From Crossaster papposus (taxonomy: Eukaryota; Echinodermata; Asteroidea; Velatida; Solasteridae), in the NCBI GenBank assembly GCA_037893245.1, contig JBAIAA010000780.1:372001-436000 (forward strand): a stretch of DNA of 64,000 nt, written 5' to 3'. Below the pieces are notes generated by a model. That model saw only the letters and a program-made list of their open reading frames with translations, was not told the DNA's origin and did no database searches. Below, in pieces: positions 1 to 64,000 of this stretch (the first letter of the stretch is position 1; each line of letters begins with the position of its first letter). A program made the translations under genes and the position numbers.

Positions 1-3000
1 AGCGATGTTGCAACATGACACTGTTATCGAAACTGCGCGGGGACAGGTAGCGAGTAGGAGTCGCGCTGGTTTATATTCGCACAAATTGATTCCCGCACCG
101 AAAGTCGCAGAACTGAGGTCGTGTCCTCCTCTCTCATACACAAGGAACGACTGCGAGGTTCGCATAAACACGAAGACCGCCATAAGCAGCAGAAGGACGA
201 AAGCGTTGAAACTTGCCCTGACATGTTACTTTGAAAGTCAGGCAAAAAACCTTTTATCGACATTTGTAAATTCGGTTGTTACTGGTTCAATTGATATAAC
301 ATATTTCAGAAGTGACGACATCAACAATTTCGTTTGGTTTCTGAAGCATGTTGCTGACCAGTCCAAGTACATTAAAGATAAGCCACTCGCCAAAGTTAAG
401 AAAATGAAATTTGAATCGTGTACCTTAAAGGAAGGGTGTTGTGAAGATTTAGTCAATGTTATGGCGACATTAACAAGTCTGACAGTTGTTCGGATGATCG
501 GATGCTTCTTAACTACTAGCAGTACGAAGGTTATCATCTCACAATTAGGCAAGACCGCTAATCACGTGACTGAACTGCACCTATCAAAGTGTCATGGTTT
601 AACGGATAATGTGCACTTGTGGATGCCGCTTGTGACTAAAACTCATCTACAGAAGCTAGATTTAGATAACTGTTGGTTAAATAACGACGATGTTAAGGGC
701 ATTGCGCTATTACTGGGGGATATGCCCAATTTGGTACAATTAAACATCCAGGGTTGTCCAGGATTGAATATGGTCGTGGTGCATGGAGACACTACAAAGC
801 TGCATTTGTGCCGCATGGTGTTATCTGCTTCAGAACTGATGCTTATTTTAAAGACAATGAGCAACAGAGGAAATTCATCGTTGTTGGGTCGTGTCATGAG
901 TGAACTGTGTGTTGAAGGAATCAAGAGTCTGGGTGGCATGGCAGTCATATGGTCATCACAAGTCAAGGAACTCAAAGGCCTTGAGCAGTTGACAATACAC
1001 GACTGCTCATTACAGACGGCGGATGTTGAACACATTGCTGCTTCATTAGAAGACACGTCTTGCGTACGCAAACTGGATTTGTCTGGAAATGAATCTCTAG
1101 CAGGCTCAGACTGGTCTCCGTTACAGTGCCTGAAACAACTGAAGCAGCTTACACTAGATCGGTGTGGTTTAGGCATCAATGATGTGAAACACATTGCAGC
1201 ATCAGCTGGTTGTATGCACAATCTTGTACAGTGTAGTATTGATGATTTCTTCCAGATGGAAAAACCTGATAGAGGCGTCAAGATGACGCTCTCGATGCTG
1301 TTGGTCACTAGTTCCGATGTTGCAGATATTTTGAAGGCAATGGCTAATCGTAACGACTTAGTTGAAGTGTCACTTGAGAGTATTTCCGGTCTGAGCGGCA
1401 CAGCAGCTGAATGGTCACTTGCATTACGTGACCTGAAACATCTTGAAAAACTTTGTGTTACAAACTGCTCATTAATAGGCATAGACATTGAACATATTGC
1501 TGCATCGTTTAGTGACACGCCCACTTTGGTTGAACTGGATCTGTCTAGAAATGAATCTCTGCGCGACTCAGGTGCTTCATGGTCTCAGTTACAGCGGTTG
1601 AAACATCTAGAGAAGCTCACACTAGATAACTGTGGTTTAGGCATACATGATGTGAAACTCATTGCAGCATCAGCTGGATGTATGCACAGTCTTGTAGAGT
1701 GTAGTATTGATGATTTCTTCCAGATTGAAAAACTTGATAAAGGCATCAGGCTGTTGATCTCGGGGGCGCAGGTCACTGGTTTCATTGTGGCAGATATTTT
1801 AAAGGCCATGGCTAATCATAACGACATAGTTGAAGTGTTTTTTCTGTTCATTTTTGGTCTGAGCGGCACAGCAGCTGAATGGTCCTTTGCATTACGTGAC
1901 CTGAAACATCTTGAAACGTTTCGTGTTACATACTGCACATTAATAGGCACAGACATTGAGAACATTGCTGCATCGCTTAGTGACACGCCCACTTTGGTTG
2001 AACTGGATCTGTCTGGAAATACATCTCTGGGTGGCTCAGGTGTGTCATGGTCTCAGTTACAGCGGTTAAATCATTTAGAGAAGCTTTCACTAGATCACTG
2101 TGGTTTAGGCATACATGATTTGAAACTCATTGTAGCATTAGCTGGACATATGCAAAATCTTGTACAGTGTAGTATTGATGGTTTCTTCCAGATGGAAAAA
2201 CTCGATAGAGGCGTCGGGATGAGGCTTTCGAAGCTGCCGCTCTGGATGCTGCGAGTCACTGGTTCTGATGTGGTAGATATTTTGAAGGCCATGGCTAATC
2301 ATAACGACTTAGTTGAAGTGACATTTACGCGTATTTCCAATCTGAGCGGCACAGCAGCTGAATGGTCACTTGCATTACGTGACCTGAAACATCTTGAAAC
2401 GCTTCGTGTTACACACTGCAAATTAATAGGCATAGACATTAAGCACATTGCTGCATCGCTTAGTGACACGCCAACTTTGGTTGAACTGGATCTGTCAGGA
2501 AATGAATCTCTGGGTGACTCAGGTGCTTCATGGTCTCAGTTGCAGCGGTTAAATCATTTAGAGAAGCTTTCACTAGATCGCTGTGGTTTAGGCATACATG
2601 ATTTGAAACTCGTTGTAGCATCAGCTGGATGCATGCACAATCTTGTACAGTGTAGAATTGATGATTTCTTCCAGATGACAAAACTCGATATAGGCGTCAA
2701 GATGACGCTCTCGATGCTGCTGGTCACTAGTTCCGATGTGGCAGATACATTAAAGGCCATGGCTAATCGTAACGACATAGTTAAAGTGTCATTTAATATC
2801 GTTTTCGGTCTAAGCGGCACAGCAGCTGAATGGTTACTTGCATTACGTGACCTGAAACATCTTGAAAAGCTTCGTGTTATAAACTGCTCATTAATAGGCA
2901 CAGACATTGAGCACATTGCTGCATCGCTTAGTGACACGCCAACTTTGGTTGAACTGGATCTGTCTGGAAATGAATCTCTGGGTGGCTCAGGTGCTTCATG

Positions 3001-4934
3001 GTCTCAGTTGCAGCGGTTGAAACATCTAGAGAAGCTTACATTACATCGCTGTGGTTTAGGCATACATGATGTGAAACGCATTGCAGCATCAGTTGGATCT
3101 ATGCACAATCTTGTAAAGTGTAGTATTGATGGTTTCTTCCAGATGGACAAACTCGATAGAGGCGTCAGGCTGATGCTCTCGATGCGGCCAGTCACTGGTT
3201 CTGATGTGGCAGATATTTTGAAGGCCATGGCTAATCGTAACGACTTAGTTGAAGTTTCATTTACGCAAATTTCCAATCTGAGCGGCACAGCAGCTAAATG
3301 GTCACTTGCATTACGTGACCTGAAACATCTTGAAAAGCTTCGTGTTACACACTGCAAATTAATAGGCATAGACATTAAGCACATTGCTGCATCGCTTAGT
3401 GACACGCCCACTTTGGTTGAACTGGATCTGTCAGGAAATGAATCTCTGGGTGACTCAGGTGTGTCATGGTCTCAGTTACAGCGGTTGAAACATCTAGAGA
3501 AGCTCGAACTAGATCACTGTGGTTTAGGCATACATGATGTGGAACTCATTGCAGCATCAGCTGGATGTATACAATCTTGTACAGTGTAGTATTGGTGTTT
3601 TCTTCCAGATAGGCAAACTTGATAAAGGCATCAGGCTGTTGATCTCGAGTGAGCAGGTCACTGGTTCCATTGTGGCAGATATTTTAAAGGCCATGTATAA
3701 TCGTAACGACATAGTTGAAGTGTCATTTGTGAGCATTTCCGGTCTGAGCGGCACAGCAGCTGAATGGTCACTTGCATTACGTGACCTGAAACATCTTGAA
3801 AAGCTTTGTGTTACATACTGCTCGTTAATAGGCACAGACATTGAGCACATTGCTGCATCGCTTAGTGACACGCCCTCTTTGGTTGAACTGGATCTGTCTG
3901 GAATTAAATCCCTGGATGACTCAGGTGCATGGGTTCATTTAAAGAGCCTGAAACTACTTCAGAAACTGTCCTTAAGGTCTTGTTATTTGACACGTCAAGA
4001 CATAGAACACATTGCATCACTTAGTGCTTTACCTAATCTGATTAAACTGGATCTGTCTGACAACCAAACCCTGAGTGGCTGCGGTGCGTGGTCACATTTA
4101 AAGAGCATAAAACAGCTTCAGAAACTGTCCTTAAGGTGTTGCTCTTTGACACGTCAAGACATAGAAGACATTGCATCACTGAATGATGTACCTACTTTGA
4201 TTAAACTGGATCTGTCTGGAAACGAAACTCTGAGTGGCTCTGGTGCGTGGTCGCATTTAAAGAGCATAAAACAGCTTCAGAAACTGTCCTTAAGGTGTTG
4301 CTCTTTGACACGTCAAGACATAGAAGGCATTGCATCACTGAATGATGTACTTACTTTGATTAAACTGGATCTGTCTGGAAACGAAACTCTGAGTGGCTCC
4401 GGTGCGTGGTCGCATTTAAAGAGCATAAAACAGCTTTAGAAACTGTCCGTAAGGTGTTGCTCTTTGACACGCCAAAACATAGAAGACATTGCATCACTGA
4501 ATGATGTACCTACTTTGATTAAACTGGATCTGTTTGGAAACGAAACTCTGAATGGCTCCGGTGCGTGGTCATGTTTATAAAGCCTGAAACAGCTTCAGAA
4601 GCTGCCCTCATGGTCTTGCTCTTCGACTAAACAAGACATCGGGCATATTGCATCACTGATAAGCGACATACCCAAGGTAGTAGAACTGGATCTTTATTTT
4701 AATAAATCCCTTGCCGGCTCAGGAGCGTGGTCTCATCTTAAGCATATGAAACACATGAAGACGTTGGTGTTAACAAACTGTGGCTTGATGACTGCAGATA
4801 TTGAGTGCATTGCTGCATCACTGAGTGGCATGGCGAATCTAATAAAGCTAGACCTGTCGGGAAACTATTTCTCTGACCCATCTGTAACGGCTTTGATGCT
4901 ACGACCGAATCTGGACATCCGAGTTGATTGGTAG
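1..4934 (+). pseudogene. NACHT-LRR (NLR) family paralog, LRR part only, broken; 5' part lies outside the window
   Basis: This is the leucine-rich-repeat half of an NLR, closely matching 53360-56781 at nucleotide level. The upstream NACHT portion would lie left of position 1. The long reading frame 5-3589 carries repeated LRR motifs of the form L..L.L..C.L...D...IAA and LVELDLSGN. A 2-nt deletion near 3570 (GTATACAATC where the intact copy has GTATGCACAATC) shifts the frame. Reading resumes in another frame from 3534 to 4439, where CAG has become TAG (4437-4439). A second TAA at 4578-4580 is shared with the right copy, after which the same frame stays open to the terminal TAG at 4932-4934. LRR regions of NLRs normally serve as ligand-sensing or autoinhibitory surfaces. 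I infer a pseudogene, or at best a C-terminally truncated receptor ending at 3589. The reading is strong for identity and moderate for loss of function. Confidence 0.85.
1290..3760 (+). repeat. Higher-order LRR repeat, six ~470-bp units
   Basis: The phrase encoding ADILKAMANRN recurs at about 1321, 1792, 2272, 2742, 3211 and 3675, a spacing of 465-480 bp. Each unit encodes about 156-160 residues containing several LRRs (GLSGTAAEWSLALRDLKHLE, CSLIGTDIEHIAASLSDTP, LVELDLSGNESLGGSG, then CGLGIHDVKLIAASAGCMHN). The right paralog has only three such units (about 54737-55700). The difference accounts for most of the 1.5-kb length gap between the two LRR regions. Confidence 0.85.
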
Positions 4935-5132
4935 TAATTTGAAAGCGATAAATGTTGACGTAGTTTTCAACAACTAAACTTACATTAAAAAATACCTAGG
5001 AGAGTTGAAATTTTCTGATTGGTCGAGACTCGATCACATGGAGGGCATTATCACGCAATAATTGCCCCGGCTTTCAAACATTGAAGTAAATTCCCTGTTT
5101 ATTCCCTAAATAAAAAGGTATTTATTAAAGAG

Positions 5133-5296
5133 AATAACAGGGTGAGAACCCGGTCATTCACTGCGTTATAATTGACCGGGTTGGGCGATGACTGCTGGTA
5201 ATAGACCTCGCCTTCGGCTCGGTTCATTTTCATTGGTCATCGCCCAACCCGGTCAATTATCACGCAGCAATGACCGGGTCCTTACCCTGTTGTTAT
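5133..5296. mobile_element. Foldback (long inverted repeat) element, left copy
   Basis: Two arms of about 60 bp (AATAACAGGGTGAG...GGTTGGGCGATGAC and its complement) flank a centre containing CTCGCCTTCGGCTCG. A copy sits at the same place in the right duplication (56980-57142). It resembles a non-autonomous foldback/MITE and has no coding capacity. An AATAAA-like motif lies just upstream at about 5117 and could serve as a polyadenylation signal for the NLR transcript. Confidence 0.75.
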
Positions 5297-5611
5297 GCCC
5301 TAAGTAATCTCGTGGAGTGTCTTTTTGCAAACTGTTCTCACAATCAATGCCGGTGTAGCATAAAATCCGGACGCCTTGGTATTAATAAATACGCATGCTT
5401 AAGTGGAGATAATTGGTAGAGTGACCGGTCACGTGAGAGGGTTTAACCAAAGGAGTCCGATTTTCCTAGGGAGTCGGATATTCATGTGACACCGGTACAC
5501 TTCAGTCAAGTGAAGTCCGTAGGCTTTTATCTCAGTCTGACATGTATTTTATGCGGGGGAATGTAAAGAGATGATCTCCTAAAGCAGGCCAAGTTTAAAC
5601 AACAGCATTTA

Positions 5612-5680
5612 GTGGCTTGCTTCCAGACAGAATCGGGTGATCTTGGTATCATTTTTTTATCTAGAAATCTTCCCTGTCTA
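5612..5680. mobile_element. Isolated arm of a MITE, left copy only
   Basis: About 65 bp (from GCTTCCAGACAGAATCGGG to TTCCCTGTCTAT) match the right arm of the MITEs at 7720-7942 and 59256-59513. The orthologous place in the right duplication (about 57455-57510) carries unrelated sequence between the same flanks. This looks like a partial element or a conversion patch. Confidence 0.6.
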
Positions 5681-5840
5681 TATGTCGCCAACCACGGGTT
5701 TGAAAACTATAAAAGGCCTAAGACTGCAGATATCAACGAATAATTGTTTTGTTTAAAATACAAAAAAGTCAACATACGATACAAAGTGTACTTGCTATAA
5801 TCATGCACGCTTAAATCTAAAGTGTTAAATCAACATTGTA

Positions 5841-6016
5841 AGTGTGCGGCCAGTGACTATTTAAACGTTGGAATCAACACGCATTAAACTGATTATATTT
5901 CAGATGTTAAAGCTTCAGATTGGATGTTAAATTTAGGCCGTATAGCTCAGTCACTGTTAAATTCATCATGTGTGTTGAATCCAACTTAAAGGGTGGTCAC
6001 TATTAAAGTGCACACT
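5841..6016. mobile_element. Short element with imperfect terminal inverted repeats
   Basis: The ends begin AGTGTGC and finish GCACACT. Imperfect arms share GTGAC, GTTGGA(A/T)TCAACAC and TTAAA in inverted order. The length is about 176 bp with no ORF. It lies in the block absent from the right duplication. The family is unknown and no clear target duplication was found. Confidence 0.5.
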
Positions 6017-7040
6017 ATGTTGAGTTAACAAATTAGATGTATGTGTGTGCCTTTATCTTATATGATGGTGTTAAGAGCTAGATGAACTATTGACAACAAT
6101 TTGGTTGCCAACACACGGCTTCTGGCAGCCCATACATACCAAATGGCGCTCATGTCTACAAACAACAGAAGAGTATACTTATCACTAGCCCTCGGCCTTC
6201 GTGGACTGGTCAATGAATCATCTTTTATAAGAACCTCAATTGTCATTGCTGGGTTTTTCCCAAAATTATTTGGATATTACCTGTTTTAGGATAACTGGCA
6301 GTTCAGTTACTCTGCGTCGAACGTTCTATAATTCATCGTGAAACCACTATGCGACTTGCAGTATAAATAATCTCCATTGACATACTGCATGCATACAAAT
6401 GTTGACTGCTGGGATGTGTTACAACGGACACGTGATCGTTCTAGACCAATAGATATAAAGTATCCAAGACAGAGGTATAACAATACCATTTGACGATCTA
6501 GATGCGCAACTACTACAGGGTGATATTATTATGCATGCGAGTGTAGCTTGTATATTGATTGTATAAACACTGATATTAGTGTCAGGTAATGAAATCATTT
6601 TGAATTCCAGTTAAACTGTGTATAAAACTATAGTACATGTAATAATTTACCAACTGACACTGCAAGAAATGGAGATGAATGTTATCGGTGTATATACATG
6701 TAGTCATTGTTAATGTGAATGGCTGTAAGTTTAGGCTTTGTTGGAAGGAGAACCTGACAAAGAAACACGATTTAGTAAATGAATACTTCCAAATGTAGAA
6801 TTATCGGTGTTAACCTCAAGGAGTTAGCCTACCCAAATATCATTGATTTCTCAATGTAGGCCTACATGAATAGCAAGTGAGACATGCCACTGTGTAAATT
6901 GTTGACAACAAATATGAATCAGTCAAGGAAGAGTATGTAGGTATGTATCAAGTTTGCGAAAGATAATTGAATAGCTGCTTCAGACATCCCTGTCTTGAGA
7001 GTTATTAGACAGATATTTAAGAACCAAATACGTGTACATC
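6017..7040. other. Left-specific spacer, nothing recognised
   Basis: AT-rich sequence without a supported gene. Only short incidental reading frames are present (up to about 62 codons), with no domain motif or plausible splice structure. It has no counterpart in the right duplication. Confidence 0.5.
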
Positions 7041-7719
7041 CAATTATTTATAACCAATTAAAGTGAGCCTTTTTGTTACTAACTTGCTTTTCAATTAGTG
7101 TCGGTACAAATTTCGTTTGTATTAAGCACGGGGGTGAATCATTATCAGTATAATAAGTTGGTTATCGATACAAAGAGCAGTATTATAACAAAATACCGAT
7201 ATAAAGTGTATATTATATTATATATATTTTTTTTCTCACTTTTACCCATGCACTCAAGTGCTTGTGTAACAAAGTTCTGGTTAAACTGTATAATTATAAT
7301 GAGAGTAAGGCTCTGCATGTACAGTTTATGTTATGTTAATGTTATTATACACGTGTTGGCGTAATATAGGGAGAACTTAGTTATATTTGCTGGATTGTTG
7401 CACCAAAATGTTTAACAATTGTTTTGATAATTGTGAACTGTTGGTGAACACAAATACGAAATGATTTTTACGGTGTTATTTCAGTTGCTTTGGAGCAGCA
7501 AGAAATAAAAAAGCATTTCGTTGATATAAAATATGATATGTAATTGGCCAGTAGGCCCTACCTGGTATCACAAATCATTGTTTCCGTTTGAAGATTGTTA
7601 GTTTCTTTAAAAGATAGGAGACCTATCGTCAAACCGTTTAGGTTTGTACCTATGCATTGTGTTAAAAAAAACAAAAAACAGAACGGCCTATATTTCCTGT
7701 ACTCTTCGATCAGAAAAAG

Positions 7720-7942
7720 AACTAGTTTGGATAGGCGGGGAATCTTTCTAGATAAAAAAAAAAGATACCAAGATCACCTGATTCTGGAACTAAGTTGGGG
7801 ATCAGTTGGACAGTTGATCAACAGAAGCGCGAAAGCAATGAAAAGGCCTGCCCAATTCACCACCGACTTGCTTCCAGACAGAATCGGGTGATCTTGGTAT
7901 CATTTTGTTTTCTAGAAATCTTCCCTGTCTATCTAAACTAGT
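7720..7942. mobile_element. MITE with long terminal inverted repeats (left copy)
   Basis: The left arm (AACTAGTTTGGATAGG, then TTTCTAGATAAAAAA and GATACCAAGATCACC) and the right arm (GGGTGATCTTGGTATC ... CTATCTAAACTAGT) are reverse complements around a short centre. The same element lies at 59256-59513, and related partial arms occur at 5612, about 40830 and about 51190. It has no coding capacity. Confidence 0.75.
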
Positions 7943-7994
7943 GTTTTTTTGTCGGAGGGTATTGGAAATATGCCGTTTAGGTTTTTGTAATGTT

Positions 7995-8265
7995 TTAAAT
8001 TATCAGGAATGGGTGGATATATAGGTAGGATACACCATTGGTAATTGTTTAAATTATCAGGAATGGTGGGTATAAAGGTAGGATATACCATTGATAATTG
8101 CTTGAATTATCAGGAATGGGTGGATATAAATATGGGCATCATTGGTTTATGGGTGGATATGTAAAGGTAGGATACACCAATAGTAATTGCTTAAATTATC
8201 AGGAATGGGTGAATATAAAGGTAAGGTATACCATTGGTAATTGCTTGAATTATCAGGATTTTTTT
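7995..8265 (+). repeat. Tandem repeat of about 60 bp (AATTATCAGGAATGGGTGG units), left copy
   Basis: Several imperfect copies of a unit containing AATTATCAGGAATGGGTGG and GGTAGGATACACCATTGG follow one another. The orthologous array is at 59560-59830. Short open frames through it are repeat by-products. Confidence 0.75.
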
Positions 8266-9590
8266 AAAATATTGTTTGATTGCTATCTGCTGATGAAGAT
8301 ACATTTATCACCAAACACTAGACAATACATCCTCAATGTGCCTTTTTTCTTACTACGTAAAAAGGGTGTGAATATAGCGGCCATACAAATGGCGCTCAAT
8401 GTTAAAAAACAAAGAGATCTGGTAATAGTCCACAAGTGTGTCTCTATCTTAGTGTGTAAGACGGAAAACATAAGTACTTAAAATTTGCATTCGGAATACT
8501 CAGCAATTTCTTTTATGTGAAATTGTGTATGATAAGGTGCTTAAATAGATCATATTTTAATTATGACAAGTTATGAATGTGGTTGCACAATATTTATTGT
8601 TTGGTTCCAGAAATATCGAAGATCGTTTTATTGAATGATTATGATACAATTATGATTGTTGTTATTAAGATGTTATTAATCCACCCTTATAAAACAACTT
8701 AAAAATGTGTGGGCAGGTTTTACTTCTTGGTGCCTGGACAAGATTTTGCAAAACATGTTTATTAATAACTTTACTTCTAAAACATCGTTGTTGACAAAAA
8801 TAAAAGCTTGGTATAAAATAAATTAAACTTGAAACACAAAACTTTCCCTTGTCATTTTGTTTACAGCTGACAGGACCATTCTTTGTACAGTGAATTAAAA
8901 TGTCTTTTAAAATTATTTTGATTGTATCAATATTTAAGGTGGAATTTAACCCCTCCCCATAACATTGGTTTTAGGCAACTTGATCTAATGCAATGAAGTA
9001 GAGATAAACATCCTAAAATGGATATGCTTTGCCGCTTGGACAATTTCAACACCCGTATTTAAAAATAATTCAAGAACTTTTTTGTTTTAACTTCACTGAT
9101 TGAAAGGATCGCTTAGAGGGCTGGGCAATACTCTATCAATTTAAACTTTGGGAAATAAGCTCAAACATAACACCTTAATCTGTTCTTTTCCCACACTTGT
9201 TTCAGGACTTTACATGTGGATTCTCTTGTAACAGCCCTCGAACATTACAATTGATTTTAACAATTAAAATGACGACAGGTATGGTAACATTTACACAAAT
9301 TTGTACTTATAGTAGCGTCAAATGGCAACATATTATAACAGGCCAAAAAGATTGTACAACGGTTAACAAGTTCTTAGAAAATGTGTATTTTGCTTACAAA
9401 ATTAGTCGCCTATTTTGTCTGCATTGATTTACTATTATATACCATTTTCACTTGGGGATATGTGCTCTTGTTTAAAGAATTTTGTTCTTGCTGTAATTTT
9501 CAAAAATTCGAAAGGTAAAAAGCTAACCAGTTCAAGTTTCAGCTCGGTGGATAGTACATGTTCACAAAAAGTGATAAAAAATCACTTTTG
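8266..9590. other. Shared duplicated spacer, no supported gene
   Basis: This is moderately AT-rich sequence conserved with about 59830-61780, apart from the right-specific 599-bp insertion. The reading frames here (longest about 127 codons at 8098-8481) are not preserved between the copies and begin inside the tandem repeat, so I do not call a gene. Confidence 0.5.
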
Positions 9591-9596
9591 TTTATG

Positions 9597-10000
9597 CAAA
9601 TCGCCCATCTCAAGGCCAGAGGCCACTCGAGGTGTGAGCTACTAAGGAAAGTGTGGAAGAACCTCAAGCCCCTCACACTGAAACAAGACAAGATAATCAC
9701 CCATCTAAAGGCCAGAGGCCACTCGAGATGTGGGCTACTGAGGAAAGTGTGGATGAACTTCCAGCCCCTCACACTGAAACAAGACAAGATAATCACCCAT
9801 CTCAAGGCCAGAGGCCACTCAAGGTGTGGGCTACTAAGGAAAGTGTGGAAGAACCTTCAGCCCCTCACACTGAAACAAGACAAGATAATCACCCATCTCA
9901 AGGCCAGATGCCACTCAAGATGTGGGCTACTGAGGAAAGTGTGGAAGAACCTCCAGCTTCTCACACTGAAACAAGACAATCTGGTTACTTCACAGTATGA
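9597..10000 (+). repeat. 96-bp tandem repeat, four units (left copy)
   Basis: The phrase GCCAGAGGCC (GCCAGATGCC in the last unit) recurs at 9615, 9711, 9807 and 9903, exactly 96 bp (32 codons) apart. Because the unit is a multiple of three with few stops, several frames are open. Two are open on the plus strand (units with HLKARGHSRCGLLRKVW, or with ETRQDNHPSQGQRPL and WATEESVEEP) and one on the minus strand. One plus-strand frame ends SGYFTV-stop in both duplication copies. It could be a repetitive exon or simply a minisatellite. No initiation context or splice structure decides. Confidence 0.7.
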
Positions 10001-10546
10001 ATAGGGTGAATAATCGCAATGTATGAATAATCGCAATGCTCCAAATTCACACATTCGGTCCAAATTCACATCCTGGGTTAATTGGTTTAATCACACCATG
10101 CCCTTTCCTAGTGCTGGGCCCTAAATGTACATTTCTTGATTTCTTCTAAAATGACAGCCAGCCAGACGGAATAATTCAATAAGATGTTGCGTACTACTAG
10201 TTTAATCTTTAGTCCACATAATAAGCTTTTTGGTAACAATTTGGTAGGTTGCTTTGGGGATGAATGCAAATAACCTACATGTTGTGGCCTTTAAACCAGT
10301 TTGCGTCGGATGACGGTACACGCGTAAAGTTTTGTCTAGAATTCAAAACAGATCAGGGATAAACAAGGCCAGATATTTCCGGCCTGGCTTGTGACATGTT
10401 TATCAGTCATCCGTTTTGAATCTTGGGAAGTCCTCTGATGCAAACTGGTCATGCACGAGTACAAAGGAAAGTCCACAGTACGTATGGAAGGAACGGCTCC
10501 TGTGTTTTAGCTTTTATCCCCGGCAACCTGGGGTAACCATCATATC

Positions 10547-10980
10547 TTAATAGTTGGTTTGCTCCTTGGCACTTTCCTGTTCAAAAGGGTCGAGCTTTGG
10601 CATGCTGTACTGCCCCAACACCATGTTGCTGGCAGTGCTTCCCCACTGTTCCTGCCCTTGGGACCACGCCTTGCCAGCACCTTGCCAACCCCTTCCCTTG
10701 GTACTGGTACCTCATTGGGAGGTGTTACTAGCGCGCAGTATCCCCAGCTTTTACCCGCGGCATTCCCGTCGTACCCGCCGCCGAAATCGCCCTGCATCGC
10801 AGAATAATTGGTCTGGGACTGGGAGGTGCCCGAATTATTGCCAAACGAGCTGTTGGGAAGGTTGCTGGACTGCATTCCCCAGCTCTGCCCGTGCCCTGCC
10901 CCGTGCCCTGCCCCATGCCCCACCTCATGCCCCTACCCGTGCCCCTACCTGTACCCCTACCTGTACCCGTACCCCTACCC
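10547..10980 (-). pseudogene. Terminal exon of a Gly/Gln/Ser-rich protein, frameshifted (left copy)
   Basis: On the minus strand a stop codon (complement of 10547-10549) is preceded by an open stretch. Its residues include GRGWQGAGKAWSQGQEQWG, GQYSMPKLDPF and the end SAKEQTNY. Further upstream, in a shifted frame, are NSSFGNNSGTSQSQTNYS and GDFGGGYDG. The right copy (62941-63163) reads straight through the junction. The left copy has extra bases around 10728-10740 (AGTATCC and GCGC) that break the frame, plus a TGA just after. The Gly/Asn/Gln/Ser-rich composition with aromatic residues recalls the disordered tails of hnRNP/TDP-43-type RNA-binding proteins. That resemblance is inference only. 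Upstream exons are not in the window. Confidence 0.5.
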
Positions 10981-11278
10981 ATCAGCGATCGGTTACTCCG
11001 TACCGCTGCCCATCCATAGGAACTGGTTCCTGACACCAGCGGTCGGTTACTCCGTACCATTGCCCATTCATAGGAACTGGTTCCTGACATCAGCGGTCGG
11101 TTATACTGTACCATTGCCCATCCATAGGAACTGGTTCCTGAAACCAGTGGTCGGTTCCTCCGTAACATTGCCCATTCATAGGAACTGGTTCCTGACATCA
11201 GCGGTCGGTTACTCTGTACCATTGCCCATCCATTGGAACTGGTTAATGACATCAGCGGTCGGTTACTCCGTACCATAG
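10976..11278 (+). repeat. 54-bp minisatellite, about 5-6 units
   Basis: Units of the form GGTTACTCCGTACCATTGCC, CATCCATAGGAACTGG, TTCCTGACATCAGCGGTC repeat every 54 bp. The unit is 18 codons, so more than one frame stays open. It adjoins a (CCCTACC/TACCTGTA)-like simple repeat at 10920-10975. It is absent from the right duplication copy, which ends before this point. Confidence 0.8.
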
Positions 11279-11291
11279 CTATTCCATACAC

Positions 11292-14200
11292 AATCCATTC
11301 TTGATCTGCTCATTAAAGGGAAATTCCAGGCTCAATAATATTTTAGTCTATATAAATATAGGGCAACATACTGACTTCGCAGGGAATTTGTTTTGATTTG
11401 TTATCGAGAACGACTTACGCGCCTATTATATTTACGATTTCTTGCCATTCAGGAGTACAAGGGCGCGTCCATATTGTTCAAATTTTCCGCCTCATCCGAG
11501 ACATTATGACGTAGTGTCTGCACCTCAATGCACATCGCTTTATTGTTCGCACTGGCATCCTACCTTGAGGGGGCCAACTACATTATGCATACGTATGTTG
11601 TACGGCACCCGACTATTGCGAGTACATGTATTGCATTTCTTTGCAGAATATCGACTTGACGCGCCACAAACTATCGTTTATTTTTGTATTTTCTGAAAAG
11701 AATAGAAAATCTGTGAGCTAGTAATTATGGCATCAGGTCCTTCTCCGTATGATTTTGAGCGCACTTACACATGTACAGTACACATTATGTATACACTATG
11801 CCGTACAAAAAAGGGGTTCACTTACATTTCTTGCGCGTGGAGAGCCGCTGTCGATCGGGGTTCGCGTACTGATGGTGCAGACACTACGTCACAATATCTC
11901 ATATGTACCGATAAACCAGAACAAAATGGCGGCTCGCATGACGGTACCGAAACCGATAAAAATGAAATAAAAAATCTAGTCACAATGGCAATTGACACTC
12001 TTTAACATTATGCCATTATAAACTATGGGTGGAGTTTCTCTTTGAAGGGACATCAATTCTTGTACATCAGTACATTGCGTTATGGGGACAATCCTTAAGT
12101 TTTTGGTGCTAAGGGAAATCTCTCTAAACTCAAATTCAGAACATTCTAAAATTCTAACATTTTCAACATCCCCCTAATTAGTTTTTTTTCATTTTCTTTC
12201 ATTATGCCTTAACCCAATTCTACCTGGAAACCCAACACGCTATGGGGACACGAACATGTCGAGTCATTTTGAAGAAGTGTCTCGAGTCGAGTCTAGTCAT
12301 TATCTAGTCATTTGGTCAAGAACCAGAGTCGAGTCGAGTCGAGTCGAGTTGCAAATATTTAAAAACAGTACAATAAATAAGCACAAGAGAAAAAGTCACA
12401 GTGTTGGCTTTTTGTAATTTACACCTGGGCAGGATTATCGCCATCTTTATCACCATCCAACTAATGGGGGTTTACTGGCACTGTTCAAACCAAGGGTGCA
12501 TTCAACCGTGGTTTGAAAACTAAGTCTGAGAGATACTTATCATCAAGTCGAGTCCAGGGCCCGGCTAAGGGTTGCAACAAATGTCTTAAGTATTGTTATA
12601 AAGTTATTAACGAAAATGGGTTGCACCATCGATGTCAAAAAAATAATGTTCTAGCATCGCATTAGACAATTGTTCGTAATTCGAAAACACGAAATTTGTG
12701 TTAAAAACGATTAGCCAATAAGTTATCAAGAAATCCTTGAAGTTTGTGTGTCTGTGCTTGTTTCCTTTTGCGATCGAGGATCGAAACACAAAAGAAAACA
12801 AAGGGAACAAAAGATCCTCGAAGGACGGTTTCTTTGTCCTCGATCGCCAGGATAAGCGCTAAGCAATGGGGTTAGGTTTCAGTAAAGGAATAAAGGGAAA
12901 CACAATAGGGGATCCTCGGTCGTAATGGCAATTCACCAACTATAGTGCTTTTAGGGGGTTCCACCCTGAAAAATAGATTTTCAAATTGAATTGGTAATTT
13001 TCTAGCCTTGTATTTTTATAAGCTTTGGAATGAGACATCCCAAAAAAAAACAATCCGCCAACGGCGAGTAATTAATTAATTAAATTCAAGTGTTTAATTA
13101 GGACCTTCCCCTCCTAATTCGTGGGGGGTCCAAGTATGCCCAATTGAACTGGGGCGTGCAACGATAAAAACCACTTTTAACAATGTGTAAAGGCCTTTCA
13201 ATGTTTGTCCTACTTTAAATGGTCTTTCCGATCAACATCGAACGCGTTTTGTAGCCCAATTGGGCGATTCCAGGACATATTAAGGTCAATAACCAATACC
13301 AGGAAATAAGGATTGTGAAATCGTGGTATAGTATTCCTCATATCATGCCTATGTGGCGGATTCTCTTTTTGTTTAAGGCTCACCCCTTGCGGATAAATAA
13401 TCCCTGTTACTCCCACAAATATATTTATTATCCTTCTATGTATATGAGCGGTTATACACACGGAAGGGGGACATTTGTCACGAACGGAGAACTGTTGGAG
13501 TGTTCTAGGCCTGTCCGTTTGTTGGAACTATAGGCCTACCAACAGCAATGGTTGAGGGTTACTCTGCCTAATTCACCACACACACCATTTATAATAAGAG
13601 GGACACGCAATAGAGTTATAAACAACAACTCGCAATTGGTTTAATATCACTCCCTCTGATTCAACATTACATGAGTACAACTAAATAGCGAGGTTTGCTA
13701 CAAAGAGACCTGAGGGTTACTTCACCTACTTTATGTAAATTAGTAAATCTCCTTTAGTTCCAGTTCCCGGAAATATGCCTCACAGTGGAGGGTTACTCTC
13801 CCTTTCAAACCTCTTAATGTAAACCTCAGTAGTCGGCTTTATACGCCTGTACAGTAAAACCTAAGGTTAGCTTATTCCCACTAACCTGAACCAACTTAAG
13901 GACCGATAAGGTCGGGAAGCTCTCGGTAAACCTCTATGGTCATAGGCAACAGATCACACAGACTTTAAACCTCGACGCAGAGTTATCCGATTACAGGCAA
14001 CCGTATCGCATGTCTGACTACTGATCTATCAGCCTAATCTAAACCAACTGTACGCGAGATACACTCATCCCAACGCTATACAATCCCCTGCTTTTTAATG
14101 TTTTACAGCACAGCACAAAGTCAGCAATTGCTAAATAAGTCCCTTACCCCTGGTAAGTTTCAGCTAACTCCGCAGCACTTCACCGCATCGGAAGAGACGA

Positions 14201-15040
14201 CCACGCGTCAGCTCTGCTAGGGCCAAGTCAACAACGTTACTCTGCTCACAACCTCCCGTCCCAGACTGAGGTTGTACGGCTGAGGTTGTACAGGTGTAAA
14301 CCTCTCAATTGAACCGCTATCGCGCGCTCCGAAAACTCACGTACGGTGTTCTCTCGTCGACGTCTGGATAGCAACTCCACTAAACGTGCCGTTCGCGCAC
14401 GCGCCTGAGGGCGCACTTTGTCCCTCCCCTAACCAAGGAAATTAGGTTTGCCACCCAGGCGGTATACTGACGGCTCGGTCCGTCACACCTATACGGCATT
14501 GCTTCTGTACGTTTCAAGCTTGTCACATCCACTCGTTTTACACTCTAGATCTGCTCTTTAAGCGAAACCTTACGCTCTCACCATAGACTGGGGTCTTCTG
14601 GTAACTACCCGTGTCTATTCCTTCTGATTGAGCTTTGTGTCGATCTACTTAATAATGGGAATGTGACTCGCGAATTCCGAGACTCGTAACTGAGTTAGAT
14701 GCTAGATCCCAAAACCAGAGCTTCCATCCACAAATGCGGAGTCCAGTCACCGCTCGAGTACATATACCGACTGACGACAGGTGAGTCGCGCAAATTCATT
14801 GAGTAAAAATACCACCTACATGTACTGTCGTGATTCGTGACTTGTAACTCGCCCATCTTATGTTACCAGTTTGTCGTCATGTAATTACTTTCCTGTGTTA
14901 GTAATTGATTGTTTTTCTCGCCATGCAGTATTTTTCGCCGTTTTGGAGTCTTGTGATGTCATCATGTCATAATAATGTCCACCTATAACGCGCCCCTGCC
15001 GATATATATACATACACAGTTCCATTTATTTATTCCATTT
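11292..15040. other. Spacer without a recognised gene; contains a (GAGTC)n microsatellite
   Basis: No frame here shows a family motif or coherent exon structure. A GAGTC microsatellite lies near 12285-12350. A stretch at about 12735-12850 resembles 21045-21120 (AAGTTTGTRTGTCYGTGCTTG), so it is probably a dispersed repeat. From about 13540 to 14870 the phrase GAGGGTTACT recurs several times in moderately GC-rich sequence. That could be an old mobile element, but I cannot assign it. Confidence 0.5.
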
Positions 15041-17035
15041 CTTTACCCAGGGTGTGCCCAAACAGTTTAAAAAATGGTTTCCATTGGGGCCCTGCATACA
15101 TCATTAAATAAAATAACAGTACATATAAATACAACAACATTTACACAAAATTACAAACAGAATATTTACAGACGTACAAAGATATTTACAGGAATACAAA
15201 ACATTGATACTAATTCTGATTTATGAGATGGGCAAAAATGGGGGTGGGGGAGAAGGGAACATTCCCATCCGGCTCCACATTATAGTGCCAACTAAACTAT
15301 AACTCCGTAGATTACATTTTTTTGAACAATCAAAATGTTGATTACATATTTTTGAACAGGATATATAGCGCAATGATTTTGCTGGATGCCTAGAATCATT
15401 ATTTACTTTCAAATAAGTAAGATGTTTTTTAATAAATCAGTTGTAATTTTTGTTGAGATCTGAAAATGGTGTATCCTACCTTTAAGGAGTCCAAAGTTCG
15501 CAATTGTTCGGGCAGATCATTCCAAATTTTAGCACCACTAACAACAAAACCTGTAGCGTAGCATTCTTTGTTGGCGAAATGAACTTTCAGTGCCGTGTGG
15601 GTTGATTGCCTTGTTTCGCGAATAACTGTAAAGCCCTTTTCACACTGCAGAGCCAATCCCCGGGAAATAAATCCCCGGGAAATTCCCGGGGATTTTTTAC
15701 CCCACCAACACCCTAGCAAACGTTCACACTAGACCCATTTGGTAACTCCCGGGGACACTATTTTCCGGGAATATGCACGGTCGTTTCACACTGGCCATCA
15801 AACCCCGGGAAATTATAATTACACGTACACGAGAAGGAAGCTAAACACAGTCTTGTTCAAGACACTTCTTTTGGTAAATATTAAAACCATTAATTTTGCT
15901 CATATTCTTTAAAATTAAATTATTTGTATAATTTTCAAACGTTATTATTTGTCTTTTGTACTTAACTGTAAATATATTTACGAAAAGTTTGAAAGGAACT
16001 GCATTACAATACTAAGTCACCGCGCGAATTATTTGACGTGCTATTTGTGACCCTGTGACCTTTCGAGATTATCCGTGGACGCAACAAGGTGGGGTAAGTT
16101 CAAACCCTGCGACGTTCACACTACATGTAGTTGCTTTTCCCCGGGAAAAACGTTAAACCCCGGGATTTCTCCTTTAACCCTACTCGCGAGCAGGGGTAAA
16201 TATAACCCGGGGAAAAGCAGTTTCCCGGGGATTTCTTTGGTAGTGTGAACAGACCGACCGAAATTCCCCGGCAATTCCCCGAGGAATTGCCGGGGAAATC
16301 GTCTAGTGTGAAAGGGGCTTATGTGGTGTAAAACTATTTGTCATGTACAATGGAGTCATAATGTTGAGACTTTTGAAGACAATAATAGCCTTTTTGGACT
16401 AAACTCTTTTTGAAAAAGGAGTCCAATAAAGACGAGCAAATCCTCTGAAGGGATGAGGAAGGTACATTTAAGGATTACCCGTGCGGTTCTTTTAAGACAT
16501 TTGTTAAAAATATTATCGTGAGATATGTACCTTCCTCCCCAAACCGTACAACAATACTCTAATGTTCGCATTTAACTAAATTTACATATAGTGTGTGTAG
16601 GCTGTGTTGAGGAACATAATCACGGATTCTGCTTAGTATACCTAATTTAGATACAACAGTTTTCCTTACGTGGGCCTCAACTTAATGCTTCGTCAATAAC
16701 AGTACCTAAACATTTAAAGGCTTCACGTTTTCAATACGACTACCAGCAATGTATACATTTAGGTCAACATTGGATATTTTCTGCGTTTTAACAATAAGCA
16801 TTCATTTGGTTTTGGTGGCATTTAATGCTAGCTTGTTTCTTACGCACCAGTTGTGAAAACTAGTAAGATCTGTATTCAAGCTACTTTCTATTATATTAAT
16901 GTTTGAGGTTGAGTCATCATCGTACATAAATAAGTTGCAGTTTGTAGACATCTTAGACAGGTTCAAAATATGAATTAAAGATTTAATGATATAAGGTGAA
17001 GCAATTGTAATCATGTTAACACTTCAACTGGCATT
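15040..17035 (-). mobile_element. Degenerate CR1/jockey-type LINE, 3' part, interrupted by a MITE
   Basis: Minus-strand fragments read in order as reverse-transcriptase pieces. They are a catalytic-box remnant, FMYDDDS for the usual YADD context (16802-17014), then LEYCCTVWGG (16356-16571), then the C-terminal signature GAKIWNDLPEQLRTLDSLK (15429-15640). Frameshifts and stops separate them, so the copy is dead. The 3' end near 15060-15120 shares GGGGCCCTGCATACATCATT with a second copy at 27890-29330. The 690-bp insertion at 15631-16320 is absent from that second copy. Confidence 0.8.
15631..16320. mobile_element. 690-bp non-autonomous DNA element rich in CCCGGG, inserted in a LINE
   Basis: The ends are inverted repeats: AAGCCCTTTTCACACT at the left, AGTGTGAAAGGGGCTT at the right. 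Multiple CCCCGGGAAAT/ATTCCCCGGGG palindromes lie near both ends. The homologous LINE copy at about 28381-28410 reads straight through (AACTGTAGGTGGTGTG) and so serves as an empty site. I see no transposase. The target duplication is short and ambiguous (TA-like). Confidence 0.8.
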
Positions 17036-17365
17036 GTTACTGTATCTATAAGAGGGTGAAACCTTATGACATCATCATGACAATGTTCGGCGTACATCTT
17101 GACATGAGCTTTGTGCAGAGTATAAAGTCGATCATATTTAAACAAGACTTCAAAGCGGTTGTCGAGAAAGAAAATGTACGTGTGCAGATCATTTTAAGAG
17201 AGTCGACATAAAGGCAAAACTAAAACTGTTTTAGAACAAAATCTTAACACACACAAAAAGGCTTCTTCATTTAAGATTGTGTAACGTCGACCGGGTCCTG
17301 GGTCCTCTCATTCTATATGGAACGCCAAACGCGCCTTCAGTAGTTTGCTTTCGTTTCTTTTCACA

Positions 17366-17960
17366 ATTTCATTATTCCATTCTTCAAATTTACCATTCTA
17401 TTCTTCAATTTTACCATTCCATTCTTCGATTTTACCATTCCATTCTTCGACTTTACCATTCTATTCTTTAATGTTACAATTCCAGTCTTAGGGGAGTCCG
17501 GTTGGCGTAGCGGTTCTTTCCTCGCCTTCCACCACTAATGACCCAGGTTCGAACCCCCGCCTGGTCCAATATGTGGGTTGGGTTTTCAGTCTCTGCCTGA
17601 CTCCGTGGGTTTTCCCCAGGATATTCTTCTGAGTTTGTTATTCCCACATCTAAAACTGTACCTTCTCATCGCTGTCTTCTCTCTACTGAGAGCTCCAAAT
17701 GATCAGCTTCTGCTGGATGGGTTATCCTCATTAAAGATGGTTGTAAGTAAAATAAATAAATTCTTCAATGTTACCGTTCTATTCTTCAATTTTACCTTTC
17801 CATTCTTCAATTTTACCGTTCCATTCTTTAATTTTGTAATTTCATTCATCAAGATCATAACTTCATTCATCAAGATCGTAACTTCATTGGTCCATTTCGT
17901 CATTTTATTCTTTAATTTCATTCTATAAGTTCGTCATTTCTTTCTTCAATGTCATTATTC
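17366..17960 (+). repeat. 21-bp minisatellite split by a SINE
   Basis: Units like TTCAATTTTACCATTCCATTC run from 17366 to 17490 and resume from about 17761 to 17960. The intervening piece is a tRNA-derived SINE. The open frame through 17578-17928 is a by-product of the array and the SINE. Confidence 0.8.
17491..17760 (+). mobile_element. tRNA-derived SINE
   Basis: Pol III promoter boxes are visible: A box TGGCGTAGCGG (17503-17513) and B box GGTTCGAACCC (17546-17556). They are followed by a body containing TTTTCAGTCTCTGCCTGA and ATTCTTCTGAGTTTGTTA and by an A-rich tail (AAGTAAAATAAATAAA). A second, inverted family member lies at 51430-51690 and shares both boxes and the body. It is not a functional tRNA gene because the anticodon arm and acceptor pairing are not maintained. 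Confidence 0.85.
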
Positions 17961-18269
17961 AATCAGCGGTTTCAGCTTTCCTTTCTGTGTACTAAGGCAT
18001 TATAATGTTTATCATTACGTTCAACGATTTACGTTTAACAATTTCGGCTATTCTGCATTTCATTTGTCTCTTCTGCCTTTTATTCGTTGATTCCGCATTC
18101 TGCGCTTCTAGTTACAATAGTATACAAATAATAAAGTTTTATGAGTACGATGCTTTTATCATCAATTCAACAATTTTATCATAGATGTGCAACAATCTGC
18201 CTGACTCAACTCCCTTTTCCATGTCTATACTTGTTCCTGCCTAACCACATAATTATAATGTGACAGTCA

Positions 18270-18990
18270 ACAGGAAAAGAGTGTATGTACGAGTTAGAAC
18301 GTTAATTTACTGCGATCTCCAGAAAGTTTGTGTGGGTGGAACACTGAGCGAGTTTGGGTGTGCATCGCTGCGTCCTGTCACCGTGACTTGTTGCCGAAAC
18401 AGTCGAATACGACGTGGTGTGATTGGGGAGTAAGGACGGCGGCGTCACCTTGGCTGAGGTTGACCAGGGTTCTGTCCTGGGTGAGCTGAACCGCTCAAAA
18501 ATTGAGGTTCAGTGGTTTAAGTGGGAAAAAGCTCGTTTTTCTTCGGAGTTAGAGGCTGCCAAGAAGGGGGACCAGCCAAAACTTGTGAGTGAGGGTACCC
18601 ATGAGAGAAGGGATACACCTTCGGTTGCGGTGATTCCGATATTTGTTGGAAGTTGCCGGTGGATACCTTAGGGTATGCCTCATTGAAGGCACGGGAGCAC
18701 GTTACCTGGTTTGGTTTATAAGGGAGCAAGGCACACTGAGAGTACACCCACGGTATATTCCCACGCGTAGTCCTTGAGCCAATCCCTTCAAGAACAGTGA
18801 GGATGACTGTGCTAACGAGGATCAGCGAGGTTTCCACCGTGAGTTGTTGAGTTGTGTAACTTAAGAGGGAGTTGAGGTTAGTAGGAGTGCGGTAAGCCTC
18901 ACGGTGGTTGGCCTCGCTGGCCTACAGTTACCCCCGACTGATACAATGGTGACGTTTTCTGGAACGACTATTACCGCTACTTTGAGGCGT
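18270..18990 (+). mobile_element. Ty3/gypsy-type leader and gag N-terminal fragment
   Basis: From about 18280 to 18430 the sequence matches 29568-29710 (TTAATTTACTGCGATCTCC, CACTGAGCGAGTTT, GACTTGTTGCCGAAACAGTC), so it is a dispersed element end or leader. A short frame follows with VTLAEVDQGSVLGELNRS and FSSELEAAKKG, a coiled-coil-like gag N-terminus, broken by about 18670. It is probably one piece of the element family represented at 22390-24770. The copy is decayed. Confidence 0.55.
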
Positions 18991-19379
18991 GTAAGCAGGT
19001 GACATATAAATTTATCTTGTTCACTAAAGCTCAGTCTTCCACAGAACGATCAACTCGCACGCTAAAACTGTGTGGGAGGCTTGAAAAACACGCATTTTAT
19101 GCATATTTTTGCTCGTACCTCAGAAATGCGTCTATCAATTTCACGGGCAAAACTATCATATAAAAGCCTACTTTATCCTCTCTCTTCAAGTGTTTTTTTT
19201 TAATAATTTTAAGTCAAATAAGAGTACCGTCATTTATTTCTTCGTTTTCCGAGGTTTTGCCAGTTTTACTGTGCTGCGCGAGTCACCGGGACTGTTTTCC
19301 AAAATTCACCGTCTATTTGTATAAGAACAAATGTACGGTGGCTCGTATTCGCCAATTCGTTGCGCAAGTATGTTTTTCT

Positions 19380-19655
19380 TACGGCATTATATCGCTCTAT
19401 TATTGCGTTATATCGCCGTACTATTGCGTTATATCGCCGTACTATTGCGTTATATCGCCGTACTATTGCGTTATATCGCCGTACTATTGCGTTATATCGC
19501 CGTACTATTGCGTTATATCGCCGTACTACTGCGTTATATCGCTGTACTATTGCGTTATATCGCCGTATTTGTATTGCGTTATATCGCCGTATTTTTATTG
19601 TTTTATATCGCCGTATTTGTATTGTTTTATATCGCCGTATTTGTATTGCGTTAGG
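19380..19655 (+). repeat. 21-bp satellite array (GCGTTATATCGCCGTACTATT)n
   Basis: About a dozen tandem 21-bp units, all frames open because the unit is seven codons. The encoded repeats (for example LLRYIAV) are artefacts. The same unit appears in reverse orientation at 21505-21715. Confidence 0.85.
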
Positions 19656-19929
19656 GCCTATATCACTGTACTTATTTCGCTAAATCTTGTTTTATTTAAT
19701 TGATTTGGTAGTTGGGATAATGTGGACAATCATTTAGCAATAATTAAGGGAAATCATTTAGCAAATAATTCCAGTGTGAAAATGAAAATGACGCAGCTTC
19801 GCCTAAATCACGTGACCTTGACTTACAATATTATTTTTAAAACACTAAACATCGATTCAGCCGCGGAAAACCATAATGTTGACACACAAATCATAAACAT
19901 CGGCTCATTAGGTACTGACATAATATGAC

Positions 19930-20990
19930 ACTTATTATGCGCAAGGCAGCCATCTTGAAAATATGCAAATTAGGATATAGTGGGACATATTGGGACAAAG
20001 AGTTGTGACCTGTTCCATGTTTGATAATTTATATATTTTTCAAGCACTCAAAATTTCTCAAAATTATATCTTTCTCATGCAGACTGGAAGGAGTTTCTGT
20101 GGCTTATACCATCCATTGATTCTCTCGTGTCTTGATCGATACCCGATTTTATTATAGGTTGCATAATGATATTGAATGACCCAGTCACTGATTTTAATTG
20201 CCTTTTTTATTTTATTTAATACAAAAAATAGTTTTGTACAACTCGTTTACTTTAGGGTAATATAATGTTTCAATTATGTATTTTATTGTAGGTCTACTGC
20301 CATTTTAATTTAGCGACAGTGGGCTTGAATACACCAAAAATATTAATAATAATAATTTATTTCGCTGGCAACATCAACATTCCTCATTTAGAGGGATGCT
20401 AAAAATCATCTTGGATCATTTTTGTTAGCTTAATTTTATTTATTTATGAATTATTTTTTTAGTTATTATTTTGTTTGGTGGTATAATAATATACATGTAT
20501 GTGTATACATTTGTTTTTGAACTTAGTTAGAGCGGGCAAATGACAAATAATTGACTTTGGCTGAGAAAAAAAACTTTGGCTGAGGAAGAGCCCTCTTAAG
20601 AACTCGTAGTTCCACTCTTTCGGACGAAAACACATCCCCGGCGTTAGAAGTGTTCATCTTACAACTAAGTTATCAGGCAAGGGGTGGTTGCACACTTGCT
20701 GTGTCCCTTTAGAATACGACAAAGGCCCGCTTCAAACATCAAACTTTTAGCCGTCTAATTTTATTAATCGCTCAAAATTTGAATTAGATACTGGATACAT
20801 TAAGATACAGCCATCTTTTTACCAAAAGTTCAACACGTCTTGCACCTATCGCTCTTAGCGGCAGAAGATTAGCACGGATTTAAACAGCGAATTCAATTAG
20901 CACGTGCCAAGTTAAAATAACAGTGGTATTGTTTTAAAATGCGCATGCGCCTAATAGCCGTTTACGTTTCGTGGTTAAAACAAAATGGCG
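19930..20990. other. AT-rich spacer, nothing recognised
   Basis: Low-complexity AT-rich DNA with an (AAT)n tract near 20343-20357 that could be the 3' tail of an old LINE. No ORF with family motifs. Confidence 0.45.
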
Positions 20991-21113
20991 GCGCCTAAAT
21001 TAAAACTCGAAACGCATTTTTTCAATCTCCGAGTTTTCCGAATTTGCGTTAAAGTTTGTATGTCCGTGCTTGTGTCCGATTTTCTTTTTTGAACGAATTT
21101 TGAAGGAATTTAA

Positions 21114-21300
21114 GGGACAATGGAGACAATTTTGCATAATTATATTGTTTGCATAATTATCATACAAATGCAAGGCTAACCCCTTATCGTTTAATTTAAG
21201 GGACAATGAGGACATGTTTGCATAATTATATTTTTTGCATAATTATCATATTTTGATCTAATTTGCATACAAATGCAAGGCTTACCCCTTATCAATGAAT
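21114..21300 (+). repeat. Tandem duplication of an ~85-bp AT-rich unit
   Basis: AAGGGACAATGGAGAC, GCATAATTATATT and ACAAATGCAAGGCTAACC appear twice in succession (about 21114-21195 and 21196-21300). Short frames across it differ between the copies, so it is non-coding. Confidence 0.7.
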
Positions 21301-21504
21301 ATAATAATGTACTCTTACGAATAGCTTTGCTTGTTTGCAATGACAGGCCTTTCCACAGTTTTAAAAAGTGATTGTTGTCATTGATCAAATTGCGCGCGTA
21401 GTTTAGAGCGAAAGTTCATTAATATTATTTAAAAAAATAAACATTTTTAAACTGTATAAAGCCTGCCAATACAAACCAGCACATTTATTTGTTAGAGTCC
21501 ATTA

Positions 21505-21715
21505 TATTGGGCGATATAACGCAATAAAAATACGGCGATATAACGCAATAAATACGGAGATTTAACGCAATAAAAATACGGCGATATAACGCAATAAATA
21601 CGGAGATTTAACGCAATAAAAATACAGCGATATAACGCAATAGTTCGGCGATAAAACGCAATAGTACGGCGATATAACGCAATAGTACGGCGATATAACG
21701 CAATAATACAGCGAT
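21505..21715 (-). repeat. Inverted counterpart of the 21-bp satellite
   Basis: Units read GCGATATAACGCAATA with interspersed longer variants (AATACGGAGATTTAACGC). They are the complement of the array at 19380-19655 and lie about 1.85 kb from it. Transcription through both would give a long double-stranded stem. Confidence 0.8.
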
Positions 21716-22389
21716 GACTAGCGAGAGTTCGCGACTCATTCAACAAAATCAATGACCGAGCTGAGGAGTTGCCATTGAAATACACACGTTTTGAGCTGTA
21801 CAGTTGATAATCGACCTCCTGCAATTTTCGCCAAGATTTATATACTTGCATGTAAACTATTCCCGTGATAATTGAAGACAGTTAGGAGGAATAAATAACT
21901 AACAACATCTGAAACTTGAGGGGGACCTTGAGGTACACAACTTTTCAAAATTGAAGCTAGAAAAACGCGTTAAAAATGTTGCGACGATGTTTATGATTGT
22001 GTGCGTGGAAATAATCGTACCATTGTTCACGAAGGGATAAACGAACACGTGTAAGATGTCACTTACTAGCTGCCGACACATTTCTATCCATAATCCATCC
22101 ATGTGTTTAGCCCATTATATCAAATGGAAGTTTTTTCTTTCAATTCCAACAAAGTTGTTTACATTTGAATCATTTGTATTTGATACTCTTTTTACCTATG
22201 TTTATATTAAGGCTCTATTTGCATATGATATACCTATTTCAACAATAGAGTGTTCCAGGTGGATACACGGCCTTGACACACGCGGTGTGTGTGTGGGGCC
22301 CAGGAGTCACGTATACGCTGTCTCAATGCATGCAATTGACACAAGGCGGCGATTTAAACCGCTCCACTGACTAAACATTTTTCACTGAA

Positions 22390-24770
22390 GGGAATTCATA
22401 TATCAGTGGAGTGAGGAGCAAACAACCGAGGTTTTGGCTGCTAGCCTCCAAGGTGAGGCACTCCGAATCCTCGGTGATGGGTCGAAGAAGTTCATTTATA
22501 GTGAACTTGTTAAGGTGCTGTCGAAGAGGTTCGGTCCAAGTCAACAGGCCGAAAATTATTTGGTGGAGTTGAGACATCGACGTCAGTGTCCTAAGGAAAC
22601 TCGACGTTGAAGGTCTACCCTGAAATCCCCGAAAATGCACGAGAGCGCCTAGGGAAGAACCATTTTATTGATGCGGTGACAAGTCAGGTCGTTAGGAAAG
22701 GCGTATATCGCGATCGCCCGAAGACACTGGGCGGAGCTATACGTGCTGCCCTTGAAACAGAACATTTTGAAAAGGTTGAGAAAAAAGAGTGAGAGAAGAG
22801 CTGAGGAGAAGCTCGTGAAATTTACGAGGGTTGTCGACTCTGAAACTGAAAAGCGCCTTCGGAAGCTTGAGGAAAGTGCTGGTCTCCATTCAAAGAAGAT
22901 AGATCAGGTGGTTGAGTGGTTGATATGACTCGCCAAGCAAGGTTTGAGTTCGGGTGAGCAGGCGAGGTTTCCTGAGAGGCAGTCGCCAAAGCCTGTGAAG
23001 AAAGCGCCTGGTGGGTTGACCTATTTCAAGCGTGATGAGGTTGGCCATTTCGCTCGGGAATGTGCTAAACCTCGTAGGGGGATCGATATGACACCGGTGG
23101 TCCCGCGGGCAGGCTGGACGTTCCCAAGGCTCCAAACGAGAGTCAGAGACAGACACAACCGGGAAGAGACGAGACCCAAAAGCCAGAGAGCCAGTAGCAA
23201 CTCGGCCAGTGAGAGGTCTTCATCATAGATACGGGTTGTTTGTTAATGGTGTCGTGAGGTGCGCGAAATGTAGGTTCCTGGTCGATTCAGGGTCGACTGA
23301 CACGCTAGTTAGCAGTCAAGTTTTCCCATGAAATCGCCAAGGCGGTGGCGGTGCTGGAAGCCGAAGAGTCCAGCATTCAGCAGGTTGATGGGAGTCCCTG
23401 GGTGTGATGGGTGTAGCATCGGTCGAAATTAAACTGGGCAAGACGGTGCATCCAGCTCGTGCAGTTTGTGCTGATGTCAAGTATGATGGCATATTAGGCA
23501 TGAATTTATTGTTACCTACTGGCGGTAACTTTGATTTCTGTAGCCTTGAGTTGAGGTTAAATGAGGAACGAATAAAGTGCATGGGTAGTGCTGGTGAGCC
23601 ATTCGTTGGGAGAGTAGTGGTGGCCGAAACCACCAAGATTCCAGCGGGCCATGGGGCTGTTATCAGTGAGGCATTGGGACAGCCGGCAACCATCGAGCCT
23701 GTGAAAGGTGGAGGCGAGTTGGTTCAGCGAGGCTTGCTACTAGCCCGGTCGCTGATTGAGACACAATCTGAGACTTTCCCGCTGTGGAAACTTAATCCGA
23801 ATGAGGAGAGACGGGTTGTTCAAAAGGGAACACAGTGCGCACAATTGCGACAGTTGAGGTTGATTCTGACGGGTCGATTCCAGAGGCGAGGGTGAGGGGC
23901 ATCTTTGCTTGACCACACTTGCCTACGAATGGGAACTTGGTGACGTAAGTGTTGGTTGGATTGTTAGGGCAAAAGAGGAGTCTTCTCAGTTTGGTGACTG
24001 TATCAGCTGCTTTCTCAGCACACAAGACCCTCTGGTCCTTATGACATTCCCTTGGAATTGCATTCCGATTAGGAGACACACTTTGAGTCGGCAGTGTTTG
24101 GAAAAAATGTGTAGGGTCCCGGGAATTTCCAAGACGAGGACGACAGCATACAACCCAAAGTCCGACGGAATGGTTGAACGTTTCAACAAAACATTTATCA
24201 ACATGGTTGCTGTGATGATTGAACCGAGAAGGAGACAGCGTGACTGGGACAAGTGCGTACCGTACGCATGATTTGCTTATCGGTGTCCTCCCCAAGCGTC
24301 AACTGGTGAGTCTCCAAACATGATGATGCTTGGAAAGGAGACGAGGCTTCCAAATGATTTGCTGGTCGAGGGTCCTACAATAGAGGACGCAACGGCGACA
24401 GATTTTGTCCAGAGGTTACGGCACAGTCTGCAAGAGGCACATGGCTGGGCCAGAGAATGCCTGAGGCAGAGTGCCAGGAACCAAAGGCGAAATTACGATC
24501 GCAGGGTACATGGCTAAGGCCTAAATGAAGGCCAGTTCGCCTGGCTGTACAACAAGGCAAAGAAGAATGGGAGATGTCAGAAGCTTGAACTTTGATGGGA
24601 AGGACTATTCCAGGTGGTCAAGAGACTCTCCGATGTGACCTACCGGATTCAGCTGAAGCCTGGGAATTGTTGGGAAACCTGAAGTAGTGAGTAGTCCTAA
24701 GGAAATTTTGAGGGAGCGTAGGCTCCCAGATAGGTATCGGGATTAGGTGAGTCATTTCACAGAAAAGTTT
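22390..24770 (+). mobile_element. Degenerate Ty3/gypsy retrotransposon with the reverse transcriptase deleted
   Basis: Pieces appear in gag-pol order with many frameshifts. A capsid-type gag stretch (WSEEQTTEVLAASLQGEA) is near 22410. A zinc-knuckle remnant lies near 23020-23075 (GHFAREC retained, first Cys replaced). An aspartic-protease core with FLVDSGSTDTL is near 23275 and GILGMNLLLP near 23490. An integrase C-terminal core (AYNPKSDGMVERFN) is near 24148, followed by MLGKETRLPNDLL near 24320. No reverse transcriptase or RNase H is visible between protease and integrase, so a large internal deletion is likely. No intact LTR pair was found. The copy is inactive. Confidence 0.75.
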
Positions 24771-24809
24771 CTAACCCAAAATATGTTTGTTGTTGTTTGA
24801 CAAATTAAT

Positions 24810-25800
24810 CGATGACTTTCCGCTGCTACCAGTGTCAGGGGACTTTCTCCACGACGCAAGGCCTGTGAAGGCAACATAAACTCATGTACGACCCTCCAGC
24901 ATTCTTGTGCTGCAGCTATTGCAGTTATAGAGACAAACGACGAGACAACCTACGTCGACACTATCGGGTCTGCCATCTGGACAACAAAGACGAGTACAGC
25001 CATGTCCCAACGACTGTCGTTGGGGGCATAACGGGCCTCAATATGCCCGTTGCAATCGACTGGCGCTTGCTATCTGGCAAGTGGGGTTGCGGACCCGAAG
25101 CTAAGGATCCGGCACTGGCTACGATGAGCAGAACTCCTTAGAGTCCGACCATGCAGGGAGACGGTGATCTCCCTGTCTCCTACACCGATGTCACCGTTGT
25201 GAGCAACTTCGCCTCGATCCCCGGGACGCCTTGGGGGAAAGCCCCTGTCATTCATGAGAAACAGACAAGAGAGAAACAGACAGAGCCCCGGGGATGCCTC
25301 CTCTGAGCCAAGCATCATGTCCCGTGCTAGACAGACCGTCTCCGACTGAAGAAGTACCACCCCTAATTGAGGACGACCCACCCCGACCCCAAAAGATGAA
25401 ATGGCGATAGTACAGGGGAAGGTATTCCGCATCACCTTCATAGATGGAACCCTTGTCAAGGAGGAGGTCATGGAGAATTTCCGCAAGCTGGTAAACGCGG
25501 ATGAGTTCTGTCTCAAAACCCTGTGTCATCATCATGGCCCATCCCGTCGTAAACGACGATGGAGACGGCAACGCTCACAGTCATCTATGTACATCTGGGT
25601 TGAGGTAGAGCAGCCTTGGTATCTGTTTTTAGTGTACAATCATGATTGTGGGGCGCCGAGCGCCGGGGCAGAAGTTGTAGAGAGCGAATGCTTACCAAGA
25701 ACAAACGCTCCCCTCTGGACCTTACATGCATCAAAACCAGCGGAACGCACAGGCGTGACAGCTGTGACGAAAGAAGGTTGCCCCGCAGTGGCGAACTAAC
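24810..25800 (+). pseudogene. Remnant ORF with C2H2-like fingers downstream of gypsy pol
   Basis: Just after the pol remnant, FRCYQCQGTFSTTQGL (near 24815, followed by a stop) and CCSYCSYRDKRRDNLRRH with H-X4-H spacing (24903-24980) look like two C2H2 zinc fingers. A further open piece at 25401-25799 contains FRITFIDGTLVKEEVMENF and a basic RRKRRWRRQR patch. Position suggests an extra ORF of the retroelement, but a captured host fragment is equally possible. Stops and frameshifts make it non-functional. I do not recognise the full family. Confidence 0.45.
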
Positions 25801-26833
25801 TTATTTTTGATGGTTTTAGAGTCTTCATAAAGAAGACTCCTAGGACAGGGTAGTCACACTACACCTAGGTTCGTGAGGCTACGAGCCTCCCTGCCCTTTT
25901 TACTAAATATTAAACGCACATAGCACTAAAACAGGACGGTACAAACAGAGAGTGTAGCCACGCTACCCACGCATTACCATGGTAGGGTACGACCCTAACT
26001 CTCTGAGTGGCGAACTAACTACGCTTTGTGACCGCTAGCCGTTGAATCAGAAGTGAACTCTTGAGCTGTCTGCTGCAACAAGCCGGAAACAGTTACATAT
26101 GTTACATATGTAGTCCATGCGGACTACAATTTGTCTGGTCTCTACCCCTTGACCTGTCTGGCTTGGGTCGCCCTACTGGGAGCTAATGCTCCCCCCAGCA
26201 TAGCTCGTGGGGTTATTGAGACGCACAAACTCCTCCACCACGATAAGGTAGAAGTCCAGGAAGGAGAAACCCTTTGTACATATGAACATATCGATCTAAA
26301 ATCCTTTGTACTATATGAGCATTTTTTGTTTTTTTATTATACTGTGGTTTTACAGAGAAAATATTGTCTGTGCTCTTTGGGAGTTTTATAGAACTTTATA
26401 TATTTTTCCCAAGTGAAGTTTTGTAGTGACGAGATTTTTGCACAATGTGAAGAAAATAACCAAAGACCTTGATTTAGTTTAGTTATGTAATATAAAGTAA
26501 GGATTTATAGGATTTGTGTGTCAAGTTTACAATTGTGTACAAATTCGATTTGAAGAGGGCCTCCAACTGTCAGTCTTAAGTTAAAGAAATTTGAAATGCC
26601 CTACGTGCGGTAGTTGAACCGTGAGGTATATTAACCCTCACATTCCTCTAATCGGTTATAACGGTGCTTAATAATTAGTAAGCCTCATGGATGAATGAAT
26701 GGATGATTATAAAGTATAATGTCAGTCATATTTAGAAAATATGTGAGGTTTATAATGGAGCGTCATGCGACATATGTGTGGGTATCATAGCTGATGCATT
26801 TTTAAATGTATACATTTAAGTTGTCAAGTGCCT
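25801..26833. other. Spacer without a recognised gene
   Basis: Short inverted motifs (CCTAGG...CCTAGG, GAGGCTACGAGCCTC) around 25835-25890 and AT-rich DNA. It could contain the gypsy 3' non-coding end, but no LTR pair could be matched by eye. Confidence 0.4.
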
Positions 26834-26841
26834 TAGAATAC

Positions 26842-27806
26842 ATGGGCGGGTACAGGGGGGGTCCTAGGGTCCGGATCTCCCCTTTTTTTTCTTGAGTAAA
26901 AAAAAAAGAAGGGAAACAAACGAAAAGAAAACAAATGGTTTACCACAAGTTGAAGTATGGTTGAAGATAGAGTGAATCATCGGTTCTGTAGACACATTTT
27001 TGGCCAATGAAAGCATTATAAACATTGAAACACGCCGCACAGACATACAGCTAACGTCTTTGTATATTGTGCAACCAACGTCAGTCTTTGTACATTTTTA
27101 ATACATTTGTATATACACGTACATGCAATTTGATACATTTCTCATTCATAAAAACAGGCACGTGCTGGTCCTGCGCGCGTATATCTACACGCACACTGTA
27201 CATGTACATTGTACATTGTCCATGTACAAACTATGTAAATGTACATGTACATGTACATGTACGTTTGTTTATGGTGTAAATCGAGGAGTTTCCTTTGTTC
27301 CTCTCGAAAATTTCCTTTGTGTGTACTCTAACGTTTTTCGACGGCTCCCATTGGTTTTGTACACGAATCTCAATCGAGTTCGTCCTCGATTCTAACCCTA
27401 ACCCCAATTCACCTTCGTGTCGCCAGGTATGTGTCCTCGATTTACACCATAAACAGACGCATACATACACCTATGGTTATTAGTTGGTACATTACTGCTA
27501 GGTTTGTTCGCTGCATTAAAATGGTCTCGTGTTTGGTCGTGAGTACCCATTAACTACCATAGTGGCAGCGTCAGAAACGTTTCCCATGCACGCATTTTCG
27601 GCTCAAAAAGTCAGGGAAAGTGGCCACCAGCAGAGCACCACAGAGCATCTAGAATTCAAAATTTTTCGGGGCCCTTAAGCGGGCCCCGGACCCCTACGCC
27701 GTAAGGGCTTCGCGATCCGCGCTCGCAGTGTCTGCTCCCCTAATTTGTTGCCAGTATTTTTTGGACCCCCCCCCCCCCCCCTTTACACAAATCATGGATC
27801 CGCCCC
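26842..27806. mobile_element. Possible non-autonomous hAT-like element
   Basis: The outer ends are GC-rich and roughly inverted (ATGGGCGGGTACAGGGG at left, GGATCCGCCCC at right). The 8-bp flanks TAGAATAC (26834-26841) and TGGAATAC (27807-27814) differ at one base, as expected for an old 8-bp target duplication. Inside are GGGGTCC-type subterminal motifs, a TGTACATGTACATG microsatellite (27238-27262) and a poly-C tract near 27767. No transposase. Confidence 0.45.
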
Positions 27807-27889
27807 TGGAATACCTGAGGTTTATTGAACCTTACACAGTAGCTATCGTGTGGGTAACCCTCACATAATTTGTTGTATTTATTTGTATT

Positions 27890-29330
27890 TATTTATTTAT
27901 TTATGGTTTTGATTGGGGCCCTGCATACATCATTAAACAAAACAACAGTACATATAAATACAACAATACAGAAAAACAATACAGAAAATTACAAACATAA
28001 TATTTACAGACGTACAAGGATATTTACAGGATTCCAAAACTTAATTCAATTCCAATTGATACTAATTCTGATTTCAAGATAGGCGAAAACCCGCAAAAAA
28101 ACTTTTCGGGGGAAAAAGAAAAGAGGAAATTCCCATCCGGCTTCACATTATAGTGGCAACCAAGTTATAACTCCGTAGATGAGCGCAATTGGCATAATAT
28201 ATTATTGCGAACATTGGACTCATTAGGCACATTTAAATCGGAGCTCCGACATGTCACCTGTTAGATATTAATATCTAACAGGTGACATGAGTCCAATGTT
28301 CGCAATTGTTCGGGCAGATTATTCCAAATATTTCCACCACTCACAGCGAAACTTGTGGCGTAGCATTGATTACCTTGTTTTGCGAATAACTGTAGGTGGT
28401 GTGAAAATATTTGTCATGTACAAAAGAGTCTTACTCTAATGTTGGCATAACTAAACTTACAAATATTGTGTGTAGGCTGTGTTGAGGAACACAATCGCGG
28501 ATTCTGCTTAGTATACCTAATTTAGATACAACAGCTTTCCTTACGTATTCGACTTGTGGGCCCCAACTTAATGCTTCATAAATAGCTACACCCAAACATT
28601 TATAACACGTTTTCAATACGACTACCAGCAATGCATACATTTAAATCAACATTACAAATTTTCTGCCTTTTACCAATAAGCATGCATTTGGTTTTGGTGG
28701 CATTTAAAGCTAGCTTGTTTCTTACGCACCAGTTGTGAAAATTAGTAAGAGCTGTATTTAAGCTTTTTCTATTATATTAATGTTGGAGGAGCTATACGTT
28801 AGTGTGGAGTCACCAGCGTACATAAATAAGTTGCAGTTTGGGGCAATACAAAATGGAAGATCGCTAGTATAAACAATGAATAAAAGTAGACGTAGTATCG
28901 ACCCCTGCGGAACACCAGTGTTTACGGACAGACCTTTGATATGGTGCCGCCAATATTCACAGACTGACTACGATCACTTAGGTACGACTTAAACCAATTA
29001 ATTACAGAAGACGACATGTTCATTCTTTCTTGTTTATTCAGTAAGATTTCATGATCAACACAATCAAATGCTTTACTGAGATCCTTAAACACACTGCCTG
29101 TAACTTGTTCATTCTCCATATAGCCGCAAAACACTTGTTTGTTAAGTCGTGTAGGGCTCTTTCAGTTGAGTGCAGGGGTCGAAATCCTGACTGCCAACTA
29201 AGAATCAAGTGCTAAATGTTATGAGTGTATAAATTTAATATATTCACCACTGTTTCTCAGAAATTTTATTTGGTCTGTGACAAATCAAGCTTAGCTGGGG
29301 CCTGTGTAACGAAACAGGGTATATGTAGGC
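27890..29330 (-). mobile_element. Second copy of the CR1/jockey-type LINE, 3' part, degenerate
   Basis: The 3' end shares GGGGCCCTGCATACATCATT with 15040-15120. Going upstream on the minus strand, fragments show KCLGVAIYEALSWGPQVEYV (28431-28640), then the palm motif DLSKAFDCVDHEILLNK with WFKSYLSDRSQSVNIGG (28922-29134). Stops separate them. It lacks the 690-bp MITE but carries a local inverted duplication at 28184-28305. Confidence 0.8.
28184..28305. repeat. Inverted duplication with a perfect 40-bp palindrome
   Basis: The palindrome at 28250-28289 is centred on GATATTAATATC. Outside it, ATTGCGAACATTGGACTCAT appears on the left and its complement on the right. The sister LINE at about 15487-15510 has only the right arm, so the left arm is a new inverted copy. 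Confidence 0.75.
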
Positions 29331-29549
29331 TTGTGTGCAGGTCTAATAACTATAAATAATATAAACTTATTTTTTATTCATACATAAGGTGCAAGAATAA
29401 TGCAGCAGCACACGACCACTAATCACCGTCCTGTGTTGCTTTGCCCGGTAACAGCATAGTTAATGAGCAGCGGCCAGCGGCCAATCGCCGTAGCGCATTT
29501 CGCTACTTGTGCGCGACCCGGCGTGGGTTCCAGGCAGTCTGATAGATGG

Positions 29550-29760
29550 CGTCGATGCGAAAGTACATGTACGAGTCAATACGTTAATTTACTGCGATCT
29601 CCAGAAAGTGGGTGGAACACTGAGCGAGTTTAGGTGTGCATTGCTGCGTCCTTTCATCGTGACTTGTTGCCGAAACAGTCCAATATGCGACGTGTATGAT
29701 TGGTGAGTCAGCCTTGTGATTTTTGTTACAGAATACTGGGGACTTGGGCCAGTGTGAGGT
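29550..29760 (+). repeat. Dispersed repeat, copy of the gypsy-associated leader at 18280
   Basis: ACGTTAATTTACTGCGATCT, GGTGGAACACTGAGCGAGTTT-like and GACTTGTTGCCGAAACAGTC match 18298-18410. Downstream sequence (ACAGAATACTGGGGACTTGG) differs from the first copy, so the two diverge after about 150 bp. Possibly a solo end of the same element. Confidence 0.6.
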
Positions 29761-30261
29761 GTAAACCAGTTTGGCGGTATTTAGTGAAGTTGCGATTGAT
29801 TGAGGGATTGTACGCCGTCGTTCCGTGCCCATTGGCGTGGCAATCCGGCAGAGAACAGCCCTGATTATCGAGCTAGCTGTCCCCGCAGAGGTTTACTGGG
29901 TTAGCGTTAAGTGTTCCGTGTGAGCGAGTAAAATGTCCATTCAGCTAACAACGTCCATTCGCTGAAGCCAGTTTAAGGTTATTGCAGAATCCGTGCGGTA
30001 TACCTGCTGCTCACTGCCAGTGAGCTTAAACTAGATGAGGTTTACCCAACGTTATGCCCCCAACACACCAAACTAGTTCCCACTACGTTCTCGAAAATGT
30101 TGCAGAACGGGCTCAAACTGTGTGCGAACGGAGTGGACGTAGTAGCAACTGTTTACAGTCTTTTTATGAACTTCATGGACGGGCTCAGACGGAAATGATG
30201 CTTCAGAACTTCGAGCCTACTCCAAATCGTATTTATAACATTATTTGGCCAAAGTTGCACG

Positions 30262-30411
30262 TTCTACCCCCGGCACAGCCCGTTTTACGATTTTTTTAGG
30301 ACGGGGCAGGACGTTTTGAGAACTAGTTTTGCTTCCGTCACACCAAACTAGTTCTCAAAACGTCTTGCCCCGTCCTAAAAAAATCGTAAAACGGGCTGTG
30401 CTGGGGTAGAA
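30262..30411. repeat. Long hairpin, ~67-bp arms
   Basis: The left arm 30262-30329 and right arm 30344-30411 are near-perfect complements (ACGGGGCAGGACGTTTTGAG against CTCAAAACGTCTTGCCCCGT) around a loop of about 14 bases. Part of the arm (ACACCAAACTAGTTC) also occurs at 30064. The surrounding 30060-30660 carries many CCCGT/ACGGG motifs, suggesting one non-autonomous element. Confidence 0.75.
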
Positions 30412-30937
30412 TGAGTAACTCTGGCCAACTAATGTCATAAATACGATGCTAATTCGTTCAGAAACAGTCCTCAATATGTCCATCCCGTCTTTAACCCGTC
30501 TGCCGTCCGTTGGTAATCCAGTTTAGATTTTGTAAAATTGCCCGTTCACCTCGTGCGGACAACGTTTTTAAGCAGTCTAAGACGGCCCGTAGTCAGTTTA
30601 CACCCGTTCTGAACTTGCTCTACCTCGTTCCTAATACGTCCTAACCCATTCTAACTATTTCTTAACAGTATTATAGCTTAAAGCACACGCACCTAATAAA
30701 TATGGAGCAGTCTGGACTGCGCATGCGTGCCAAAGGCGCTTATCGTTTGCTCTATGGGGCGGCGTTGTGTTTGCTCCATATTTGCTCATCGTTATTGCTC
30801 CATATTTTAAGGGATAAGTTTTGTTTATGTGATGTATAAGTACACAGTACGCAGTATGGTATTAAAACTTGAGTAACAAATGAGTAAAAAGAGCACAAAG
30901 GAGTTAAAAGGGCACAAAAGAGTAGTTATATATATTA

Positions 30938-32412
30938 CAGTTTTTCTCAGTTGCTTTGATGCATTTCCCGAGACAGTAACCTCTTTCTCAAAACTCAAAA
31001 TGCAATCCCCAAAACACTGAAAGCATTTCTCACAACACTGTACCACCCGTGCAAAAGCAAATAAAACAATCAAAATGCTAACAACAGGCGTCAAAATACA
31101 CTAAGTCAGTCGATTGCTACATCAATGTAACCAAATGCACAGCTCCTTCTGATTGCTGCATGAACACCGACACCCAAATAGCAAAGTAGTTGCATCAAAA
31201 CTGGACAGAGTGATAGTGTTGCTGATAATGTAAACAACAAATGGACACACTATATAAGAAAAGACACATTTGTGATGGTGTGTATCTTGAATGTATTACG
31301 TTTATTACATATTGTGTAATACATGTACATGTAGTATTGTTGTTTTATTTGTTATTTCTTTATTTATGTATAGTTTTTGGGACAATCGCCCCATTGCTGA
31401 CAAATGTAGTCAAGCTCCACAGGACTCTCATTGGGCATCCATTCTCTCCTCCCTGTTTGGCCAAAGCACTTCATCCACATCGCATCTGATGTGTTGCCTC
31501 TGAAGGCACCGAGGGAAAAACCTGTGGGACAACAGATGAAAATGTTATTGCGCTAAACAATAAAGTAATGCTCATGTACACACATTACCCACATCAAATA
31601 CTAAAGAAATAAATACAATGAACCTTCTGGCATGACGTATCCAACCTTGGCAGTCCTCGAGTGAGATATCCCCACAACCAGCATTCATGGCGTCCAGTAG
31701 AGATAATTGGTTTTGGGGTCGGTGATCATGCTCGTATCTCATTTGGAACATTCATATTCCTTCCCCTGCCTCTTCCCCTGCCTCTTCCCCTGCACCTTTT
31801 CCTCTCCCCTTCCCTGCCTCCTTCCCTGCCTCCCCGTCCCCTGTGCACTCTTCCTCATGCCCTACTACCACGCACACGGACACCGTCTCTTGCACGACGC
31901 TCGTTGATACCTGCCTCTCGCTCCATTTTACGTAGAACTATTGCGCTCAGTGGAACCCTTATATACGTTATGAGTACTAAACATTCATCATCTCTACCTT
32001 GTATGATGGAATGGACAGCATTATGCTCTGGTAGTAGGCCTATTCAATTGAGCCAGTGAAGAGCAGTAACTCCCATCGTGCTGGCGTTATCTTTTGTACA
32101 AACACACTGCTCACTGTACGTAGTATTTTGCATGCAATGATTTACCCAATGCACAACTGCGGTATTTCGAATAGGAAAGGTACACAGTCAGTTGAGAAGA
32201 AAACAACCTGTTTTGCCTAGAATGTCAAAATAGAATGAAAATTGCATCTGTGCTATGGCAAGTGCGTTTAGAGTTTTGCATTTTGTGTGCACACAATGGG
32301 AAATAGAAATAGTGGATTGGCCAATTGCATTCATGATGCGGGGTTTTGAGACGCTGTTAAAAAAATGAGGTAAGAGTTTGGGAAAGTGCATTAAAGCGAT
32401 TGAGAAAAACTG
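30938..32412 (-). mobile_element. Tc1/IS630-like DNA transposon (transposase on minus strand), decayed
   Basis: The element is flanked by TA dinucleotides (30936-30937 and 32413-32414). Its terminal inverted repeats begin CAGTTTTTCTCAGTTGC at left and are mirrored by GCGATTGAGAAAAACTG at right. On the minus strand it encodes the end of a DDE-type transposase. An exon ending at 31624 contains QLSLLDAMNAG, DISLEDCQGWIRHARR, and is spliced (donor GT at 31623-31622, acceptor AG at 31523-31522) to 31521-31428, which contains IRCDVDEVLWPNREERMDAQ before the stop. Internal simple repeats (CCTCTTCCCCTG near 31770) and missing upstream motifs indicate a dead copy. Confidence 0.75.
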
Positions 32413-32466
32413 TAAACGATTTCCTCCGTTTCTTGTTATTCGGAGATTAACCTTCAAAGACTCGAC

Positions 32467-35420
32467 ATGAATGGAATTACCTAAACTCTATGCTTGTCAC
32501 CAGTGTGACAACAACTTTGGACGGAGATATAACCTATCGGAGGCATGCAGAAAATGTACATGCTGAAGAGGCATCTAAAATAAACGAAGTTGACGGTGAT
32601 CTTGCGGAAAATTCTGACGTAGATAATTCCGAACCCGAATTTAAAAAGCGTAGATTTAAAGTTTTGGAAATAAAAAAACAGTAAAACTGAATCTTCGCAG
32701 GACGAAGATGAAGAGGTCGAAGAAGATGATTCGGAATCCGAAACGGAGGTAGAACATGATGACAAATCATCTGATGAAGACGAGTCTAGTTCTGAGTTGG
32801 AAGACAATGCCGCCTATAGGGCCTTCAGACTGGTTGGCAGAAGCCAAAGAAATCCACAACGGACATGTTGAATTACAAATACGAAAAGTAGGTCGACCGG
32901 GGGTATAGATGAAGATCAAGCCAAGGAAAAAGCCGACAGGAAGACCCGCTGGGCAGTCAAGCAAATCTTTTTCAACAACTACAAGGATTTGTTGTCAAGT
33001 TACCTACGTCTGAAAGATAATGACTCTCATCAAGATATTGTGAAAGACCAGAAAGAACTTTTTAAGATTGTGGAACAACTACTTCATCAAAAAGGGAAAT
33101 CTAAACTTCCCTCTCACAATTCTAAAGCAGAACTGGCAGAGAAATTTAATAAGTTCTTCATTTCCAAAATCTGCAAAATACGCAAGGAACTCGATACTTC
33201 TGCTGATGTTGGCATAAGTAATGACACAATTTTCCCCCAGACGGATGATGATAAATCGATTGCCAATCTTGAAGTTTTACTTCCTGCAACTGAAGTTGAA
33301 ATTCGCAAAATAATCGATGCATCTCCACCAAAATCCTGCGATACTGATCCAATCCCTACTTGGCTCTTAAAGAAACATCTTAGTCTACTTGTTCCAGTAA
33401 TCACAAGGATCGTCAACCTCTCGCTGGACTCGGCCACTTTCCCATCATGCTTCAAAACAGCTCTCGTTACACCTCTTCTTAAGAAACCATCATTGGACTC
33501 AGAAAACCTAAAGAACTACCGTCCTGTTTCAAATTTGGCTTTTGTCTCAAAAATCATCGAAAAAGTAGTATCGACTAGGTTATCAGATCATCTTACTGAA
33601 AATAATCTCTACGAACCATTCCAATCTGCCTACAGGAAAAACCATGGGACTGAGACAGCTTTGCTACGGGTGCAAAATGATATTCTCCATGCTATGGATA
33701 ACAAACGTGGTGTGTTTCTGGTGCTACTGGACTTGTCGGCTGCCTTTGATACCATAGACCACGGTGTCCTTCTATCACGTCTTTCATCTATTGGTGTCAA
33801 AGGTAGCGCCCTTGAATGGATAAGATCGTATTTGAGTGATAGATCTCAAGCAGTCAACATAAATGGATGTTTATCTTCAATCCTCCCGCTTCTCTTCGGT
33901 GTCCCACAAGGCTCTGTTCTGGGCCCTCAATTTTTCACTATTTACTCAGCTCCCATTGCAAATATTGCTCGTAAACATGGTTTACTGGTGCACATGTATG
34001 CGGATGACACGCAACTGTATTTACCATTTGATTTGTATGACAACGAAGATGAACTAGCTACTCGCAAACGCATGGAATCATGTATTGTGGACATAAAATC
34101 TTGGATGACTTCTAATAAACTGAAATTAAATGACGACAAAACTGAGCTCATCATAGTCACATCAAAATACCTTCAATCCAGAGCCACAAACAACTCTATT
34201 CAAATAGTGTCATCACCCATTCATGCTTCGCCAAGTGCTCGTAATTTGGGAATTATTTTTGACAACACGCTATCTATGGAGGATCACATCAAACGTGTCT
34301 GCAAAGCTACATATTTCCAAATCAGGAACATTAATCAAATTCGTAAAGTTTTGGATGACGATACAGCAGCTACTTTAGTCCATGCTTTGGTAATATCGAG
34401 ATTGGACAATGGAAATTCTCTATTATATGGTATAAATGAACAACTACTGGCAAAGCTCCAACGTGCTCAAAATGCTGCAGCACGCATGTTAACCCGCACT
34501 CGTAAATTTGATCATATTTCGCCAATTTTGAAACAACTACACTGGTTACCAATTCGTCAAAGAATTCAATTTAAGCTACTTTTGCTCACTTGGAAATCAC
34601 TTAATGCTATGGCACCAGTGTATATTAATGAACTTCTTTCTCCATATATTCCAAAACGCACTTTGAGATCTGCTGACAAAATTCTTCTGACTGTCCCTAG
34701 AACTGTTTCGTCGTATGGTGATCGTGGATTTTATGCAGCTGCTCCCAAGCTTTGGAATGCCTTGCCATTCGAACTTCGCAGTTGTAGTTCCATCAATGTT
34801 TTCAAAAAGTTGTTAAAAACTCATTTATTTGAAACTGCTTATAATATTTGATTGTTTTTGCAAAACATTTTATTGTGATTTATGTACTCATTTTGAGCTT
34901 TTACTTGATGTCTTTAATGTGATTTCTGGTATCCCATTGCTGACACATACCTTAATACATGTATGTTCGGCCATTTTTTCTCTCATTTTGGTCGGGCAGG
35001 AATCAGTTATTGCTGTTAAGTTGTTGTAACTGCTAATTCTGGTCTTCTCCTCTCTTTGCTTGTTTGCCATGTGCAGCTGGGCAGTGTGTGTTGGTACTGT
35101 GATATCTTCTTTGATCTTGTAGGGTCACATTATTGATCTTGAATTGCCTTTATGTTTTATTTATTGTTGCATTTTATTTTGGTTCATTATTTTTCCTTTG
35201 TCATGTTTGTGTTTTATGTTGCGCCTCGGAATAGGTTTTCTCTAGATAGATGGCGCATTATTGCTTTATATTATTATATTATTATTAAGAAAAGATTAAC
35301 AAAGGCGTGGAAGTAAACGAAGCCCTAAACAGAGTAATGATTAAACACACGGTCAAATTTAACGGACTGTTCCAGCAAGACGAACAGGGAGATAACGAGG
35401 AAGGCATTGATAATTAAAGA
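32467..35420 (+). pseudogene. Broken C2H2 zinc-finger gene split by a LINE
   Basis: From the ATG near 32470 a finger begins LYACHQCDNNFGRRYNLS. A one-base insertion near 32540 shifts it before the two histidines (HAENVH). Acidic Ser/Glu/Asp stretches follow (EPEFKKRRFKVLEIKKQ, then DDKSSDEDESSSELEDN). Next come WLAEAKEIHNGHVELQ in another frame and a helical segment QAKEKADRKTRWAVKQ, FFNNYKDLLSSYLRLKDN up to about 33040. A LINE then interrupts. After it, about 35290-35417 resumes with GVEVNEALNRVMIKHTVKF and an acidic end before TAA. At least three frameshifts plus the insertion show it is dead. I do not recognise the family. It could be a host gene or a piece of a large DNA transposon. Confidence 0.6.
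33045..35285 (+). mobile_element. L2/CR1-type LINE, 5'-truncated, with a long intact reverse-transcriptase frame
   Basis: The open frame up to the stop at 34851 contains the LINE reverse-transcriptase order: the fingers stretch NLAFVSKIIEKVV, palm A LVLLDLSAAFDTIDH (near 33720), motif B GVPQGSVLGP (near 33900), catalytic box HMYADDTQLYL (near 33990), then KLKLNDDKTELII and ARNLGIIFDNTLS. The L2/CR1-specific C-terminal block follows (LHWLPIRQRIQFKLLLLTWK, then GDRGFYAAAPKLWNALPFEL). The product would copy its own RNA at a nicked target. No endonuclease domain is present, so the copy is 5'-truncated near 33045. The 3' non-coding region ends in a TATTATTATT tract near 35265-35288. The intact frame indicates a fairly recent insertion. 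It interrupts the zinc-finger pseudogene. Confidence 0.85.
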
Positions 35421-36290
35421 CTAATAGTTTAAGAAAAACTACTGTACTAAAAATAATAATCTTGTTCCTTTGGTAGAAAACAAAATAATATATAAAATAT
35501 AAAGTCAACTCTATTAGTCATTCTTACAGTTATCCATTATGGTTATTTCATACTTTTACGTTACAATGAGCTAGAGGACATCGATATAAGTTGCAAAAAA
35601 AATGGGGAATAAAATCAAACATACAAAGACTAATCAAAGTACTGTGTTTGAGAGAGAAATTATGTCAATAAAGCAACATTGTTATAATGTGTGTGTTAGT
35701 GTTTGACTTTTATCGCTATATTTCAGAGTCGCGCGTACCAGTAGGCACTCAAAAACAGGTCGCACCTGAGGCACTTGGTCTAAAGGGTAGTTCATATTTG
35801 ACTTGTATCACTCGAGTGTATAGATAACCGATTACATACCTACAATGACATGGCAGCAATAGGTACAAAGGGCGAAATATATATTTAAAATATTTTACTA
35901 TTTTCCTTCTTCCACCACGTCTGGTCAGACGTCGTGGAATCAAACACTTTGTTTTCACTTCGTGAAAATACAAACGAGACGTATACGTTCGTTTGTGATG
36001 CGGGGTACGGCTCTCGGCGCTCCGTGATTTCAAAAAGTCACTCCCGCACCTCCAATGCTTTTGTCGTGAGGCAATAGCAACCCGCGCAACATGATGCCAA
36101 GCGGCGCCGTTCGCCATCGCATACCACTATGTAGAATTAAACAAACAAAAACCTAACCCAAAAAAACCCCTTTTTTTTTTAAGGGATCGTACACGTTTGG
36201 TAATTGAAACTCATTGTTTGTTTCAATCCTATATAGTTATAGATATATACTATAAAACTAACCTGTAAAAAAATCATTTCAAAAGATGGT
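35421..36290. other. Spacer, nothing recognised
   Basis: AT-rich sequence. A 122-codon minus-strand frame at 35749-36117 has no family motif and low-complexity composition, so it is not called. Confidence 0.4.
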
Positions 36291-36294
36291 ACAC

Positions 36295-37315
36295 TGTTAT
36301 TAGGGTTGTGTAAAATCTTACACAAGTTGTGTAATATTTTACACAACCGCCAACCGCTGTTTACTATATGAACCTAGCAACTGTTGTTTAAACAGTGTAC
36401 ACAACCATGGTTGTGTAATTTGTAAACAAGAGTTGTGTAGTATTTCTACACAATAATGTGTAAAATTAATTTACCAAATTAATTGTGCAAATGGTTTACA
36501 CAGCAATTGGTTAATTTGTCTACACAATAGTTGTGTATTACTCACTGAGTTGTGGAATGGTCATTTTAAGGTGTATACAGACACATAATGAGTATAATTC
36601 AGAAAACTTGGTTCAAATTGAATGTTATGTAATTGTTATTAGCCATAACGACGACAAAATGCATAACCACATTACAAATCCTTCTATTATTAAGGCATGC
36701 AACAACAACACACCAACAAATGGTCATCAAGACTTTCGCTGCATGCATACAAGTTTCATGCATTTGTTGTTTTTTCTGGAAATTGCCGCTATATGCGCTG
36801 CAAGCAGGGTTTTGTAATTGCTTTGTTATACATTTTTGTTTTTATGTGGTGAAATTCGAATATCAAAAGCAATGCGCCAGGTCATCGATACAAACTATTT
36901 TAATGACTGTGTGTATCCACCTAGACACAAACAGTAAATACCAGGTCTTTATATTTTTAAGTAAGCTGCTTCAAAGAATATAGCTAATACCAGGATGCTG
37001 AAATATTCATTTTGTGGGACAGTTTATTTCCTACAATTTGGTACCTTATTTGTACAAATTTAGCATACATTTGAAATTCCAGGTGCAATATAGATGATGT
37101 GACCTGTTTACGTCTGTATTCAAATGTGCCCGGCGCCGGTATGCGCACGCATCATGTTTTGCATACAATTTGGTTGTGCTTAAAGGTTTACACAACAGTT
37201 GCTGAAATTAAGTTTTGGCGGCAATATCTATTTGAGTAACATCAAATTACATTTACACAACCTAGCATTAACACAACTTGGATATGATCACACAACCTTG
37301 TTCAATAATAACATA
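36295..37315. mobile_element. Possible non-autonomous element with TTGTGTAA motifs
   Basis: Both flanks are packed with TTGTGTAA/TTACACAA motifs in both orientations. The outer edges resemble each other as inverted repeats (GTTATTAGGGTTGTGT at left, ACACAACCTTGTTC...AATAAC at right). No transposase. The boundaries are approximate. Confidence 0.4.
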
Positions 37316-38850
37316 ACTATTGTTAATGCCTGGATATTTGCATAGTCGATTCACGCAAAAACCTTGAACTCCGCGCTACATGTACATGCCAACAACTGTA
37401 ACAGCGCGGAACAGGAAGCAACATTTTCCCAGTGAAATTAGGCCTACAGATGTTGCAACAGCACACACAAAATTGTGAATTTGTGTAATGTACTTGCGCA
37501 ATAATATGCATGTAATAACTGCGAAACCTTTTTGCATTAACCCCTGAACGCTTTAATAGAATATTGGTATTTCCCTTTTGTATTTCACCTAGGGCTGCCC
37601 CAGATGATTTTTTTTCTTTTTTTGTATTTTGTTAGAAGCAAAAACACAATGTAGGCCTGTGCGCATCCAAAAGTACGGTGCATTTAACCTGTTCCAGTGT
37701 GCGCCATAAACTGGTTAGGAGACTAGCTAAAACTGTTGTTGTCGTGCGGTTCGTGGAAGTTATTGGGATAGAGAGATTTTCGCCTCATATACATGTACGT
37801 TTTGAGAACAGCAGAGTTACAAATTCCGTTGTCAAACGCACGTAAAACGTTGACAGTCTTTCGGAGAGTAGTGTGTACATGGTGGAGTTTGACACGGTGC
37901 TGTATAATTATGCATTCAAGTCGTGCATCCAGCCTAATTGTGGGGGAAATGCACTTTTTTCTTTTCTTTTACTAATCCCTAAATTCAAATAAGGAAACGA
38001 AATCTATTCTACCAAACCTTTTACTCACACGTGGTCGGGTCGATGGCACATACAGGCGCCTCTGGCAACCGGCCATTACGATGACCCATATCTGACCAGG
38101 GAGGAAAACCGTAGGGCCCAAAGAAAAAAAACTCGTGGCACAGGAGAGAATCAACGACTAACTCTACTGACATTGTTACTGTACGAACCGGGAATCAAAC
38201 CTTGGCTGGTAATATGCTCAATAGACCGTGTCATCTCGTCAGTCCACGTTCACTTTTTCTGAGAGTGTCTTGGTACCAAACACCGACTAGTCTAGCCACA
38301 GACTTACATGTTTGAATGTATCTAACTGTTATCTGCGTGATCGATTAAACGGAAGTTGAGGTCAACAAATTTAATTTTATAATATTCATACATTCGCAGT
38401 ATTTTCAAAAAATGTTACAAATGGGAATGCTTTATTTCCTTTCAAACTACACATTAATTGCCCTTGATCGGATGGGCCCAGTTATGCTACAAAATAAATG
38501 CAAAAGGTAGAATGTTTGACACGTTGTAGATTATGGTGCCCGGATGTGTTGTATTCTCGTAAAATCTCGCACGATTTTGAAGTCAATTTACACGCTCTAT
38601 ACCAGACAATACAATCTCACTCTTAATGGAGTTATGATGGGTAGAGTCACCTGTTTTGCTTCTCTTCGTTTCTGAAAACATCGCCAGATTAACAAGAAAC
38701 AGTTAATGTTGCCCCCAGCTGATTAGTAATAGTCGTCTTAAAGTTGTAGCACAGATAAAGGCTTTCTCGTCATGGTTGTACTGTATCAAACTAAATCTAA
38801 CTACGTTATTACAATGTAGGCCTAGGTATAATGAGTATCTATACTCGTCA
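37316..38850. other. Spacer upstream of the NLR gene, nothing recognised
   Basis: No supported coding region. It may include the promoter of the gene beginning near 38.9-39.5 kb, but I see no convincing core promoter element. Confidence 0.4.
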
Positions 38851-38856
38851 TTTCAG

Positions 38857-38992
38857 GATTTCCAACGTCCCTTCCATTCTGCATATGGGTAGAATCTTGC
38901 CGCGATTATTGGCTTCCAGGGATTATACAGTTCCAGCGGTACAACTGTTCGACTTTTGAGATCATTTTCATCCTGATCCGAGAATTACAATG
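38857..38992 (+). other. Candidate 5' exon of the UBL-NLR gene, ATG at its 3' end
   Basis: An acceptor-like CATTTCAG ends at 38856 and a strong donor ACAATG|GTAAGA follows 38992. The only usable start would be the final ATG (38990-38992). Splicing in phase 0 to a weaker acceptor before 39528 would give an N-terminus starting M then KSFADSDD. Alternatively translation starts at ATG 39516 or 39573 in the next exon. Weakly supported. Confidence 0.3.
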
Positions 38993-39185
38993 GTAAGAAC
39001 ATTTCTGCCGATCAAAAACAAAGTGTGTAAAATATTACTCAGTGTCAATAATTATGAGCGTTTTTCCTTCAATGTTTAGGGATTGAGGTGCGGGTTTTTA
39101 CATCAAAGGTTTAATCAAGATAGTTGGTGGCACAAACAATAACATAACTCTATCTGCCTTGCTTTCACTTGGATGTATAGAACTG

Positions 39186-39477
39186 CAGGCCTGTGTTACA
39201 ACTGATAATAGTAACCAGCGGATAATGTATCACCGACCGGTGATGTCGCACAAATTGGCCGATACTAACAATTGACTGGTGTACTACACTATCGGGTTAT
39301 TCTTATTACATTATCGGTCCTTATCGATAATGTAACATAAATTGACCGATAGTGTAGTAACAGTTACTGCACTGTCGGTCATTTTGGTTGTTAGTGATAC
39401 ACTATCGGGTAATTTGTGTGATATCGGTTGGTGATTATCCGTTGATTACTAATACTATATCAGTTGTAACAGGCCTG
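39186..39477. mobile_element. Foldback element with ~85-bp inverted arms
   Basis: Begins CAGGCCTGTGTTACAACTG and ends CAGTTGTAACAGGCCTG. Internal ATAATG/CACTATCGG motifs mirror each other around about 39330. It lies just upstream of the first well-supported coding exon of the UBL-NLR gene and could affect its promoter. Confidence 0.7.
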
Positions 39478-39540
39478 TTTGCTTTTACACATTCAATGAC
39501 AAAAATCGTGTACCTTTGTCCTTTGAGAAATCCTTTGCAG

Positions 39541-39883
39541 ACTCTGATGACGTAAAAAACACACCTAAAAACAAAATGAAATTGAAGATGCTCTTGACTC
39601 ATAATAATCTCTATGTACTCCTAGATGCTCAATTGGTATCTGTTTGTCTTAAGGGTGAATTCCTGGTACCTTTGATGACCCTCGCAGACTTGGAGGAAGC
39701 CAAGATGGCAGCGCGGGTCATGAACGATCACTCGCTGGCTAAGATGGTCACACGAAAAAGAAAGATTCCAACGTCTAGAAAGACGATATTTATGTCTGTG
39801 CTTTCTTGGAAGAAGTTGGAGGATACGTCTTCATCACCACCGTGTAACCTGAAAGAATCTTTACTTGAGGGAACTCAATGCAG
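39541..39883 (+). CDS. First well-supported exon; N-terminal segment of unknown fold
   Basis: Preceded by CTTTGCAG and followed by CAG|GTAGTT. It encodes about 114 residues, including MKLKMLLTHNNLYVLLDAQL, VPLMTLADLEEAKMAARVM and the basic patch TRKRKIPTSRK. The exon ends in phase 2, which exactly fits the single base that opens the UBL1 exon (40223). A regular helix/strand mix suggests a folded region, but I recognise no domain. The upstream start is unresolved. Confidence 0.55.
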
Positions 39884-42800
39884 GTAGTTATATAATAGCT
39901 TCTTGGTGTTTGGTATGATCCCGATATGACCCGAATTGTGGTAAATATATAAGTTACGCCCGACCTGCAAACATACAAAAGTGACACTAAAAGCTAATTA
40001 TAATAGTGTCGACTGTCGACAATTTTTCAATCCCACCCTAACCCTAACTATGGGGAAATCTATACAACTTAATTGCGTAAACATATTGCTTCTTCATCTA
40101 CATGTATATTAAACGTGGCCCAGTTAAACAGGATATAGTGTAAATTGCCCCCGAGTCTTTGAGTAGAACCTCTTTAAACTATCACATCAAGTCACTCTCC
40201 TTGTTGCATTTTCATCACACAGTGAGATCCAGCTGTTCGTAAGAAGCTCTTTGAGATCCACACTGTGCCTGCAACTACATCCATCCACCACTGTCTCAGG
40301 CTTGAAAGGATTACTACAAGAACAACTGAAGATTGAACCAGAAAATCAGCATCTTTTCACAAAGAGACACCGTGAGGTAATGCTGAACTTCGCACAATGT
40401 TCATTGTCATCTGTGTGTGTCCCCTCCCCCCCACACACACACCACCTTCCCTTAGTGTACTCTTCTATTGTGCCAGGGTTACCCAGGTGTATTTTATTGT
40501 TTCACTGATAGTCCTGTGCACATTTTCACGAACAAACATCTCTATTATTTGTTAGCTTCGCGATGGAGCCTCACTAAAGGACCACGGGATTGTTCAAGAT
40601 TCCAAGGTTGACTTACGCCTAGCGTCTGAATTGGTGGATGGAAGTGATCAACGCAAATCAACAGGTAAAGTCTGTGGATAGATTCATGTCGTGCATATTA
40701 TTAGGCCTGTACAGGTTGATTTGTTGAGCTGATCAACACATCAACATATAAGTCTGTATACAGGTGGCCCCCAAAACGGACAAGCACCTCCACCGCCCCG
40801 AGGCCAAAACAACCTATACCAATACATGGAGAATCCTTCTGGAAGAAAAATGATACCAAGAAATCCCGATTCGGTCTAGTATATGTTTATCTTGTTAGTA
40901 TTTGTATTCCAGAAAGATTTCCCATTCATTATACAATTTGATTAGGCCACCCTGTATAGGGTTATGTACATTACATCTGGGTTTTATAGGCGTAGTTAAT
41001 TGTCTTACCTTTCACGACTCGATCTATAGGAAACGAAACAAGAAGACGAAAGATAAAGGCAGGCTACAAATCGTCATCTGAAGAGGAAGACAATACTCTT
41101 AATTTGAGTCATAAAGATGACGTGAACTCCAATCACTCGGGGGATCCAGCTACCTATTCAACAAGTGGAGTCTCAAACAGCAACCAATCAAAGGGTAAAA
41201 CCCATATAGCCTTGATACATTTCCATTATGTAGTCCATTTGTGTTTAATAATTTGGTTGATGAAATTTTTCAGACCTATACAGTTAGAGGAAAGGGAAAG
41301 GTTAGGACGAAAACAGAAATATGTTGACAGGAAACTGTCATCACCTGAAATAGCTGAAGGAAAATCAAAGCTTTCTGACGGGGATTTCAAGAGAAATCGG
41401 ATGGTTTGAGCGTCGAGCGATTCTAACACACAATCATCACCCGCTGCAACACTCCAACATCCCATACCTATATATCGCTGTGGATTCTAAACCTCCCACA
41501 ATCACCCTAAGCATCTGTTATCTTTGTTTGATTCCTCATAATTCCCCTCATTACAGAAGACACTAAACTACATACATCTTCAGGTGGTGGAAGTCAAGAT
41601 CCATCGGATGACTCTGGCTGCTCATCCACCTCTGCAGCAAAACATGGTAAACAAAATACCTGTATTCTTATTTGCCTGTTACATTTGGTTTAAATTCACA
41701 ACTCATCGGAAAGTACTCTTTCATTTTGTTGTTTAAAAAGACCCAAACTCATCTCGGTGCATACCAAGTGAACTATAAACTTGCTCACTTTGTTACTTAC
41801 TCTCTATGATTAATATCCGGCAGCTACAAAGAGAACAAGAAGAAGACGGAGAAAAGTAAGAGGAAAATCTCCATCTGATGAATCACATGGACAAACTTCC
41901 TCGAGTGATGAAAACAAAACGGAGACAGGAGAGTTGTCTACCTCCTCAGGGGTTGAAGCCGCCAGTAATCAATCTAAGTCTGGTAATTAACTCCAACTTC
42001 TCGTTACATTTCAGTATCTGCATTTCGATCAATTATCGAATGACTTATCGAATGACTTCGGTAACTGCACCGAGACTGTTGCGTTGGTGTATTTGCTCGC
42101 ATATCTCAAGATCCGATGTATGCTAACGAATACGATCAAGCGAAGGCTTTTGGAATGTTGATGTTTTTAAGGATTGTTGTTGTTTGTTCAGGGAGAAAAA
42201 TAAAAAGACAAAGAAAAGCTGCCAAGAAAACCCCATCTAAAGAAGTAGAAAAAGAAGAAGTCCATGATAATACAAGCAGCATTGATAAAGAACCAGAGGT
42301 ATCAGATGACTCAAGCGATTTCGCTGCCTTCCCGTCACCCACTGTCATCGCAAAAGGTAACGTCTTCTCATTCTGGTAGTATAACTAACTTGGGTAAGTG
42401 GTGGGATGCCTTGATTGAGTACACTAACATACAAAAATCATAAAAGCTAGTTGTAACGCCGTTATTAAAATGTGTTACTTACTCTCTATGATTAATAATA
42501 TCCGGCAGCTAAAAGGAGAACAAGAAGAAGACGGAGAAAAGTAAGAGGAAAATCTCCGTCTGATGAATCACGTGGACAAACTCCCTCAAGTGATGAAGAC
42601 AAAACGGAGACGGGAGAGTTGTCTACCTCTTCAGGAGTTGAAGCCGCCGGTATTCAATCTAAGTCTGGTATTAACTCCAACTTTTCGTTACGTTTCAGTA
42701 TCTGCATTTCGATCAATTTTCGAATGACTTCAGTGATTGTTTAGCCTGATCTTGAAAAATAAAACAGATTTTGATGATCTTCTAAGTGGACAAACAAAAC

Positions 42801-45800
42801 TGGCGGGGGCTGAATTTGAACCTGCGACCTCTGGATTACCGTACCAGCGCTCCCTGCCAACTGAGTTATCTTGCTCTATATTGGCGATCTCCCAAATTGT
42901 CAGTGTCCCTGTTCAGGGCCACTATAGTGGAAGGTTTTGTAAAATATTGCCGTTGAATGCGATGAACATGGCAAGCTGTCTTTAAAACACCGTTTGAGAC
43001 CTTACTGAATGGAGAGTTTTTCAGAGAAAAAAGATTTGAAGGTTTAAAAATATGTATTTTAAAGAAGGGGCTAGCGTAAAGCCAAATGTCATCCGATCAA
43101 TGAGAGCAACTGCACAAAGACTGTTGCGTTCGGGTATTTGCTCGCATATCTCAAGATCCGATGTATGCTAACGAATACGATCAAGCGAAGGCTTTTGGAA
43201 TGTTGATGTTTTTAAGGATTGTTGTTGTTTGTTCAGGGAGAAAAATAAAAAGACGAAGAAAAGCTGCCAAGAAATCCCCATCTAAAGAAGCAGAAGAAGA
43301 AGAAGTCCATGATAACACAAGCAGGATTGATATAGAACCAGAGGTCTCGGATGACTCAAGCGATTCCTCTGCCTTCCCGTCACCCACTGTCATCACAAAA
43401 GGTAACCTCTTCTCATTCTGATAGTCTAACTAACTTGGGTAAGTGGTGGGATGCCTTGATTAAGTACACTTCATACACAAATCATGAAAGTTAGTTGTAA
43501 CGCCGTTATTAAAATGTGTTACTTACTCTCTATGATTAATAATATCCGGCAGCTAAAAGGGGAACAAGAAGACGAAGAAAAGTAAGAGGAAAATCTCCGT
43601 CTGATGAATCACGTGGACAAACTCCCTCAAGTGATGAAGACAAAACGGAGACGGGAGAGTTGTCTACCTCTTCAGGAGTTGAAGCCGCCAGTAATCAATC
43701 TAAGTCTGGTATTAACTCCAACTTTTCGTTACGTTTCAGTATCTGCATTTCGATCAATTTTCGAATGACTTCAGTGATTGTTTAGCTTGATCTTGAAAAA
43801 TAAAACAGATTTTGATGATCTTCTAAGTCGACAAACAAAACTGGCGGGAGCTGAATTTGAACCTGCGACCTCTGGAATACCGTACCAGCGCTCCCTTCCA
43901 ACTGAGTTATCTTGCTCTGTATTGGCGATCTCCCAAATTGTCAATGTCCCTGTTCAGGGCCACTATAGTCGGAAGGTTCTGTAAAAAATTGCCGTTGAAT
44001 TCGATGAACATGGCAAGCTGTCTTTAAAACACCGTTTGAGACCTTATTGAATGGAAAGTTTTTCAGAGAAAGAGATTTGAAGGTTTAAAAATATGTATTA
44101 TAAAGAAGGGGCTAGCGTAAAGCCAAATGTCATCCGATCAATGAGAGCAACCTCAAGATCCGATGTATGCTAACGAATACGATCAAGCGAAGGCTTTTGG
44201 AATGTTAATGCTTTTAAGGATTGTTGTTGTTGTTTGTTCAGGGAAAACAAGAAGAAGACGAAGAAAAGCTGCCAAGAAATCCCCATCTTAAGAAGCAGAA
44301 GAAGAAGAAGAAGTCCATGATAACACAAGTAGGATTGATGAAGAGCAAGAGGTCTCAGATGACTTAAGCGATTCCGCTGCCTTCCCGTCACCAGCTGTCA
44401 TCGCAAAAGGTAACGTCTTCTCATTCTCATAGTCTAACTAACTTGGGTAAGTGGTGTGATGCCTTGATTGAGTACACTTCATACAAAAATGATGAAAGCT
44501 AGTTGTAAAATCGTTATTAATACTATATACGCTTACTCTTTATTGGATTGTTAGGGAATTCAAGAGAATTCACTGGCAAGGAATCAACGAAGAGGAGGAG
44601 GAGTAAAACAGGACACAGACAAGTTAACAAGAAAATATATTCTGAGAGAAATAAAAGCCAGGATAACGAGATGCAAGATAAGTCAGATGGCTGCGGTGAT
44701 TCCGTCACCCTCTCGGGAGTTAACACATTTGATAGAACCTCGGCAGGGAAAATACAAACAACGAAAAAGGAAAAGGCACTGACAGACAAGAAGAACGCAG
44801 GGAGGACACAAAAACAAAAAGGGAAACGTTTCAAGAAATCTCAATCTGAAGCAGATATCACTGGTAGGACGAGTCTCGGTGTCGAAAAGCAATCTTTTGT
44901 TGTATACTTGGGATTAGTTTGACAGTAGTCTTGTTTAATTGGTGAGAATCTTGATAAAAAATGTCTTTATTTCATTCCTCTTCAGAGAGAGGCCAAAGGT
45001 CAAGCAAGAAAGATAATGATTTGCGGTTGACGGGAAAAAGAAGTAGCACAGCTCACAAAAAATGCCCATCTGACGAGGCAGCATTAAATAGAAAGCCAAG
45101 CTTGGATGATAAAGAGCACGAGAAGCTAGGTATAATCTGATTGATAGTAGCTATAAAAATGGTTATGATTCCAGAGTATTGGTGATTGAAAGTAAATTAG
45201 ATTTTTGTTTTGTCGTAGGGAGAAGGAAAACCAAATCTGCAAGAAATGTCAGTCATGCATCTTCATGTGAGAAGCAAGCCAGCTGTCCTACTTCCCAGAG
45301 TGATGAAAATCTGAGCTCGGATGATCGTAGGAACACCTTGAATTCCTTAGCAGTCAAGACTAGCGCTACTGAGCCACCAAAAACTGGTAAAAAACGTTTG
45401 TTGATTGGTTGATTTATTTTCAGTTGTTAAATTCGTTAATTTCATGCAGACCGGACTCACAACAAGTCCAATTTTGTATGTGTATTTACAGAAAGAACAC
45501 GGAAGAGCTTGCCGAAAAGGGTTTCAAGAACAACAACAAAAGAAAAAAGACGAACTGCCAAGAAATATCGATTTGTTGATGCGGATCCAAGTCTATGTGA
45601 CGAAGATAACGTAAAGTCGAAAGATTCCTCTATCCGCGCGTCAAACGATGAGCAATCCAAATCTGGTAAAATGTTGTTTTACTCGTAATTCCAAATGGGA
45701 TTATTATTTCTCTCTCAATGTTTAATATTAGTGCTTCTTAGCTTGATTAAGGGTGTCCCGTCTTAGGTCTCTTACACCATGTCAGACTCAACAACTTACA

Positions 45801-48800
45801 CTTTCAATGATTTCTTCTCAAGATATATATTCTTTCCTCATTTACTCATATTAGGCCTATATTTGGAATGACATAAAGTATTTGTTGTACTATAAAGTCC
45901 ACAATGCAATGTTTTATTTGAATTCTTTACATTTTTCACAATTTTAGAAGTTAATCCTACTGATAAAGCGTACAGATTTACAAAAACCAAATACACGTAC
46001 ATGTATTAAACGCAGCCGCCTTGGAATCGAATTTGTCCGAACGCGTATCGCGTTATCCTCATAAAAGCCCTCACAAAAGTGATTTATTTCAGGAAACCAA
46101 TTGTCACCTCGACAATAAACTAGACGAACGGAGCTCGAGAGCAAAAAAACAAACAAGATTTGTTGTAACATTGTTGTGGTGCCTTTTAGGATGCCATGCA
46201 GCCTCCCAAAGGCAGGTACCTAGCCAGGAGAAGGATTTTCTCGACAATCTTCAGCTGAAGAAACAGCAAGGGACGGATGATGAAGAGGAAATCAACAAAC
46301 AAGATACGACGACATCGAGTGAGAAACAGAGACTCATGACAGATGGACAAGAATGTACTCAGCCAGAGATCTGCAAAGAACCAAGACAAGAGGCAGGGGC
46401 GGCACAGACACAGACCAATCATCTAGATCGGCCATCAAAGGGAAAACGACAAGTTCCATTAGGTTAATATATTTTGTGATGTGTGACCAGCTCTAGCAAG
46501 ACCCAACACTTGGGGTGAATTTTCAATATTGTTTTTTTTTGTTTCACTGTATTGTACAAACAACAAGCTTTCATTTCAGATATGTTTCAAGAAGTTTGGA
46601 TAAAATCTGCCACGTTATGGTACGTTAACTTTTAAGAATTTGTCTACCAACAGAAACTTTATAGCAACACAATCGGCCAAAGGGAGTTGGGTCTTGAAAC
46701 TATACGCACATTTATTCAGCACACTTAACGTAATTAGAAAAACGAATTTAATTGATGTTGAATATTATTTGTATTTAAGGTAATGGGAAATGCTGAGAAG
46801 CGTCGATTAGGTTTTGTCGGAGACGGTCACATAAATATTTTTCTATGGATGGTAATGGCAATATTCGTATGGATCTATATGCTTGAATTTGGAGCTTATC
46901 TGAAAGCACATTTGTTTGTGTATAATAAAGCTGGCTATCTTATCGGCGTTCAAAAATAATTATCTACGTTTATAGAAAAAACGAATACAAGAAGACAACG
47001 AACAGATTCCGAAACGAAGCCTGCATCTGAAAAGAATGGAAATCACCGAATCCAGCTGTTTGTTAATAGTACTTCGATGGGTCCAATATGTCTGCAAATG
47101 TATCCTTCAACTTTTATCACCATCTTGAATGGAACACTTGAAAACCAACCTGGTGTTGAGTCTGAGAAGCAACAACGGGACCACGAGGTAAAGTAAACTA
47201 AAATTAATGTTCTCATAATGTAATCTATCTAGTAACCACACGCTTGTAGACTTAAAGTTTTGATTAGATAGTCGATTCACTTGATTATTGTTGAAATTTT
47301 CCCTGTCAAGCCTCGTGATGAGACATCGCACAAGGATTATCTGGTCGAGCAGGATGCTAACATAGAGATACACCTGATGTCTGGGTTGATGTGCAGAGGT
47401 GGTGATGAACACAAATCAGCAGGTAAATCTGGATACTAATCTTGTCGTTGCAATGATTGACAGACAACACGCTGGTAATAGGAACTGTCGCAATTCCTAG
47501 CATTACCAAATCGATAGATTATTATTATATTCTGACTAATAATTTTGTTAGTGGTCAAGTTCACTCCAAGAAAACTTAAGCACATATACCTCTCTCCGCA
47601 ACCCCTCTTTGTCTTAACTTGCAGGACGAACACGAAAGACAAGCAGGGCGAAAAAGGTTAGAAGAAAGACTAGGCAAGGAAGAAGACGAACTACCAAGAA
47701 ATATGTTAATCCGGACTCATGTCTGCCTAATAAAGATACAGTGAAGTCAAAGGACTCACCCATCTCCTCACCAATCGATGCCAACGCTACGAAGCAATCT
47801 AAATCAGGTAAAATGTTGTTTCCCTTGCATGCAGTTTCCTCACAGCATGCCAAACGAAGCAAACGCATAAGCTGTTTCCTTTTAGTTTTTTTAAGACTGT
47901 ATTTTCTAAGTTCTCTTTTGGGGAGAATGTAAGTAGTATAAATCAATTCATGCTCGATTCACAATCTTTTAATGACATATTTTTGAAAATAAATTGCTGT
48001 TAATCATTTTTTTAAAGGATGCCATGTGGTCCCCCGTGACCAGGCACCTGCAGGCCGGTTGACGGATTTCAAGGAAAAGTTGAGAAAACAGCAAGATACA
48101 AACGACAGAGAGGAAATAAACCAAGACAATAATATGGAGACATCGCGGGAGCAACATAGACCAATTGATGAACAAGGCTGCAGTCCGCAGACAAAAGACT
48201 GTGGAGTAACAGAGGTCAAAGATAAAGGCTCTCAGCTGACATCCTACAAAGAAGGACAAGGAAAGGACGCACACGGGCGTCGGAAAGAAAATGAGGAAAT
48301 GGTAAAGAACAGCGGTGAGAACTGTAAAGAAGTAGAGACATCATCGCACGAGGAAGAGAAACATGGAGAGGAGCAGACTTGTAATTCAGACGGATCTCAG
48401 GAAGACAAGCAGCAAGGCGTGGTCAGGGAACAGATCTGTAAACAACAGACGCCATCGTCGTCCAAGAAACAGAGATTGGATGGAGAAAACAACCTGGAAC
48501 AGTTTGACGATCTCAGAAGATCCGAAACCGAGAGAGAACAGAGCTGCCTTAATCAAAGGCCCTCCTCTGGGCAAGAAGCACAGAAACAGAAGAAAGCTAA
48601 TCATCAAGATTGTCTATCAAAGGATCTAGTACCGTCAGGTAAAGATACAAGTGTGGGTTTGGAAGTTTCAAAAACCGTTTTGTTCCATTTGCTTGGGATA
48701 AAGGCCATATCATACATTGCCGCTGTACGGCCTTTGAATACATTTCTATTATCTAGTCATTCATTGAGCTGACAGCATATGACTCCAAGTTTATCTCAAG

Positions 48801-51800
48801 AAATACTTTATTTTTTTTTGTTCACAGTAAAAATGAAATATTTTCAAAAACTTAATAAATCTTGTATTGTGCACATTATAGGAAGAACAAAGATGAGAAA
48901 AGAACGAGGATGCACTGCGAGGCAACCGTTCCGTGAAGTTAAGGGAGAACGCCTAATCCAGATTTTTGTGAATACGTTATCGAGTGGACCAATATTATGT
49001 CTTCAAATGCTTCCGTCGACTCTTGTCTTAGCTTTGAAAGAAAAACTTCAAGACCACCTTGGGATTGAACCAGAGAAGCAGCGTCTCATCACCAGACAAC
49101 GCCATGAGGTAATGATCGATTTGCCTAATTCTAATGTTCCTGACATGTTAATCTAGCTAGCTGTAGGGAGGTTTCGCTCTTGAAAAGTTTTGAACGAATC
49201 GTAAGACGAAATGTATCTTTTCAGCTACGCGATGGGGTCCCCCTCCAAGATCAGGCCATTGAGCAAGATGCTAACATCGAGTTACGCCTCGTGCAAGGGT
49301 TGATGGGCGGAGCTGATGATGAACAGAAATCAGCAGGTAAAGTCTATTGCTCGTACCAGCGCCAACGAGGAGCTTACGATCGGCTTATATATACAATGGG
49401 GTTAAGTCAGGCGTTTCACTTGTTAGTTGGGAATATTGAAGTCACCAGGCACAACTGTCTTCAAATTGATTGATGGACATTGTTCCACTGAATTTGTTCA
49501 ATCAAAGTGGTCGGAATTTAGTTTAGCTTATAGAACCATTGTAATAACCAACAAGTGATTTTTTAATCTCAAATACATCACACCTCGTTATATCGATGGC
49601 ATGCTTCGTTTACCTGCTTTCTAATGGGAGCTTAATGGATCTCGTCCCATCTGGCTGAGGCTGGCTCCCATAGCGTGAGAAAGCGTGACGTCATTATGCT
49701 TCAATTGGACTTGCAGTAGCAGAAACTCTTGTGAACTAATCTAGAGTATAGACCAACCAGCTGCGTTCATACCTTTACCTTACCTTCAGGGAATTCACAA
49801 AAGGGGACCGACAAGGATCCAAGGACAAGAAAGGACAATGAACTGAAGGCCAGTGATCATCACGCACACATTCCTAAGCAAGACAAACGGACAACGGCAG
49901 AGGTCAGAAAGCATGACCAACAAAGTGTCCTGACGTTACCCGATGAGCAACAGAGATTGGGAGAGAAGCAGCTGGAGGATTTGAGACCCACCTCTGTCCA
50001 ACCCAAGACTCGGTCAGCACATGAAGCAGGGCAACACAGCTCCCAAGAAGAGGTGGTATCATCAACTAACGAGCCAGAAAGACTGGCACAGAGGCAGGGT
50101 CAGGAACCTGAGAGAGTGGGCAAGGAGAATCGATCACAAGAAAATAGCCAAGGTGAAGGCTCGTTCAGGAGTATAATCAATCGTAATGATTTGTTTTATT
50201 CGGCGGAGTGTAACATAGGTCTAGGTTAACCAACACCAAAACCATTCTGTGTTTAAACGTGATTTGTTTCTATTCTCTAAAAGCACTGAATTCGTATCTC
50301 TTCACGTTCAAGTTGACACAATAGAGTGAGAGGCCAAATGATTACCGAGTGTAAAGGTTTCCTATATCCATTACAAAACTTGTTCTCTTTTTCCTTTTCA
50401 CCGACCTGTTTCGTTTTCGCTGTGTATCTCCATAATTTTAATATGTCTGTATCTTTGCAATTACAATGTTTGTGTCTTCATAATTATGTCTGTATCTTTG
50501 CAATTACAATTTGTTATCAATTCGTATATGCTATTTTCTGCACAGTTCGAGATATGGTACCCGCAGCGTTCCATCCAGCCATGCAGCATCCGTCTACTGT
50601 GTGTACTCATAATTCGTCTGGTTCCCTTCTTCAACCTGCTGGACCAATAAGAGACGTCACTGTCGATGGGATGTGCAATCCTACCTTTTTCGCTCCATCT
50701 ACCGGGCACACTTTCCATTACGAATACACACAACAAAATGTTACCATCCAGGCAGCCACCCCAGGTAAAGTTGTTTCTGTTCTTGGTGTCCGTATACGTC
50801 GAGCCTATAGGAATATAAATCTATTACAGGTATATACACTGCAAAAACTGTTGAATTTGAGTAACGCCCCCCACCCCCCAAAAAAAATATAAAAAAAAAA
50901 TTATAATAATAATAATAAATTAATTAAAAAAATTAATTAAAAAAATAAAGATAAATTAAAAAAATAAAGATAAATAAAAAACTCTCATTGTGAAGACATA
51001 TCTTTGTTCTCGAGTACAACATTCCTAGTTAAAAAAGAAAAACCTGTGGAGACCTACTAATCTATTGAAATATACCCTGTGGAGACCTTTTCACTACCAT
51101 TGTCCCCATTGTGCTCAGGTCTCCACAAGGTATCGAATTTAGAATCACCATCTAAAGCCAAACTACATATACCAATCAATGGAGAATTGTTCTAGAAGAA
51201 AAATGATACCAAGAAATCCTGATTTGGTCCTGTAGTTTTAGTTCCAGACCACATATCTTAATACGTGTATCATTTTTCTTCCAGAAAGACACCGTTTATG
51301 GGCCTCATTTCAGCGGAAGCACGCTTTGTCCGGCTTTTATTTTATTTTTTTAATAAATATCGAACAGTGTTAAATTTACACCACAGTTTTTGCAGGGTAG
51401 GCCTGCCATTATTTAAAAACAAAATACGGTATTGAAAGCAAGGATGCCTCAAAAGTGCCCTGTACAATGCAGCTTTGTAAAGCAAGAAGAAACCTGCAGA
51501 GAAGACAATGAGAAGAATGACAAGGCAGTATAAAGATTTAGAGGTGGGAGAAAAAAAACCAGAAGAATTTCTAGGTAAAACCCACTTATTCAGGCAGGGA
51601 CTGAAAAACCAATCCACATTAGTGGCCCAGGCTGGATTCGAACCAGGGTCACAGCGGGAAGAACTGCTACGCCAACCTGCCTCTCATGATCAATTAATTA
51701 AGGGTTCACTATTTGGAAACAATTTAAACATCACTGAGATTTAGTAATGCAGATACCTTTAGATTTTGAGATCCTGCCAATTCAGATCCTGAATTGAACA

Positions 51801-54800
51801 TCAAATTTGGCATCGTTTTATTATTTAAACGCCGAGAACTATTGCGTTTTCATTTCAAATGTGACATAATCTTAGTTCTTTTCCAACCAACTTTCAACAT
51901 CTTGTAATACTTCCCGACCTATTTCCAGGAATAACTCTGTATTATTTTGCTATTTCAACAGGAGGCATGATAAACAATCAACCCTGTGCACAACACGTCC
52001 AACCTGAGGTATGTAGTCAATCGACAAGAAGCAGACAGGACACCAGACCAGCCACCGCTGCCGTAGCAGACAATGCAGCGGATCTATGTGAAGAGGCGCT
52101 AAGGAAGAAGTACGCGACCACTGGCAGTTACGTGCAAGCTACTCCGTGGATTGATGATGATATGATTGATATTGCGAAAATATACACTAATTTACGGTTA
52201 GTTAGTGATGATGATGATGATGATGATGAACGAGGAAAGGGGTCGAACGATGGAAAGGGGAAGGAGGTATTGTATGAGGAAACCCTCGTGAAAAAAAAGA
52301 ATGGTTATGTTATCAATCGTATAATTTACAATGGATGGGCAGGTATGGGAAAAACAACACTAATATTTAAGATTGCGTACGACTGGGCCCTTGGTGCTTG
52401 CGAAACAACTAAGAAGTATAAACTTGTTTTTGTTCTAAAGATGAGCGAACTTGATCAAGAGTCGAAGTTTATTGCCTCTCTTTTTGATCAACTTATTGAC
52501 AAAAACGAGATCGACAAGAACCATCTTAAAACGTACATTTTCAAGAATGCTAAAAAGGTGCTTCTTCTTCTCGATGGCTTCGATGAATTGATGACAACCA
52601 ACCTCGAGAGGAATTCATTCGGCTCGATCCTCAAAATCCTCAATCGGGGAATCGGACCAAATATTGATGTCGTCATAACCACCCGTCCCTCCCATTTATC
52701 CACTTTGGTCAGCAAATCACTGATTCAAAAACCTTACACACATGTGAAAGTTCTTGGGTTCTTTGAAAAGGACATAAAGGATTTTGTGAGCAAATTCTTC
52801 CACAAGAAACTCAAGGATGCTCAGGCCCTTTTCAAAAAAATTCAATCTTCAAACGTCTTGCTTGATTTATCGCATAGCCCAATGTTGTTGCTCCTAATAT
52901 GCTTATTATGGAGACAATATTCCACACTGCCAGAAACACTATCGCGATTGTACAGAAAAGCTGTACGATATATATTCAAAAGAAAAGGTGTACCACAGGA
53001 GGAAATCCCGAATATTGTTGTAGCAATCGGAAAAGTTGCCTTAAACGGCCTTATATCTCCAGTGCAGCGGCTTTCATTTCAAGAAAAAGAGTTTGAGAAG
53101 ATTTCGCTTGATATAGCCTTGAAGGCTGGCATACTCACAAGGCAGCGAGTCATGAAAGGGTTAGACACTGATAACAGTGTACAGTTTATCCACAAAACAG
53201 TTCAAGAATTTTGTGCTGCTCGTTATCTCCAACGCTTACTACACGATACAAACGCTGGGGAATTCAAGAAAATTCTTGATAAACTCAATGACCTTCGTAG
53301 GTTTCGCTACATTTTACGTTTTTGCTGTGGTGACAATGAAGCATGCACGGAACATGTCTTAGCGATGTTGCAACATGACACTGTTATCGAAACTGCGTGG
53401 GAAGAGGCAGCGAGTAGGAGTCCCGCTGGTTTATATTCGCACAAATTGATTCCCACAGTGGAAGTTGCAGAGAAGTCGGGTCGTGCTCTCTCATACCCGA
53501 GGAACGACTGCGAGGTTCGCATAAGCACGAAGACCGAAATAAGCAGCAGGAGGACGAAAGCGTTGAAATTTGCCCTGACATGCTACTTTGAAAGTCGGGC
53601 AAAAAAACTTTTATTGACATTTGTAAATTCAGTTGTTACTGATTCAATTGATATTACATATTTCAGAAGTGATGACATCATCAATTTCGTTTGGTTTCTG
53701 AAGCATGTTGCTGACCAGTCCAAGAACATTCAGGATAAGCCACTCGCCAAAGTTAAGGAAATGACATTTGAATCGTGTACCTTAAAGGAAGGGTGTTGTA
53801 AAGATTTATTCAATGTTATGGCGACATTAACAAGTCTGACTGTTGTTCGGATGATCGGATGCTTCTTAACTTCTAGCAGTACGAAGGTCATCATCTCACA
53901 ATTAGGCAAGACCGCTAATCACGTGACTGAACTGCACCTATCAAAGTGTCATGGTTTAACGGATTATGTGCACTTGTGGATGCCGCTTGTGAATAAAACT
54001 CATCTACAGAAGCTAGATTTAGATAACTGTTGGTTAAATAACGACGATGTTAAGAGCATTGCGTTATTACTGGGTGATATGCCCAATTTGGTGCAATTAA
54101 ACATTCAGGGTTGTCCAGGATTGAATATGGTCGTGGTGCATGAAGACAGTAAACAGCTGCAATTGTGCTGCATGGTGTTATCTGCTTCAGAACTGATGCT
54201 TATTTTAAAGACAATGAGCAACAGAGGAAATTCAGCGTTGTTGGGTCGTGTACTGCCTGGTAGGAAGGTCTTGAGTAAACTGTGTGTTGAAGGAATCAAG
54301 AGTCTGGGTGGAAAAGCAGTCATATGGTCATCACAAGTCAAGGAACTGAAGAGCCTTAAGCAGTTGACAATACAAGACTGCTCATTACAGACGGGGGATA
54401 TTGAACACATTGCTGCTTCATTAGAAGACACGTCTTGCATATGCAAACTGGATTTGTCTGGAAATGAATCTCTATCAGGCTCAGACTGGTCTAAGTTACA
54501 GTGCCTAAAACAACTGAAGCAGCTCACATTAGATCGGTGTGGTTTAGGCATCAATGATGTGAAACACATTGCAGTATTAGTTGGCTGCATGCCAAATCTT
54601 GCGCAGTTTAGGATCGATAATTTCTTTTGTGTAGAAATAATCGATAATAGAGGGGTGAGGATGAAACTCTCGAAGCTGGAAAACCTCGATAGAGGCGTCG
54701 GGATGACGCTCTCGGCGGCGCCCGGGGTCACTGGTTCCAATGTGGCAGATATTTTGAAGGCCATGGCTAATCGTAACGACATAGTTGAAGTGTCATTTAC

Positions 54801-56427
54801 GCGTATTTCCAATTTGAGCGGCACAGCAGCTAAATGGTCACTTGCATTACGTGACCTGAAACATCTTGAAAAGTTGTGTGTTATAAACTGCTCATTAATA
54901 GGCACAGCCATTGAACGCATTGCTGCATCGCTTAGTGACATGCCCAATTTAGTTGAACTGGATCTGTCGGGAAATAAATCTCTGGGTGGCTCAGGTGTGT
55001 TATGGCCTCAGTTACAGCGGTTGAAACATCTAGAGAAGCTCACATTAGATGACTGTGGTTTAGGCATACATGATGTGAAACACATTGCAGCATCAGCTGG
55101 ATGTATGCACAAAATTGTACAGTGTAGTATTGATGATTTCTTCCAGATGAAAAAACTCGATAGAGGCGTCAGTATGACGCTCTCGGTGCTGCCGGTCATT
55201 GGTTCTGATGTGGCAGATATTTTGAAGGCCATGGCTAATCGTAACGACATAGTTAAAGTGTCATTTGAGAGCATTTTCGGTCTGAGCGGCACAGCAGCTG
55301 AATGGTCACTTGCATTACGTGACCTGAAACATCTTGAAAAGTTATGTGTTATAAACTGCTCATTAATAGGCACAGACATTGAGCACATTGTTGCATCGCT
55401 TAGTGACACGACCAATTTGGTTAAACTGGATCTGTATGGAAATGAATCTCTGGGTGGCTCAGGTGCTTCATGGCCTCGGTTACAGCGGTTGAAACATCTA
55501 GAGAAGCTCACATTAGATGACTGTGGTTTAGGCATACATGATGTGAAACTCATTGCAGCATCAGCTGGATGTATGCACAATCTTGTACAGTGTAGTATTG
55601 GTGTTTTCTTCCAGATTGAAAAACTTGATAAAGGCATCAGGCTGTTGATCTCGAGGGAGCAGGTCACTGGTTCCATTGTGGCAGATATTTTAAAGGCCAT
55701 GGCTAATCGTAACGACATAGTTGAAGTGTCATTTGTGAGCATTTCCGGTCTGAGCGGCACAGCAGCTGAATGGTCACTTGCATTACGTGACCTGAAACAT
55801 CTTGAAAAGCTTTGTGTTACATACTGCTCATTAATAGGCACAGACATTGAGCACATTGCTGCATCGCTTAGTGACACGCCCTCTTTGGTTGAACTGGATC
55901 TGTCTGGAATTAAATCTCTGGATGACTCAGGTGCATGGGTTCATTTAAAGAGCCTGAAACTACTTCAGAAACTGTCCTTAAGGTCTTGCTATTTGACACG
56001 TCAAGACATAGAACACATTGCATCACTGAGTGCTTTACCTAATCTGATTAAACTGAATCTGTCTGACAACCAAACCCTGAGTGGTTCCGGTGCGTGGTCA
56101 CACTTAAAGAACATAAAACAGCTTCAGAAACTGTCCTTAAGGTGTTGCTCTTTGACACGTCAAGACATAGAAGACATTGCATCACTGAAGGATGTACCTA
56201 CTTTGATTAAACTGGATCTGTCTGGAAACGAAACTCTGAGTGGCTCCGGTGCGTGGTCGCATTTAAAGAGCATAAAACAGCTTCAGAAGCTGTCCTTAAG
56301 GTCTTGCTCTTTGACACGTCAAGACATAGAAGACATTGCATCACTAAAGGATGTACCTACTTTGATTAAACTGGATCTGTCTGGAAACGAAACTCTGAAT
56401 GGCTCCGGTGCGTGGTCATGTTTATAA
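39541..56427 (+). CDS. Multi-exon NLR with three ubiquitin-like domains, disordered linkers, NACHT and LRRs
   Basis: Exons inferred from GT-AG sites and phase: 39541-39883, 40223-40376, 40556-40664, 41030-41194, 41557-41646, 41824-41982, 42192-42356, 42509-42667, 43237-43401, 43553-43708, 44242-44409, 44555-44863, 44986-45129, 45219-45386, 45492-45665, 46190-46462, 46976-47187, 47311-47422, 47625-47807, 48018-48638, 48882-49108, 49225-49336, 49790-50152, 50546-50764, 51962-56427. Phases agree at every junction, giving about 3,137 residues; the only internal stop is TAA 44289-44291 in a skippable exon. Order: unknown N-terminal segment, UBL1, many basic/acidic linkers, UBL2, linkers, UBL3, linkers, pre-NACHT, NACHT, LRRs. 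NLRs are usually cytosolic sensors that oligomerise through NACHT. UBLs typically bind ubiquitin receptors, ligases or the proteasome, so a link from sensing to ubiquitin signalling is an inference. The start codon, and whether all exons join one transcript, are uncertain. Confidence 0.75.
40223..40664 (+). CDS. UBL domain 1 (two exons)
   Basis: The first exon (40223-40376) encodes EIQLFVRSSLRSTLCLQL, the TTVSGLKGLLQEQLKIEPEN helix and FTKRHRE. The second (40556-40664) continues LRDGASLKDHGIVQDSKVDL then RLASEL. This tracks the ubiquitin fold: strand 1 IQ(I/L)FV, strand 2, helix with the K.K.Q...GI.P..Q pattern, then L.DG.tL.D..I and a last strand. The intron sits in phase 0 between RHRE and LRDG. 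There is no terminal Gly-Gly for conjugation (ELVDGS instead), so it would act as a built-in UBL rather than a modifier. Confidence 0.8.
40764..40930 (+). other. Possible alternative 3' exon overlapping a MITE arm
   Basis: After ATACAG (ends 40763) an in-phase stretch encodes GGPQNGQAPPPPRGQNN and stops at TAG 40877-40879. The distal part (AAAAATGATACCAAG, then TTCCAGAAAGATTTCCC) is a MITE arm related to 7720-7942. If spliced it would give a short UBL1-only protein. It may equally be mobile-element noise inside the intron. Confidence 0.25.
41030..41194 (+). CDS. Phase-1 linker exon (basic then acidic/Ser-rich)
   Basis: It begins NETRRRKIKAGYKSSSEEED and ends SNSNQSKG. At 165 nt it is a symmetric phase 1-1 exon directly following UBL1. 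The basic cluster followed by acidic Ser-rich sequence is the archetype for the linker exons up to 45665. Predicted disordered, with possible nuclear-localisation character from RRRK. Confidence 0.65.
41276..41409 (+). pseudogene. Probable degenerate linker exon
   Basis: After a CAGTTAG acceptor-like site the phase-1 frame encodes ERERLGRKQKYVDRKLSSP and SKLSDGDFKRNRMV, then TGA (41407-41409). Beyond it ASSDSNTQSSPA continues the composition. No in-phase donor was found. It resembles the neighbouring linker exons but appears decayed and outside the main splice chain. Confidence 0.4.
41557..41646 (+). CDS. Small phase-1 linker exon
   Basis: A 90-nt symmetric exon (ATTACAG|...CATG|GTAAAC) encoding EDTKLHTSSGGGSQDPSDDS and CSSTSAAKH. 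Ser/Asp-rich and presumably disordered. It can be included or skipped without a frame change. Confidence 0.55.
41824..41982 (+). CDS. Arg-rich linker exon, type B
   Basis: Acceptor CCGGCAG, donor TCTG|GTAATT. It encodes KRTRRRRRKVRGKSPSDES, then TETGELSTSSGVEA and SNQSKS. Close copies are 42509-42667 and 43553-43708. The RRRRRK run is a strong candidate nuclear-localisation or nucleic-acid-binding patch. Confidence 0.65.
42192..42356 (+). CDS. Lys/Arg-rich linker exon, type A, copy 1
   Basis: TTCAG|GG...AAAAG|GTAACG, 165 nt, phase 1-1. It encodes RKIKRQRKAAKKTPSKEVEK, then an acidic part with VSDDSSDFAAFPSPTV. Copies follow at 43237 and 44242. Confidence 0.65.
42509..42667 (+). CDS. Arg-rich linker exon, type B, copy 2
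   Basis: CGGCAG|CT...TCTG|GTATTA, 159 nt, phase 1-1. It encodes KRRTRRRRRKVRGKSPSDES and GQTPSSDEDKTETGEL. Nearly identical to 41824-41982 and 43553-43708. Confidence 0.65.
42755..42990 (-). mobile_element. tRNA-derived SINE (second family), copy 1
   Basis: On the minus strand an A box TAACTCAGTTGG (complement of 42857-42868) and a B box GGTTCAAATTC (complement of 42812-42822) have tRNA-like spacing. It was copied with the tandem block and recurs at 43795-44010. It lies in an intron of the UBL-NLR gene. Confidence 0.65.
43237..43401 (+). CDS. Lys/Arg-rich linker exon, type A, copy 2
   Basis: 165 nt, phase 1-1. It encodes RKIKRRRKAAKKSPSKEAEE, an acidic stretch and VSDDSSDSSAFPSPTV. It is intact, unlike copy 3. 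Confidence 0.65.
43553..43708 (+). CDS. Arg-rich linker exon, type B, copy 3
   Basis: 156 nt, phase 1-1, one codon shorter than its sister at 42509 (an Arg codon lost in the Arg run). Flanked by CGGCAG and TCTG|GTATTA. Confidence 0.65.
43795..44010 (-). mobile_element. tRNA-derived SINE (second family), copy 2
   Basis: Same boxes as 42755-42990 (B box complement at 43853-43863, A box complement near 43898-43909) and the same flanks. It arose by the local tandem duplication, not by independent insertion. Confidence 0.65.
44242..44409 (+). pseudogene. Linker exon type A, copy 3, with an in-frame stop
   Basis: The splice sites are intact (TTCAG|GG and AAAAG|GTAACG) and the exon is 168 nt, phase 1-1. 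AAA in the sister copies has become TAA (44289-44291). Inclusion would end the protein after UBL1 and the first linkers. Skipping would keep the frame. It could be a decaying exon or a poison exon. Confidence 0.65.
44555..45386 (+). CDS. Three linker exons (44555-44863, 44986-45129, 45219-45386)
   Basis: All are phase 1-1 with good acceptor and donor sites. The first encodes 103 residues rich in Lys, Thr and Gln (ESTKRRRSKTGHRQVNKK, then RTQKQKGKRFKKSQSEADI). The second contains GQRSSKKDNDLRLTGKRSS. The third contains RRKTKSARNVSHASSCEKQ then SDENLSSDDRRNTLNS. The composition is basic and Ser-rich with no hydrophobic core, so they are probably disordered spacers between UBL1 and UBL2. Confidence 0.6.
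45492..47422 (+). CDS. Four-exon module 1: basic linker, Gln/Glu-rich linker, UBL domain 2
   Basis: Exon 45492-45665 encodes ERTRKSLPKRVSRTTTKEKR and DEDNVKSKDSS. Exon 46190-46462 begins CHAASQRQVPSQEKDFLDNL and is Gln/Glu/Lys-rich. Exons 46976-47187 and 47311-47422 form UBL2: a basic lead, HRIQLFVNSTSMGPICLQMY, a helix region FITILNGTLENQPGVESEKQ, then PRDETSHKDYLVEQDANIEI and HLMSGLMCRGG. UBL2 is the most diverged of the three: the helix lacks the Lys pair and the turn is PRDE instead of LRDG. The block is duplicated as module 2 (47625-49336). Confidence 0.7.
47625..49336 (+). CDS. Four-exon module 2: basic linker, long Gln/Glu-rich linker, UBL domain 3
   Basis: Exon 47625-47807 (RTRKTSRAKKVRRKTRQGRR then DTVKSKDSPISS) is a paralog of 45492-45665. 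Exon 48018-48638 (starts CHVVPRDQAPAG, 207 codons, with Glu/Gln/Lys and SSKKQRLDGENN) is a longer paralog of 46190-46462. Exons 48882-49108 and 49225-49336 form UBL3, the closest to ubiquitin: LIQIFVNTLSSGPILCLQML, the helix VLALKEKLQDHLGIEPEKQR, LITRQRHE, then LRDGVPLQDQAIEQDANIEL and RLVQGLMGG. The Gly-Gly lies inside the chain and is followed by ADDEQKSAG, so conjugation is not implied. Confidence 0.75.
49790..50764 (+). CDS. Two linker exons before the NACHT exon (49790-50152, 50546-50764)
   Basis: The first (121 codons) is polar: DKDPRTRKDNELKASDHHAH, then DEQQRLGEKQLEDLRPTS. The second (73 codons) differs in being hydrophobic and aromatic with Pro/His/Cys: RDMVPAAFHPAMQHPSTVCT, DVTVDGMCNPTFFAPSTGH, then YTQQNVTIQAATP. 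It could form a small beta-rich segment. Both are phase 1-1 and join in frame to 51962. Confidence 0.6.
50765..51961 (+). other. Large last intron with MITE and SINE
   Basis: GTAAAG donor at 50765 and TTTCAACAG acceptor ending at 51961. It contains an AT-rich tract (50880-50985), a foldback-like MITE (about 51190-51290: AGAAAAATGATACCAAG ... TATCATTTTTCTTCCAG) and an inverted SINE (51430-51690). Confidence 0.6.
51430..51690 (-). mobile_element. tRNA-derived SINE (same family as 17491)
   Basis: On the minus strand the A box TGGCGTAGCAG (complement of 51664-51674) and B box GGTTCGAATCC (complement of 51634-51644) are followed by TTTTTCAGTCCCTGCCTGA and TTCTTCTGGTTTTTT, matching the body of 17491-17760. 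It lies in the last intron of the UBL-NLR gene. Confidence 0.8.
51962..56427 (+). CDS. NACHT-LRR exon of the UBL-NLR gene
   Basis: Counting from the ATG at 51967, residues ~45-80 form a pre-NACHT segment (YVQATPWIDDDMIDIAKIYT) followed by an Asp run. Walker A is GWAGMGKTT at 123-131 and Walker B VLLLLDGFDEL at 198-208. Downstream NACHT features include VVITTRPSHL and SPMLLLLICLLW, then a winged-helix-like region with VQFIHKTVQEFCAARYL. LRRs start near residue 600 and include three ~156-residue super-units and several ~55-residue LRR units (SLRCCSLTRQDIEDIASL, TLIKLDLSGNETLSGSG). The exon opens in phase 1 after CAACAG and continues the upstream frame. It could also initiate at 51967 as a shorter NLR. 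TAA at 56425-56427 ends the frame, but the same frame continues open to 56781. Confidence 0.85.
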
Positions 56428-56781
56428 AGCCTAAAACAGCTTCAGAAGCTGTCCTCAAGGTGTTGCTCTTTGACTAAACAAGACATCGGGTATATTGCAT
56501 CACTGATAAGCGACATACCCAAGCTAGTAGAACTGGATCTTTCTTTTAATAGATCCCTTGCCGGCTCAGGTGCGTGGTCTCATCTTAAGCACATGAAACA
56601 CATGAAGACGTTGGTGTTAACAAACTGTGGCTTGATGACTGCAGATATTGAGTACATTGCTGCATCACTGAGTGGCATGGCGAATCTAATAAAGCTAGAC
56701 CTGTCGGGAAACTATTTATCTGACCCTTCTGTAACTGCTTTGATGCTACGACCGAATCTGGACATCCGAGTTGATTGGTAG
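56428..56781 (+). CDS. In-frame LRR extension beyond the shared TAA
   Basis: Immediately after the TAA the same frame runs without a stop to TAG 56779-56781, encoding further canonical LRRs (LVELDLSFNRSLAGSGAW, LVLTNCGLMTADIEYIAASL, LIKLDLSGNYLSDPSVTALM) and a typical C-terminal cap. Repeat comparison shows AAG in sister units where TAA stands here (TTA TAA AGC against TTA AAG AGC). The left paralog has the same TAA (4578-4580) and the same open continuation. It may be 3' untranslated relic, readthrough product, or removed by splicing or editing. Undecided. Confidence 0.5.
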   Translation, partial: SLKQLQKLSSRCCSLTKQDIGYIASLISDIPKLVELDLSFNRSLAGSGAWSHLKHMKHMKTLVLTNCGLMTADIEYIAASLSGMANLIKLDLSGNYLSDPSVTALMLRPNLDIRVDW

Positions 56782-56979
56782 TAATTTGAAAGCGATAAAT
56801 TTTGACGTGGTTTTCAACAACTAAACTTACATTAAAAAATACCTAAGAGAGTTGAAATGTTTTGATTGGTCGAGACTCGATTACGTGGAGGGCATTATCA
56901 CGCAGTAATTGCCCCGGCTTTCAAACATTGAAGTTAATTCCCTGTTTATTCCCTAAATAAAAAGGTATTTATTAAAGAG

Positions 56980-57142
56980 AATAACAGGGTGAGGACCCGG
57001 TCATTCACTGCGTTATAATTGACCGGGTTGGGCGATGACCGCTGGTAATAGACCTCGCCTTCGGCTCGGTTCATTTCCATTGGTCATCGCCCAACCCGGT
57101 CAATTATCACGCAGCAATGACCGGGTCCTTGCCTTGTTGTTA
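56980..57142. mobile_element. Foldback element, right copy
   Basis: Orthologous to 5133-5296, with ACCCGGTCATTCACTGCG arms and the CTCGCCTTCGGCTCG loop. It lies about 200 bp beyond the terminal TAG, next to CTAAATAAAAAGG, a possible poly(A) signal near 56953. Confidence 0.75.
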
Positions 57143-57526
57143 TGCCTTAAGTAATCTCGTGGAGTGTCTTTTTGCAAACTGTTCTCACAATCAATGCCGG
57201 TGTAGCATGAAATTCGGACTCCTTGGTATTAATAAATGCGCATGCTTAAGTGGAGATTATTGGGAGAGTGACCGGTCACGTGAGAGGGTTTAACCAAAGG
57301 AGTCCGATTTTCCTAGGGAGTCGGATATTCATGTGACACCGGTACACTTCAATCAAGTGAAGTCCGTGGGTTTTTATCTCAGTCTGACATATATTTCATG
57401 CGGGGGAATGTAAAGAGCTGGCTACCTAAAGCAGGTCAAGTTTAAAAAAACAGCATTCAGTGGGTTTTGTACGCTTGGGTCTAGAAGGGGATAATTGACC
57501 TTTCTATATGTCGCCGATTTGTAGGT

Positions 57527-57700
57527 CAACTCGCCCCCTGACCGACTCGCCCCTTACCTACTCGCCCCTTTCCAACTCGCCCCCTGACCGACTCGCCCCC
57601 TGACCGACTCGCCCCTTACTAACTCGCCCCCTGGCCGACTCACCTCCTGGCCGACTCGCCCCCTGGCCGACTCGCCCGCTGACTGACTCGCCCCCTCGTT
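57527..57700 (+). repeat. 16-bp minisatellite (ACTCGCCCCCTGACCG)n, right copy only
   Basis: About ten imperfect 16-bp units, C-rich on the plus strand, in the block that has no counterpart in the left duplication. It is bounded by the 3' flank of the NLR and unrelated AT-rich sequence. Confidence 0.75.
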
Positions 57701-58604
57701 TGATTTATGGACCTTGTTGTACCCTGTTCCTTTCTCTATGGTTGTACGATGTACATGTATATTCGTTACCATAAAATTCGTCATTTTGAGGAATAAAAAC
57801 GAACTCTCAACTTAGACATGACCGTATTACTATATGATGTATAGCCTCGACCCTCCGTTATCTGCGCACTAATTAACGCTCATGCACGCGCGCGCGTGTT
57901 GCCAAACGTACATTAGGCTACAGGTGAGTGCGTAGAAATAGGACCGCGTGGATTTAGAGGGTCTGATACTAAATTTTGCCAGTATCTCAGCGTGGTCACG
58001 GATGTATAAAATCATAGCTTTTTTGTTACAACTAATACAAGCGATCAAATCTGATTCAAAACAGTTATTCTTTCTGTAATGGATAGGCCGCTATTTATTT
58101 TGCCGTGAATGAAGCTGATTTAAATGCAATTGATTGCGCGTAGTACGTAGTACGTGAATCTCTCTTCAACGATACATAAATAATTGGGAAAAACCAAAAA
58201 TGATACTTGTAGACAGCATACTCTTTTAGCTGTGATAGTCTCAATTTTTTTAAAATCTTTTTATATGTATATCTTTAAAAAATAATTATTATTACTATCA
58301 TTATCTTCATAATTGGAACCTAAAATACGAATGTTGGACTTTGCCATTTTTTTCTGCATTCGCATCCTTCGAGAATCGTTCGCGTGCCCCGCGCACGAAA
58401 AACTCACCCTAAAGCATGCATACAAACGGTCTATGGATGTGTCTTTAAAAAGTTCGTTCTTTTTATGTCTGAATATTCTCAGGTCTAACACGACATACCA
58501 AACGTCTTAGAAACCAACATGTATAAAATGTGAAAATCTAATCTCCAAAAGTAGCAACCTCATTGGTCAAATTAGCGACTTTATTGTATTCACTGTCAGC
58601 TCTT
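57701..58604. other. Right-specific spacer, nothing recognised
   Basis: No gene supported. Overlapping short frames at 58261-58510 lack motifs. Homology with the left copy resumes at about 58605. Confidence 0.45.
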
Positions 58605-59255
58605 TAATTATAACCAATTATAGTGAGCCTTTTTTTTTATATGTGAACATTTTGTGACTAACTTGCTTTCAACTTAGTGTCAATACAAATCGTGTTTGTA
58701 TTAAGCACGGCTGTGGATCATTGTCAATATAATCAGTAGGCTATCGATAAAACAAAATACCGATATAAAGAGTATATTATATAGTTTTATTTTTCACTTT
58801 ACCCATGCAATCAAGTCCTTGTGTAATTATAATGAGTGTAAGGCTCTGCATGTACAGTTTATGTTATGTTAATGTTCTTATACACATGTTGGCGTAATAT
58901 AGGGAGAACTTCGCTATATTTGCTGGATTGTTGCACCGACATTTAAAACAATTGTTTTGATAATTGTGAACTGTTGGTGAACACAAATACGGAATGATTT
59001 TTCACGGTGTTATTTCAGTTGCTTTGGAGCAGCAAGAACAAAAAAAGCATTTCGTGGATATGATATGATATGATATGTAATTGGCCAATAGGCCCTACCT
59101 GGTATCACAAATCATTGTTTCCGTTTGAAGATTGTTAGTTTCTTTAAAAGATAGGAGACCTATCGTCAAACCGTTTAGGTTTGTACCTATGCATTGTGTT
59201 AAAAAAACAAAAAACAGAACGGCCTATATTTCCTGTACTCTTCGATCAGAAAAAG

Positions 59256-59513
59256 AACTAGTTTGGATAGGCGGGGAATCTTTCTAGATAAAAAAAAAGA
59301 TAACAAGATAACCTGATTCGGTCAGGTAGTTGTCATTCTAGTGGCCTTTTTCTTGAACTAAGTTGGGGATCAGTTGGACAGTTGATCAACAGATGCGCGA
59401 GAGCAATGAAAATGCCTGCCCATCAATTGACAACCGACTTGCTTCCAGACAGAATCGGGTGATCTTGGTATCATTTTTTTATCTAGAAATCTTCCCTGTC
59501 TATCTAAACTAGT
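59256..59513. mobile_element. MITE with long inverted repeats (right copy)
   Basis: Orthologous to 7720-7942 but with an extra stretch in the middle (GGTCAGGTAGTTGTCATTC). The left copy has lost part of its centre. The arms are otherwise the same. Confidence 0.75.
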
Positions 59514-59559
59514 TTTTTTGTCGGAGGGTACTGGAGATATGCCGTTTAGGTTTTTGTAA

Positions 59560-59830
59560 TGTTTTAAATTATCAGGAATGGGTGGGTATATAGGTAGGAT
59601 ACACCATTGGTAATTGTTTAAATTATCAGGAATGGGTGGGTATAAAGGTAGGATATACCATAGGTAATTCCTTGAATTATCAGGAATGGGTGGATATAAA
59701 TGTGGGCATCATTGGTTTATGGGTGGATATGTAAAGGTAAGATACACCAATAGTAATTGCTTGAATTATCAGGAATGGGTGGATATAAAGGTAAGATATA
59801 CCATTGATAATTGCTTGAATTATCAGGATT
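59560..59830 (+). repeat. Tandem repeat of about 60 bp, right copy
   Basis: Orthologous to 7995-8265, with the same AATTATCAGGAATGGGTGG units. Confidence 0.75.
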
Positions 59831-61016
59831 TTTTTTAAATATTGTTTGATTGCTATCTGCTGATGAAGATACATTAATCACCAAACACTGGACAATACAT
59901 CCTCAATGTGCCTTTTTCTTAATACGTAAAAGGTGTGTGAATCTAGCGGCCGTACAAATACATGTAAATGACGCTCAATGTTCACAAACAAACAGATCTG
60001 ATAATAGTCCACATGTGTGTCTCTACCTTAGTGTGCAAGACGAAAAACATATGTACATGTACTATAAATTTGCATTCGGAATACTCAGCAATTTCTTTTA
60101 TGTGAAATTGTGTATGATAAGGTGCTTAAATAGATCATATTTTAATTATGACAAGTTATGATTGTGGTTGCACAATATTTATTGTTTGGTTCCAGAAATA
60201 TCGAAGATCGTTTTATTGAATGATTATGATACAATTATGATTGTTGTCAATAAGATGTTATTAATCCACCCTTTTAAAACAACTTTAAAAAGTGTCGTCA
60301 GGTTTTACTTCTTGGTGCCTCGACAAGATTTTGCAAAACATGTTTATTAATAACTTTACTTCTAAAACATCGTTGTTGACAAAAATAAAAGCTTGGTATA
60401 AAACTTTAAACACAAAACTTTCCCTTTCATTTTGTTTACAGCTGCCAGGGCCATTTTTTGTACAGTGAATTAGAATGTCTTTTAAACATTATTTTGATTG
60501 TATCAATATTTAAGGTGGAATTTAACCCCTCCACTAATATTGGTTTTAGGCAACTTGATCTAATGCAATGAAGTAGAGATAAACATCCTAAAATGGATAT
60601 ACTTTGCCGATTGGAAAATATTTAAACACCCGTATTTAAAAATAATTCAAGAACTGTTTTGTTTTAACTTCACTGATTGAAAGAATCGCTTCGAGGGCTG
60701 GGCAATACTTTATCAATTTAAACTTTGGGAAATAAACTCAAACATAAAACCTTAATCTGTTCTTTTCCTACACTTGTTTCAGGACTTTACACGTGGATTC
60801 TCTTGTAACAGTCCTCGAATATTAAAATTGATTGAAACAATTAAAATGAAGGCAGGTATGATTACATTTACAACAATTTTTACAGTACCGGTAGCGTCAA
60901 ATGGCAACATATTATAACAGGCCAAAACGATTGTACAACGGTTCAGAAGTTCTTAGAAAAATGTGTATTTTGCTTACAAAATGAGTCGCCTATTTTGTCT
61001 GCATTGATTTACTATT

Positions 61017-61615
61017 CATAAATACCTGGGACAGTTTAGGCATTCCTATTGGTCGAGAGCCCGTCACGTGACCGGTATTAAACGGACGATAAAGACATGG
61101 CTGGAAGTGTTTAAAACCAGCTGGCAACAAAACCCTGTCACGCGATGTCGCATTATACCCGTCCCCAGGGCTCACTTTATTTCCAACCGTACCTTGTCTC
61201 CAATAGTAAGAGCGGGTAGTGTTGGGCGCGTATAGCTCGACACCCTGGGAACGAGGTTGCCAATGGCAGTAATAGTCTGGTTCATAGTAAACACGCTTTA
61301 TTGCATGTATTGTGTAGAGCGACAGAGGCGGAAACATGTCATTTGACACACACAGAATGGCTAAACACCGAAATTTACTTGCGACCATTTTCCGGAAATT
61401 TCGGGGCTTTTTTGGCTGAATTTTACAAAAAAAGTTTTTATGAATGGGAATAAATGTGTGTTCGGTCAGTATTAATCACTCTGAATAATACTGCTTGGTG
61501 TCTGAGTGCTGATAATTACCCTCGCCTTCGGCTCGGGTAATTATCAGCACCCAGACTCCAAGCGGTATTAAACAGAGTGATTAAAACCTCTTGAACACAC
61601 ATTTATTCCCTTATT
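61017..61615. mobile_element. 599-bp insertion present only in the right copy, containing a foldback
   Basis: The left copy reads continuously (TTTACTATTATATACCATT at about 9428). The right copy has extra DNA between TATT at 61013-61016 and TATT at 61612-61615, a possible 4-bp target duplication. Within it, 61446-61610 is a near-perfect foldback (GGGAATAAATGTGTGTTC ... GAACACACATTTATTCCC) whose loop again contains CCTCGCCTTCGGCTCGGG. Confidence 0.7.
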
Positions 61616-61784
61616 ATATACCATTTTCACTTGTGGATATGTGCTCTTGTTTAAAGGTAGTATACACCATTTGCTATTGCTGTAATTTCACAAATTTTAA
61701 AGGTAAAAAGCTAACCAGTTGAAGTTTCAGCTCGGTGGATAGTACATGTTGTTAAAATTGTTTAAAATCACTTTTGTTTATGCA

Positions 61785-62380
61785 AATCGTCCATCGCAAG
61801 GCCACAGGCCACTCGAGGTGTGGGCTACTGAGGAAAGTGTAGAGGAACCTCCAGCTCCTCACACTGAAACAAGACAAGATAATCACCCATCTCAAGGCCA
61901 GAGGCCACTCGAGGTGAGGGCTATACTGAGGAAAGTGTGGATGAACCTCGAGCCCCTCACACTGAAACAAGACAAGATAATCGCCCATCTCAAGGCCAGA
62001 GGCCACTCGAGGTGTGGGCTACTGAGGAAAGTGTAAAAGAACCTCCTGCCCCTCACACTGAAACAAGACAAGATAATCACCCATCTCAAGGCCAGAGGCC
62101 ACTCAAGGTGTGGGCTACTGAGGAAAGTGTGGAAGAACCTCCAGCACCTCGCACTGAAACAAGACAAGATAATCACCCATCTCAAGGCCAGAGGCCACTC
62201 AAGGTGTGGGCTACTGAGGAAAGTGTGCAAGAACCTCCTGCCCCTCACACTGAAACAAGACAAGATAATCACCCATCTCGATGCCAAAGGCCACTCAAGG
62301 TGTGGGCTACTGAGGAAAGTGTGGAAGAACCTCCAGCCTCTCACACTGAAACAAGACAATCTGGTTACTTCACAGTATGA
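61785..62380 (+). repeat. 96-bp tandem repeat, six units (right copy)
   Basis: Unit starts at 61801, 61897, 61995, 62091, 62187 and 62283. The second interval is 98 bp because of a 2-nt insertion (GGCTATACTG against GGCTACTG), which shifts the plus-strand frames. After it the frame with ETRQDNHPSQGQRPL stays open and ends SGYFTV-stop as in the left copy. Two more units than at 9597-10000. Confidence 0.75.
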
Positions 62381-62940
62381 ATAGGGTGAATAATCGCAAT
62401 GTATGAATAATCGCAATGCTCCAAATTCAAACATTCGGTCCAAATTCACATCCTGGGTTAATTGGTTTAATCACACCATGCCCTTTCCTAGTGCTAGGCC
62501 CTACATGTACATTTCTTGAATTCTTCTAAAATGACAGCCAGCCAGACGGAATAATTCAATAAGATGTTGCGTACTACTACTAGTTTAATCTTTAGTCCAC
62601 GTAATAAGCTTTTTGATAACAATTCGGTAGGTTGCTTTGGGGATGAATGCAAATAACCTACATGTTGTGGCCTTTAAACCAGTTTGCTTCGGATGCCGGT
62701 ACACAAGTAAAGTTTTTCCAGAATTCAAAACAGATGAGGGATAAACAAGGCCAGATATTTCCGGCCTGGCTTGTGACATGTTTATCAGTCATCCGTTTTG
62801 AATCTTGGGAATTCCTCTGACGCAAACTGGTTAACTGCACGAGTACAAAGGAATGTCCACAGTACCTATGGGCTATGGAAGGTACGGCTCCTGTGTTTTT
62901 AATAGCTTTTATCACCTGCAACATGTGGTAACCATATTGC

Positions 62941-63163
62941 TCAATAGTTGGTTTGCTCCTTGGCACTCTCTTGTGCAAAAGAGTCGAGGTTTGGCATGCT
63001 GTACTGCCCCAACATCATGTTGCTGGCAGTGCTTTCCCACTCTTCCTGCCCTCGGGACCACGCCTTGCCAGCACCTTGCCAACCCCTTTCCTTGGTACTG
63101 GTACCTCCCTGGGAAGTGTTACTAGCAGTACCCCAGCTTTTACCCGCGGCACTCCCGTCTCAT
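62941..63163 (-). CDS. Terminal exon fragment of a Gly/Gln/Ser-rich protein (right copy, truncated)
   Basis: On the minus strand the frame is open from the duplication edge at about 63163 to a TGA (complement of 62941-62943). It contains KSWGTASNTSQGG, ERGWQGAGKAWSRGQEEWE, GQYSMPNLDSF and the end SAKEQTNY. The equivalent left exon (10547-10980) extends further upstream but is frameshifted. The codons remain aligned between the copies despite substitutions, which supports a coding origin. No upstream exons follow the edge here, so this is a truncated copy. The family is unknown; the prion-like composition suggests an RNA-binding protein tail. Confidence 0.45.
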
Positions 63164-63423
63164 ATTTATGAATTAAATTTATAAACTTTACATACTGGAA
63201 ATCACTAATTTAGGTATAATCTTGCATTTAAGCTAATACAAAACACATTTCATAACCCTTTAAGTTATTATAATTCTTGTCATTAGCATAGACAATTTGC
63301 ATAATCGTGACGTACGTTTGGGAACTCGTTGGCCGGCCATGTAGCTGAGCTACAGCGGTCGTGCTGCTACGCACGTGCACAATCGATGCAGAATCAATCC
63401 ACCGCAGTCCGTTTGATCGTCGA

Positions 63424-64000
63424 TAATAATAATAATAATATCAGTATTTATAAAGCGCCAAATTGCCAAAGGATACAAGGCGCTGAGAAAACAAAGGGGG
63501 AAAGAAAAAGACAAAAGAAAAAGACGACCAGCTAGGAAGAGGCAAAAAGGTGGGTTTTAAGAGCACGTTTGAAGGCTGGGACACTGTTAGAGGTTCTAAT
63601 TAGGGTAGGTAAGGAATTCCATAGACGGGGAGCAGCAATTGAAAAAGCCCTGTCACCAGCAAGTTTATGGGTTCTGTGAACGGAGAGGGATTTACCAGTA
63701 GAAGAGCGAAGAGAGTAAGAAGAAGTCTGGAGTGAAAGAAGAGAGGAGAGATAATCCGGGGCACAGTGATTGAGGGATTTATACGTGTGGACCATTGTGC
63801 GGAATTGAATGCGTTGGGCGACTGGAAGCCAGTGTAATTGCTTGAGAAGTGGAGATGTGTGAGTGTATTTGGGCAGCTTAAAGATAAGTCTGGCACATCG
63901 GTTTTGGAGCCGTTGAAGGCGAGCAACATCTTTCTGGGAAACACCGTTCAGGAGGCAGCAGCCGTAGTCCATCTTGGACAGAATTAAGGCTCGGACAGCA
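63424..64000 (-). mobile_element. 3' end of an L2/CR1-type LINE, running off the window
   Basis: The minus-strand frame 63532-63972 contains the L2/CR1 reverse-transcriptase C-terminus: LQRLQNRCARLIFKLP, LLKQLHWLPVAQRIQFRTMV, and GDRAFSIAAPRLWNSLP. The 3' tail ends in a repeated ATT tract (AATAATAATAATAAT on the plus strand at 63424-63439) preceded by GGCGCTTTATAAATACTGA. The motif set matches the element at 33045-35285 in family but not in detailed sequence. The frame is intact within the window. Confidence 0.85.

Follow-up and report, generated by a model that had tools for sequence, protein, structure and literature searches.

The window analysed here is a stretch of 64,000 nucleotides (C780:372001-436000) from the genome of Crossaster papposus (1.02 Gb, 1841 contigs), and its forward strand very probably carries a single gene that runs from a first coding exon near 39705 through three modules resembling ubiquitin (ubiquitin-like domains, UBLs) and their linker exons to a NACHT-LRR exon at 51962..56427. 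This last exon (+ strand) has a phase-1 acceptor, ends at an in-frame stop and matches the NACHT family (PF05729, 6.2e-27; 94.9 bits against a Pfam cut-off of 26.7), with GWAGMGKTT as Walker A and LLLLDGFDEL as Walker B motif, as well as several LRR families, among them LRR_4 (66.3 bits) and LRR_8 (40.8 bits). Past this stop the LRRs go on in frame (56428..56781, +), as judged from frame and LRR matches, and the C-terminus has probably been lost from the window copy. No Pfam match to a Death, CARD, PYD or BIR domain was obtained in the 9 + 5 window proteins scanned, a set that takes in part of the linker exons, and tblastn with two Death queries at E 0.01 found no Death domain in the window.

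For comparison we used a set of nine copies, comprising the window copy, two more on C780 and six on C248; an additional half-UBL exon at C248:2106341 lies outside this set. At the intron sites the window copy is 97.2% identical to the copy at C248:1947967, other pairs reaching 91-96%, which suggests that the C780 and C248 copies may in part be alleles; should C248 represent the second haplotype of C780, the nine copies could come down to as few as six loci. Selection was assessed from collapsed counts, in which every alternative codon seen among the nine copies enters a single time, and for the initial 939 bases of the NACHT exon this gave 43.2 synonymous versus 98.8 nonsynonymous changes (ratio 0.61, p 0.0068), a p value that, like all those below, is a guide only, because the nine copies are related and two are possibly alleles.

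The locus is part of a tandem array, and the window spans parts of two successive units about 52-53 kb apart (1-10770 and 53361-63159). The LRR end of the upstream tandem paralog, whose NACHT lies at C780:370961, occupies 2..4931 (+), with breaks in the LRR frame near 3586 and 4436. Each of the two NLR copies is followed by a minisatellite-like tandem repeat, open in several frames (9542-10001 and 61743-62381), and at 32872-34848 a 659-aa frame resembles, by eye, a non-LTR reverse transcriptase. Elsewhere in the assembly, contig C1841 bears a mitochondrial COX1 whose natural reading is by genetic code 9 (AAA as Asn, for instance in LFSTNHKDIG and GGFGNWL, AGA as Ser, ATA as Ile and TGA as Trp), with a probable ND4L frame between COX1 and COX2; both are typical echinoderm features. 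Contig C8 (at least 5.2 Mb) encodes at C8:5208663-5210009 (L034) a quinol oxidase subunit I closest to a bacterial bo3 oxidase (1e-232), and is probably derived from a bacterial symbiont or a contaminant.

Exon 1 and linker exons

The probable first coding exon (39705..39883, +; MAARVMNDHSLAKMVTRKRK...) ends in a phase-2 donor, and its ATG, open frame and donor GT are each present in 9/9 copies. The ATG at 39705, embedded in the context GCCAAGATGG in 8/9, is the likely coding start. The start at 39541 in the first-pass annotation is rejected, and the sequence there is probably non-coding, because three of the nine copies carry two additional nucleotides just upstream of about 39650; no upstream coding exon ending in phase 1 passed the filter at 37311-39620. 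Collapsed counts for exon 1 are not significant (ratio 0.54, p 0.2), and they do not support the strong constraint indicated by the pairwise pN/pS of 0.15 against the window copy. Exon 1 resembles a stretch in a distant paralog, L033 (48% over 29 aa, E 2e-04), in which the exon-1-like exon has, by eye, a phase-2 donor before its UBL.

The linker exons, all on the + strand, fill the space between the UBLs and before the NACHT exon. After the first UBL comes an exon at 41030..41194 (phase 1-1, basic and then acidic/Ser-rich), whose splice sites and open frame are kept in 9/9 copies, with the reservation that it was filtered by conservation. It is followed at 41824..44409 by tandemly duplicated K/R-rich and S/D/E-rich linker exons (repeat families D3-D12, most boundaries by eye), the duplicated stretch at 41791-44520 being marked by KRRRRK-type basic stretches and then acidic/Ser-rich ones. 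Three phase 1-1 exons at 45219-45386, 45492-45665 and 46190-46462 have splice sites in 9/9 copies and show no significant constraint by collapsed counts across the nine copies, whereas constraint is seen in the exon at 47625..47807 (RTRKTSRAKKVRRKTRQGRRR..; p 0.00047) and in the long charged exon at 48018..48638 (p 1.2e-05), which is without a Pfam match; both have splice sites in 9/9. Likewise conserved at their splice sites (9/9) are two further phase 1-1 exons, at 49790..50152 and, directly before the NACHT exon, at 50546..50764 (VRDMVPAAFHPAM..). This pre-NACHT exon resembles, by eye only, the stretch VQDIVPAGRHQL.. that follows Death in the sister gene L028, and tblastn with that L028 stretch gave no match to the pre-NACHT exon in the window at E 0.01. 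Finally, an exon at 41584-41646, with bounds set by eye, was left out of the splice counts and the parts list; it had been scored with its start one base off (acceptors 0/9, open 5/9).

The ubiquitin-like modules

The exon starts proposed for the three UBLs in the first-pass annotation (40223/40556, 46976/47311 and 48882/49225) fit real exon boundaries, and AG and GT at the UBL boundaries are present in 9/9 copies. A phase-0 intron divides each UBL into two halves, of which the second ends in phase 1. UBL1 (+) consists of a first half at 40223..40376, ending ..RHRE before the phase-0 donor, and a second half at 40556..40664 (LRDGASLKD..) with a phase-1 donor, both with splice sites in 9/9 copies. 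In UBL2 (+), the first half (46976..47187, splice sites 9/9) is degenerate and several residues short before the intron, and the second half (47311..47422) has splice sites taken from the nine-copy alignment. UBL3 (+) has a first half at 48882..49108, which ends ..RQRHE before the phase-0 donor, and a second half at 49225..49336 with the tail GLMGGADDEQKSA, in which GLMGGADDE is present in 9/9 copies; all 37/37 residues of this second half are identical at C419.

When the halves are joined, UBL1 and UBL3 score 33.2 and 35.3 bits against PF00240, each over profile positions 1-69 of 72 (cut-off 25.4), whereas joined UBL2 has no Pfam match at E up to 1. Among PDB sequences, the first matches of UBL1, UBL3 (by phmmer) and the UBL of L028 are ubiquitin, and from these matches we infer a beta-grasp fold for the UBLs. 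Alone, the first-half exons reach 19.3 to 27.6 bits against the cut-off of 25.4, and since the exons are short and split, ordinary annotation could miss such UBLs. The collapsed counts separate the modules in the same way, with 22 synonymous versus 12 nonsynonymous changes in UBL1 (ratio 0.17, p 4.2e-07), 18 versus 18 in UBL3 (ratio 0.29, p 0.00025) and 8.5 versus 37.5 in UBL2 (ratio 1.22, p 0.81), so that purifying selection acts on UBL1 and UBL3 and not on UBL2. The earlier claim of three UBLs thus holds for UBL1 and UBL3, which match Pfam ubiquitin, and is too high as a count of functional domains, since UBL2, degenerate and without constraint, has decayed and probably serves as a spacer.

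Genome-wide pairing of UBL and NACHT exons

When the genome was searched with the Pfam ubiquitin profile, 150 of 248 candidates were scored, and the 110 whose match ended at profile position 41-43, the place of the UBL phase-0 intron, were taken as the half-UBL set; the 40 that were dropped include polyubiquitin, full-length and second-half matches. NACHT exons were represented by 100 of 422 candidates, all over the Pfam cut-off. At least 43 of these 100 scored exons, on 11 contigs, have a half-UBL exon on the same strand within 20 kb upstream, and outside the C780/C248 clusters this is true of at least 34 of 91, on 9 further contigs. Among the matches listed, none of the 100 has an antisense half-UBL within 20 kb, and at least seven have one downstream at up to the same distance, which is what tandem arrays would produce. 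Within 10 kb, at least 39 of the 100 have an upstream half-UBL and none a listed downstream one; 500 random shifts at this distance gave 2.8 on average and never more than 9. A chance origin is rejected as unlikely, in view of the Pfam scores of the joined halves, the conservation across nine copies and the pairing throughout the genome with its shift control.

Sixty of the 110 half-UBL exons, mostly on C518, C632, C146 and C594, are without a listed NACHT exon within 20 kb downstream. The one locus examined on each of C518 and C146 has a NACHT exon outside the scored 100; the other unpaired half-UBLs viewed were L039-L042 only, where the stretch covered leaves no room for a NACHT exon. At the other loci (L028-L033 and L038-L042), 14 first halves were found, 12 of them with a second half, and in 12/12 of these two-half UBLs the halves meet at a phase-0 intron in the same place. 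The half-UBLs of L039 and L041 lack a second half within the sequence examined, so that not all half-UBL exons are whole UBLs. L041 (C714:624700-626100) contains a UBL3-type first half, and the sequence downstream of it diverges from that of a near-identical relative in L031 ahead of the second half; it is probably an interrupted copy.

Sister architectures

Several of these loci combine UBLs with domains of the Death superfamily, for which Pfam matches were obtained in L028, L032 and L033. L028 (C362) reads Death-Death-UBL-Death-NACHT, each domain over its Pfam cut-off, with the qualification that the first Death runs into a frame change and its match covers profile positions 2-57 of 86; a phase-0 intron lies inside the UBL, and the UBL-Death and Death-NACHT joins are in phase 1. 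L030 resembles L028, and L029 has one more UBL upstream. In L033 (C146), an exon-1-like exon, a UBL with phase-0 intron, a Death domain and a NACHT with LRRs in one frame follow each other, with joins that are in phase by reading, and L032 (C518) carries a UBL, a Death domain, a second UBL, a weak TRADD-like_N match (0.014, below the cut-off) and a NACHT. The UBLs of the nine-copy group occupy the place that Death domains hold in the sister genes examined. Together with the pairing counts, these architectures bear out the proposal of a distinct NLR class, very probably a real and large one in this genome, and the predicted architecture, a large family of NACHT-LRR receptors with UBLs N-terminal to the NACHT, is in our judgement very likely correct.

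Two loci deserve separate mention. At L031 (C419:1595001-1604500), exons of the UBL2/UBL3 type that are near-identical to those of the window lie beside a NACHT of a markedly different class (about 30% identity to that of the window), which suggests an exchange of N-termini between NLR classes. In L032 (C518:485001-495000, 5586-9149), the GKT of Walker A has been lost (GQDAEQTS), yet a frame of 1188 aa is open, and a helper or regulatory pseudo-NTPase class is a possible reading of this gene.

UBL tails and the di-Gly motif

The UBL3 tail reads GLMGG in 9/9 copies and in L031, and GLLGG is found in 7/7 L028-type UBLs and in L033. The di-Gly is thereby kept in 18/18 UBL3-, L028- and L033-type copies with a readable second half, a conservation that is a lead and no proof of function since these 18 copies are related by descent. 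It is absent from UBL1 (9/9) and from the first UBL of both L029 and L032, and the UBL2 tail reads MCRAG in 8/9 copies and MCRGG in the window copy. When RLRGG of ubiquitin is aligned with GLMGG or GLLGG, Arg72 and Arg74 are missing, the C-terminal region is longer and more protein follows, so that neither the Arg at position 72 nor the free C-terminus of a Type I modifier is present in the alignment to the ubiquitin tail. Arg72 of ubiquitin serves E1 recognition. With tails that lack Arg72 and Arg74, E1-type use looks unlikely and a dedicated partner plausible, and with the longer C-terminal region in addition, generic ubiquitin mimicry is not assured. One might also speculate that the di-Gly is a cleavage site and that activation frees or exposes the UBLs as signals, like a built-in ubiquitin chain, an idea that we regard as very unlikely.

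Gene integrity and alternative gene models

The UBL exons and the NACHT-LRR exon very probably belong to one gene, as claimed in the first-pass annotation, and order, phases, conserved splice sites and sister genes all speak for it. The order and strand of exon 1, UBL1, linkers, UBL2, UBL3 and NACHT are identical in 9/9 copies, and 16 acceptors and 16 donors of the gene model are conserved in 9/9, a count in which only the UBL exons and the exon-1 donor form a fair sample, because the linker exons had been picked with a filter of at least 8/9 copies conserved. All joins of the exons in this count are in phase, with phase 2 after exon 1, phase 0 within the UBLs and phase 1 for the remainder, and the phase 1 of the UBL second halves fits the acceptor of the NACHT exon at 51962. 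A fused gene is by far the simplest reading of this arrangement, although the NLR might also have a start of its own, or a short isoform might consist of the UBL part alone. That there might be two neighbouring genes instead, a UBL-repeat gene and then a standalone NLR beginning at an ATG near 51968, we consider very unlikely. An in-frame ATG does open the NACHT exon in 9/9 copies of the nine-copy group, and reading on from the pre-NACHT exon leads to a stop codon, past which polyA-like hexamers lie in an A/T-rich stretch (50914-50973). However, the phases agree across the modelled exons, the NACHT exons of L028 and L033 are without an ATG near their start and are linked to the UBL by an in-phase Death exon, and among the matches listed no UBL-NACHT pair is antisense within 20 kb or has the UBL downstream within 10 kb. 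A separate UBL gene ending before 51962 is likewise made unlikely by the sister genes in which an in-phase Death exon stands between UBL and NACHT.

The state of the window copy itself is a different matter, as it contains two stop codons, one in the last of the duplicated linker exons (44242-44409), which is open in the other 8 of the 9 copies, and one in the LRRs at 56427, which shortens the LRR tail. Together with the broken LRR frames of the upstream copy, these stops are what one would expect of a decaying member of an otherwise working family. On the other hand, the linker exon with the stop has phase 1 at both ends, so that skipping it would not shift the frame, the NACHT-LRR frame is open for 1520 aa, and all six UBL exons are open. 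Decay of this copy is an unlikely reading to which we nevertheless grant some weight; the window copy may be impaired, which says nothing against the class.

Discussion

Given the architecture, we favour, with some reserve, the reading of the locus as a member of a UBL-NLR family whose clustered UBLs recruit adaptors of the ubiquitin pathway. As proposed in the first-pass annotation, the product may be an immune or stress sensor in which oligomerisation of the NACHT would drive ubiquitin-type signalling. Here we speculate that the LRRs would sense a ligand and that the NACHT domains would then assemble into a ring as in NLRC4 and NLRP3, whereby the UBLs, carried on long linkers of basic and acidic charge, would be gathered as the ring forms. 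The gathered UBLs could then present a ready-made ubiquitin-like surface to ubiquitin-binding adaptors or ligases of an innate pathway. This mechanism of recruitment, taken by itself, is tentative, and we give it slightly less than an even chance.

Other functions can be proposed for the same domains. The UBLs might set the stability of the receptor by docking the NLR to the proteasome or to a ligase or DUB, and thus control the level of the sensor and not its signalling. In known proteins, UBLs at the N-terminus are often binding sites for subunits of the proteasome or of DUBs, and the low ratio of UBL1 (0.17), below those of UBL3, UBL2 and the NACHT part, would fit such a role; the multiplication of UBLs and their interleaving with Death domains in the sister genes are left unexplained by it, and we consider it rather unlikely. 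Ubiquitin is also commonly targeted by microbes, and the UBLs might accordingly be an integrated decoy, that is, bait for microbial proteins that attack ubiquitin, similar to the integrated domains of plant NLRs. The occurrence of UBL exons upstream of many NLRs of different classes is in line with a decoy, but UBL1 and UBL3 are conserved and not diversifying, which makes this explanation more doubtful still. The pairing of at least 43 of the 100 scored NACHT exons and the UBL intron common to distant NLR classes suggest that the receptor itself may have ubiquitin-type input or output built into it. The question raised by this arrangement is whether clustering of UBLs driven by the NACHT could start signalling in the ubiquitin pathway with no ligase involved.

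In the usual description, animal NLRs signal through Death-fold domains, and NLRP3 and NLRC4 have a PYD or a CARD at the N-terminus. These two proteins are the closest solved chains to the window NACHT (9.4e-23 and 1.2e-20), which shares with them Walker A and B; they differ from the window gene in that it carries UBLs in place of a PYD or CARD. With ubiquitin and the N-terminal UBL domains of other proteins, the likeness lies in UBL1, UBL3 and the L028 UBL, which exceed the PF00240 cut-off and find ubiquitin first in the PDB, whereas the UBLs of the window are internal to a receptor, have a longer C-terminal region and lack Arg72 and Arg74.

In the full-text literature searched, which mostly does not extend to subscription journals, no description of a UBL-NLR class was found. 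The N-termini reported for NLRs are Death, CARD or Ig in the parts consulted of PMC8913654, PMC11508797 and PMC13133943; ubiquitin is nowhere named in the main text of PMC11508797 and PMC13133943, and it is named twice in that of PMC8913654, whose sections consulted concern a different subject. PMC2575513 has a supplementary table of NACHT partner domains, and the portions of PMC3499355 and PMC4981915 that were covered contain nothing on UBL-NACHT. A likeness is offered by the NLRs of the sponge Dysidea avara, for which a figure of NLR architectures in a 2026 paper (PMC12909245, seen in part) draws UBQ among the domains; the accompanying NLR section, as far as covered, speaks of 'a few cases' of other N-terminal domains and does not say where or how often UBQ occurs in them, how the gene is built or what UBQ does. 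Fusions of polyubiquitin to TRADD-N domains, with domains of the ubiquitin system including Ub-ligase among the fusion partners, have been reported (PMC8195603), and they are similar in being marine animal immune proteins that join ubiquitin-system domains with death-pathway switches. In L032 there is a TRADD-like_N match under the cut-off, and UBL-NACHT-LRR is not described in the part of that paper that was seen. Lastly, large NLR families are known from other echinoderms, with 53 NLRs in the sea cucumber Chiridota heheva, 24 of them with death/DED, and 203 cited for the purple sea urchin (PMC8913654, in part). These Death-NACHT-LRR receptors resemble the family described here in its size and in the Death domains of the sister genes, and they differ in that UBLs are unmentioned in the sections of PMC8913654 consulted, whereas in Crossaster papposus UBL exons lie upstream of many NACHT exons.
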